Below, one piece after another: positions 1 to 44,344 of a stretch of 44,344 nt of DNA. The translations under genes were made by a program, and so were the position numbers. This DNA is from Phycisphaera mikurensis (GTDB taxonomy: Bacteria; Planctomycetota; Phycisphaerae; UBA1845): assembly GCA_005240095.1 (NCBI GenBank), contig SBAX01000188.1:1-44344 (forward strand), read 5' to 3'. Under the pieces are notes generated by a model, which worked only from the letters and a program-made list of their open reading frames with translations, was not told where the DNA came from and did not search any database. The stretch's first letter is position 1. Every line of letters starts with the position of its first letter.

Positions 1-1071
1 GCCGACGCCCGCTCCGTACACATCCAGCAGCTCGCCCCGGGCCTGGCTGCGCTGGGTCACGAGGTCCACGTCGTCACACACAAACTCACGGCGGTGGATG
101 GAGCCAGTGTGGAGCGCTTTGCGGTCCCGGAGCCGAGCGTGGGCAACCTGCGGCGCTGGGGGGGACGGCGGGCACACTACCTGCGCGGGTTCCTGCGACG
201 CTTCGATATCGTCAACGTGCATTTTCTGGAGGACTGGGGATTCGATCTGGATATCGGCAGCGCGCGTGCGGCGGTGGTGGCCACGGCATGGGGTTCGGAC
301 ATCGTCGATCCACCGGGCGAGGTGCCGGCGTCGGCGGGGCTGGTCGAAGCGCGCAAGAAGCTGCTCCGGGGGGCTGACGGAATCACTACGTGCGGACCGA
401 CGTTCGCGCAGAAGGTGGCGGCCTTTGCGGGGCTGGGCGTTGAGGACGTGGACGTCATACCCTTCGGGGTGAACCTGGAACGGTTTCGGTTCGGACCGCA
501 CAAGGAGCTACCCCGGCGGGTGGGCTTTTTCAAGGGATTTCGGGCGGTATACGGGCCTGTGGTGCTGATGGAGGCGATTCCCCTGATCCTGCGTGGGGCT
601 CCGCAGGCGAGATTCGAGCTGGTCGGCGAGGGGGCGGAGTTGTTGCGGTGTCAAGAGATGGCACCGAGGCTGGGGGTGGAGAAGGCGATCACCTGGTACG
701 GGCGGCAGGCGCACGATCGACTGCCGGGGATGCTGGGGCGTTGGGACGTGACGGTGATTCCGTCTTTTCACGAGGCGTTCGGAGTGGCGGCGCTGGAGTC
801 GTCTGCGGTGGGCGTGCCGGTGGTGGCATCGGATGTGTGCGGGCTGCGGGACACGGTGCGGCATGGGGAGACGGGCTTGCGGGTGCCTGCGGGCGACGCT
901 CAAGCTTTGGCGGAAGCGGTACTGCGGCTGCTGGGGGATGACGAAGAGCGGGCGAGAATGGGCCGGGCGGGTCGCGAGACGGTTGAGGCGGAATTCGACT
1001 GGCGCGATCTGCACCTGCGATGGGTGCGGTTCTACGAAGAAGTGCGGGATCAGGCGGTGGTGATGGTTTAG
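1..1071 (+). CDS. Glycosyltransferase family 4 (GT-B), 5' truncated by the window edge
   Basis: The reading frame is open from base 1 and ends in TAG at 1069-1071, so the start lies outside the window; about 356 residues are visible. The first residues (VHIQQLAPGLAALGHEV, then HVVTHK) are the N-terminal beta-alpha unit of GT-B glycosyltransferases. The C-terminal half holds the donor-sugar site: VGEGAEL, the loop after IPSFHEAFGVAALE (the E-x7-E region of GT4) and VVASDVCGLRDTV, followed by a helical tail. Such enzymes move a sugar from a nucleotide donor to a lipid-linked or polysaccharide acceptor at the cytoplasmic membrane face. The acceptor cannot be read from the sequence. A GTG at 94 could be mistaken for the start but would remove the N-terminal motif. 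No other glycan gene is adjacent downstream. Confidence 0.9.
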   Translation, partial: ADARSVHIQQLAPGLAALGHEVHVVTHKLTAVDGASVERFAVPEPSVGNLRRWGGRRAHYLRGFLRRFDIVNVHFLEDWGFDLDIGSARAAVVATAWGSDIVDPPGEVPASAGLVEARKKLLRGADGITTCGPTFAQKVAAFAGLGVEDVDVIPFGVNLERFRFGPHKELPRRVGFFKGFRAVYGPVVLMEAIPLILRGAPQARFELVGEGAELLRCQEMAPRLGVEKAITWYGRQAHDRLPGMLGRWDVTVIPSFHEAFGVAALESSAVGVPVVASDVCGLRDTVRHGETGLRVPAGDAQALAEAVLRLLGDDEERARMGRAGRETVEAEFDWRDLHLRWVRFYEEVRDQAVVMV

Positions 1072-1139
1072 GCGAAAGATGCGCGCGATGCGCGCACATT
1101 GTGTCGATCTTCTCTGATGCTCTTAGAACCGACTCAGTC

Positions 1140-1217
1140 GTCCCTACGGGACTCATCTGCTGGCTTGCCATACCCGGCACTGAAGTGCCGGGCTATTCTC
1201 GCGCTGTCCCTACGGGA
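1140..1217. repeat. Composite palindromic intergenic repeat (REP-like)
   Basis: The 11-mer TCCCTACGGGA occurs at 1141-1151 and again at 1207-1217. Between them at 1173-1192 is a perfect hairpin, CCCGGCAC-TGAA-GTGCCGGG. Each 11-mer is itself a short palindrome (TCCC-TAC-GGGA). There is no T-run after the hairpin, so it is not a standard intrinsic terminator. A smaller hairpin, GCGCGC-GAT-GCGCGC, lies at 1081-1095 just after the glycosyltransferase stop. The modular palindromic layout is that of an interspersed repeat element. Confidence 0.6.
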
Positions 1218-1237
1218 GGGGCCTGGCCGGAGGTAGG

Positions 1238-2476
1238 ATGCAAGTTGAGCTCAGCCATTCTTGCGTAGATTGCGTGAGCGAGCCGGCACGGACGATTTCG
1301 CGCACCTTGCGGCGCAGGCGATGGATCATGGGCGCGGCACTGTCGGCGATGACGGTCGTCACGCTGGATGTCGCAGTGGGAGTCTTCTTTTGCCGGGATG
1401 GGCAGTTTCGTCAGTGGCGTTTGCCTCCGTATCCGCTGCTTTTCACGGAGAATCAGGCCAAGTGGCTGGCGGAGGATGACTGGCCGTACTATCGCTTCGA
1501 TGCGGCCCTGGGTTGGGTGACCAAGCCGAACGCCGTCTTCGGGGAAGGGCGGTACCGCACCAACTCTGCGGCGATTCGCAGCGATCGGGAGTACGAACCC
1601 ATCGCGCCCGCCGGGGTGAGGCGGATTGCGGTTTTCGGGGACTCGTTCATTCATGGTGACGAGGTCGCAAATAGTGAGACGGCTTGGGCGATGCTGGAGT
1701 CGGTGGACCCGGCGGTGGAGGTTCTCAACTTCGGTGTGCCGGGATACGGCACGGATCAATCTTACTTGCGGTACCTGCACGATGGAGCGCGGTATCGACC
1801 GCATGTGGTTGTCGTGGGGCTGATGCTGGAGAACATTCAGCGGAACGTTTCGGTGTTCCGGCCGGCGTACTACCACGACACGGGATTGCCGCTGGCTAAG
1901 CCTCGCTTTCGCCTCGATGCTGGGGGTGAGCTCGAACTAGTGCCTTGCCCGGCGAGTTCGCTTGCGGAGCTGCGCGAGTTGATCGACTCGCGGCGCCTGG
2001 TGGACAGGTTGTGCGAAACAGACTACTGGGTTAGGCGCTGCCAGGCGGCCTACCGCGGTTCGCCGTGGCTTGCCTCGTCGCTGGCGCGCATTGCTTATGC
2101 TGGATACGCGAATCGGGGTCGGTCGCACCTGGATTTCTACGCCGATCCCGCGAGCGAACCATTCGTCGTGACGGCGGAGGTTCTTACGGCCTTCTGCCAA
2201 CGGGCGCTCGGCGATGGGGCCGAACGCGCCGTCGTGCTCATCCTGCCGGACAAGAACACGGTGCGCGATCAGATTGTTACGCCGCAACAGGAACCCTATT
2301 GGCAAAGCATGGTCGATGCTCTGCGAACCAGGGGCGTGGAATGTGTAGACTTTTCGGCGGCGTTGTTCGAAAAGGCGCGACACGACGGGATCGATGCCTG
2401 TTTTGTGGGCACACATTTCAGCCCGCGGGGGCATGAAGAGTTGTCTAGGTTTCTCGAGCGGGAGCTGTTCCGCTGA
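1238..2476 (+). CDS. Membrane-anchored SGNH/GDSL-like hydrolase family protein
   Basis: The protein has 412 residues. An arginine-rich N-terminus (RTLRRRRW) is followed by a hydrophobic helix at about residues 31-50, so it is probably anchored with the catalytic domain outside the cytoplasm. The GDS block is VFGDSFIHG with Ser136 as the likely nucleophile, followed by the FGVPGYGTDQS block typical of SGNH esterases and acetyl-polysaccharide enzymes. The C-terminal THFSPRGHEEL resembles the last SGNH block with its His, but the usual Asp three residues before that His is not evident. The substrate is unknown; removal or transfer of acyl groups on exported glycans is plausible given the glycosyltransferase upstream, but this is inference. 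A GGAGGT lies three bases before ATG 1238, which is close; ATG 1328 is an alternative start that would still keep the membrane helix. Confidence 0.75.
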   Translation: MQVELSHSCVDCVSEPARTISRTLRRRRWIMGAALSAMTVVTLDVAVGVFFCRDGQFRQWRLPPYPLLFTENQAKWLAEDDWPYYRFDAALGWVTKPNAVFGEGRYRTNSAAIRSDREYEPIAPAGVRRIAVFGDSFIHGDEVANSETAWAMLESVDPAVEVLNFGVPGYGTDQSYLRYLHDGARYRPHVVVVGLMLENIQRNVSVFRPAYYHDTGLPLAKPRFRLDAGGELELVPCPASSLAELRELIDSRRLVDRLCETDYWVRRCQAAYRGSPWLASSLARIAYAGYANRGRSHLDFYADPASEPFVVTAEVLTAFCQRALGDGAERAVVLILPDKNTVRDQIVTPQQEPYWQSMVDALRTRGVECVDFSAALFEKARHDGIDACFVGTHFSPRGHEELSRFLERELFR

Positions 2477-2508
2477 AGAATAGCCGAGGACCCAAAGGTG
2501 CGTCGCTC

Positions 2509-3114
2509 TTAGGCCCGCTCCCTGACGGTCGCGGTACTGATCGGGCGGCGCCAGGTGTCGATGACCGGACGAAGGAGGCGCGAGGCTTCCCGCTCGTCCC
2601 CGGATGAAAACCGAAGAATCACCTGGTTGAGGGGTTGTTTGCTGTTGGGGTGCAGGATGCGGGGAAGCAACGTTTCACGCTGTTGCTCTTCGGGAAGGAA
2701 GGCCTCGAAGACCGCGGCTTCCTCATCTCCGGACAACTCAAAGGGATAGCGAACGTCGAGTCGGGCGGCGTCGAAGGATGTCGTGCCGAAGGGCCCGAGG
2801 CGAAAGACAAGTTCGGCCGGCGAAGCGAATATGCCGACCTGGGCCGGCCAGACGGTGAGAAGGAGCCAGCGCACGGCGGTCAGAGCGGTCCACAGGGCGG
2901 TCGCCGGGAGGGGCAAGGCGATGACGGCGATGCTGTAGTCCACGAGGCGGTTGGAGACCCCGGAGGGGACGAAGTTCAAACCGCTATAGATCAACACGGT
3001 GGCGGTGCCGAGGATGGCCGCAGGTACGGCCCAGATCAGAGCACGGGTCAACGCGCGGCCACGGGACACCGGGACGACTGCAAGGGAAGCGGCCGATTCC
3101 CGCACTGTTGCCAT
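2509..3114 (-). CDS. Small membrane protein of unknown function, partner of the VWA gene
   Basis: From the ATG at 3114 the protein has 201 residues. Two hydrophobic segments (ALIWAVPAAILGTATVLIY, then YSIAVIALPLPATALWTAL) are followed by a soluble domain of about 110 residues. The frame remains open upstream to a GTG at 3177 overlapping the VWA stop, but that stretch only encodes the translated heptamer array (DNRQSTIDN), so ATG 3114 is preferred. The gene sits directly downstream of the BatA-like VWA gene on the same strand and probably shares its transcript. I do not recognise the soluble domain. It has no cysteines or obvious catalytic motif and may be an accessory subunit; this is inferred from position only. 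Confidence 0.65.
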   Translation of the reverse strand: MATVRESAASLAVVPVSRGRALTRALIWAVPAAILGTATVLIYSGLNFVPSGVSNRLVDYSIAVIALPLPATALWTALTAVRWLLLTVWPAQVGIFASPAELVFRLGPFGTTSFDAARLDVRYPFELSGDEEAAVFEAFLPEEQQRETLLPRILHPNSKQPLNQVILRFSSGDEREASRLLRPVIDTWRRPISTATVRERA

Positions 3115-3120
3115 GGTCGA

Positions 3121-3148
3121 ATTGTCGATTGTCGATTGTCGATTGTCG
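3121..3148 (-). repeat. Four tandem CGACAAT heptamers just upstream of the 3114 start
   Basis: Four perfect ATTGTCG units on the plus strand (CGACAAT in the sense of the downstream gene) occupy 3121-3148 and end six bases before the ATG at 3112-3114. The flank continues as AATG, as it does at the array at 7708-7735. The array fills the whole space in which a ribosome binding site would be expected. Confidence 0.85.
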
Positions 3149-3173
3149 AATGCGGCGTGAGGGAGGCGATCGA

Positions 3174-5210
3174 TCACACGAAGACGCGTCGGTTATAGAC
3201 GATCCATTCGAGAATAAGCAGGGCGAGGATGGCCAGCAGGAAGTAGGGCCAGGCGGGCTTGGAAGTCTGGAGAGTCGATGCTTTGGCCTCAAGCCCCTCG
3301 CCGCCGAAGACGACGCTGGGCGCCGGGGCGACATCGCTTTCGGTGGGGTTAAAGAGGTTCACGGCAAAGACGTCCTGCCCGGGGACGCCGGGGCTTACGC
3401 GATACGGACCGACGGTTCGTGTGCGGGCGTAGTGGACGGTCTGGGCACCGGCCGTGGGCACCGAGTCTGTCGTGGCGTCGGGGCGGAGGATGTCGACGGT
3501 CGGCGGTTTGGCGCCTCCTTTTTCGGCGGCCACGGGCAGTGTGACCGGTTCACCTGGGGCGACGCTGCGTGCTCCGGTGGCGGCGATGTTGGAGGAGAGG
3601 AACTGCACGGCGTTCTGCATGAAAACGACGAAGTCCACACTGGCCACCCAGTCGGTGTTCATGCGGGGCGCACCGGCCTCGTCCATGACGATGAGGCTGA
3701 AGGCGCTGATCAGGAACTGGCTCGTGTCACGGGTTAAGTAAGCGAGCACGGGTGAGGTCTGGCCGTCGATGAGGGAGACGGCGTCGGAAGGGAGCGTCAG
3801 ACGGAGCCACTGAGCAACGTCGAGAGTCTCCACGGCGATGTGGCGGAGCACGGCGTGGGTGTCATCCCAGTTGAAGATCACTTCGTTATCGACTACCGGT
3901 CCCGCGGAAACGCCTTCGATCTTAGGGATGCTGCCCCAGAAGAAGTAGTTGCCTGAAGGCAATCGATCAGTCGAGTGGCGGTCAAGGATGACGACGTCGA
4001 AGAGGCTGCGGTCGCCGTCGGCGATCTCTTCCTCGCGTGCGGACTCATACTTTGCCGGTGTCATAGTGGAAAGCTGGATGAAGAGCGTAGAGAGCACGCC
4101 CTGGAGAAAGTCATTGCCGTCGCTGACCAGGAGGACTTTCACGCGGCGGGGTGGGTCGAGGACGGTCCAGGCGCGGTCATCGGCGGAGAGGGCATCGTCG
4201 ATGTTGAGGACGACTTCGGCGATGCCGCCGCCCTCGAATTCCACGTGATCGAAGACGGCGAGGCGGCTACTGCCTGGGGGAGGCTCACCCGGGGCAGTAT
4301 CGACCGATGGATCGGTGCGGCCGCCGTCAAGGTTTAGCGTTTGCACGTCGATGCTGCGGCCCTCGATGTAGAGAGTGGCGTCCAAGGTCACGGGCTGCGG
4401 CGAGAAGTTCTGTACGGCGGCGACCACTTCGAGGAACTCGGGGCGTTCATAATCACGGCGGGCCTCCATGGCGGTGATGCCGACGTTGTCGGAGCGAGTC
4501 CCCACGTGGGTTACACGGATCTTGCTCACGTCCAGTTTCTGCGGCGTGACTCGGCGGCTGTCTTCGATGCGTCCGTCAGTGAAGAGGAAGACGGCGGCCG
4601 TGGGGGCGGCGGACTCCGGGGCGATATCGGAGCCGGCCACATCCCCCCCGATGATCACGTTCTGGGCGTAGGCCTCGGCGAGGGAGACGGCCTCGGCGAG
4701 CGTGGACGTGCTCTGGGTTTGCTCGATGGAGTCGATCTTGCGGATGAGCGCGTCCTTGTTCTGATCGAAGGACGAAACGACCGTGGCTCGATCGCAGAAG
4801 GCGATGACCATGGCGCGGGATTCGTCGCTCATGTTGGCGATGGCGGTCTTGGCCTGCTGCTTGGCGAGGTCCAGGCGGGTTTTGCCGTCGGCTTCGAGGA
4901 CGCCCATGGAGGCGGACTGATCGATGAGCAGGATGATAGTGCTCTCGGCGGTCTGCTCGCGCTGCCAGATGGGCTTGCCCAGGGCGATGGCGGCGAGGGC
5001 GAGTACGAGGAGCTGCAGCAGCAGGAGGAGACTGCGGCGTAGGCGCTGGAAAGGAGCGTTGACATGCAAGTCCTCGACCGCTCGTTTCCAGAGCAGCGTG
5101 GAGGGCACGAGGCGCACCTGGCGACGGAGCTTGAGGAAGTACAGCGCCACCAGCGGTGGAATCGTCAGTCCGGCGGCGGCGGCGATGGTCCAGGGATCGA
5201 GGAAGGTCAA
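3174..5210 (-). CDS. BatA-like membrane protein with von Willebrand factor A domain
   Basis: This 678-residue protein begins with the N-terminal BatA-type segment: a hydrophobic stretch ending VALYFLKLRRQ, a conserved loop (STLLWKRAVEDL) and a second helix (LLLLLQLLVLALAAIALG). The VWA domain follows with a near-canonical metal site, LLIDQSASMG (DxSxS), and about 400 further residues that are mostly beta structure. It ends in a final helix (FLLAILALLILEWIVYN). Family members sit in the membrane with VWA outside or inside depending on type, often with a MoxR ATPase and DUF58 protein; neither is visible here. The start is TTG at 5208-5210 with GGAG six bases upstream, and it places the BatA motif correctly at the N-terminus. 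The soluble C-terminal region may relate to glutamine-amidotransferase-like folds, but this could not be checked. Confidence 0.8.
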   Translation of the reverse strand: MTFLDPWTIAAAAGLTIPPLVALYFLKLRRQVRLVPSTLLWKRAVEDLHVNAPFQRLRRSLLLLLQLLVLALAAIALGKPIWQREQTAESTIILLIDQSASMGVLEADGKTRLDLAKQQAKTAIANMSDESRAMVIAFCDRATVVSSFDQNKDALIRKIDSIEQTQSTSTLAEAVSLAEAYAQNVIIGGDVAGSDIAPESAAPTAAVFLFTDGRIEDSRRVTPQKLDVSKIRVTHVGTRSDNVGITAMEARRDYERPEFLEVVAAVQNFSPQPVTLDATLYIEGRSIDVQTLNLDGGRTDPSVDTAPGEPPPGSSRLAVFDHVEFEGGGIAEVVLNIDDALSADDRAWTVLDPPRRVKVLLVSDGNDFLQGVLSTLFIQLSTMTPAKYESAREEEIADGDRSLFDVVILDRHSTDRLPSGNYFFWGSIPKIEGVSAGPVVDNEVIFNWDDTHAVLRHIAVETLDVAQWLRLTLPSDAVSLIDGQTSPVLAYLTRDTSQFLISAFSLIVMDEAGAPRMNTDWVASVDFVVFMQNAVQFLSSNIAATGARSVAPGEPVTLPVAAEKGGAKPPTVDILRPDATTDSVPTAGAQTVHYARTRTVGPYRVSPGVPGQDVFAVNLFNPTESDVAPAPSVVFGGEGLEAKASTLQTSKPAWPYFLLAILALLILEWIVYNRRVFV

Positions 5211-5240
5211 CTGTGGCTCCGACCGATTACCGAATATGAG

Positions 5241-5266
5241 TTACCAATTACCAATTACCAATTACC
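5241..5266 (-). repeat. GGTAATT heptamer array in the leader of the VWA gene
   Basis: Three full AATTACC units (5246-5266), preceded by a partial TTACC, read GGTAATT x3.7 in the sense of the VWA gene that starts at 5210. The array lies about 30 bases upstream of the TTG start. A degenerate unit (GGTAATC) sits nearer to it. The same heptamer occurs at 39086-39099 on the opposite strand, again in coding sense before a start codon. Confidence 0.8.
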
Positions 5267-5313
5267 GACGGCTAGCTCTCCGGCGTATTATACCGCGCTC
5301 AAACGCCAGCGCA

Positions 5314-7698
5314 TCAGGGGGGCTTTTGTTCGGCGCGGAGGCGGGCGAGGCGGTCTTCGATCCAGGGGATTAGATCGGGACGATTGGCTGCGCGGACTTG
5401 GGCCAGGCATTCGTTCATGGCTGTGATGGCCTCGTCGAGACGACCAAGGGCGGCGAGAGCAGTGGCAAGGTTGTATCGTGCGGGGATGGACGCGGGATCG
5501 GCCTCTAGCGCTCGACGATAGTGGTCGATCGCGGTATGCAACTGCCCCTGGTCAGCGAGCAGGCGGCCCAACTCGATGTGGGCGGGGGCCAGCTTTTCGT
5601 CGATCCGCACCGCCTCTTGCAGATGGTGGCTAGCCTCGGTGGGATTTCCCGTGGCCACATACGCCTTCGCGAGGCTGAAGTGAAGGTGGGCGTCGTTGGG
5701 TTTCAACTTCAGGACTTCCTGATAGGCGGCAATGGCTTCGGCGAAACTGCCGATGGCGGCCAGATCGGTGGCCTTGCGGAACAGGCGATCGGCTTCGTCG
5801 TCACGCGACGGGGCCTCGGTCGAGGTCGTCGCGGTAAGTCGGCCCAGCTCCTCACGGATGGCCGCATCGTTCGGGGCCAGCTTGGTGAGTAGTTCCATCT
5901 CGCGAGCCGCGTCATCGGCCCTTCCGGATTGGGCAAGCAGCCGGACGAGTTCCAGGCGGGGCTCGGGCTCGTCGGGCTTGAGCTTGATGGCCTGGCGGTA
6001 GCGGGCGATGGCTTCCTCGACCTGGTTGGTGCCCGCGAGCATCCGGGCCAGAGCGAGGTGCGGCTCGGCGAAGGTAGGAGCGATTGCCGCAGCTTTGTCG
6101 AGACTGGCCTCGGCTTCGACGACACGACCTCGCTTCAGATCCAGCAGGCCCATCTGGTACCAGGCGAACTCATTGTCGGGATACGCCTCGATGGCGCGGC
6201 GGAAGGCGTGCTCGGCCTCTTCGAGGCGGTCCTGCTGCCGCAGCTTGGCGGCAAGGTTCACGAAGCCGACGCTGTGGTATGGGGCTTCGTTGACGATGGG
6301 CCAGTTCGCGGCGAAGGCCGTGGCCAGAGCAACCGCGGAAGCAAACGTGATGCGGCGGACCGTTCGGATGGCGGGGTATTCGATCAGGGCGGCGATTCCT
6401 GCGCTGGCGGTCAAGACCAGCAGCGGCACGAGCGGCAATCGGAAGCGGGCGAAGACGAAGAACAGGGCCACAGAAAGGGTGATGGAGGCGATGAGGACTG
6501 GGATGATCCAAGTGCGTCTCCGTTGGCCGGCGATCAACACCAATCCCGTAAGTCCAAGGGGCGCCAGGACGCCGAAATGAAGAATGCGAAGCGGTATGCC
6601 GAGCAGGGACGCCCATTCCGCATAGAGGGCGATGTCCTCGGCGTCGGGGGGCTCGAAGCGGTTCCACACCAGGAGGACCTTGTGGACGAGCAGGCGAAGC
6701 CACACGCCGGGATGCTCGCGGACGAATTCCAGACCGCGGCGCAGCCAGAAGGCGGAAACTTCTCCGGGAGACATGGCGCGGCCCGCGGTCTGCTCGGCGA
6801 TTCGGATGGCGTCTTCGCGTTCCTGGCGCGGATCCTGACGGCCGCGGTAGAAGGAGTCGTACAGGCCCGTGGCCTCGGAGTTGTTGCCGATGTAGAAGTT
6901 CTGCCCGGCGTTGGAGGTGGTGACGGCGAACACTGAGCCGACGGAGTAGTTGCGAACGGCGACGAGGAGCAGGGGCATCGCGGCGAACGCGAGAAAGACG
7001 CCCCCGAGCCGGAACCGGGTGGCGAGCGGCGAGTCGTTACCCGCCTTTGTCCCCTTTTGTGAAGTGGGGAGGCAGGCGGCGAGCACCCTCCTGTGCGTTG
7101 CCAGCAACAGCCATAGGGGGACGACGATCAGGAGTATTAGCATGTTTTCCTGAGTGAGAGCCAACAAGGCGGCGACGAACCCGGCGAGGGCGATCTTGGA
7201 CCAGGACTCGCGCTCGGTGATGCCGGCGAGCAGGTACAGAAACAACGCGGTGAGGAACAGCAGCAGGTTGGCCTTGTGAAGGATCCCGTCGAAAAAGATA
7301 GCCGGTGGGTACACGGCCAGGAGTAATCCGGCGAGCAAGCCCGCGTTAGGACCGAACCATCGCCGACCCGCACCGTGAATCAAAGCGCAGGAAGCCGCTC
7401 CGAGCACCATCTGGACGACGTGAACGAGCATCAGGCTGCGCCCGAACAGAGCGTAGAGGATCGCGAGGAAATAGGGATATGCGGGAGCCAGGAAGAAGAC
7501 TTCGCCGGACCACCATCCACCGGCTGCAATCCGCTCCGCCCATTCGTCATAGAACCGGCCGTCGACGGTTGGCGAGTCGAAGAAGGGGATCGATTGGATC
7601 TGGTACAGGTACAGGAGACGCACGGCCAAGGCGACGGTGAATACGAGTGCGCCATGGGAAATGTAGACGGACCGCTTCATAGCGTGGGGCGCTGTCAT
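5314..7698 (-). CDS. Polytopic GT39/PMT-like glycosyltransferase fused to C-terminal TPR repeats
   Basis: The 794-residue protein has two halves. Residues about 15-460 are polytopic with roughly ten hydrophobic helices. The first periplasmic loop contains TVDGRFYDEW, the acidic pair expected of GT-C (GT39/ArnT-like) enzymes that use polyprenyl-phosphate sugars. Residues about 470-785 are a run of TPRs (for example EFAWYQMGLLDLKRGRVVEA and HLHFSLAKAYVATGNPTEA). Transfer of a sugar to an exported protein or lipid is plausible, but the acceptor is unknown. Start ATG 7696-7698 is preceded by a CGACAAT array and lies 60 bases after the MOSC gene stop. Near residue 206 the loop LPTSQKGTKAGND is encoded by a palindromic repeat seen elsewhere in the window. 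Confidence 0.8.
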   Translation of the reverse strand: MTAPHAMKRSVYISHGALVFTVALAVRLLYLYQIQSIPFFDSPTVDGRFYDEWAERIAAGGWWSGEVFFLAPAYPYFLAILYALFGRSLMLVHVVQMVLGAASCALIHGAGRRWFGPNAGLLAGLLLAVYPPAIFFDGILHKANLLLFLTALFLYLLAGITERESWSKIALAGFVAALLALTQENMLILLIVVPLWLLLATHRRVLAACLPTSQKGTKAGNDSPLATRFRLGGVFLAFAAMPLLLVAVRNYSVGSVFAVTTSNAGQNFYIGNNSEATGLYDSFYRGRQDPRQEREDAIRIAEQTAGRAMSPGEVSAFWLRRGLEFVREHPGVWLRLLVHKVLLVWNRFEPPDAEDIALYAEWASLLGIPLRILHFGVLAPLGLTGLVLIAGQRRRTWIIPVLIASITLSVALFFVFARFRLPLVPLLVLTASAGIAALIEYPAIRTVRRITFASAVALATAFAANWPIVNEAPYHSVGFVNLAAKLRQQDRLEEAEHAFRRAIEAYPDNEFAWYQMGLLDLKRGRVVEAEASLDKAAAIAPTFAEPHLALARMLAGTNQVEEAIARYRQAIKLKPDEPEPRLELVRLLAQSGRADDAAREMELLTKLAPNDAAIREELGRLTATTSTEAPSRDDEADRLFRKATDLAAIGSFAEAIAAYQEVLKLKPNDAHLHFSLAKAYVATGNPTEASHHLQEAVRIDEKLAPAHIELGRLLADQGQLHTAIDHYRRALEADPASIPARYNLATALAALGRLDEAITAMNECLAQVRAANRPDLIPWIEDRLARLRAEQKPP
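7041..7075. repeat. In-frame palindromic repeat inside the glycosyltransferase-TPR gene
   Basis: The plus strand reads CCTTTGTCCCCTTTTGTG and then AAGTGGGGAGG, a diverged version of the C-rich/T-G-T/G-rich hairpin at 9971-10003. It lies in a cytoplasmic or periplasmic loop between membrane helices, where it encodes LPTSQKGTKAG on the minus strand without shifting the frame. Confidence 0.5.
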
Positions 7699-7707
7699 TG
7701 ACAGGGC

Positions 7708-7735
7708 ATTGTCGATTGTCGATTGTCGATTGTCG
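7708..7735 (-). repeat. Four tandem CGACAAT heptamers upstream of the 7698 start
   Basis: Four perfect ATTGTCG units (plus strand) occupy 7708-7735, followed by AATG. In the sense of the downstream gene they read CGACAAT x4 and end nine bases before the ATG at 7696-7698. Confidence 0.85.
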
Positions 7736-7761
7736 AATGAAGGACGCCCGCAGGTCCGGGC

Positions 7762-8568
7762 TCACGTCAGGGCCGGCCCGTCGAGCAATGCCAGCGGGTC
7801 ACCGGCGCGGACTACGCCTTCCACGAGCACGGCCGCGTAGATTCCGGCCTGGCCGTCGTGGCCCTTTGCTACTCGCCGCAGAACCTCCGGATTGGACTGG
7901 CCGGTGTCCGGATCAAGGGTGATCATCTTGCAGCGGGCGTCGCGGTCCATCACCGCGATCTCCACCCTCGCGCCGATCCGCAGCCGGCACTCCACCCACG
8001 TGTTCTCAGAAAACGCTGCACCTCCATCCAGATTCACGTAGAGGTTGGCGCGGAAACGCCGCTTGTCCAGTTCGCTGCCGACTTCCCCGCTCAACTGCTG
8101 CACGGTCTGGATGGAGATCAGCGAAACCGGGCGGCAATCGGTGAAGGCACGATCGGACGTTAGCAGCGAAAGCATGGGGGCGTCCCGCACACCCTCGCGG
8201 AGCAGGTCGATCAGTCGCGGATCGTCAACCGGTAGTACGTCGCCTGCCGGCGTCCGCACGTCGACGATTCGATCGGCGGGGTCCGCGTACAGGGGGGTGA
8301 CCCCGGGGCCGAGCGCCTCGGCCTCCGCCAGATTGGGCGGCATCACCATTCTGTCCGCATGCCGATAGGCCGCGTGATACCGCAGCATCTGCTCCTGTTC
8401 GCGGGCGGTGAAGTACGGGAACCCTTTGGGGGCTGCCGAGCTGTGGAAGGCGTACAAACGGTCGCCGTACATGCCGGGGAAGCCCACAAAGACTTCTCGC
8501 AGCTCCTCGCCTGCCATGCTCTTCACGGGATAGCGCCACAGGCTTTCGATTCGTCCAATCACTTTCAT
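7762..8568 (-). CDS. MOSC domain-containing protein (MOSC_N + MOSC, YcbX/mARC-like)
   Basis: From ATG 8566-8568 this is a 268-residue protein. It starts with the MOSC N-terminal beta-barrel signature (IGRIESLWRYPVKSMAG), and the C-terminal MOSC domain contains RDARCKMITLDPDTG with Cys213 as the conserved cysteine. MOSC proteins bind the sulfurated molybdenum cofactor and act in reductive or sulfur-transfer reactions in the cytoplasm, usually with a redox partner; none is visible nearby. A good Shine-Dalgarno (GAGGAG) sits about seven bases upstream of the chosen ATG. Reading further upstream would only add residues antisense-free but overlapping the end of the kinase gene, so that extension is rejected. 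The gene lies 13 bases after the kinase stop at 8582 and so may be cotranscribed with it. Confidence 0.9.
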   Translation of the reverse strand: MKVIGRIESLWRYPVKSMAGEELREVFVGFPGMYGDRLYAFHSSAAPKGFPYFTAREQEQMLRYHAAYRHADRMVMPPNLAEAEALGPGVTPLYADPADRIVDVRTPAGDVLPVDDPRLIDLLREGVRDAPMLSLLTSDRAFTDCRPVSLISIQTVQQLSGEVGSELDKRRFRANLYVNLDGGAAFSENTWVECRLRIGARVEIAVMDRDARCKMITLDPDTGQSNPEVLRRVAKGHDGQAGIYAAVLVEGVVRAGDPLALLDGPALT

Positions 8569-8581
8569 AGCGGCAACTCCT

Positions 8582-11500
8582 CTATTCCTTGAGTCCGATC
8601 TTTTGAACCAGGGCCTCGAAGCGGGGGTCGGCCCGAAGCGGATCGAAGACCGGGGCTGTACGAAGAAAAAGCAGCCACCAGGTGGCGGGCTCGTCGGCGG
8701 CCTTGTCCAGCCACTCAAACGCACGGCCCACATCACCCAGCCCCAGATGGCACATCGCTATGAACGCGGGGTCCACGCGCGTAGAGCCGGTGCGGTCGAC
8801 CAGGGCATCGGTTGCCCGCAGCGCCGCGTCCCTCTGACCCGCCGAGGCCTGTGCTCGCACCAGCGCCGGCACGCGTTCATCCATGGCGTCCGTTCCCGCA
8901 AGGTCGCTGATGACCTCGTTGTATCTGCCTTGCTCATTCCATGCCAGAGCTCGCAGCGCTCGCGCCCAGTAGAAATCCGGCGAGAGGGAGAGCACTTTTT
9001 CGCATTGTTCGATGGCCCGCGGATAGTCGCGGTCGTTGTAGTAGGCAAAGGCGACGTCGGCCGTGGTAATGAAGGAGAGCGGGTCGAGTCTCTGCCCGCG
9101 GCTCGCCGCCTCGATCGCATCCTTGGTTTTGCCCTGTGACAGGAGATAGAAGGCATGAATCTCGTGAGCCCGTCCGCTGTCCGGGTTGACGTCGAAAGCG
9201 TCCTTCAGGTGTCGCTCGACCGTTGCCCCGTTGCGGTCGGAAAAAAGCGCCGTGGCCGCCAGTGAGGCATGGGCGTCGGCAAGCTGCGGATCAAGCTGCA
9301 GGGCCGTCTGGGAGGCCGCCCGCGCCTTGGCAAACGTTTCACGGGGAGGTTCAAGGAAGGAAGCGGCCAGGACGTTGTAGGTCATCGCCAGCCCCGCGTG
9401 TGCTGCGGCGTACTTGGGGTCAAGCTCCACCGCTTCGTTGAAGTGGCTGAGGGCCTTGCGCCAATCTTCGGGAGTAAACTGATTCCAGGCAAAGAGCCCG
9501 CGCAGGTAGGCTTCGTGCGCCGCAGCATGCCTGGTGGGCGCGCGGGAAAGCAGGGCGCGCTCGCCGGGCAGCAGCTCCACGGCCATGCGCCGGGCGACGT
9601 GCTCGGCGACTTCCTTCTGCACCGCGAAGATGTCCTCCAGCGTGCGGTCGAAGTCCTGCGACCACATCTGAGTCTGGTCGCCGGCCTGGATCAGCTTGGC
9701 GGAGATGCGGACGCGGTCGGCCGTCCGCCGTACGCTGCCTTCCAGCACGTACCCCACGCCCAGCTCCCGGGCGATGTCCGTGATCGTACGGTCCGCGTTC
9801 TTGTAGCGCATCGCCGACGTGCGCGCGATCACTCCGAGCTTCTGCGGGTTGATCCGACCGAGTTGGCCGATCATCTCCTCGGTTAGCCCGTCGCTGAAGT
9901 AGTCCTGCTCCGGGTCGCGACTGAGGTTCTCGAAGGGAAGCACAGCGAGCATGATCCTACCGTCGGCCAACCCCCCCTTGTCCCCCCTTTGTAAGGGGGG
10001 AGGTTGTGGCGCCGTCGACGGCATCCGTGCCGGCGGCGGCAGGCCGACGCGGCGCATGAGGTCGATGAAACGCGGGTCGGTTCGCAAATTGGCGAAGAGC
10101 TGTGCCTTCAAGGTGCCCACCAGCAATGGGTCGCGCTCGCGATAGGCCTTCTCTAACCAGTCGAATGCAAGTTCGACTTCGTCCAGCCCGGCGTGAAGCA
10201 CGGCGAATAAGGCTGGTGCGACGTACGCATCGTTCAACCGGGTTGTAAGCTCCTCGAGAATTCTTCGGGAAACTTCGGGTCGGCCCGACTTCGCCGCGGC
10301 GTAGCCTAGCATGGCCATACACCAGGGATCGTTGCCGGACAGCCGAACGGCCTCGCGAGCCTCATTCATCGCTTCCACGAATTTCCCCTGTGCGAGCAAG
10401 GCCCTGGCGAGCTCGGCGCGGGCAATCGGGAAAGTCGGCGCCAGTTCGAGGGTCTTTCGGAACCGCGTCTCAGCCTGGGCGAAATCCCCCGCATAGTAGG
10501 CCACGACACCGACCATGTTGCTGATCTCGGGCGAGAGGGGATCAAGCTCCCGCGATCGGCCGGCCTCCTGAGTCGCTTCTTCGTACCGGCTTAGTCGCAT
10601 GTGCAGGGTCGCGTACCATTGACGGGCTCTGGCGGAATTGGGGCTTAGCGTCAGGGCCTGCTGGAACTTTCGCTCCGCCACGGGCCAGTCCCAGTCGTAG
10701 ATCGTTGCGATTTGGGCCAGCGCGGCATGTCCTTCGCCCAGCGATCCGTCCAATTCCACGGCCTTTGCGGCAGCAGCCCGGGCTTTGGGGATGGCCTCGC
10801 TGGGCCTCATGTAGCCAAAGGCCGGCACAAACAGATGAAGTTCCGCAAATCCCAGGTATCCCTGCGGCCAAGCTGGTTCCAGCTTCATGGCCTGCTCAAA
10901 GCATTCCGCGGCCCTTTCGGAACTTTCGGGCGTCCGTTTCTCCAGATAGAACCGGCCCTTCAGATAAGCCTCGTACGCTTCGGGGTTGATGGGGCGCGCC
11001 TCCACCATTCGCGCCTGCTCTTGGGGGTGAAGCGTTACCGAGATCTCGCGGGCGATGGTCTGGGCGACGTTGTTCTGCCAGGTCAGCAGGTTCTTCACTT
11101 CCGGGGCGAAGCTGTCGGCCCAGATCTGACTTTGACTGGTCGTATCGACCAGCCGGGCGGTGATGCGGATTTCGTCCTCGTGACGGCGGACGCTTCCTTC
11201 GACGACGTAATCAACCCCCAGCTCTTCCTTGATGTGCGGGATGGTCCGATCCGTGTTCTTGTAGTGCATGGCCGACGAACGGGCGATCACGCCGAGTTTC
11301 TGCGGGTTGACCCGGCCGAGCTGGGTAATCATCTCCTCGGTGAGCCCGTCGCTGAAATAGTCCTGCTCCGGATCCCGGCTGAGGTTCTCGAAGGGAAGCA
11401 CGACGAGCATGATCCTGCCGCCGGTGACCCCCCAGTGTCCTCCCTTGTTAAAGGGGGAAGCCGTGGCTTCTCTTCCTCCATCAAGTGGAGAGGTGGTCGC

Positions 11501-13975
11501 CTCTCTGTGCTTGTCCGGACCGGAGTCCGTCGGCAGGCCCACGCGGCGGAGAAGGTCATCGAAGCGAGGATCGCTACGCAAGGGATCCCATTGGGGCATA
11601 ACGCCCAGGAAAACCATCCACGTATCACGAGCCTCGTAGGCCTTTTCCAGCCACGAAAACGCCTCCCCCGGCTCGCCTAATCCCACATAGATCGTCGCGA
11701 TCATGGACGGCGGGACATAGCGCGATCGGCTGAGTGCGAGCCAGTCGGCCAGCAACGCGCGGGTTTCGGTTTCATGCCCGGCCCGCGCCAGACCATAACC
11801 CAGATTGCACGCCGCAAGTGCGAAGGAAGGCGCCAGCTCCAGGGACTTGCGCATGTGCGCCAGCGCCTCGTCGGTCTGATCCAGCTCCAGCAGGGCGAGC
11901 CCGGCCCCGTGGTGCAGCAACGGGAACTCCGGAGCGAACTGCAGACCGGCGCGCATGCGTGACAACATCTCGTTCCAATCGCGTTCCCAGTGGGCAATCC
12001 ATCCCAGGTTGTGAAAGAAGATCGGCGCCAGCGGGTCCAGTTCGATAGCGCGAAGCAATTCTGCGCGCGCCTCCGCCATTCGTCCCTGAATGCCGGCGTT
12101 CAGGGCGTACCACTGATGAGCCGTCGCATAGCGCGGGTTGAGCTTCATCGCCCGCTGGAAATCCTGTTCCCCCCTCTTTAAGTCCCACTCGAGGTAGAAT
12201 CGGACCATGCCCATCGAGGTGTGCGCCTCGGCCAACTGATCATCCAGCCGGAGGGCCCTTTCGGCCGCATCCCGCGCCTTGACCAGCGCGTCCGCTGGGG
12301 CGAGGTAGCCTTGGAGCGGAAGCAGGACGTAGGTATCGGCAATGCCGCTGTGGGCCAGCGCAAACGTCGGATCGATCTGTACGGCCTGGTCGAGCAGTCG
12401 CAGGGCGTTGTCGAATCCTTCCTTGGTCCGCTTGCTCCACCAGAAGCGACCCTGCAAATACAGGCGGTAGGCTTCGGCGTTTTCGCTGTATCCGCGAGAG
12501 ATTTTGCGCTTCTCCTCGCCGGTCAGGCGCAGCCGCAGGGCGTCGGTGATGTCCGCGGCGATGTCCCGCTCGATCTGGACTAAGTCCTCGAACTTGCGCT
12601 GATACCGCTCGCCCCAGAGCTGTCGGCTTTCGGTGACGCTTACCAGCTCCGCCTGGACGGTCAGGCTGTCGGCCCGTTTGAGCACTCGTCCAGTGAGGAC
12701 AGCCGTCGCGGAAAGATCACGCCCCAGTTCCGCCGGTTCATCCAGACGGTTCTTGTGCCGAAAAACGGTGCTGCGCGGGATGACCTTCAACCCCTCAAGC
12801 CGGGAAAAGCCGTTGATCAGGGTCTCGGTGATGCCATCGGTGAGGTAGTCGAGTTCGGCATCGCCGGAGTCGTTGGCGAAGGGCAGGACGGCCAGAGTCG
12901 GAGTTTCGCGCATGGATCGCGCCGTAGCGGGGGCGTCGGAGAGGCGTGCGGAGGTGCGTGACCCTGCGTCGGCGGCCGAATGCCGCCGTGCCTGGCGAAG
13001 CTCGCGGCGCACGAACCCTGCGCCGGCCAGCACGGCCGCGATGACAATGCAGGCAAGTACAGCGCGACCGGGGCGAAACGAGCGCCGCACCGTGGGGGGT
13101 GGGGGGGATTCGCTGTGGGAAAGCAGTGAGCGCAGAGAGAAAGCAAGGTCCGCGGCGGACTGGAAACGCCGTTCCGGGCGCTTCTCCAGGCAGCGGTCGA
13201 TGAGCCGTTCGAGCTCCAGCCCAACCCCGGACGCGGAGGATCGCACGCCGGCGGGTTCGTCCTTGAGGATCGCGGTCATTGTGTCGGCGGCGGTCTCGCC
13301 GAGGAAGGCGCGCCGGCCGGTGAGCATTTCGTACATCACGCAGCCGAAGGCGAAGATGTCCGTTCGGGCGTCGGTGGGCAGGGCCCGGATTTGTTCCGGG
13401 GCCATGTAGCAAAGCGTGCCGATGATTGCCCCCGGCCGCGTCTCGATCGTCAACGTCGGCGAGCTGGCCAGGTCGTGGACGGTCCCTTGTCCCGCGCCCG
13501 TCGATCGCGCCAATCCGAAGTCGAGGATCTTCACCTGGCCGTCGGCAGTGAGGAAGATGTTCTCGGGTTTGAGATCGCGGTGAATGACACCCTTAGCATG
13601 AGCTGCGGAAAGGCCCTCGGCAATCTCGATTCCCAGCTCCACCGCCTTTCGCGGCGACAGCGCGGACCGATCAATCCGCGAGCGGAGCGTCTCGCCCTCG
13701 AGAAGCTCCAGCACGACATAAGAAATGTCCTCATGTCGTCCCACATCGAACACGGCAAGGATGTTGGGGTGGGAGAGCGCGGCGACGGCCTTGGCCTCGC
13801 GCTCGAAGCGGGCCAGCGCCTGGGGATCGCGGGCGGTCGCCTCGGGCAGGACTTTGACGGCCACGTCGCGGTCCAGGCGCGTATCTCGTGCGCGATAGAC
13901 TTCACCCATGCCCCCTGCTCCCAGCGGAGCGAGGATCTCATACGGTCCCAGGCGCGTGTTCGGGGTCAGGCCCAT
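8582..13975 (-). CDS. Giant receptor-type Ser/Thr kinase with three TolB-like + TPR modules (1797 aa)
   Basis: Residues about 12-285 form a complete Hanks-type kinase: LGAGGMGEVY P-loop, VAVKVLP lysine, HRDLKPEN catalytic loop, DFGLA and MAPEQ. A membrane helix follows at about 302-322. The rest is three tandem modules of about 490 residues starting near 357, 853 and 1339. Each begins with a TolB-like segment of the kind found in adenylate-cyclase/TPR proteins (LPFENLSRDPEQDYFSDG in modules 2 and 3, LPFANDSGDAELDYLTDG in module 1), continues with TPRs, and ends near DPRFDDLLRRVGLP. Modules 2 and 3 are nearly identical over the TolB-like start. The two linkers are encoded by palindromic repeats. 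ATG 13973-13975 places GPYEIL at the N-terminus as in the paralogues. The kinase is cytoplasmic and the modules periplasmic if the helix spans once. The ligand is unknown. Confidence 0.9.
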   Translation of the reverse strand: MGLTPNTRLGPYEILAPLGAGGMGEVYRARDTRLDRDVAVKVLPEATARDPQALARFEREAKAVAALSHPNILAVFDVGRHEDISYVVLELLEGETLRSRIDRSALSPRKAVELGIEIAEGLSAAHAKGVIHRDLKPENIFLTADGQVKILDFGLARSTGAGQGTVHDLASSPTLTIETRPGAIIGTLCYMAPEQIRALPTDARTDIFAFGCVMYEMLTGRRAFLGETAADTMTAILKDEPAGVRSSASGVGLELERLIDRCLEKRPERRFQSAADLAFSLRSLLSHSESPPPPTVRRSFRPGRAVLACIVIAAVLAGAGFVRRELRQARRHSAADAGSRTSARLSDAPATARSMRETPTLAVLPFANDSGDAELDYLTDGITETLINGFSRLEGLKVIPRSTVFRHKNRLDEPAELGRDLSATAVLTGRVLKRADSLTVQAELVSVTESRQLWGERYQRKFEDLVQIERDIAADITDALRLRLTGEEKRKISRGYSENAEAYRLYLQGRFWWSKRTKEGFDNALRLLDQAVQIDPTFALAHSGIADTYVLLPLQGYLAPADALVKARDAAERALRLDDQLAEAHTSMGMVRFYLEWDLKRGEQDFQRAMKLNPRYATAHQWYALNAGIQGRMAEARAELLRAIELDPLAPIFFHNLGWIAHWERDWNEMLSRMRAGLQFAPEFPLLHHGAGLALLELDQTDEALAHMRKSLELAPSFALAACNLGYGLARAGHETETRALLADWLALSRSRYVPPSMIATIYVGLGEPGEAFSWLEKAYEARDTWMVFLGVMPQWDPLRSDPRFDDLLRRVGLPTDSGPDKHREATTSPLDGGREATASPFNKGGHWGVTGGRIMLVVLPFENLSRDPEQDYFSDGLTEEMITQLGRVNPQKLGVIARSSAMHYKNTDRTIPHIKEELGVDYVVEGSVRRHEDEIRITARLVDTTSQSQIWADSFAPEVKNLLTWQNNVAQTIAREISVTLHPQEQARMVEARPINPEAYEAYLKGRFYLEKRTPESSERAAECFEQAMKLEPAWPQGYLGFAELHLFVPAFGYMRPSEAIPKARAAAAKAVELDGSLGEGHAALAQIATIYDWDWPVAERKFQQALTLSPNSARARQWYATLHMRLSRYEEATQEAGRSRELDPLSPEISNMVGVVAYYAGDFAQAETRFRKTLELAPTFPIARAELARALLAQGKFVEAMNEAREAVRLSGNDPWCMAMLGYAAAKSGRPEVSRRILEELTTRLNDAYVAPALFAVLHAGLDEVELAFDWLEKAYRERDPLLVGTLKAQLFANLRTDPRFIDLMRRVGLPPPARMPSTAPQPPPLQRGDKGGLADGRIMLAVLPFENLSRDPEQDYFSDGLTEEMIGQLGRINPQKLGVIARTSAMRYKNADRTITDIARELGVGYVLEGSVRRTADRVRISAKLIQAGDQTQMWSQDFDRTLEDIFAVQKEVAEHVARRMAVELLPGERALLSRAPTRHAAAHEAYLRGLFAWNQFTPEDWRKALSHFNEAVELDPKYAAAHAGLAMTYNVLAASFLEPPRETFAKARAASQTALQLDPQLADAHASLAATALFSDRNGATVERHLKDAFDVNPDSGRAHEIHAFYLLSQGKTKDAIEAASRGQRLDPLSFITTADVAFAYYNDRDYPRAIEQCEKVLSLSPDFYWARALRALAWNEQGRYNEVISDLAGTDAMDERVPALVRAQASAGQRDAALRATDALVDRTGSTRVDPAFIAMCHLGLGDVGRAFEWLDKAADEPATWWLLFLRTAPVFDPLRADPRFEALVQKIGLKE
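9971..10005. repeat. In-frame palindromic repeat at the module 2/3 junction of the giant kinase
   Basis: The plus strand contains CCCCCCTTTGTAAGGGGGG (9982-10000), a hairpin with an eight-base stem and three-base loop, preceded by a second C-run (9971-9977) followed by TTGT. On the minus strand it encodes the linker PPPLQRGDKGGLADG immediately before the third TolB-like module. It does not disturb the reading frame. Confidence 0.7.
11428..11493. repeat. In-frame palindromic repeat pair at the module 1/2 junction of the giant kinase
   Basis: Two adjacent palindromes: CTCCCTT-GTTA-AAGGGGG (11440-11457) and CTCCA-TCAAG-TGGAG (11476-11490). On the minus strand they encode TSPLDGGREATASPFNKGG, directly before the second TolB-like module. 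The first palindrome is a variant of the element at 9971-10005. Confidence 0.65.
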
Positions 13976-13983
13976 CCGAAGCT

Positions 13984-14018
13984 ATTGTCGATTGTCGATT
14001 GCCGATTGTCGATTGCCG
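13984..14018 (-). repeat. Five tandem CGRCAAT heptamers upstream of the giant kinase start
   Basis: Five ATTGYCG units (ATTGTCG, ATTGTCG, ATTGCCG, ATTGTCG, ATTGCCG on the plus strand) fill 13984-14018. In the sense of the kinase gene the array ends eight bases before ATG 13973-13975. The rest of the divergent intergenic region, to 14170, holds no recognisable operator. Confidence 0.85.
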
Positions 14019-14170
14019 CTGGAAACGCATGCGCCAGACATCTCTGTGTGCCCTCGCGGACACCGGAAAAGGATGGGCGGCGCACCAGGATGCCCCACGC
14101 CAGGGTTGCCCATATACTCGTCGCAGCGGGACGGAACACGGCTTAGCCCGACCGTTCATAGGAGAAGATC

Positions 14171-15562
14171 ATGGTGCGATCAACGCTTGTGTTTTCGTGC
14201 GCATTCGGTGCCGCGACGCTTGCGGACGACAGCCAAGTGGCCGGGAGGCGTTTCTGGGGGCATTGGCGCGGACCAACCGGCAACGGTGTGGCCGCGGACG
14301 CCAGGCCGCCGATTGAGTGGAGCGAACAGAAAAACATCCGCTGGAAGGCCGAGCTTCCAGGACACGGCCATTCCACCCCGATCGTGTGGGACCAGCGCGT
14401 GTACATCCAGGCCGCGATTGCCGTGACAGGCGAGAAAACGCAGACCGAAGCCCCAAAGGAAGGCGCCCCCGACGGTGCGTCCCCGGCTGGACAGTCGCCC
14501 GGCGGCGATCGACCCGGGCGCGAAGGCGGCGGGGGAAGAAGGCGACAGCCGCCTCCGACGGACCTCTACCGATTCGTCATCCTCGCTCTCGATCGCGCTA
14601 CCGGAAAAACACTGTGGGAAAAAACGTTGCGTCAGGAAGTGCCGCACGAAGGCAGTCACCAGGACGGCAGCCTCGCCCCCGCCTCCCCGCTCACTGACGG
14701 GGAGCACGTCGTCGCCTACTTCGGTTCCCGCGGGCTGTACTGCCTTACGATGGATGGTCAGCTCGTCTGGGAGAAAGACCTCGGCGACATGCAGACCCGC
14801 AATGGTTTCGGCGAGGGCAGCTCGCCCGCCCTGCATCGCGACACGCTGATCGTGAACTGGGACCACGAAGGCGGTTCATTCATCGTTGCGCTGGACAGGA
14901 AAACCGGTGCGGAAAAATGGCGCCGTCCCCCCGACGAGCCGACCTCCTGGTCCACGCCGCTGATCATCGACGACGGATCGAGGGTGCAGACCATCGTGAG
15001 TGCCACCAGGCGCGTCCGCAGCTATGACCTCGCCTCCGGCGAGCTCATCTGGGAGTGCGCCGGGCTTGGCGCGAACTGCACACCAACACCGGTGGCCGAC
15101 GATGAGCTGGTGTACACGATGAGCGGTTTTCGCGACGAGGCCCTGCTGGCCATCCGATACAAGGGTGTTTCCGGCGACCTTAGCGGAACGGATTCCGTAG
15201 CCTGGACGATCGACAAGGGCACATCCTACGTGCCTTCGCCGCTGTTGTACGGCGGTTCCCTGTACTTCCTGCAGAAGAACACGGGCATCCTCTCGAGCTA
15301 TGAGGCCAAGACGGGCAAGCCGCACTATGCTCAGCAGCGACTCGAGCCCATCGACGGCGTGTACGCCTCGCCGGTCGGCGCGGCCGATCGCGTCTATATT
15401 CTGGGGCGCAATGGAAAAACCTGCGTGCTGAAGCACGGCAAGGAATTCGAGCTGCTGGCGGTCAATACTCTGGACGACGAATTCACAGCCTCGCCCGCTA
15501 TCGCGGGGGACGAATTATTTCTCCGGGGGCGCAAGCACCTGTATTGCATCGCCGCAGACTGA
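14171..15562 (+). CDS. Exported PQQ-type beta-propeller repeat protein
   Basis: The protein has 463 residues. A short signal peptide ends near ATLA-DD. The mature part starts FWGHWRGPTGNG, a hallmark of exported PQQ-like propellers common in planctomycetes. Blades show the tryptophan-rich repeats ALDRATGKTLWEKTL, ALDRKTGAEKWRRP, SYDLASGELIWEC and SYEAKTGKPHYAQ. A proline/glycine/arginine-rich insert (about residues 95-125) interrupts the first blades. Such proteins bind PQQ only in true dehydrogenases; otherwise the fold is a binding scaffold like BamB, and no dehydrogenase active-site motif is clear here. AGGAGA (14159-14164) precedes the ATG. It is the only plus-strand gene within the kinase island, divergent from the giant kinase and convergent with the next. 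A functional link to the kinases is possible but unproven. Confidence 0.85.
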   Translation: MVRSTLVFSCAFGAATLADDSQVAGRRFWGHWRGPTGNGVAADARPPIEWSEQKNIRWKAELPGHGHSTPIVWDQRVYIQAAIAVTGEKTQTEAPKEGAPDGASPAGQSPGGDRPGREGGGGRRRQPPPTDLYRFVILALDRATGKTLWEKTLRQEVPHEGSHQDGSLAPASPLTDGEHVVAYFGSRGLYCLTMDGQLVWEKDLGDMQTRNGFGEGSSPALHRDTLIVNWDHEGGSFIVALDRKTGAEKWRRPPDEPTSWSTPLIIDDGSRVQTIVSATRRVRSYDLASGELIWECAGLGANCTPTPVADDELVYTMSGFRDEALLAIRYKGVSGDLSGTDSVAWTIDKGTSYVPSPLLYGGSLYFLQKNTGILSSYEAKTGKPHYAQQRLEPIDGVYASPVGAADRVYILGRNGKTCVLKHGKEFELLAVNTLDDEFTASPAIAGDELFLRGRKHLYCIAAD

Positions 15563-15646
15563 TCGCTCGCCGACCGTCGGCCCTCACGATCTGCTCGACG
15601 GCCCGGCTTTGGGTTCCTTACGTGGAGGATTGTCGCAAGCCAGAGG

Positions 15647-18322
15647 TCATGACCGAGGCGGCACTTTGGCCTTGAGTTCCTCGGACCAGTTCAGGATGAC
15701 ATTGATCTGTCTGCGGCCCAGGCCGGGGTTCGCGGAACGAAGGACCACGAATCGCTTGCCGTCCGGGGTGATGTCAAAAGTGCGCAGGTCGCGCTCGGCC
15801 CGCCGACCAGGTGGAAACTCAAACAGCTTGCGGGGCGCGCCCGCCGTGATTTTCGTTTCCGCGGCGTCGATCGACACGGCCATCATCTCGTCGCCATGTA
15901 CGTAATACAGCTCCTTGCCGTCCGGGGCCCACAGGGGCACGATTCCTCCGTCCACCGAAACCTGCCACTTAGCACCCTGTCCGGACGCCGGCTTGATGAA
16001 GATATCGTCGATCGAGCCTTCCTGCGAAGTGTATGCCAGCCAACGTCCATCGGGCGAGACCATGCCGCCGTACTGTGCAAACGGTTCTTCCCAAAGCGGG
16101 CGCGCCGGGGCACTGCCGTCGATGGGGACGACCAGCACGTCAGAGACTCCGCTGCCGTACTTCTGGAAGAGCACCGTGGACCCGTCCGGGGTTACGCCGC
16201 TGACGAGGACCGGGTCGCGGTCGGAGTGGATCACCTGCGGAGTTTCGCTGCCGTCGAGCGTCAGCACTTTGAGCTGATAAGCGCCGGCCTCGGCTCGATA
16301 GACGACGCGCCGCTGGTCCGGCGTCCAGTACGGACTGTTGCACTTCTGATCGAAGGTGATGCGAGTCATGGTTCCCCGCGCCAGACTGTACAGCCACAGG
16401 TCGCCGGCGGCGCGCGCCGGACCGGCTGCCATCAAGAGCTGGGTTCCGTCCGGCGAGACGCGGACCTGGTTGTAGAGTCGAAGCGGCGCCCCGACCGGCT
16501 CGATCTTGCCCTCCATGTCCACCCACACCAGCTCGTCCATGTCGTCCGCCGCTCCCGGCACGTAGGCCAGAGTGCCATCTTGTGACACACTGAAGTGCGA
16601 CGCTCCGCTGGTGTCCTCCCCGCCCACGCCGTCGAGGACCGGCAGGGGGGCCGTGGTCACCTTCGGGTCGCGAGGGTCGATGGGCGCAGCGAAGAGAACG
16701 CCGCCGCGGGCGAACACAACGTGGCCGGGCGGTGCGAAACGCGCCATTCGCCCGCCGCTCACCAGCACCCGCCGCTCGCCCGTCCTGAGCGATACGGCCT
16801 CGACATTCGAGCCGTCATAGCCGCCGGGACTGTCGATCGTGCCGACGGTGAACAGCACCCACTCGCCGCCGGGCATGACGTCCGGCCAGCGATGGGTCCG
16901 CTCGCGCTTTTCGGCGATCAGCGTGGTCACCGCCTCGGGCGTTCCTCCGCCCGCTGGCAACCGCATCAGCGGTGAACCGAAGGTTGGCACAAAGACGATC
17001 GTCTGTTCCTCGACCCAGGCGCCCGAGCGGCTCTCAACGGAGTCCGCCAGCGGAATGGCGATCCCGCCCCGCACGGACACCTTTCGCAGCTTCCCGTTGG
17101 AGAAGAATCCGATCCACTGCCCATCCGGAGAGAAGAACGGGTCGTAGGCGCCCTCGGTCCCTGGGAGCTTCGTGGCGTCGCGCTGGTCGAGTCGGCGAAG
17201 GTAGAGGTTGATTGCGCTGCCCGTGCGGGCGCAATAGGCCAGCGACTGTCCGTCCGGCGAAAGGGCGATGGCGAGATTCTCCAGTCCGGCGTCGACCACG
17301 TCCGAGCCCGGTAGCATCACGCTCAGATGCGATGGGCGGGCCAACGGCGCATCGTCGGGCACCAGCCAGGCCGTGGCGGCCAGGACCCCCATGGCCAGGG
17401 CTGCGCACCAGCCGACGAGGGCCGCGGCCTTCCTTTGAGTTGGAATAACGGCCGCAGCGGCGGCTTGTGACCCGCCTTCGGTGATCCAGCGGAGCTCGTC
17501 GGCGACATCGGCCGCGCTTTGCCAGCGCGAATCGGGGTCCTTTTGCAGACACTTGCGGATGAGCCGATCCAGCGCCGGCGGAGTCATGGGCTGAAGCTCG
17601 CTGATCGGGCGTGGCTGCGCGGACATGATCGAGGCGATCAGGCTGGCCCGGCTGGCTCCCTCGAAGGCCCGCTTGCCGGTGGCCATCTCATAGAGCAGCG
17701 CCCCCAAAGCGAAGATGTCCGTCCGCGCGTCCGCCTCGGCTCCTTCCAACTGTTCCGGGGCCATGTACTGGAACGTCCCGACAATCGTGCCTTTGCTGGT
17801 CAGCGGTTGTGAGACGGTGACCGCGCTGGGATCGCTTTCCAGCACGGCCGCGGGCTTGGCCAGCCCGAAGTCCAGCAGCTTGGCCCCCGTCCTGGTGAGG
17901 ATCACGTTCCCGGGCTTGAGGTCCCGGTGGACCACGCCCTTGCGATGGGCGGCATCCAGCGCCGAGGCGATCTCCGCGCCGTGGCGCAGAACCTGCTCGA
18001 GCGGGAGCGGTCCTTTTGACAGCCGCTGAGCCAGCGACTCGCCCTCGAGCAGCTCCATCACCAGGAAATCGGTGCCGTCATGATGCCCCACGTCGTGCAG
18101 CGTGCAGATGTGCGGATGGGTCAACTGTGAGATCGACCGGGCCTCCCGATCGAATCGTTGCTTGAACTCGACGTTGCGGGAAAGGTGCGCCGGAAGCACC
18201 TTGACGGCCACCTCGCGATCCAGGCGCGTATCCCGGGCGCGATAGACCTCCCCCATGCCCCCCGCGCCGAGGGGCGAAAGGATTTCGTAGGGGCCGAGTT
18301 TTGCGCCGGTCGAAAGACTCAT
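15647..18322 (-). CDS. Receptor Ser/Thr kinase A with C-terminal TolB/PD40-like propeller
   Basis: This 891-residue protein has an intact kinase (LGAGGMGEVY, VAVKVLP, HRDLKPGN, DFGLA, MAPEQ) at residues about 12-275, a membrane helix near 299-322 (LVGWCAALAMGVLAATAWL), then about 560 residues of beta-propeller. Typical PD40 repeats are ALSPDGQSLAY, FFSPDGQWIGF, RVSPDGTQLL and MVSPDGRWLAY. It ends in NVILNWSEELKAK. The propeller type matches that of kinase D at 23672 (both contain PGTEG and an LNW..EEL end). The ATG (18320-18322) overlaps the stop of kinase B as ATGA, so translational coupling is likely. It is the last kinase of the run. Autophosphorylation on binding of a periplasmic ligand is the expected mode of action; ligand and targets are unknown. 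Confidence 0.9.
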   Translation of the reverse strand: MSLSTGAKLGPYEILSPLGAGGMGEVYRARDTRLDREVAVKVLPAHLSRNVEFKQRFDREARSISQLTHPHICTLHDVGHHDGTDFLVMELLEGESLAQRLSKGPLPLEQVLRHGAEIASALDAAHRKGVVHRDLKPGNVILTRTGAKLLDFGLAKPAAVLESDPSAVTVSQPLTSKGTIVGTFQYMAPEQLEGAEADARTDIFALGALLYEMATGKRAFEGASRASLIASIMSAQPRPISELQPMTPPALDRLIRKCLQKDPDSRWQSAADVADELRWITEGGSQAAAAAVIPTQRKAAALVGWCAALAMGVLAATAWLVPDDAPLARPSHLSVMLPGSDVVDAGLENLAIALSPDGQSLAYCARTGSAINLYLRRLDQRDATKLPGTEGAYDPFFSPDGQWIGFFSNGKLRKVSVRGGIAIPLADSVESRSGAWVEEQTIVFVPTFGSPLMRLPAGGGTPEAVTTLIAEKRERTHRWPDVMPGGEWVLFTVGTIDSPGGYDGSNVEAVSLRTGERRVLVSGGRMARFAPPGHVVFARGGVLFAAPIDPRDPKVTTAPLPVLDGVGGEDTSGASHFSVSQDGTLAYVPGAADDMDELVWVDMEGKIEPVGAPLRLYNQVRVSPDGTQLLMAAGPARAAGDLWLYSLARGTMTRITFDQKCNSPYWTPDQRRVVYRAEAGAYQLKVLTLDGSETPQVIHSDRDPVLVSGVTPDGSTVLFQKYGSGVSDVLVVPIDGSAPARPLWEEPFAQYGGMVSPDGRWLAYTSQEGSIDDIFIKPASGQGAKWQVSVDGGIVPLWAPDGKELYYVHGDEMMAVSIDAAETKITAGAPRKLFEFPPGRRAERDLRTFDITPDGKRFVVLRSANPGLGRRQINVILNWSEELKAKVPPRS

Positions 18323-20991
18323 CGCTTACGGAACTCTTCGTACCAGTTTTCAATAATACCGATCGTTTCCGGGTGCTCGCCGCGCCCGGATCGCAGCACG
18401 ATGAGGCTTTTTCCGTCGTCGGCGAAGTGTATGCCAACGAACGGATCGATACCCAGCTTGGGCCCGTCCACCACGCGACGGGGAGAGGTGAGCATGACTC
18501 TCGGTTCCGCAGCCAGCTGCACCTCGTAGATGCCCACCTCCGGTCCCACAAAGTAGATATGACTCCCGTCCGGCGACCACGCTGGAAAGGCGCAATCCGG
18601 ACCAGACACCTGCCATTTCCCCGATCCGCTGGGAAACCGAGTCAAGTACACGGCCTGTGCTCCCGACTCATTCGAGGTATAGGCCAGCCAATGTCCATCG
18701 GGGGAGAGCGCCGGATACTCCTCGAAGTAGGGCCCGGTAAGAAGACTCTGCGGCTCGGCGCTTCCGTCCATCGGCATGAAGTAGATATCGCGACCGGTGG
18801 ACTCGCTCGTGCGTACAAACGCAACATACTTCCAAGCAGCGTCGAAGGTCGGAACGGCACCTTCGATCGGTGCCCGCGTCTCGCCGCTCCCGTCCACGTT
18901 GGCGAAGTGAATCGTGTCTCCTGCCGCAATCCGCTCGAACGCCGTGGCGGTCGTCTTCGCAAACGCGATTTCCGTCCCTCGGGGTGACCAGCGAGGGAGA
19001 ACTTCGTTCGTTGTTTCGTCAAAAGTCAGCCGCATACGCGAACTGCCTTGGACGTCGACAATCCAGAGATCTCTCGCATTCAGATCGAACCCGGAGACGG
19101 CAAGCGATTTTCCATCCGGCGACAGGGCGTGGTCATGATGAACACCCCCCAAGCTTGCGAACGGCTGTACGTCGTTTCTCTCGAGATCAACCTTAACCAG
19201 GTCTCCCCCGAAGTAGCCTGCAATAAACCGGGTCAACACCAGTGTTCCAGTATTGCTCACGCTGGGGTCGCTGTCCCCGTCGGCCACAAGAAAGGGCGTC
19301 CCGGTCGGCTCCAGGCGATCCGGGTCAAAAGGGATCGCCCAGGTACTCGACGCGTCGCCGAACCGTTGGACCAAGAGATGGCCGGTTGGTGAATATGCAG
19401 GCGTAACGGCGTAATGTTCGCCGAAGGAAAACGCCACGCGGCGTTCCTTGCCATCGTAGGAAGCAAGGTACCACGGCTTTGTGCGGGAATGGACCGTGAA
19501 AACGACGGTCTGGCCGTCCGGCATCAGGGTCAATTCGTGGAAGTCGTCGTCATCGGGCAGGTCAGCCGCTACGTACGTCGCGGCGACTCCGCCCTCTGCC
19601 GATACCACAAAAATGCCGGCGTCACCGGTGCTGAAGAAGATCCGTCCATCGGGAGACCAGGCGCCGCCGGCAATCAACTCGAAAGTCCCGTCGGCTTTGG
19701 TAATGACAACGGGGCGACCTCCTGCGGCCGGTACTTTGAGCAACTCCTTGCCGCGACCGAACGCGAGCCACCGGCTGTCGGGGGACCAGAACGGGATAAT
19801 CCCGCGGTGCGACTCCTCAACCTCGCGGGCTACCCATGAGTCGAGATGTCGTATCCAGATGCGCTCCCGATCAACGTATGCCAGCAACTGGCCGTCCGGA
19901 CTGATCGCGGGCTGTCCGACGTTCCACGTACCATGATCATGCATAGCAATCTCGTACTTGCGGGTGCGCCTGGCGGGCTCCTCCACCGAGCGCCGCCCGA
20001 TGAGTGTTCCCAGCGAGCCAGCCACTACGGCAACCAATAGCGTCACGACAATCAGTGCGCGGCGCCAGGCTGCCGGACGCCCGTGACCTACTTTCAAGGC
20101 TGACGCCCCGATTCCCAGTAAGGACGAGGTCGGATCGGCGATGGCGTTTTCGAGCTCAATGCGGGCGTCGCCGATATCGCGAAGGCGCTTGTTGCGGTCC
20201 TTGGTCAGGCAGCGGCGAAGCAGCAGGCGAACGAGCGGCGGCGTGTCCAGGCGGACGACCGACCAATCAGGTTCGCGCTCGAGGATTCTCGCCACCAAGT
20301 CCGACGTCGTTTCGCCCTCGAAGGGTCGACGTCCGGCGAGACATTCGTAGAGAACCGCACCAAAGGACCAGACGTCCGTGCGTTTATCAAGGGGAAGGCC
20401 GCGGGCCTGCTCGGGACTCATGTACGTGGCCGTGCCCAGCACCACGCCCGGGCGAGTGTGTTCCGCCGTGATCGTCGGGGAATGGGCGATGTCGGTCGTC
20501 GATGCGTCGCCGGTCATGGCCTTGGCCAGACCGAAATCGAGCACCTTCACCGAGCCATCGGGCGTAACCTTGACGTTCGCCGGCTTGAGGTCGCGATGAA
20601 CGACGCCCTTCTCGTGCGCCGCTTCCAGCGCGACGGCGATTCCGTTGGCCAGTTCAAGTGCGTCGCGGATCGGAATGGGCCCGCGCTCCAATCGTTCGGC
20701 GAGGGTTTCGCCTTCGACCAGCTCCATCACCAGGAACCGCTTCCCATCGGACTCCTCGAACCCGTAAATCGCCGCGATGTGGGGATGATTCAGCGAAGCC
20801 AGCACTTTGGCCTCACGCTCGAATCGCAGAATCCGTTCCTTGTCGGCGCTCAGGGCTGCCGGAAGCACCTTGATGGCCACGTCGCGATCCAGCCGCGTGT
20901 CGCGGGCGCGATAGACCTCGCCCATCCCTCCTGTGCCGAGGGGCGAGAGTATTTCGTAGGGACCCAAATGCTTCCCGACCAGCATCGTCAT
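18319..20991 (-). CDS. Receptor Ser/Thr kinase B with TolB/PD40-like propeller (mosaic of its neighbours)
   Basis: From ATG 20989-20991 it has 890 residues. The frame is open for a further 99 codons upstream, but those overlap the end of kinase C and show no conserved motif; the ATGA overlap with the kinase C stop (20988-20990) fixes the start. Kinase motifs are LGTGGMGEVY, VAIKVLP, HRDLKPAN, DFGLA, MSPEQ. The membrane helix lies near 312-333, followed by a propeller beginning KYEIAMHDHGTW with repeats such as AISPDGQLLAY and FWSPDSRWLAF, ending IENWYEEFRKR. The kinase domain is closest to kinase D (AALSADKERILRFEREAK, IYGFEESDGKR), while the juxtamembrane and propeller parts are closest to kinase C. 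This suggests a recombination breakpoint before the helix. Confidence 0.9.
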   Translation of the reverse strand: MTMLVGKHLGPYEILSPLGTGGMGEVYRARDTRLDRDVAIKVLPAALSADKERILRFEREAKVLASLNHPHIAAIYGFEESDGKRFLVMELVEGETLAERLERGPIPIRDALELANGIAVALEAAHEKGVVHRDLKPANVKVTPDGSVKVLDFGLAKAMTGDASTTDIAHSPTITAEHTRPGVVLGTATYMSPEQARGLPLDKRTDVWSFGAVLYECLAGRRPFEGETTSDLVARILEREPDWSVVRLDTPPLVRLLLRRCLTKDRNKRLRDIGDARIELENAIADPTSSLLGIGASALKVGHGRPAAWRRALIVVTLLVAVVAGSLGTLIGRRSVEEPARRTRKYEIAMHDHGTWNVGQPAISPDGQLLAYVDRERIWIRHLDSWVAREVEESHRGIIPFWSPDSRWLAFGRGKELLKVPAAGGRPVVITKADGTFELIAGGAWSPDGRIFFSTGDAGIFVVSAEGGVAATYVAADLPDDDDFHELTLMPDGQTVVFTVHSRTKPWYLASYDGKERRVAFSFGEHYAVTPAYSPTGHLLVQRFGDASSTWAIPFDPDRLEPTGTPFLVADGDSDPSVSNTGTLVLTRFIAGYFGGDLVKVDLERNDVQPFASLGGVHHDHALSPDGKSLAVSGFDLNARDLWIVDVQGSSRMRLTFDETTNEVLPRWSPRGTEIAFAKTTATAFERIAAGDTIHFANVDGSGETRAPIEGAVPTFDAAWKYVAFVRTSESTGRDIYFMPMDGSAEPQSLLTGPYFEEYPALSPDGHWLAYTSNESGAQAVYLTRFPSGSGKWQVSGPDCAFPAWSPDGSHIYFVGPEVGIYEVQLAAEPRVMLTSPRRVVDGPKLGIDPFVGIHFADDGKSLIVLRSGRGEHPETIGIIENWYEEFRKR

Positions 20992-23675
20992 GGGCGGTCC
21001 TTGAACTCCGCGAACCAGTTCTCGATGACGCCGATGGCAGCCGTCCCTTCGCCGCGCCCGGTTCGAATGGCTATCAGACTCTGCCCGTCGGGACTGACGG
21101 TAAACCCAAGGTAGGCGTTGATTCCCAAGACGGAACCGTCGATCACTTCTCGAGGCTGGGTGAGCATAACCCGCGGCTCGGTTGTGACCTGAACTTCGTG
21201 GACGTTCGCCGCCGGGCCGAGATAGTACAGGCGTGACCCGTCTGCAGACCATTCGGGGAAGATGCCTAACTGCGTAGAAACCTGCCATTTGCCTTGACCG
21301 CCGGGAAACCGCGTCAGGTAGACGTGCTCCGACCCGGATTCGTCCGACGTATATGCGAGCCAGCGACCGTCCGGCGAGAGGGCGGGGTGCTCTTCGGACG
21401 CTTTCGTCTGAAGGAGCGGCCGAGCCTCGGCGCTGCCGTCAAGGGCCATGAAGTGAATGTCGCGGCCGGTTTCGGCTTCGATGTGGACAAACGCGATGTA
21501 GTCCCAGTTGCGATCGAAAGTGGCGTAGCCGCCGGGGATCGGCTCGCGCGTCTCGCCGCTTCCATCGGTGCTGATGAACCGGATCGTGTCATCGGCCGCG
21601 ATTCGCTCGAAGGTGGAGGCGCCGGTCTGCGCAAAGGCAATTTCCGTACCGCCCGGCGACCACGTCGGTAAGATTTCGTTCGTGCCCTCATCAAACGTCA
21701 GGCGCGTACGTGTGCCCTGCCGGAGGTCCATCAACCAGAGATCGACTGCATTCAGATTGAATCCGGCCAAGGCGATCGTCGTTCCGTCCGGCGAAAAGGC
21801 CGGGTCGTAATACACACCTCCAGGGTCGAGCAGGGGTTCCAACTTTCCGGACGCCAGATTCACCGAGACCAGCTCGCCGCCCTCCAGGCCGCCCGTCCTG
21901 CGGGCGATGGCGAGCACACCGGTGTCGCTAATGCTGGGATCGCCGTCGTCGGCAGCGACCAGGAAGGGGCTGCCCGTCGCCTCGACCCGATCGACGGAAA
22001 AGGGAAGCGCCCAAACACTCTGATCGTTGGCGAACCGCTGAAAGAGGATGTGGCCCGTGGGTGAGTAGGCCGGGGCGCGGATATGCTGCTCGAGTTGGAG
22101 CACGACCTTCCGCTGCTTCCCGTCCCACGCCGCAAGGTACCAGGGGCGCGAGCGGGAATGAACGGAGAACACGACGCCCTCGCCATTGGGGAGCAGAGCG
22201 AGCTCGTGGAAATCGTCATCATCCTCCAGCTCCGGAGCAACAACCATCCGGGGCTCCCCTCCGTCCGCCGAAACTTCCAGGATGCCCGTGTCGCCGGTGC
22301 TGAAGTAGATGCGACCATTCCGCGACCAGGCGGCACCCCCAACCGGTGAAAACGCCCCCGGAGCCTTGGTGATGGCAGTCGGCCGGCCACCGGAAATGGG
22401 CACTTTAAGCAACTTGTCCTCACGGGCGAAGCCGAGCCATTGGCTATCCGGGGACCAGAAGGGGATCAGGCCCTGGGCGGAATCCGCCACCTCGCGGGCA
22501 TCGAACGAGTCCAGCCGCCGCAGCCATACCCGATCGCGATCGACGTACGCGATCATGGCGCCGTCGGGGCTGACCGCCGGCTGGCCCAAACCCCATCCTC
22601 CCTCATGAACGAGGGCAATCTCGTACTTGCGGACAAGCGGCGCTGCTCTCGGACTTACCAGTTGTCCGGTGAGAACCCCCAGGGCGCCGACCAGGAGGAG
22701 CAGGCCAAGGACCACGACGGCGCTGCCCGCCCGGCCTCCCCGCTGGGCTTGGGCGGCAAGAACGGCAGCGGAGGCCAGGCCGAGCACGGACGATGTCGGA
22801 TCGGCGATGGCGTTTTCAATGTCGATCCGCGCGTCGCCGATGTCGCGAAGCCGCTTGTCGCGATCCCGGGCCAGGCAGCGGCGGAGCAGCAGTTGGACCG
22901 TGGGCGGTGTGGCAGGCGGCAGCCTGTTCCAATCCGGCTCGCGATGGAGAATAGCCCCAAGCGAATCGGTGACGGTCTCGCCGGCAAACGGCTGTTGTCC
23001 GGTGAGCATTTCGTAGAGAACGCATCCGAAAGAGAAGATGTCGGAACGCTTATCGACGGGCTTGCCGCGGACCTGTTCGGGACTCATATAGCCCGCGGTA
23101 CCCATGATGACGCCGGGAATCGTGGGGCTTGCGGCGCGAAGGGGTGAAGTGACCGTCGGCGAATCGGGCATACCTCGAACGCCGGTCGACGCATCGGTCA
23201 TCGCCCGGGCCAGGCCGAAGTCGAGCACCTTGACCGTGCCGTCGGAACGAATCATCACGTTACCGGGCTTGAGGTCGCGATGAACAATGCCCCTCTCGTG
23301 CGCGGCCTCCAGGGCCTCGGCGATCTGTTTCGCTGTGGCGAGCGTCTCCTCCAACGGCAACCCGCCGGCCCTCAGGCGCTGGGCGAGGGTCTCGCCCTCC
23401 ACCAGTTCGAGGACGAGGAACTTCATTGTCCCAGCCGACTCGAAGCCGTGGATCGCGCCGATATGGGGATGATTGAGCGAGGCCAGCAGCTTAGCCTCAC
23501 GTTCGAAGCGAGCCACGCGATCCGCGTCCCGTGCCATCGATTCCGGCAGGACCTTGATGGCCACGTCACGGTCCAGCCGCGTGTCCCTCGCGCGATAAAC
23601 CTCACCCATGCCCCCCGCGCCGAGGGCTGAGACAATCTCATAGGGACCGAGCTGATCTCCGGTCGTCAGGCTCAT
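20988..23675 (-). CDS. Receptor Ser/Thr kinase C with TolB/PD40-like propeller
   Basis: The protein has 895 residues. The kinase domain (LGAGGMGEVY, VAIKVLPESM, HRDLKPGN, DFGLA, MSPEQ) occupies about 12-290. The membrane helix near 313-335 (VVVLGLLLLVGALGVL) is followed by a propeller of the same class as kinase B: KYEIALVHEGGW, AVSPDGAMIAY, FWSPDSQWLGF, ALSPDGRWLAY, ending IENWFAEFKDRP. Between the DFG and SPE motifs it has a longer Pro/Ser/Thr-rich activation segment (SPLRAASPTIPG) than its paralogues. ATG 23673-23675 overlaps the kinase D stop as ATGA, and its own stop overlaps the kinase B start in the same way. Confidence 0.9.
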   Translation of the reverse strand: MSLTTGDQLGPYEIVSALGAGGMGEVYRARDTRLDRDVAIKVLPESMARDADRVARFEREAKLLASLNHPHIGAIHGFESAGTMKFLVLELVEGETLAQRLRAGGLPLEETLATAKQIAEALEAAHERGIVHRDLKPGNVMIRSDGTVKVLDFGLARAMTDASTGVRGMPDSPTVTSPLRAASPTIPGVIMGTAGYMSPEQVRGKPVDKRSDIFSFGCVLYEMLTGQQPFAGETVTDSLGAILHREPDWNRLPPATPPTVQLLLRRCLARDRDKRLRDIGDARIDIENAIADPTSSVLGLASAAVLAAQAQRGGRAGSAVVVLGLLLLVGALGVLTGQLVSPRAAPLVRKYEIALVHEGGWGLGQPAVSPDGAMIAYVDRDRVWLRRLDSFDAREVADSAQGLIPFWSPDSQWLGFAREDKLLKVPISGGRPTAITKAPGAFSPVGGAAWSRNGRIYFSTGDTGILEVSADGGEPRMVVAPELEDDDDFHELALLPNGEGVVFSVHSRSRPWYLAAWDGKQRKVVLQLEQHIRAPAYSPTGHILFQRFANDQSVWALPFSVDRVEATGSPFLVAADDGDPSISDTGVLAIARRTGGLEGGELVSVNLASGKLEPLLDPGGVYYDPAFSPDGTTIALAGFNLNAVDLWLMDLRQGTRTRLTFDEGTNEILPTWSPGGTEIAFAQTGASTFERIAADDTIRFISTDGSGETREPIPGGYATFDRNWDYIAFVHIEAETGRDIHFMALDGSAEARPLLQTKASEEHPALSPDGRWLAYTSDESGSEHVYLTRFPGGQGKWQVSTQLGIFPEWSADGSRLYYLGPAANVHEVQVTTEPRVMLTQPREVIDGSVLGINAYLGFTVSPDGQSLIAIRTGRGEGTAAIGVIENWFAEFKDRP

Positions 23676-26401
23676 CGTTTATTGAGTTCCTCTCGCCAGT
23701 TGAGAACGACATGGATGCGCGGCGCTTGCTTCTCCCACTCCGCGGGTTGAACCATCACGAAACTGCCGTCCGGCAATACGTCGTAGGTGCCCCACAAGTG
23801 GGTCGTGGCGATGCCCGCGGTATCGAATAGTGTCCGTGGCGGTGAAAACTGCAGCCCGGCGCTCAAGTCCACGGAGACGGCTTGCATGACGTTCTTGTCG
23901 TCGAGGAAGAAAAGTTGCTTTCCGTCACGCGACCATACGGGGGCATGACCGCCGGCTTGCGAAATCTGCCACTTAGCCCCCGTGTCCGGCAGGGCGCGCA
24001 CGAACACTTCGTGGCGACCGGTCTCGTCCGACGTGTAGGCAAAGTGTTTTCCATCGGGAGCAAATGTGGCGTCGGACTCATCCGCGCTGCTTTTCAGGAC
24101 CAACTCCACCGGCCCCGGTTTTCCCCAGTGATAGAGGCCGACGTCGCTTCGTTGCTCGATCGATACGTCCTGGAGGGTCACCAGCAACATGGTTCCGTCC
24201 GGCGAGAACGAGTTGGGCGCTGCCTCACCATCGAATTCGACCGGAACGGGCTCGGCGGGAGCGCCGCCATCGGCCCGCTTTCGGACCATGCTCCACGGTC
24301 TTTCCGGGATGACCTGTCCAAACACGATTGCCCCACCGTCGGGCGTCCACACAGGACTCCAACTCTCCCCCACGTTGTTGACCAAAGTAAGGGAACGACG
24401 CGCCAGATTGAAACTCCACAAATCAATGTTCCGCCGCAGGGTGGTGAGGATTACTTCCCGCCCATCCGGCGAAACGCGCATTCCACCGACCAAAGCATCC
24501 ACGCCGTCTGCCAAGGGTTCGCTCTTGCCGTTTGCATCCACGCGAATCAGCCGCCTGCCCGGTCCCTGGCGACGTCCCGGCACATAGGCGATCGTACCGT
24601 TCACCGAGGCCGCAAATAACGCCTCGTCGGCCCACTGAGTGCTCACCACGCTCTCAAGGACCTGTACGGCTTCTCCCGTTACTTCCCCAGCGCGAGCGTC
24701 GAAAGGCGCCGCCATGATCGAGGAGCCCCGCAAGAAGAGAAGATGACCCGGAGCGACATAGTACGGGTCCACGCCGTCGCGCATCACCGAGCGAACGGCG
24801 CCATCGGCGAGGGCAACGGAAACCAGCGCATAATCCTCAACTGTTGCCCCGTCCCAGACCCCGGCCAGGACGTAGTCTGCTCCCGGGACAGCATGGACGG
24901 TCTGGAACCCAAGTAACAGTTGTTTGCCGTCCGCGGAGCGCCGCGACTGGCCCGCGACGGCCAGTTCGGTCGGTGAACCGCCCCGTTCGCTTACCCTTAG
25001 GAGACGACCACTTCCCCCGCTCAGGGTGAAGACGATCGTTCCATCTTCCAGCCACACCGCATCATCTACCGATGCCTCACAAATCGTCATGGGCGGGCCG
25101 CCATCCACGGGCACTTTCATCAACTTCCCACCCGCGAAAAACCCCACCCACCGCCGATCCGGCGAGAAGAAGGGTTTCCTTCCGCCTTCCGTTCCGGGCA
25201 AGGGGCGAGCCTCGCCCGCCGAAAATTCACGAACAAAGATGCGACTCGTCCCCTCGGCGTGGCCGGTGAACGCCAACTTCGTTCCGTTTCGGTTCAGCCT
25301 GAAGGAACTCACATCTGATCCTTCGCCGATTCGGAGTTCAAAAGGCGCGGGCACGTCGACGTTCAAGCGAACCACCGGCGGTGGAGGCGGCGAATCCCGT
25401 GAAGCGCGCACGCGCCATCCCAGGGCTGCACCCACGAGCATGGTGGGGAGAAGAAACGCCGCAGCCAGCGCGATGCCTCGCCTGTACTTTCGCCCTTGAC
25501 CGGCAATGGCTGCTCCGGCCAGTAGCAGTCCGCTGGAAGTCGGGTCTGTGAGCGCCGTCTGGATCTCCATGCGCAGGTCACCGATATCGCGAGGGCGCTT
25601 GTTGCGGTCTTTGGCCAGGCAGCGACGAAGCAGCAGCTGAACCAGCGGCGGGGTGTCCGGTGGAAGCAGGGACCAATCGGGTTCGCGCTCGAGAATCTTC
25701 GCCACGAGGTCCGAGTTGGTTTCACCCTCGAACGGCTGCCGTCCGGTGAGGCACTCGTAAAGCACCGTCCCGAACGACCAGATGTCCGTTCGTTTGTCGA
25801 GCGAACGACCGCGAGCTTGTTCGGGACTCATGTAGGCCGCCGTCCCCAGCACCACCCCCGGGCGCGTGTGCTCCACGGTGATCGTCGGGGAATTGGCGAC
25901 GTCGGTTCCGGTGGATTCCCCGATCATCGCCTTGGCCAGCCCGAAATCCAGCACCTTCACGGCGCCGTCGGGCGTGACCTTGACGTTGGCGGGTTTGAGG
26001 TCGCGGTGGACGATCCCCTTCTCGTGCGCCGCCTCGAGGGCCAACGCAATGCCCGAGGCCAACTCCAACGCGTCGCGAACCGGAATCGGCCCGCGCTCCA
26101 GTTGTTCAGCGAGGGTCTCGCCTTCAACGAGCTCCATCACCAGGAGCCGCTTCCCATCTGACTCCTCAAACCCGTAGATCGCCGCGATGTGGGGATGATT
26201 CAGCGACGCCAGCAGCTTCGCCTCACGCTCGAAGCGCAGAATCCGTTCCTTGTCCGCGCTCAGCGCCGCCGGGAGCACCTTGATGGCCACGTCACGGTCC
26301 AGCCGCGTGTCCCTCGCGCGATAAACCTCACCCATGCCCCCCGCGCCGAGTGGCGAGTGGATTTCGTAAGGACCGAGTCGGCTCTTGGGCATCAGCGGCA
26401 T
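23672..26401 (-). CDS. Receptor Ser/Thr kinase D with TolB/PD40-like propeller
   Basis: The protein has 909 residues, with an intact kinase (LGAGGMGEVY, VAIKVLP, HRDLKPAN, DFGLA, MSPEQ), a membrane helix near 307-327 and a proline-rich juxtamembrane motif outside it (SPPPPPVV). The propeller begins RLNVDVPAPFEL and includes FFSPDRRWVGF, RVSPDGREVIL and TFAPDGKHFAY; the end is VVLNWREELNKR. The propeller class matches kinase A. The ORF begins MPLMPKSRLGPYEI; either of two Met codons (26401 or 26392) would leave the kinase domain intact. It follows kinase E after 42 bases, the only non-overlapping join among the five. Confidence 0.9.
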   Translation of the reverse strand: MPLMPKSRLGPYEIHSPLGAGGMGEVYRARDTRLDRDVAIKVLPAALSADKERILRFEREAKLLASLNHPHIAAIYGFEESDGKRLLVMELVEGETLAEQLERGPIPVRDALELASGIALALEAAHEKGIVHRDLKPANVKVTPDGAVKVLDFGLAKAMIGESTGTDVANSPTITVEHTRPGVVLGTAAYMSPEQARGRSLDKRTDIWSFGTVLYECLTGRQPFEGETNSDLVAKILEREPDWSLLPPDTPPLVQLLLRRCLAKDRNKRPRDIGDLRMEIQTALTDPTSSGLLLAGAAIAGQGRKYRRGIALAAAFLLPTMLVGAALGWRVRASRDSPPPPPVVRLNVDVPAPFELRIGEGSDVSSFRLNRNGTKLAFTGHAEGTSRIFVREFSAGEARPLPGTEGGRKPFFSPDRRWVGFFAGGKLMKVPVDGGPPMTICEASVDDAVWLEDGTIVFTLSGGSGRLLRVSERGGSPTELAVAGQSRRSADGKQLLLGFQTVHAVPGADYVLAGVWDGATVEDYALVSVALADGAVRSVMRDGVDPYYVAPGHLLFLRGSSIMAAPFDARAGEVTGEAVQVLESVVSTQWADEALFAASVNGTIAYVPGRRQGPGRRLIRVDANGKSEPLADGVDALVGGMRVSPDGREVILTTLRRNIDLWSFNLARRSLTLVNNVGESWSPVWTPDGGAIVFGQVIPERPWSMVRKRADGGAPAEPVPVEFDGEAAPNSFSPDGTMLLVTLQDVSIEQRSDVGLYHWGKPGPVELVLKSSADESDATFAPDGKHFAYTSDETGRHEVFVRALPDTGAKWQISQAGGHAPVWSRDGKQLFFLDDKNVMQAVSVDLSAGLQFSPPRTLFDTAGIATTHLWGTYDVLPDGSFVMVQPAEWEKQAPRIHVVLNWREELNKR

Positions 26402-26443
26402 CGCGCGATCATTCTCAACCGTCGAAGGGGGCCTGTCGATCCG

Positions 26444-29167
26444 TCACTTCCCCGCCACATCGCCCAATTGGAGCATCCAGATGTCGGATTCGGCGCGCTC
26501 GCGACTGACGACCAGCGTGCGCCCGGCGTCGATAAGTCGGAACTCGCACGGGCCTGGAATTCCAGGGACCTCTCTCGCCGAGCCGGTTCGGATATCCCAG
26601 AGGAACATGGAGCGTCGTTTTTCGTCCCATAGCAGCAGGCGGTGCTCGTCGATCCAATCCAGGTCGCTGGACCCCATCCCCTTGGTCTCGAAGACCCGAC
26701 CATCGGGCGTTTGGAGAACGGTGATCGACGCAGTCTGCAGGTCGTAAAGGCTTGCAACCGGTCTGAGCCGGTTCGACGTGTTGCTCCACCCGGCCAGCCA
26801 ACGCTGATCAGGGGAAAACCGAACGGGTCCGAAACCGCGAGTCCGCTCCGCAGGCAGGGATAGCGGAACTTCCATTTCCGGGACAGGGCGATCGAGAGAC
26901 CAGTTGACCATCGCGAAGCCCCCTTCCGTGGATAGCGTCGCGGCCATCTTTCGACCGTCTGGTGATAGCTGCGGGTTGGTGGGGTCTTCGTTGCTGGTCG
27001 AAACCGTGAGCCGACGTAAGCCCGTCCCGTCGGGCCGGATTCGCCAAAAGTCGTAGGGGCCGCCGCGATTGGAGTAGAACACCAGCCATGTTCCATCGGC
27101 GGTCCACGTGGGTCCGCGGTCGCGGAACACGTCATCCGTGAGCCGCCGAAGCCCTTTTCCATCGATGTCCATGACCATGATGTCTTCCTTGGGTGCGTCG
27201 CTCCGAAACGTGAGCCGCCGCCCGTCGGCCGAAACATCGAATTGATCCAATCGGTTGGTGGAGGCGAAAAGCGTCGTCGGTTCGCCCACGACACGCTCGG
27301 AATCCGGATCAAACGCAAATCGTAGGAATTCCGTCGCATTAGACTGCGCCGTAAAGGTAACCCGTTGCCCATCCGAAGAGATGCTCGCCCCGTCGATCGG
27401 CGTGGTTCCCGAAGTGACCGGTAACGGTGGACCCAGGACCTTTCCCGAGGCCTCATCGATGGGCACTCGCCAGAGGTTCGGGCGCCCGCTTCGGTCGCTG
27501 ATAAAGTAGAGGGTGCGCCCATCTGCGGAGAAAAACGGGTTCCAATCGGTATGCGTGTCGTCAGTGACGGATTGCGGCTCTCCCCCCGCGGCCGGAATCG
27601 TGAAGAGGTCGCGGATTCCACCGATTGCCGCCCAGAAGGCCACGAGGCGCCCCGACGGCGAAAAGGATGGCGTCACCGCATCACCACGGTAGAGAAGCCG
27701 CGGCTCACGCGACGCGAGGTCGAGGATCCACAGTTGGGAGATGGAATCCCGCGCGTACGGGTCCCTCACGTTCTCCGTGGCGTACACGAGTCGCGCCCCG
27801 TCGGGGGACCACGCCGGGTCGAAACCGTTATCGCTGACCCGTTGCGGGGATTCGCCCGTGGCCCCCATCACGAACAGACCACCGTCCTCCCGCTGAGATC
27901 GGAATGCGATGCGGTTGCCGTCCGGGCTGAATGCGGGAGAGTAGTCGTCGAATTCGCAATTTGCCGTCAAGTTGATGGGGTTGGCGCCCCCCACGCGTTG
28001 CAGAAAGATGTCTAGGTCGTCCCCATCACGAGAGACGTACAACAACATCTTGCCGTCCGGGGAGAGGCAAGGATCGAATTGCAATCCGGGAGAATCCGTG
28101 AGTTGCTCCAGGCTGATGGCCATCGGGCCGTGCGTCGAGGCCGAGGCGTAAGGGCGTGCACTCTCAGCGGATCGCCGGCCCCACCCCCAGCCCGCGTAAC
28201 CGGCCGCCAACAGCATCGCCCCCATTGCAACGGCGAGCGAGACGAGTTTCCTTGGGGGCGACGGCGCGCGGCCGCCGACGGCGATGACGGCAGTCGACCA
28301 TTCGCGCCGGGCAAGCGCCTGGTCCAATTCCAACAACGCGTCGCCGATATCACGCAATCGCCGCTTGGCTTGCTTCTCAAGGCAGCGTTGCAGGAGATCG
28401 CGGATCCGCGGCGGAGTTCGAGCGGGCAGAGCGCGGAAGTCGGGCTCTCGCTCCATAATCTTGGCGATGACATCCGTCGTGGTCTCTCCGGCGAAGGGAC
28501 CGGATCCGGTCAGGCATTCGAAGAGCACACATCCGAAGGACCAGATGTCGGTGCGGCGGTCGAGAGGTCGCCCCCGGGCCTGCTCGGGACTCATGTAAGC
28601 GGCCGTGCCCAGAACGACGCCGGGGCGGGTGTAGTTCGCGGTGATGGTCGGCGAGTCCCCCACGGTTACGGCGCCGCTCGAGTCCCCAGCCATGGCCCGC
28701 GCCAGCCCGAAGTCGAGCACTTTCACCGTGCCATCCGCCCTGATCATGACATTGCCGGGCTTGAGGTCACGGTGGACGATTCCCTTCTCGTGGGCAGCCT
28801 CCAGCGCTTCCGCGATCTGCTTGCATACTTCCAGCGCGTCCTCGATCGGAAGCGGACCGTGTCTCAACCGTTCGGACAGCGTCTCGCCTTCGACGTATTC
28901 CAGCACGAGGAGTTTCTTCTCATCGTATTCCTCGAAGCCGTGGATCGCGGCGATATGCGGATGGTTGAGCGACGCCAAGAGCCTGGCCTCGCGCTCAAAG
29001 CGTAGGATGCGCTCGTTGTCCGCGGCCAGCGCCGCCGGAAGCACTTTGATCGCTACGTCACGGTCCAGCCGCGTGTCCCGCGCGCGATAGACCTCGCCCA
29101 TCCCCCCGGCGCCGAGTGGGGCGAGGATTTCGTAGGGTCCCAATCGCGAGTTCGGTGCCAGGCCCAT
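26444..29167 (-). CDS. Receptor Ser/Thr kinase E with TolB/PD40-like propeller, first of the run
   Basis: From ATG 29165-29167 the protein has 907 residues. It starts MGLAPNSRLGPYEILAPLGA, nearly the same as the giant kinase. Kinase motifs are complete (VAIKVLP, HRDLKPGN, DFGLA, MSPEQ). The membrane helix lies at about 307-326 and is followed by a propeller of a third class (LEQLTDSPGLQFDP, CLSPDGKMLLY, AFSPDGNRIAF, QLSPDGRKMAA). A Met four codons upstream (29179) is possible, but the chosen start matches the paralogue and leaves a single CGACAAT-type unit (29178-29184) ten bases upstream, as in other genes here. Because it is the most upstream of the five, its leader is the likely place for the operon promoter; no clear -35/-10 pair was found. 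Confidence 0.88.
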   Translation of the reverse strand: MGLAPNSRLGPYEILAPLGAGGMGEVYRARDTRLDRDVAIKVLPAALAADNERILRFEREARLLASLNHPHIAAIHGFEEYDEKKLLVLEYVEGETLSERLRHGPLPIEDALEVCKQIAEALEAAHEKGIVHRDLKPGNVMIRADGTVKVLDFGLARAMAGDSSGAVTVGDSPTITANYTRPGVVLGTAAYMSPEQARGRPLDRRTDIWSFGCVLFECLTGSGPFAGETTTDVIAKIMEREPDFRALPARTPPRIRDLLQRCLEKQAKRRLRDIGDALLELDQALARREWSTAVIAVGGRAPSPPRKLVSLAVAMGAMLLAAGYAGWGWGRRSAESARPYASASTHGPMAISLEQLTDSPGLQFDPCLSPDGKMLLYVSRDGDDLDIFLQRVGGANPINLTANCEFDDYSPAFSPDGNRIAFRSQREDGGLFVMGATGESPQRVSDNGFDPAWSPDGARLVYATENVRDPYARDSISQLWILDLASREPRLLYRGDAVTPSFSPSGRLVAFWAAIGGIRDLFTIPAAGGEPQSVTDDTHTDWNPFFSADGRTLYFISDRSGRPNLWRVPIDEASGKVLGPPLPVTSGTTPIDGASISSDGQRVTFTAQSNATEFLRFAFDPDSERVVGEPTTLFASTNRLDQFDVSADGRRLTFRSDAPKEDIMVMDIDGKGLRRLTDDVFRDRGPTWTADGTWLVFYSNRGGPYDFWRIRPDGTGLRRLTVSTSNEDPTNPQLSPDGRKMAATLSTEGGFAMVNWSLDRPVPEMEVPLSLPAERTRGFGPVRFSPDQRWLAGWSNTSNRLRPVASLYDLQTASITVLQTPDGRVFETKGMGSSDLDWIDEHRLLLWDEKRRSMFLWDIRTGSAREVPGIPGPCEFRLIDAGRTLVVSRERAESDIWMLQLGDVAGK

Positions 29168-29472
29168 GTCGGCGCCCATTGTCGACTATGGACCTGACGT
29201 TGTCGAATCGGTCCCGGCGAATGCACGTGTCTGGCGATCGGGTGATCTCGCCTGCGCGAACGCCTTGGTGCCAAATCCGGTGACACTGGTTTCGTTATCG
29301 GCTGCGATCGCACGGTGAGTTATCACTCGTCGGAGCGCTGAGAAGTTCCGCGCCAGTGCCGCGCGGCGGCGCTATAATGGACTGATTCGGGATGACATAG
29401 TCGAACACGCACGGCTATCGGCGGGACGGCCGCTTTCTCGAATCGCAGCGGAGAATCCAAGCCGGGGGTGGG
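29168..29472. other. Divergent intergenic region between the kinase run and the TSP3-repeat gene
   Basis: About 305 bases without a gene. It holds one ATTGTCG unit (29178-29184) by the kinase start, a related TTGTCGAAT further on, and a perfect TATAAT at 29373-29378 on the plus strand about 95 bases before the TSP3-repeat gene. No good -35 box at 16-18 bases precedes that -10 (the best, TTCCGC at 29346, is 21 bases away), so the promoter is tentative. No RNA gene or long inverted repeat was seen. Confidence 0.4.
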
Positions 29473-31749
29473 ATGAAGAAGCGATTCCGCGCCGTTGCCA
29501 GCCTTGTTGCGCTGTTGACCGCCGAGACTCTGTCTGCACCAGTCCAGGCGGACGTCCAGCGGACCGCTGCTGCGTCGGCAAGCGGTGTTGGAGAGGTGAG
29601 CGCTCCCCTTGCCATCCGCAATCATCCGGATCGGCTGCTAATAGTCAGCATCGCTATGCCGGTCTACCTGGTTAATGGAACCTGGGTTTCATTCGAGGGT
29701 GAAAGCGTTCCGCTGCGTGAATGCTTTGTGGTCACTCAAGCCCCGACCTTTGGAGTTTGCCTTGCGTGGCTTGTAGATCCGCCGGCGGCCGATGGAACCT
29801 TGACCGTATCCGCGCCGAGTGGGCTACCAACTCCGCTGGTGGTGGCAGCCGCGGTTTATTCCGGCGTGGACCAGACCACGGCGATTCGCACACGAAGTAG
29901 CTTCGGCAACCGAAGTACGGGCGATTCATCGCAACTCACGCTCACCGGCGGCAATGCGAGAAACCGGACCCTTAGCCTCATGGGGATCCGCGCCGCGGCG
30001 GTCGGCAACGTGGCCAATATCCAGCCGGACGCGCCTCTGACCGAGTTGGTGGATCAGGGCTTAGGCGACCTTCTCCTGGCCCTCGCTGATATGGCGAGCA
30101 CGAGCATGGTGACGGCGCGATGGCGCTGGACACTCGTGGATCCCAACCGCATCAACGTTCACTACCAGTGGGCCGGTGACATCCAGGCCTCGACCGGGAT
30201 CTGGCCTGCCGATGAGGACCTCGACGACGTGCCCGACGAATCCGACCTCTGTCCTGGAACCGCCGACTGGGTGGTGGTCGATGGAGACGGCTGTGCCGAT
30301 GTGCAAGTCGATAGCGATGGCGACGGGCAGTGCGATGCTGAGGCCCCGAGCTCCGGCCCTTCGGCATGCACGGGCGCCGACAACTGCCCGATGGTGCCGA
30401 ACGCTGACCAGGTAGATAGCGACGAGGATGGCCTGGGTGATCCTTGCGACGACGATGACGACAACGACGGTTCGCCCGACGGGTTCGACAACTGCTTGCT
30501 CGATGCCAACCCCGATCAGGCCAATAACGACATGGATGCGCTCGGCGATGCCTGCGACGACGACGATGATGAGGATGAGCTTGCCGACGCCGAGGATAAC
30601 TGTCCGCTGGTGGGCAATCCGACCCAGGACGACCTCGATGGCGACCTTGTCGGCGATCCATGCGACGCAGATGTCGACGGCGACGAGGTTCCCAATGACG
30701 AGGACAACTGTCCGCTTCTGGAGAACGGTGACCAATCCAATCATGACGATGACGCCGCCGGTGATGGCTGCGATGATGATGACGACGGGGATGGTATCGC
30801 GGATACGTCGGACAACTGCGCGGTGGCTCCTAACGCCGAGCAGGAGGACTTCGACATGGACCTTCAGGGCGATGCCTGCGACGAGGACGACGACGGCGAC
30901 GGGTTCCTCGATGCGGCCGATCCCTGTCCTCTTCGGCCATCGCTGATCGATGGTTGCGCCTCAGGGAGCGTGAACTCCGGGGGCGGCGGTCCGGGCGGCG
31001 GAGGCACGGGCCCCACCGAGAACGGAAATCCCGATGATGAGGAATCGCCGAACGCCGGAGCTGTGGGCGGAGAGGCCTGTCCCGATGAAGACGGCGACGG
31101 CGTCTGCGACGCTGACGACAATTGTCCTGGTCAGCCCAACGATTTGCAGAGTGATGAGGATGGCGATGGTGTTGGCGATGGCTGCGACAACTGCCCCGCG
31201 ATGGCAAACGCAGATCAGAACGATGGCGACGAAGACACTGTCGGCGACGCGTGCGACAACTGCGTTGCCCACGCAAACCCTGACCAGGCCGATACGGACG
31301 AAAATGGCGTCGGGGACGCGTGCGACACGGCCGAGCCGGTCGGGCCGGACGCCGACGACGATGGCATTGTCGATTCGGGAGACAATTGTCCCCATGTAGC
31401 CAATCACAGTCAGGCCGACGCAGATGGTGATGGGGTTGGTGACGCGTGTGATGACGATGGCCTCGTGCTGATCGACGCGGACGGCGACGAAATCGCCGAC
31501 GACACGGACAACTGTCCCGATGTGGCCAACGCGAACCAGCTCGATTCCAATGAGAACGGCGTCGGTGACGCCTGCGATGTGACTTCAGAGCCCCCAGCTG
31601 GCCTGGACGAACCCCAGGAAGGCGGCCGGGCGCGTTTGCGCTGCGGGAACGGACTCTGCGGCGCGTTCAGTGCCGCCAACTTCGCCCTACTGGCCATGGG
31701 CATGCTGCTGACAAGAACGGCCGGAGTCCGAAGACTGCTCAGCCGCTAG
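29473..31749 (+). CDS. Exported calcium-binding protein with thrombospondin type 3 repeats and C-terminal membrane anchor
   Basis: The protein has 758 residues. A signal peptide ([17 protein letters not shown]) leads into a beta-rich domain to about residue 230 of the kind seen in secreted proteins with a YSGVDQTT motif. Residues about 240-700 are thrombospondin type 3 repeats with alternating DxDxDG calcium loops and DNCP-x-V-x-N-x-DQ units (for example [18 protein letters not shown]), split by a Gly-rich linker ([12 protein letters not shown]). The end ([20 protein letters not shown], then a hydrophobic stretch and [11 protein letters not shown]) has two Cys, a membrane helix and basic tail, as in C-terminal sorting signals. 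The repeats should rigidify when Ca2+ binds at the cell surface. The stop TAG (31747-31749) shares CTAG with the convergent gene. The start lacks a strong Shine-Dalgarno (a G-rich run precedes it). Confidence 0.85.
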
Positions 31750-31988
31750 CTGCTGGAATCGCCGTCTGTCCTGGTCTTTTTGCAGGCCTTGGTGATTGAA
31801 TCCGCAAGCTGCTGTGCTTCCTCCAACCAGTCCAGCTTCTCGGACATGGATAATCGAGCCAGTCGCCTGAGCTGACGGGTACGGTGTTCCTCCCAGCCGC
31901 GATCCCACTCGCCCTGTACTTCGCTTTCCACTACTCTGGCTCGCTCTCCATTCTGAAACCGGCCGTTGATGATAGCCGCCATATCCAC
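31746..31988 (-). CDS. Conserved-looking 80-aa soluble protein
   Basis: The protein is charged and likely helical: [20 protein letters not shown] and then [12 protein letters not shown]. The motif of an R/L-rich segment followed by S-x-x-EKL-x-WLEEA resembles small bacterial proteins that I have seen beside nucleotidyltransferase-type toxin genes, but no toxin is adjacent here and the match is from memory. It could be an orphan antitoxin-like or regulatory protein; this is inference. The start is ATG 31986-31988 or ATG 31980-31982. Its stop shares CTAG with the stop of the TSP3-repeat gene, giving a four-base convergent overlap. The upstream end is head to head with the RNase D gene, whose 5' extension would overlap it. 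Confidence 0.6.
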
Positions 31989-32046
31989 GGGCTCAAGAAG
32001 ACTCGCAGCCCTACCGCCCCGCGGCGTCAGTTGCTACCATGCCGAC

Positions 32047-33267
32047 GTGGGCCAGCATTCGTCCTCCTCAGATGCCGTACTCGTCGAGCATCAGGAACAA
32101 CTCGATGCTGTCTGTCAGCAGGCAAGGGCCGAACGTCGCCTGGCCTTTGACACTGAATTCGTCATGGAGGACCGCTATGAGCCCGAGGTCTGTCTCATCC
32201 AGATCGCCGTCGAAAAGACGGTTGCTCTGGTGGACCCTTTGGGCAAGCTGGACCTGCGCCCCATCTGGGACCTCATTGCCGACGGGCAAATCGAAAAGAT
32301 CGTCCACGCCGGGCAGGAGGACCTTGCCGTCTGCTATCGTGAGTCGGGTCACCTGCCACAGCGCGTCTTCGACGTCCAGGTCGCGGCGGGTTTGGTGGGG
32401 CTCGATTATCCCTTGAGCCTCCAGAAACTCGTGCAGAGTCTTCTGCACGTTCGGTTGCACAAAGCCAAGACTTTGACCGACTGGCGGAAGCGCCCCTTGA
32501 GCAGTTCGCAAGTGCGCTACGCAGCGGAGGACGTTGCCTATCTGCTGGCCGCCTACCGCAAGCTCCACGCCCGACTGGTCTCGCGGGAGCGCCTCACCTG
32601 GGCCGAGGAGGAGTTTCGCGGCTTCGAGGAAGAGTCGCTCTACGCCCGCGTCGAAGAGGACAAGCTGCGGCGTGTGAGGGGCATCAGCGTGCTCAAGGGG
32701 CAGCAGATGGCCGTTGCCCGCCGGCTTTTCCAATGGCGGGAAGAGCTGGCCCGCAAGCTCGACCGTCCGGCGCGGATCATCATGAAGGACCACCTGCTGG
32801 TCGAGATCGCCCGGCACGGCGTAAGTACCTTCGCCGAGCTTCGCGATCTGCGCGGGCTGAACATGAGCGACAAGAACATCCACTCGCTGGCCGGCGTGGT
32901 ACGCGAAGCCCTTGCCGCTCCTCTGGAGCAGGAAGCGCCCACCCGCACCTACGATGTGGAGGCCCCCCGTGAAACCGCCCTTATTGCGCTGGCCACGGCC
33001 GTCGTCCGGGGCTACTGCCTGGACAACGATTTGGCCTATAGCCTCGTAGCCACGAAGAAGTCTATTCAGGACCTCATTCGCCACCGCACGTTAGGCCGCC
33101 CCGCCGACCCCGCCGACGTGGAGCTCCTCGCCGGCTGGCGCGGGCACACCGTCGGCGCCATGCTCGACGAGGTCCTTGCCGGGCGCCGGAACATCCACGT
33201 GGAGAAGGCCGAAGGCGAGCTCGCCATCCGCGTGGGACCGCGCGAGCCCAAAGCGACGCAGACCTGA
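32047..33267 (+). CDS. rnd: Ribonuclease D (DEDD 3'-5' exonuclease) with HRDC-like C-terminus
   Basis: About 406 residues from GTG 32047. Exonuclease signatures of the DEDDy family are visible: AFDTEFV (D35, E37), VHAGQEDL (second Asp), and RYAAEDVAYLL (Tyr and fourth Asp). After the catalytic domain comes a helical region with RGISVLKGQQMAVARRLFQW and LVEIARHGVSTFAELRDLRG, matching the HRDC domain that binds nucleic acid. RNase D trims tRNA and other stable RNA 3' ends in the cytoplasm. The frame stays open upstream to ATG 31966, but those 27 codons are unlike the family and overlap the divergent 80-aa gene, so the GTG is preferred; no clear Shine-Dalgarno supports either. The gene ends ten bases before the convergent stop of the BNR propeller gene. 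Confidence 0.88.
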   Translation: MGQHSSSSDAVLVEHQEQLDAVCQQARAERRLAFDTEFVMEDRYEPEVCLIQIAVEKTVALVDPLGKLDLRPIWDLIADGQIEKIVHAGQEDLAVCYRESGHLPQRVFDVQVAAGLVGLDYPLSLQKLVQSLLHVRLHKAKTLTDWRKRPLSSSQVRYAAEDVAYLLAAYRKLHARLVSRERLTWAEEEFRGFEEESLYARVEEDKLRRVRGISVLKGQQMAVARRLFQWREELARKLDRPARIIMKDHLLVEIARHGVSTFAELRDLRGLNMSDKNIHSLAGVVREALAAPLEQEAPTRTYDVEAPRETALIALATAVVRGYCLDNDLAYSLVATKKSIQDLIRHRTLGRPADPADVELLAGWRGHTVGAMLDEVLAGRRNIHVEKAEGELAIRVGPREPKATQT

Positions 33268-33277
33268 TTCGTGAAAC

Positions 33278-36133
33278 CTACGGGGGCCCCGGGGCGGGCA
33301 GAACCCGGATCGTCGCCTTCGCGGTCTTCTTGCCGTAGGTTGCCGTAACGGTGTACTCGCCAGCGGGAACGAATTGAGTCTGACCGAGGAACTCCTCCGG
33401 GTTGGCGAAGCGGTCGCGCTTGTCACACTGCAAGTCCCAGACGACCCGGTTGAGCCCCGGTCGATTGCTCCCGGTCAACTCGCGGATGGTGTTCTCCTTC
33501 GCGTCAGTGATGGTCAGCTTGACCTCCTCGCCCGTGTAATCGCGAACCCAATAGTTGATCCGTGCCCCCATGGGCGGGTTCTTCGCCCGGAAAAAGCGTT
33601 CGCTCCACAGGCCGTCGCGCTCCTCAATGAACAGCCGCGGTTTCCCGGGCAACACTTCGAACAGATGAAACTCGGATTGAACGACATCCGCCGTCAGCTG
33701 CGATAGGGGCGAAGCATCGTCGAGCACATAGATGGAGCGGCCGTGCGTTCCGGCGACGAGATCACGCTCGCGAGGATGAATGGCCATGTCGTCCACGGCC
33801 ACGGTGGGGAGGGATTCGCCGTTGAGCTTGAGCCAGTGCCCGCCGCGATCGATGGACACGTACACCGCCCGCTCAGTCCCCACGAAAAGGACGTTGCGGT
33901 TGTGCAAGTCCTCGCGCACGACCTTGACAATATCATTCGACGGCAAACCTGCACCAGAGGCGGCATCGCCCGTGATCATGGTCCAGGTTTTGCCCCCATC
34001 CGTGGTCATCACCAGATACGGCTCGAAGTCGTTGCTACGATGCCCGTCGATCGACACATAGGCGGTGTCCCGCTCGTGATGGGAGGCCTCGATGCGTGAA
34101 ATATACCGCCCGCCGACCTGCGGAGGCGTCACGTTTTCCCACGTCTTGCCGTTGTCGCGCGTGACGTGCACTAGACCATCATCGGTGCCGGCCCACAGCA
34201 ACCCGGCGGCCAGCGGCGATTCGGCAAGGGACACCACCGTCCCGTGGGTTTCAGCTTCCGAGCCCACGGTTTCAATCTTCTCAACATTGCGGGTGGACAA
34301 GTCCGGACTGATTCGCTCCCAGCGATCTCCGCGCTCCATGAGCTTGAAGACGTAGTTGCCGCCGAAATAGAGCATCGTGGGATTGTGCGGGGAGATGAAG
34401 AACGGACTGTTCCAGTTGAAACGATGGCGCGGCTGGCCTTCTTTGGGAGAAGGCTTGATCATCTTTCGCCGCGCCGTGTCCAGATGAATGCGGGCGAGTT
34501 CGCCGCCCTGCGCCTCGGCGTAGGCAATGTTGTGGTCCAGCGGGTCGAAGGCCATGTGATAGCCGTCGCCGTCGAAGACATAGCGCCAGTCGGCGTTGGA
34601 GAGCCCCGCGGGTCCGCCGGGCTGGTCCTCGGGAACGTTCCAGTTGCTGGCACTGACCCCCACCCAGTTGCCGTTGTCCTGCAGGCCACCCGCGATGCGA
34701 TAGGGGTCCGACATGTCGATAGCGATGTTATAGAACTCGCCGGTGGCCATGTTGTTGAAGAAGTCCCACGTCTTCGCCCGATCGTGCGAGGCATACACCC
34801 CGCCATCCGTTCCCATGATCAGGTGGTCGCGGTCCGCGGGATCGACGACCAATGCGTGCATGTCGCCGTGGGGCAGTCGAGCGCCTCCGGCGCGGAAGTT
34901 TCTCCCTCCGTCATCGGAGATCGCCAGGCCCCAGCCCAACATGTAGATTCGCTGATCATCCGTCGGATCGATCCGCACCTTGGCGAAGTAGAAGGGCCGC
35001 ATGTTCAGGTCGCTGACCCGCGTCCACGTATCTCCGCGGTCCTCGCTGCGGAAAAGTCCGCCGGCCTTCTGGCGATCCGCAAACGGTTCGTGCCTCCACC
35101 CGCCTTCGTCGGATTCCACGACGGCGTAGAGAATGCGCGGGTCTTTCTGGTACACGTCCAGCCCGATGCGTCCGGTTTGTTTCGGCAAGCCCTGCGTCAG
35201 CTTGGTCCAATTGGCTCCGCCATCAGTGGAGCGATAGATGCCGCCATTAGGCCCGCCACTTCGGAAGCTCCACGCCGACCGCCGGCGCATGTACATGGCC
35301 GCGTAGACCGTGTCGGGGCTCGCCGGGTCCAGGAGCACGTCGCATGCACCGGTGTTCTCGTCGATCTGGAGGACGGCCGTCCATGTTTTGCCGCCGTCGA
35401 CCGTTTTGTAGACGCCGCGTTCCTTGTTCGGACCCCACAGATGCCCCAGCGCCGCTACGTAGCAGGTGTCCGGGTTCCGCGGATCGACGGCGAGGCGCGG
35501 GATGTCATGCGAGTCCGCAAGCCCCAGGTGCGTCCAGGTCGCGCTGGCGTCCGTGGAGCGATACACGCCGGTTCCCCAGGACGAACTGTTTCGCCCGTTG
35601 CCCTCTCCAGTGCCGACCCAGACGATCTTCGCTTTGCCTTTCTCTTTGGGGTCAGTTTTTGTTGCCGCCGCCTCGTCTGTCTTTTCATCTTTCCATCCCG
35701 GCCAGTCCGGCGGCGCGTCCACGACGACCACAGATCCGATCGAGGCCGTGGCCTCTTTGTCGAAGACGGGCGCGAAGGTCGTCCCCGCGTTGGTGGTTTT
35801 GAACAACCCGCCCGTTCCATAGGCCACATAGAAGGTCTTCGCGTTCCCGGGCGCCAGGGCGATGTCGGCCACCCGACCACCCATGTTTGCAGGCCCCACG
35901 CTCCGCCAGGTGAGCCCCTTGAAGTCCTCTGTCTTCAGCACGCGAGCGCCTTCAGCGCTCGCGCCGCTCGCAGCGGCGGTCGCCTGCGACGTCGCTTGCG
36001 CCGCAGCATCGGGTCTGTTCGCTGGCTGTGCCGCGCTGACATGCTGGCGCGAGCAGCCTGCGACGAAAACGACCGCAAACAGGCTGGGTAGCAGATGAAT
36101 TCGCTGACCGTTCCGACTCGACGTCGTGCTCAT
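33278..36133 (-). CDS. Lipoprotein with VPS10/BNR (YVTN-like) beta-propeller repeats
   Basis: From ATG 36131-36133 the protein has 951 residues, beginning with a lipoprotein signal (HLLPSLFAVVFVAGCS, lipobox VAGC). It is followed by SVGPANMGGRVADIALAPGN and repeated Asp-box-like blades: GGLFKTTNAGTTF, GVYRSTDASATWTHLG, GVYKTVDGGKTWTAV, GIYRSTDGGANWTKL, and SGGPNGGIYRSTDGG. This is the VPS10/sortilin-like BNR propeller family of bacterial exported proteins. The C-terminal third has an immunoglobulin-like end (VKLTITDAKENTIRELTG). Carbohydrate or peptide binding is suggested by the family; no catalytic residues can be assigned. A Shine-Dalgarno-like GGGAG lies upstream of the chosen ATG; two other Met codons (36187, 36148) would add residues before the signal and are less likely. 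Confidence 0.85.
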   Translation of the reverse strand: MSTTSSRNGQRIHLLPSLFAVVFVAGCSRQHVSAAQPANRPDAAAQATSQATAAASGASAEGARVLKTEDFKGLTWRSVGPANMGGRVADIALAPGNAKTFYVAYGTGGLFKTTNAGTTFAPVFDKEATASIGSVVVVDAPPDWPGWKDEKTDEAAATKTDPKEKGKAKIVWVGTGEGNGRNSSSWGTGVYRSTDASATWTHLGLADSHDIPRLAVDPRNPDTCYVAALGHLWGPNKERGVYKTVDGGKTWTAVLQIDENTGACDVLLDPASPDTVYAAMYMRRRSAWSFRSGGPNGGIYRSTDGGANWTKLTQGLPKQTGRIGLDVYQKDPRILYAVVESDEGGWRHEPFADRQKAGGLFRSEDRGDTWTRVSDLNMRPFYFAKVRIDPTDDQRIYMLGWGLAISDDGGRNFRAGGARLPHGDMHALVVDPADRDHLIMGTDGGVYASHDRAKTWDFFNNMATGEFYNIAIDMSDPYRIAGGLQDNGNWVGVSASNWNVPEDQPGGPAGLSNADWRYVFDGDGYHMAFDPLDHNIAYAEAQGGELARIHLDTARRKMIKPSPKEGQPRHRFNWNSPFFISPHNPTMLYFGGNYVFKLMERGDRWERISPDLSTRNVEKIETVGSEAETHGTVVSLAESPLAAGLLWAGTDDGLVHVTRDNGKTWENVTPPQVGGRYISRIEASHHERDTAYVSIDGHRSNDFEPYLVMTTDGGKTWTMITGDAASGAGLPSNDIVKVVREDLHNRNVLFVGTERAVYVSIDRGGHWLKLNGESLPTVAVDDMAIHPRERDLVAGTHGRSIYVLDDASPLSQLTADVVQSEFHLFEVLPGKPRLFIEERDGLWSERFFRAKNPPMGARINYWVRDYTGEEVKLTITDAKENTIRELTGSNRPGLNRVVWDLQCDKRDRFANPEEFLGQTQFVPAGEYTVTATYGKKTAKATIRVLPAPGPP

Positions 36134-36471
36134 ACCCGAAACTCCCATAACACCCTGGAACCCGGTAGCCACACTGTATGGACGCACTCTAAGCGATGAA
36201 CGCCGGCGAGTCGATTACCGCGGCAATCGTTGCTTGGGCACCCTATTGCGCTTCTCGGACTTCATTCTGCTCGCCGCTCGTATCGTAACCTTCGTTTCGA
36301 GGGGGACGAAGCACAGTCGACGAGAAGACCTTTCCGCGGAGGTGCCGCACCTGACGCGCCATCCGTCGCGGACGATCTGCCCAGGTCTTTGCGTCACCGA
36401 ACCCTTTGGGCCATCGCCAACACCTTAAGCCGGTGGGGAAATAGGCGACAACGCGAGGGGGGTAAGAAGCT
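36134..36471. other. Divergent intergenic region between the BNR lipoprotein and the first metalloprotease
   Basis: About 338 bases with no convincing gene. It contains a hairpin, CTTCGT-N10-ACGAAG, in the segment 36291-36312, and a G-rich run (GAGGGGGG) 11 bases before the plus-strand GTG at 36472. No good -35/-10 pair was found in either direction and no RNA gene was recognised. Confidence 0.4.
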
Positions 36472-37731
36472 GTGTACGTCCATCGTTGCGCGCGCGGCCG
36501 GGCCGCGCGCCTCGTCGCGGGCCTTTCGATTTCCATCTTCTGCGGGTGCGGCAGTTCCATCCCCGGCAACGAGAATGCCTTCTCGACGTTCGACTTCTCG
36601 GCGGTAGGGAATGCGTCCACCCATTTCGAGAGCGATGCCAACAACCTGCTGGAGATGGCCGAGCCGGTTGAAGCCTCCGCCGAAGCCCAACTGATTCGGG
36701 GCGAAATCAGCAGCGCCACGGACGTCGATGTGTACGACCTCGGTCCCGTGGAGCCCGGCGACCGCGTGCTTGTGGAAGTGGACAGCGATGGGCTGGACGG
36801 GGCCATCGCCCTCTTCAACGATGCTGGCGCAGCGCTGCTCGTGAACGACCATCGCAACGTCTATCTGGGCCGAAACGGTCCCTTCGTTGACCTTGTGATT
36901 CGCCGACCGTCGTCCTCCTGCCTGGTCGCCCTCGCGGCCACGCCGGGCTATGCATCCACGGGACCGTATACGCTCGCTGCCCGCTATGAGTCCGCGACGG
37001 AAATCCCGGATCCACGTCCCGATGTGATCCTTCTGGACTTCACCGCCAAGCGCAACGTGCGGATTGGCACGCGCCCGGTCATCGACGTGCCCGAGTTTGA
37101 CGCCGCGGGGATATCCTCGCGGTACCGCGGACTGACGGACGAAATGATCGATCGCGTCGTGGAACTGGTGCGTGAGGACTTCGCCGCGTACGAGGTGACC
37201 ATTCTCTCTACCAGTGAGGGGGACGAAGGGGACTCTTCCACTACGCGCATTCACTTTGGGACTTTCGACGAGGCCCTGCTCGGGGTGGCCGAAGGGGTCG
37301 ACGAATACAACGCCTACCGCGGCCAGTCGGCGATCGTGTTCACTGATACCTTCGCGGCTTTCTCGACGCTGAGTCCTTCCGTCGCCGAGATGGCCCATGC
37401 CTTGGCCAATGTGGCCAGCCACGAAATCGGACACTTGCTGGGTCTGGTGCACACCAACAACCCGGATGATCTGATGGATGTCACCGCAAGCTTAAATGAG
37501 CTCCTGCTCGATCAGGAGTTTGCCACGTCGCCGATTTATGCCGCCGTGTTTCCATTGGGCGAGCAGGATTCGGTGCAATCCCTGCTGGATGCGGTCGGCG
37601 GAGATGAAGAGATGGCCCGTGCCAAGAGCCGAGCGCGGGACAAGACGAGAGAGCAGGTCCAGGCTCGATCGTCGCTAATCCGGGCGCGGGGCGCTTGCCT
37701 GCTGAGCACTTGCGGCCTGGAAGGCCATTGA
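36472..37731 (+). CDS. Lipoprotein metalloprotease, HExxHxxGxxH type, with pre-peptidase-like domain (1)
   Basis: The protein has 419 residues. A lipoprotein-type signal ends LSISIFCGCGSS, suggesting an anchored envelope protein. Residues about 60-170 resemble a pre-peptidase (PPC) beta-sandwich: GEISSATDVDVYDLGPVEPG and LDGAIALFNDAGAALLVND. The zinc site HEIGHLLGLVH lies at residues 317-327, followed by a Met (DDLMD) as in the metzincin Met-turn. Preceding residues (IHFGTFDEALLGVAEGVD) form a divergent catalytic fold. GTG 36472 gives a normal signal peptide; no stronger start is nearby. The next gene encodes a paralogue with the same order of domains, so this is a tandem duplication. The substrate is unknown; extracellular or surface peptides are likely. 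Confidence 0.8.
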   Translation: MYVHRCARGRAARLVAGLSISIFCGCGSSIPGNENAFSTFDFSAVGNASTHFESDANNLLEMAEPVEASAEAQLIRGEISSATDVDVYDLGPVEPGDRVLVEVDSDGLDGAIALFNDAGAALLVNDHRNVYLGRNGPFVDLVIRRPSSSCLVALAATPGYASTGPYTLAARYESATEIPDPRPDVILLDFTAKRNVRIGTRPVIDVPEFDAAGISSRYRGLTDEMIDRVVELVREDFAAYEVTILSTSEGDEGDSSTTRIHFGTFDEALLGVAEGVDEYNAYRGQSAIVFTDTFAAFSTLSPSVAEMAHALANVASHEIGHLLGLVHTNNPDDLMDVTASLNELLLDQEFATSPIYAAVFPLGEQDSVQSLLDAVGGDEEMARAKSRARDKTREQVQARSSLIRARGACLLSTCGLEGH

Positions 37732-37751
37732 AGGGCAGCCGTTTGTTGATC

Positions 37752-37767
37752 GGCCACGTGTGTGGCC
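37752..37767. repeat. Small hairpin between the two metalloprotease genes
   Basis: GGCCAC-GTGT-GTGGCC is a perfect six-base stem with a four-base loop, about 20 bases after the first protease stop. No T-run follows, so it is not a clear terminator. Confidence 0.4.
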
Positions 37768-37841
37768 CTTACTATTCGCCGCCTACAGCCGCCTTGCGTC
37801 GAGGCGGAACAAGGGATGGTCAAGCAAGGGCGGAGTGGCGA

Positions 37842-39056
37842 ATGCGAAAGCCGGGGCGGTGGATCGAAGGTTGTCTGTCGGAATGGTTCAAGGCATGCGC
37901 GGCGATAGCCATGCTGGTTGGGTCGGCGGGCTGCCCTACGGTGGTCTTGCCGCCCGACGAGGGCGACGGTAACGGCGATGGTCAGGTGATCGACGGGAAC
38001 CGCGACGAGTCAGCGACCAGCCCGTTGGGCAAGACGTCCGGTGAGCCGAACGACGATTTCGATGAGCCGGTGGTAGCTGTGTTCGACAGCCAGGGGGTGG
38101 CTCGATTGCAGGGCACGGTGGCCGAGGTCGGAGACATTGACGTGTATCTGCTGGGCAGTCTGGCCGCAGGCGACGACCTTCGCGTGGATGCTTATGCCTC
38201 CGGCTCGTCGCTGGATATCACCATCGCCTTGTTCGATGCCGAGGGCCGCTTGGTGGTCAACAACGATGATTTCGACCCTTCGCGTTCCTTCGACGCTCTC
38301 GTGGACTTTACCGTCCGCCATGATGGGAATCGGTACTATCTGGCGGTGTCACACTCTCCCTTCGGGTCTCCCAGTCGGCTGACGGGCGGATACCGCGTAG
38401 ATATCGAGTTTGACGCCGGGAGCGATGTGCCGTCGCCCGTTGGGCAGGTTGTGTTCCTCGATTTCGATGGGGCCGTGATCACTTCGCCGGAGTTGCTGAG
38501 CGCAATCGGAGTGACCTCACTGACTCTTGCTCCCTTGGACGCGGCGGACATCTCGTCGGTGTATGAGGGGCAGACACAGACCCTCAAGGACCGGATTCGC
38601 GAGGTGTTCGAGCAAAACTACGAACGCTTCGACATGACCGTGCTAACCAGCGACGACCCGTCGCCTGCTGCGGGAACGGAGTTCACCACCGTTTACTTTG
38701 GTGGTTTTGACCGAAGCATTTTTGGCATCGCCGAAGACGTGGACCTGTACAACGCGGACCGCTGCGATGACGCTTTGATCTTTGCGGAGACGTTCTCGCC
38801 GGCCGTGTTCTCCGGAGTGCCCAGTGCGCGGGAGCTGGGCACGGCCATCGCCAACGTCGCGGCGCACGAGGCCGGACACCTGCTGGGGCTTAACCACACG
38901 GACGACGACGAAGACTTGATGGACGATCAGTCCCCGGCCGACGCTTTTCTGCTGGACCAGGAGTTCAAGCTCGCGCCGCTCTCCGGCGATATCATCCCGC
39001 TTGGCTGGCAGGACGGCGTGCTCTTGCTCAACGAGATCGTAGGACCGACTCAGTGA
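37842..39056 (+). CDS. Lipoprotein metalloprotease, HExxHxxGxxH type, with pre-peptidase-like domain (2)
   Basis: From ATG 37842 the protein has 404 residues. GGAG lies six bases upstream; the frame open from 37695 is rejected because the extension lacks signal-peptide character. The lipobox is GSAGC after ACAAIAMLV. A D/G-rich stretch (DEGDGNGDG) leads into a PPC-like domain: GTVAEVGDIDVYLLGSLAAG and SLDITIALFDAEGRLVVNND. The zinc site is HEAGHLLGLNH at residues 342-352, followed by EDLMDD. Same domain order as the preceding gene, with IANVAAHEAGH replacing NVASHEIGH. The end (LDQEFKLAPLSGDIIPLGWQ) also matches the first paralogue (LLLDQEFATSPIY...FPLGEQD). Probably secreted to the envelope. 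Confidence 0.82.
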   Translation: MRKPGRWIEGCLSEWFKACAAIAMLVGSAGCPTVVLPPDEGDGNGDGQVIDGNRDESATSPLGKTSGEPNDDFDEPVVAVFDSQGVARLQGTVAEVGDIDVYLLGSLAAGDDLRVDAYASGSSLDITIALFDAEGRLVVNNDDFDPSRSFDALVDFTVRHDGNRYYLAVSHSPFGSPSRLTGGYRVDIEFDAGSDVPSPVGQVVFLDFDGAVITSPELLSAIGVTSLTLAPLDAADISSVYEGQTQTLKDRIREVFEQNYERFDMTVLTSDDPSPAAGTEFTTVYFGGFDRSIFGIAEDVDLYNADRCDDALIFAETFSPAVFSGVPSARELGTAIANVAAHEAGHLLGLNHTDDDEDLMDDQSPADAFLLDQEFKLAPLSGDIIPLGWQDGVLLLNEIVGPTQ

Positions 39057-39071
39057 AGCCGTTGTTGTATC

Positions 39072-39099
39072 GGTCCTTGGTCCTTGGTAATTGGTAATT
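39072..39099 (+). repeat. GGTCCTT/GGTAATT heptamer array upstream of the zinc-ribbon gene
   Basis: Four heptamers in a row: GGTCCTT, GGTCCTT, GGTAATT, GGTAATT, followed by GGTGGTAACC and the GTG start at 39114. The GGTAATT unit is the same as at 5246-5266 but on the other strand, again in the sense of the downstream gene. Confidence 0.8.
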
Positions 39100-39113
39100 G
39101 GTGGTAACCGGTT

Positions 39114-39377
39114 GTGTATCCGCTTTACGCTCACTGCCCGCATTGTGGCTTTCCCGTCGTGGTGAGCGGCGTGGAAGTGTCCACGCCGCGCCTGTGTCGG
39201 CAGTGCGGCGGCAAGTACACGCCGGGTATCCCGCTGGTTCAAGCTCCCTCCCCCGCGGCGCGTCGGAGGGGGCTGCTTGAGCGGCAGCGGGCGAACATTC
39301 GGGCGCTGCTTCGCGAGCGGCACCGGGCGCCGGCACCTCACGTCTATCGCCTACGCGCGAGTCAGCAAACTAGGTAG
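39114..39377 (+). CDS. Small zinc-ribbon protein (87 aa)
   Basis: Four cysteines in two CxxC knuckles (C8-P-H-C11 and C28-R-Q-C31) with 16 residues between them form a zinc-ribbon fold, CPHCG...CRQCGGK, followed by a basic helical tail (RRRGLLERQRANIRALLRER). Such domains bind nucleic acid or protein, or serve as structural modules; no specific role can be assigned. The start is GTG 39114, preceded directly by the GGTAATT array; no Shine-Dalgarno is visible. The last 27 bases overlap the 3' end of the convergent acyltransferase gene. Confidence 0.65.
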   Translation: MYPLYAHCPHCGFPVVVSGVEVSTPRLCRQCGGKYTPGIPLVQAPSPAARRRGLLERQRANIRALLRERHRAPAPHVYRLRASQQTR

Positions 39378-40415
39378 AGCACGGACAAACGTCTCCACGT
39401 TCCGCGCGTATTGTTGCATGGTTTGCGCGACGGCCGAATCCTCATCCGCTACGGCGCTTGGATCAGGCAGTAGCTCCAGGATCTGCACACGGTAGTGAAA
39501 CCCTGGTTCCGGGATCACAAACGCCTGCAGGGCAGGCGCTGCGCGGCGGAAGGCGATGCGCAGAGGGCCCGACAGGAAGGCCCGCTGCTCGCCGAAGATG
39601 GTGACCTCTTCAGTCTTCTGGGTTGCATGGCGCACGCGGCTGACGTCCATGGCACTGCACACCACGTAGCCGTCATCGAAGGAGCGGTAGATTTCTCTCG
39701 GGAAGCTGTCCGCGAAGAGGACGCGCATGCGGCCGAGTTCCGGATAGCGCACGTCGAGTCGATGCTGGACGAAGCGGCGCAGCGCCCCCTCCTGGCGATC
39801 ACGCACGCCGACAATCTTGTATCCGCGCAGCACCATGAGCAGCGCCACGACGTGCAGGGCACCATGATGGGCCATGGCCACGTACACTCCGCGGCCTTGG
39901 GCGACGGCGTCCTGGAGGAGCTGCTCGTTCTCCACCGTGAGCAACTCCTCGACCCGGGCGCGGGCGATGCGATCGAAGATCAGGTAGAACAGCTTGTCGC
40001 AGCGGGTGTGCATGAAATGCTCGCGCGTCCAGCGGCGGCGATCGGCGCTGCGTAGATCATCGCCGAACACTCTTCGCAGGGCCGCTGCGAAGCGCCGCCT
40101 CCGCTTGTAGTTGATCGTCCATTCAAGGGTTCCGAAAGTGCGCCCGAAGCGGTACAGGCCCTGCAGGGACAACAAAGCCAACAGCATGGATGTCGCCGCG
40201 TGCGTGACCTCAAAGGCCAGCCGCTTCCAAAGGCCCAAGGCGGGGTCAGCGCTCGGCATGGTTTGGTCGCCCGTGGCCGCAGTCTGAGCAGAATCGCGCG
40301 AATCAGAAGTATGCTGCGGTCCTGCAAACGGCCCCGGCGCGGTACTCCCATCGGGGGTGCTCGATTCGTAAGACGATGGGGCACTTGACGATTGCATTCG
40401 CTTCGACGCCAGCAT
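39351..40415 (-). CDS. LpxL/HtrB-like lipid A acyltransferase family protein with an altered motif
   Basis: The protein has 354 residues. A low-complexity Ser/Pro/Thr N-terminus (about 1-55) precedes the acyltransferase domain. The motif region is GRGVYVAMAHHGALHVV near residue 180, where LpxL proteins have H-x4-E/D (HFGNWE type). Here the acidic residue appears to be replaced by His, while His itself is kept. Further blocks resemble the family: RFVQHRLDVRYPELG, SAMDVSRV and VTIFGEQRAFLSGPLRIAFR. A role in acylating lipid A or another glycolipid at the inner membrane is likely by family, but activity is doubtful without the acidic residue. The gene follows the nitroreductase stop after 13 bases and is the last of the minus-strand set. 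Confidence 0.7.
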   Translation of the reverse strand: MLASKRMQSSSAPSSYESSTPDGSTAPGPFAGPQHTSDSRDSAQTAATGDQTMPSADPALGLWKRLAFEVTHAATSMLLALLSLQGLYRFGRTFGTLEWTINYKRRRRFAAALRRVFGDDLRSADRRRWTREHFMHTRCDKLFYLIFDRIARARVEELLTVENEQLLQDAVAQGRGVYVAMAHHGALHVVALLMVLRGYKIVGVRDRQEGALRRFVQHRLDVRYPELGRMRVLFADSFPREIYRSFDDGYVVCSAMDVSRVRHATQKTEEVTIFGEQRAFLSGPLRIAFRRAAPALQAFVIPEPGFHYRVQILELLPDPSAVADEDSAVAQTMQQYARNVETFVRALPSLLTRA

Positions 40416-40428
40416 CCTTTGGGCTGAA

Positions 40429-41034
40429 TCAGGATTGTACCACGGGCGCGGGGTTGCCCCATGTGCCGCCGAAGACGAACTCTCGAAGCGGGCGTCGCGT
40501 GCGGGCCGCCAGATCGCGGTCGCGCAGATGCGCAGGAAGTTGGTTGGAGTTTCCCAGGTATCCGATGGCTATCCCCGTGATCGCCTCGAAGCCCGCCGGA
40601 ATTGCGTACCGCTCGCGGGCCTTGTCGGGCACAATACCGATCATTTGATGGACCATGATCCCGCGTGCTGTGGCCTCGAAGGTCAGGCTGGCGGCGGCCA
40701 ATCCCATGTCATGAACGGCGGCTTTGTTGGGCTTGCCGTTTCGCTTGAAGTTGAGGCTGGCCACGCCCAATGCCAGCATCGGCGCGGTCCCGGCCCATTC
40801 CTGGTTCGGCTCCACCAGGCAGGATAGCACGCGAGCAAACTCCGCGGGTTCCTCGCGCGTGGCGACGATGTAGTGCCAGGGTTGCTCGTTATACGACGAC
40901 GCGGCCCAGCGGGCGGCCTCGAACAGGCAGCGCAGATCCTCGCGCGACACCGGCCGGCTGTCGAAGGCGCACGGGCTCCACCGCTGAGCGAGCAACTCGT
41001 GAATGGGATGATCCGTGGATGCGGTCTTGTCCAT
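40429..41034 (-). CDS. Nitroreductase family protein (FMN-dependent oxidoreductase)
   Basis: From ATG 41032-41034 the protein has 201 residues. A strong Shine-Dalgarno (AAGGAGAG) precedes this start; ORF codons upstream add no motif. The N-terminus (HELLAQRWSPCAFDSRPVSR) and the segment AARWAASSYNEQPWHYIVA are the FMN-binding helix and loop of nitroreductases. Other family features are MGLAAASLTFEATARGIMVH, PDKARERYAIP and AIGYLGN. Such enzymes reduce nitro compounds, quinones or aldehydes with NAD(P)H in the cytoplasm; the physiological substrate is unknown. It lies 51 bases after the small membrane-protein gene and 13 before the acyltransferase gene. Confidence 0.88.
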   Translation of the reverse strand: MDKTASTDHPIHELLAQRWSPCAFDSRPVSREDLRCLFEAARWAASSYNEQPWHYIVATREEPAEFARVLSCLVEPNQEWAGTAPMLALGVASLNFKRNGKPNKAAVHDMGLAAASLTFEATARGIMVHQMIGIVPDKARERYAIPAGFEAITGIAIGYLGNSNQLPAHLRDRDLAARTRRPLREFVFGGTWGNPAPVVQS

Positions 41035-41085
41035 CACTCTCTCCTTGAGCGTCCCGCGGCGAAGCATACGCGCGGGGGTTGCAAA

Positions 41086-41490
41086 CTACAACATGAGTGT
41101 TCCACCGAACACGGCGATGAGGTAGCTCCAGAGCAACGTGAAGCCGATGTGAATGGCGGTGTGGCCCGGTCGGCCTTTCCAGAGTCGCCGATCATAAACG
41201 AAAAGCTGGGCGATGAGCCGGCACGACCAGAAAGCGACCATGCCGATCAGGACGACGTTTCGCAGCGCACTGGGAGCTTGGAGCAAGTCGGCGCCGGCAA
41301 AGGCGAGGAGCCCCATCAAGAAGACCGTCAGGGCTATGAAGAACGAGTGTACTACGAGCATCTGGCGGTTGAGTAGCGACAGGCGCTGCAACTCGGTTTT
41401 CCAATCAAACCATCGTGGGAAGAACGCATGGCTGAGAGCCAGAGCCATCAACAGCGCACCCGCAATCCGCAGGTGAAGAATGGCGTTCAT
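41086..41490 (-). CDS. Four-helix small membrane protein
   Basis: From ATG 41488-41490 the protein has 134 residues with four hydrophobic segments (LRIAGALLMALALSHAFF, MLVVHSFFIALTVFLMGLL, VVLIGMVAFWSCRLIAQLF, IGFTLLWSYLIAVFGG). The ATG overlaps the stop of the methyltransferase gene as ATGA, so the two are probably cotranslated. It carries H/R residues in the loops (WKTELQRLSLLNRQ, DRRLWKGRPGHT) but no catalytic motif that I recognise. It may be an accessory membrane subunit for the methyltransferase. Confidence 0.7.
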   Translation of the reverse strand: MNAILHLRIAGALLMALALSHAFFPRWFDWKTELQRLSLLNRQMLVVHSFFIALTVFLMGLLAFAGADLLQAPSALRNVVLIGMVAFWSCRLIAQLFVYDRRLWKGRPGHTAIHIGFTLLWSYLIAVFGGTLML

Positions 41491-42257
41491 TGTTCTTTGC
41501 TCCCCACATACATGGCCACGAATGGATTCAAATTCGTTCTGCGCAAAGTGAGGCCCGCCTCCGCAGCATCGCGAACCCACGTGCCATGCGAGAAGAAGTG
41601 GAAGAAGCCCAATCCGAATGCAAGGAAGTTCGGAAGATTCCGCAAGTGTTCAACGATGATTGCCTTGCCATCCGCCGCAAGCACGCGGCGGGCTTCCTTG
41701 AAGAGCTGCACGCGCGTCTGCCCGGAGCGAACTTCGTGAGCGGCAAAGAGGAGGAAGACGCGGTCGAACATAGCGTCGTCAAGCGGAAGTTTGTCGGCGC
41801 GTCCCACGAGCGTGGGAATCGAGCATTGCGAACGCGGTCGCGCCCGTGCCAGGGAGCCCTCGGTCATGGTCGCGGGGTCGTGGGTGTTCACCACCGCTCC
41901 CCGTGCCCGCGGCCACAGTGCGGCGAGCTTGTCGCTGGTTTCGTCGAATCCAGCATGAACGTTTAGCCATCGGGCGGGCCCATCCCCGTCGGCCCGCAGA
42001 CACTGCCAGCTCGTCAGCCCGCTGTGGTCATAAATCCACCAAGAGACAAGGATGGACATGAGCAACCACCATGTGCCGAGAGCAGCGCCCACGATGAGCG
42101 TCGCTCGCCAGACGGCGATCGGCATTGCCGCCGCGATCGTCCCCGCCACGGAGACAACGGCGAGTCCCACCACGTACTGCGGCCAGTTGAATTCGAGAAT
42201 CTGGCGAACGCCATGAAGCCTTCTTTGCCTGATTGGGTAGGAATCCAGGCCCATCAT
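41487..42257 (-). CDS. Membrane-anchored class I methyltransferase-like protein
   Basis: From ATG 42255-42257 the protein has 256 residues. Two N-terminal helices (about residues 25-78, YVVGLAVVSVAGTIAAAM and LIVGAALGTWWLLMSILV) anchor it to the membrane. The soluble part carries late class I SAM-methyltransferase landmarks: ADKLPLDDAMFDRVFLLFAA (motif for the acidic/post-II and IV strands) and ARRVLAADGKAIIVEHLRN (post-motif typical of Methyltransf_11/25). The glycine-rich motif I is not clear; the equivalent LNVHAGFDETS lacks the usual GxGxG, so activity is uncertain. The ATG overlaps the upstream DUF2071-like stop as ATGA, and its own stop overlaps the next start in the same way. Confidence 0.75.
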   Translation of the reverse strand: MMGLDSYPIRQRRLHGVRQILEFNWPQYVVGLAVVSVAGTIAAAMPIAVWRATLIVGAALGTWWLLMSILVSWWIYDHSGLTSWQCLRADGDGPARWLNVHAGFDETSDKLAALWPRARGAVVNTHDPATMTEGSLARARPRSQCSIPTLVGRADKLPLDDAMFDRVFLLFAAHEVRSGQTRVQLFKEARRVLAADGKAIIVEHLRNLPNFLAFGLGFFHFFSHGTWVRDAAEAGLTLRRTNLNPFVAMYVGSKEQ

Positions 42258-43030
42258 GCATTCTCCACAAGCGGCTGGCGCAAGCCCCTTTCCCATCGGT
42301 AAGGCACATCGCGGACGTAGAACGCGTTGGCGAGCCGAGCGCCGGCCTCCGCGAATGGGCCACGTTCGATGAACGCATTGTGCCGTACCTCGACATTGAC
42401 CGAGCGAGGTTCCCAGTGGGTCCGCCGGCCTTCAATCAGGATGATCGAATGGGTCTGGGGTTCGTAGTCAAAAGTGAAGGGCAACGGTCCTGCAAACCGC
42501 CGTGCATCGTGCATGGTTCGGAAGGGAGAGTTGGCGGGAAGATGCTCGACGCTGGCGGTCAAATCGGCGCGGAGGTCGAGATCAGCTTGGTGTTCCGCGG
42601 TCACCATATCTACGGCCAAGGACCGCCCGTCGGACTGAGTCCGCACGCGTGCCAGGCGGTAGTTATAGTGCGTCAGGCAATTCCCGGCGACTACCATTGC
42701 GCGACGATCGGCATAGCTGCGAAGGATTCGCAGGCCGCGTAGTGTTCTGCATTCAGAGTTCTTGAACCGCACGAACACACGAAAGCCGGCGAGGAAGAAG
42801 GATTGGCCCATCCATACAGGCAGGAACGCCGGGCGCAGTCCCTCGGTTTGTACAAGGGCAATGGCCAGCAACGCGAACTCGTCATAGGTATCCAACTCCA
42901 GCCCGGGCGGCACGTACGGACGCAACGCATCGGCGGGCAGCGCGTAGGTCAGGACCAACGAGTGGCGAAAGTACGCAACCACGGGAACCGGGTGTCTCTT
43001 GAGCGAGGCAAACATCGGCAAGATCTCCAT
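42254..43030 (-). CDS. DUF2071-like (YqjF family) protein
   Basis: The protein has 258 residues. The N-terminus RHSLVLTYALPADALRPYVP followed by PGLELDTYDEFALLAIALVQ matches the DUF2071/YqjF family pattern, including the L-T-Y and the PPGLE turn, and the later block FLAGFRVFVRFKNS. The structure is expected to be a beta-barrel-like acetoacetate decarboxylase-type fold, though catalytic activity is not established for the family. The start is ATG 43030. It overlaps the methyltransferase gene downstream by ATGA and begins 33 bases after the membrane-protein stop. Confidence 0.75.
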   Translation of the reverse strand: MEILPMFASLKRHPVPVVAYFRHSLVLTYALPADALRPYVPPGLELDTYDEFALLAIALVQTEGLRPAFLPVWMGQSFFLAGFRVFVRFKNSECRTLRGLRILRSYADRRAMVVAGNCLTHYNYRLARVRTQSDGRSLAVDMVTAEHQADLDLRADLTASVEHLPANSPFRTMHDARRFAGPLPFTFDYEPQTHSIILIEGRRTHWEPRSVNVEVRHNAFIERGPFAEAGARLANAFYVRDVPYRWERGLRQPLVENA

Positions 43031-43063
43031 AAGCTATGCAGCCGCACTAGATTCGCCTTAGGG

Positions 43064-43477
43064 CTACGACCCCTCGGTGCTGCTCACAGTTCGATTTCCC
43101 ACGTCAACCCAGGGCCCATCCGCACGGTCTTCCTCGTTCAACCCGCGTTTGCGCGCTTGCGAGAACACGGCCAGGTTGAAAAAGTGCATGGCGCCGAGGA
43201 CGAGAAGGACCAGGCCGATCTTGGTGCTGAAGAATTCGATGGCCCCCACCAGGTTCTTGGGCTTGTCGCCGTACTTGAGGGCCAGCGTGACGTAGCCGGC
43301 GTTGATCAGATAGAAGCCCACGACGAGCAGGTGGTTGACCGAATCGGCCAGGGCCTCGTTGCCGTGGAAGGCGTCCACCAGGAACAATCGCCCATGCCGA
43401 AACAGGGTTTGCGCCACCCAAACGGTCAGGACAATGCTCACCACGAGGTACAGGATGTAGGTCCACTCGGTGTACAT
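43064..43477 (-). CDS. Multi-helix membrane protein, first gene after the regulator
   Basis: From ATG 43475-43477 the protein has 137 residues. AGGAGG lies nine bases upstream; a TTG at 43483 is only three bases from it, so the ATG is preferred. Hydrophobic segments include TYILYLVVSIVLTVWVAQTL, LLVVGFYLINAGYVTLAL and IGLVLLVLGAMHFFNLAVF. The central loop HGNEALADSVNHLLVVG is polar and conserved-looking. I do not recognise the family. The operator-like palindrome at 43540-43555 lies in its leader, overlapping a likely -10 (TATACA), so it is a probable target of the GbsR-type regulator. Confidence 0.75.
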   Translation of the reverse strand: MYTEWTYILYLVVSIVLTVWVAQTLFRHGRLFLVDAFHGNEALADSVNHLLVVGFYLINAGYVTLALKYGDKPKNLVGAIEFFSTKIGLVLLVLGAMHFFNLAVFSQARKRGLNEEDRADGPWVDVGNRTVSSTEGS

Positions 43478-43539
43478 GATCAATTTCCTCCTTTCAGTGC
43501 CAGCGGCTATCCCGCTGCATTTTCCGTGTAGTCCGTCAT

Positions 43540-43555
43540 TTCTGTATAGACAGAA
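43540..43555. promoter_or_regulatory. Operator-like palindrome upstream of the 43477 membrane gene
   Basis: TTCTGTATAGACAGAA is a 16-base palindrome, TTCTGT-N4-ACAGAA. The same half-sites occur at 44118-44133 in front of the GbsR-type regulator. On the minus strand it overlaps a possible -10 (TATACA) for the membrane-protein gene; the -35 is a weak T-run. It is about 62 bases upstream of the ATG. Confidence 0.8.
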
Positions 43556-43573
43556 CTACATCCCGAAAAAAAA

Positions 43574-44104
43574 TCATGAGGCCGCGCCGAGGAGCTTCCG
43601 CACGCGGTCCCCCATTTTCACGAACTTGACCACGGCGCCGGTGGGCAGACGGCGGATCTGCGTGTACCAGTCGCTCATGGTCTCGAAAAAGTCGCGCAGC
43701 TCGGTCAGCCGCTGAAAGGCGTAAGCATCTTTGGGCCCGCCTTTCTTGGCCTCGGCCGCCAGTTGTTTCAAGACGGCCAAGGTCGGGTCGCACTCCCGTT
43801 TTTTGCGTTCGTCGAGAATGATCCGGAACAGCTCCCAAACGTCCTTGATGGACTCAAAGTGGTCCCGCCGGTCGCCCAGCACATGGACGATGCGGACGAT
43901 GCCCCAGCCCTGGAGCTCGCGGAGGCTGTTGCTGACATTGGAGCGGGCCACGGACAGCGTCTCGGCGATTTCCTCGGCATCCAGGGGCTTGGGGGAGATG
44001 AAGAGCAGAGCGTGAATCTGGGCCACGGTGCGGTTGACACCCCATTTGGTGCCCATTTCGCCCCAGTGGAGGACGAAGTTCTTCATGACCGAGGTGAGAT
44101 CCAT
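43574..44104 (-). CDS. GbsR/MarR-type winged-helix transcriptional regulator
   Basis: The protein has 176 residues, the normal size for the GbsR group of MarR regulators (COG1510-like). The N-terminal helix HWGEMGTKWGVNRTVAQIHAL leads into a winged helix with the recognition helix AEEIAETLSVARSNVSNSLR, followed by WGIVRIVHVLGDRRDHF. The C-terminal helices contain KDVWELFRIILDERKKRE. Family members sense choline-type or other small ligands and repress nearby genes; the ligand here is unknown. The two TTCTGT-N4-ACAGAA palindromes, one in its own promoter and one in front of the next gene, are likely binding sites, implying autoregulation. The start is ATG 44102-44104 with GGAGAAGG upstream. Confidence 0.88.
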   Translation of the reverse strand: MDLTSVMKNFVLHWGEMGTKWGVNRTVAQIHALLFISPKPLDAEEIAETLSVARSNVSNSLRELQGWGIVRIVHVLGDRRDHFESIKDVWELFRIILDERKKRECDPTLAVLKQLAAEAKKGGPKDAYAFQRLTELRDFFETMSDWYTQIRRLPTGAVVKFVKMGDRVRKLLGAAS

Positions 44105-44117
44105 GCCCTTCTCCTAT

Positions 44118-44133
44118 TTCTGTCTAAACAGAA
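44118..44133. promoter_or_regulatory. Operator-like palindrome in the regulator promoter
   Basis: TTCTGTCTAAACAGAA, half-sites TTCTGT/ACAGAA with four bases between, 14 bases upstream of the regulator ATG. It overlaps the last bases of the -10 and covers the expected transcription start, a typical site for autorepression. Second copy at 43540-43555. Confidence 0.85.
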
Positions 44134-44160
44134 TATACTGCATAAACGGGCGATTGTCAA
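44132..44160 (-). promoter_or_regulatory. Sigma70-like promoter of the regulator gene
   Basis: On the minus strand: TTGACA (44160-44155), 17-base spacer, TATATT (44137-44132). The -35 is a perfect consensus and the spacing is optimal. Transcription would start near 44125, inside the operator palindrome. An eight-base inverted repeat, AAACGGGC / GCCCGTTT (44144-44151 and 44168-44175), flanks the -35. Confidence 0.8.
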
Positions 44161-44218
44161 GCAGGCAGCCCGTTTTTTTTCAAACGGACCCTTGCGATCC
44201 GGCGGTGCGGCGGGGTGA

Positions 44219-44251
44219 GGTTCCCGGCGAACCCGCGGCTCGGCGGGAGCC
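44219..44251. repeat. Double-hairpin intergenic repeat (REP-like)
   Basis: Two adjacent five-base stems with five-base loops: GGTTC-CCGGC-GAACC (44219-44233) and GGCTC-GGCGG-GAGCC (44237-44251). It lies between the ketoacyl synthase stop and the regulator promoter. No T-run follows, so it is probably a palindromic repeat rather than a terminator. Confidence 0.6.
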
Positions 44252-44291
44252 TCGCCCTCCCCGGATGCGCAGCGCGCGCGAGAACAACGGT

Positions 44292-44344
44292 TTAGGAAAA
44301 CGCCCGGACGGCGAGAGTGTCGTTCTGGCCGCCGAAGCCGAAGC
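44292..44344 (-). CDS. C-terminal end of a probable beta-ketoacyl-ACP synthase (5' part beyond the window)
   Basis: On the minus strand the last 16 codons read FGFGGQNDTLAVRAFS and then TAA (44292-44294). The FGFGGQN motif close to the C-terminus is characteristic of KAS I/II (FabB/FabF-like) condensing enzymes, which elongate acyl-ACP in fatty acid or polyene synthesis. Only this tail is inside the window, so the exact subgroup cannot be given. It lies on the same strand as the regulator set, 131 bases upstream of its promoter. Confidence 0.65.
   Translation of the reverse strand, partial: FGFGGQNDTLAVRAFS

Follow-up and report, generated by a model that had tools for sequence, protein, structure and literature searches.

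Heptad arrays in the window

The stretch of DNA analysed here (the window; 44,344 nt, contig SBAX01000188.1 of the Phycisphaera mikurensis assembly GCA_005240095.1) contains three tandem arrays of the heptamer CGACAAT, all on the minus strand and each ahead of a gene on that strand. Array 1, four units at 3121–3148, has its 3' end 6 nt from the ATG at 3114 of a gene (2509–3114) encoding a 201-aa protein with no Pfam match, and the stop codon of the upstream gene lies 25 nt away; about 28 homologues favour this start over the longer ORF from GTG 3177. Array 2, also of four units (7708–7735), precedes a gene for a PMT_2-type glycosyltransferase with TPR repeats (5314–7698) by 9 nt if translation starts at ATG 7698; the in-frame ATG at 7680 is just as good a candidate, so the spacing could be 27 nt. 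Array 3 (13984–14018) consists of five units in the order CGGCAAT, CGACAAT, CGGCAAT, CGACAAT, CGACAAT and ends 8 nt before ATG 13975 of a Ser/Thr protein kinase gene with TPR repeats (8582–13975), a start in keeping with the N-terminus that kinases usually have (the Pfam Pkinase match begins at residue 12). The positions, the sense orientation and the spacings of 6, 9 and 8 nt agree with a preliminary description of this DNA, except that 7698 is one of two plausible starts; its statement that all units read CGACAAT in the gene's sense is correct for orientation but not for array 3, in which three units are CGACAAT and two are CGGCAAT. A search of eight array sources against Rfam 15 returned no family above gathering score at the arrays, only one unrelated tRNA.

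Adjacent CGACAAT pairs occur at seven overlapping places in the window, compared with 0.00 expected from 100 shuffles, while single copies outside arrays are close to chance over the whole window (9 versus 5.7 expected). The single minus-strand unit at 29178–29184, before a kinase start, which the preliminary description had offered as further evidence, is of this chance-level kind, overlaps an in-frame ATG and was left out of the array class. Two other heptad features had been overlooked: a TTGGTAA array (gene sense, minus strand) at 5241–5266, 30 nt ahead of a BatA/VWA gene that starts with TTG at 5210, GGAG lying between the two, and two adjoining arrays at 39072–39102, GGTCCTT then TTGGTAA on the plus strand, 15 nt past the stop of the plus-strand gene 37941–39056. 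The window also carries paralogous large genes at 15647–29179, at least one of which (26444–29179) encodes a Ser/Thr kinase with WD40-like PD40 propeller repeats.

Anatomy of the repeat class

The host assembly (G000; 4.67 Mb, 488 contigs), a MAG of a planctomycete and not of a cyanobacterium, contains 43 overlapping two-unit CGACAAT matches, or about 29 arrays, and none for the reversed control. With imperfect units included, unit number peaks at four heptads in the host (17/32), in a congener (G001, 11/20) and in a Planctomycetota MAG (G013, 10/16); it is more spread in a second such MAG, G006. In the first three genomes the arrays are usually preceded by CAAT or CATT. Units of one array differ in two or three letters with AAT constant, and the end phase is fixed. 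In related genomes CAAT[CT] is kept while the inner letters vary inside one array, as in AATCCCCAATCGACAATCCGCAAT, which defines the class as CAAT[CT]NN at 7-nt spacing rather than as one microsatellite.

Within 453 kb of sampled genome, tandem arrays are common only at periods of 7 and 8. Octamer arrays such as TTTCTGCG, CTTCGTCG and TTTTGACG often adjoin heptads and are a second tandem-repeat class; they comprise about two to four units (TTTCTGCG, CTTCGTCG, TTTTTGAC and GGCACGAA in L079 at about 9300–9400 and in the L031–L070 sample), often lie directly 5' of heptads and are also found in frame within CarB. A dispersed hairpin, GGTGCGAGAAGGGATTCTCGCACC, lies upstream of an array at the same place in a host locus (L040) and its congener counterpart (L080), and occurs elsewhere too (L078).

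Arrays are also read through in frame within linkers of what we take, from their translated sequences rather than a family search, to be CarA, CarB, UvrA, MutS2, a 3-hydroxyacyl-CoA dehydrogenase and an NfeD-like protein, giving the peptide QSTIDNRQSTIDN; other heptads read in frame yield LPIANCQLPIANC and similar peptides. CGACAAT units occupy the same CarB linker in G001 and G013, and other heptads are found in the partial CarB of the host. Separately, the peptides PPLQRGDKGG or PPLARGDEGG, SPQPSPLKGEG and TPLPGGEG recur as in-frame linkers (in the window kinase 8582–13975, in CarA of L073 and in L035 at 6070–7890), which suggests that more dispersed-repeat families have invaded protein linkers.

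Distribution and candidate movers

Among the matches listed, three consecutive CGACAAT units occur in GTDB genomes of at least ten phyla, with representatives in Planctomycetota, Desulfobacterota, Bacteroidota, Verrucomicrobiota, Spirochaetota (Brachyspira), Chloroflexota, Acidobacteriota, Cyanobacteria, Pseudomonadota, WOR-3, Synergistota and Peribacteria. Within the family to which the window belongs, (AATYNNN)4AAT arrays are present in 20 of 51 genomes and absent from the rest; presence varies even inside genera, and some array-bearing genomes contain more than 70 matches. We found no published report of CGACAAT or CAATCNN arrays in a literature search that lay largely outside subscription journals. 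One genome, G022, is alone in matching the reversed control pattern (4+4 times), suggesting that it harbours a different heptad family. MAGs form the majority of the genomes, which would be the ground for suspecting an assembly or annotation artefact; the same arrays are present in isolates (Longitalea luteola, Neorhodopirellula pilleata) and in the single-contig genomes G060 and G024, and the reversed pattern scores zero in nearly all genomes, leaving an artefact with a negligible probability.

Several candidates for the agent of spread were considered. A virus-borne repeat was rejected, as only 6 of 2.9 million viral contigs contain CGACAAT x3. Reverse transcriptase was rejected as the maker: RVT_1 is absent from the array-rich G013, G024, G061, G066 and G035 and present in many array-free genomes. 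A strong Y1 transposase match was found in 18 of the 18 genomes with at least two array matches and in 14 of 33 others (p = 3e-5, with the threshold chosen afterwards). The 20 Y1 transposase genes that were read had no heptad array nearby, save one about 3.6 kb off, and these genes are flanked by their own palindromes rather than by heptads. The REP-associated Y1 transposase was accordingly rejected as the mover, and its association with arrays is taken to be confounded. The proposal in the preliminary description that the arrays mark preferred insertion sites is not established, since none of the candidate movers found support.

Position and polarity at gene borders

The position of CAATC arrays with at least three units was tested in 135 arrays from eight planctomycete genomes and 143 from other phyla; gene borders were called with a simple home-made codon-usage gene finder and all tests were symmetric. 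Counting borders no more than 30 nt away, 37 of the planctomycete arrays have a sense start at their 3' end and three have an antisense start at their 5' end (p = 2e-8); the stop of an antisense gene is found at the 3' end of 38 arrays and the stop of a sense gene at the 5' end of six (p = 9e-7). The same holds in other phyla within 30 nt, at starts (26 sense to 5 antisense, p = 2e-4) and at stops (35 at the 3' end to 2 at the 5' end, p = 1e-8), the p-values being slightly optimistic because a few of these loci are mutually homologous. CGACAAT arrays point into genes from both sides.

Distances are sharply constrained at each border. Start distances of 5–9 nt account for 21 of 61 cases, against an expected one in six (p = 6e-4), and 36 of 73 stop distances are 4 nt or less (p = 8e-9), with the junction often reading TAG followed directly by ATTGTCG. 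These counts come out in favour of the preliminary description in the test that it had proposed, a peak of sense-oriented arrays just ahead of starts. The start class dominates in the host and its congener, and the stop class in G006 and in two genomes with degenerate arrays (G060, G024). The border rule is not universal for all heptads: G049, which carries AATCTCA-type arrays, shows neither start nor stop adjacency. Arrays of opposite orientation within 150 nt of each other lie on the 5' side, pointing outward, in 70 cases and on the 3' side, pointing inward, in 3.

Array leaders and their conservation

At starts, the arrays take up the window of the Shine–Dalgarno (SD) sequence. An SD core is present in none of the 24 listed close array–start spacers, compared with 29% of genes in the host genome, where no CAAT-like ribosome-binding motif precedes starts apart from the arrays themselves. 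Pairing of the arrays with the anti-SD was rejected, as the duplex of (CGACAAT)4 with the 16S tail has an energy of +0.4 kcal/mol. Predicted fold energies are −3.8 kcal/mol for (CGACAAT)4 and −7.1 kcal/mol for (ATTGTCG)4, and direct reading shows that CGACAAT in sense is free of start and stop codons in all frames, whereas its complement ATTGTCG has TTG in every frame. The TTG codons and stronger structure of the complement may account for the survival of the sense orientation alone ahead of starts. From these sequence properties, SD-independent initiation from an open array leader appears plausible.

The arrays are poorly conserved at orthologous genes, with a few exceptions. The 201-aa protein encoded behind array 1 has homologues in 29 genomes of the family; the upstream regions that were read contain no array, and intergenic lengths are similar wherever the upstream stop is visible. 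Among the roughly 20 arrays of the sister species G001, one start-proximal array is conserved with the host (L040 and L080), at 30 of 32 nt identical over a gene background of about 66% (p = 2.5e-4). In two Chloroflexi (L132 and L145) an identical four-unit array lies 6 nt before a GTG start in flanks that are 88.6% identical. Conservation of these few arrays amid diverged flanks indicates a function beyond mere tolerance. Two Bacteroidales have a stop-codon array in common, one with five units and the other with four, and their homology ends at the array; homologous Brachyspira loci contain 10–14 units (12, 10, 14). Arrays turn over between most species, yet can persist long in place; a translation enhancer would be expected to be conserved at orthologous starts, which the arrays mostly are not.

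Two further observations concern related loci. Ser/Thr kinase genes with an array before the start occur in two species (L101 and L102 of G013, and 13975 in the window) and are paralogues rather than orthologues. In four sets of loci (L177/L203, L134/L151/L194, L192/L199 and L111/L214), inter-species homology covers the array and the gene on its 3' side and ends at or near the 5' side of the array; the arrays may be recombination borders.

Model for the border arrays

These data have led us to propose, with about an even chance of being right, that the arrays are a dispersed polar heptad repeat, (CAAT[CT]NN) x ~4–5, which collects at the borders of genes, its 3' end turned towards the gene. 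The heptad anatomy, the four-unit mode in three genomes, the polarity at starts and antisense stops and the outward pairs are observed, as are the in-frame copies in proteins, the patchiness among close relatives and the low conservation at orthologous genes. Copies would spread by some process and settle as near to coding sequence as selection allows, the limits probably being roughly 6 nt upstream of start codons and roughly 0–4 nt downstream of stop codons. Ahead of a start, an array would fill the SD window with a G-poor, weakly structured leader devoid of start and stop codons, from which the gene may be initiated without an SD; the opposite orientation would be disfavoured by the TTG start codons that ATTGTCG carries in every frame and by its more stable folding. 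The start-proximal site would then be an allowed, perhaps mildly favoured, niche and not the dedicated function of the element. Properties of the leader leave the stop class unexplained; for that class, spread or growth in a polar fashion, or a role at the DNA level, has to be invoked as well. Against the proposal count the few arrays conserved amid diverged flanks, the failure of the G049 arrays to adjoin starts, the lack of support for any candidate mover and the reliance on a home-made gene finder for the gene borders.

A bolder extension, which we consider improbable, invokes a trans-acting system: either a protein recognises CAATC at seven-base intervals in DNA or RNA, or a template-driven polymerase writes the repeat, with AAT as its alignment seed. 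Such a system would mark or colonise gene borders in many bacterial phyla, always pointing into the gene; at 5' borders it would supply an SD-independent initiation leader, and at 3' borders an inverted tag.

According to another explanation, ribosomal protein S1, a cold-shock-like protein or a dedicated regulator binds the repeats in the leader, and the genes of a regulon are controlled through them at initiation. This explanation accounts for the sense bias with 5–9 nt spacing, for leaders that lack an SD and for the arrays conserved upstream of one pair of orthologues in the genus and upstream of a start in two Chloroflexi, and it has the precedent of the TAACTGA repeats, for which MacGregor proposed translational control (PMC4679880). 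However, an RNA reader would meet AUUGUCG and not CGACAAU in the opposite-strand copies just behind stops (38 and 35 cases), copies occur inside proteins, the homologues of the 201-aa gene lack the array, and no general CAAT motif precedes other starts; we regard this explanation as rather unlikely. The preliminary description had suggested a translation enhancer or RNA-binding site, and orientation, spacing and SD-free spacers still speak for it; it cannot explain everything, given the arrays at antisense stops, the copies within coding sequences and the absence of arrays from most orthologous genes.

The excess of outward over inward pairs (70 versus 3), with pairs making up one third of arrays in other phyla, raises the question of whether the element in its native form consists of two inverted arms, (GATTGNN)n–loop–(CAATCNN)n, forming an intergenic RNA hairpin or DNA cruciform with a role in processing, stability or termination, single arrays being halves. 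Several loops are short and A-rich (6–10 nt), and paired arms fold with z-scores of −4.6 to −7.9. The variable letters of the two arms match no better than arms taken from different pairs, however, and this lack of covariation gives no support to a helix under selection; the three arrays of the window are unpaired and fold no better than shuffles, and outward pairs are also expected from arrays that point into genes on both sides. We consider this hairpin reading improbable. Ordinary slippage microsatellites tolerated between genes would explain why unit number differs at some homologous loci (the Bacteroidales and Brachyspira cases above), and the known excess of heptamers in bacteria has been ascribed to slippage (PMC4692102). 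Homogeneous units and a decaying copy number are not what is seen: letters vary around a constant AAT, the mode is four units in G000, G001 and G013, end phase is fixed and placement polar, and only periods 7 and 8 are common, so that slippage is very unlikely as the explanation.

If the border rule is true, a widespread dispersed repeat keeps to a fixed direction and stops short of start and stop codons alike, with edges sharp almost to the nucleotide. This would tie the evolution of the repeat to translation or to gene-border biology and provide a handle, from sequence alone, on the factor responsible.

Comparison with known repeat systems

The STRRs of heterocystous cyanobacteria are likewise intergenic tandem repeats of heptamers, present in many copies per genome, but differ in sequence and host. 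REP and BIME elements, mobilised by REP-associated tyrosine transposases, are short intergenic repeats that are dispersed and often form inverted pairs, as the heptads do; REPs are palindromic and flank their transposase, whereas the heptad arrays have neither a palindromic unit nor linkage to the Y1 transposase genes that were read. In Geobacter metallireducens, families of four tandem 7- or 8-nt units, some of them inside genes, occur in tens of copies with the consensus GGACCGG or GTTGCTYN and are annotated as putative RNA or regulator sites (PMC2700814); they share the four tandem units and differ in consensus, and their annotation records no border polarity. The Xanthomonas GGGAATC and Nostoc GGGGA(C/T)T repeats are heptameric and intergenic, those of Xanthomonas most often with four units (PMC4692102), but these G-rich units form quadruplexes, of which CGACAAT is incapable.

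The closest precedent is provided by the TAACTGA heptamers of Beggiatoaceae, Cyanobacteria and Bacteroidetes, direct repeats of 2–6 copies that are mostly intergenic (MacGregor 2015, PMC4679880). They are forward-oriented ahead of starts over the position of the ribosome-binding site, with the SD mostly absent and a patchy distribution among phyla, and translational control was proposed for them (PMC4679880). The likeness to cyanobacterial heptamers drawn in the preliminary description was fair as to kind, although the nearest counterpart is the TAACTGA repeat of Beggiatoaceae. CGACAAT arrays are also intergenic tandem heptamers in few copies, lack an SD at repeat-bearing starts (0/24 spacers) and have a strong forward bias at starts (37 versus 3), yet of 135 arrays 37 are at starts and 38 at antisense stops. 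The unit differs (CGACAAT, or CAAT[CT]NN, with varying inner letters), four units are typical in the host and two related genomes, and the largest spacing class ends 6–7 nt before the start rather than 1 nt. Antisense stops are an equal target here, and outward pairs and in-frame linkers are common. If the border rule is true, start-proximal heptamers, TAACTGA included, should not be labelled ribosome-binding or regulatory sites until their placement at antisense stops has been checked. The arrays described here are a variant of start-proximal heptamer repeats with a second, equal class at antisense stops, and the original reading of them as occupants of the ribosome-binding site was partly right.
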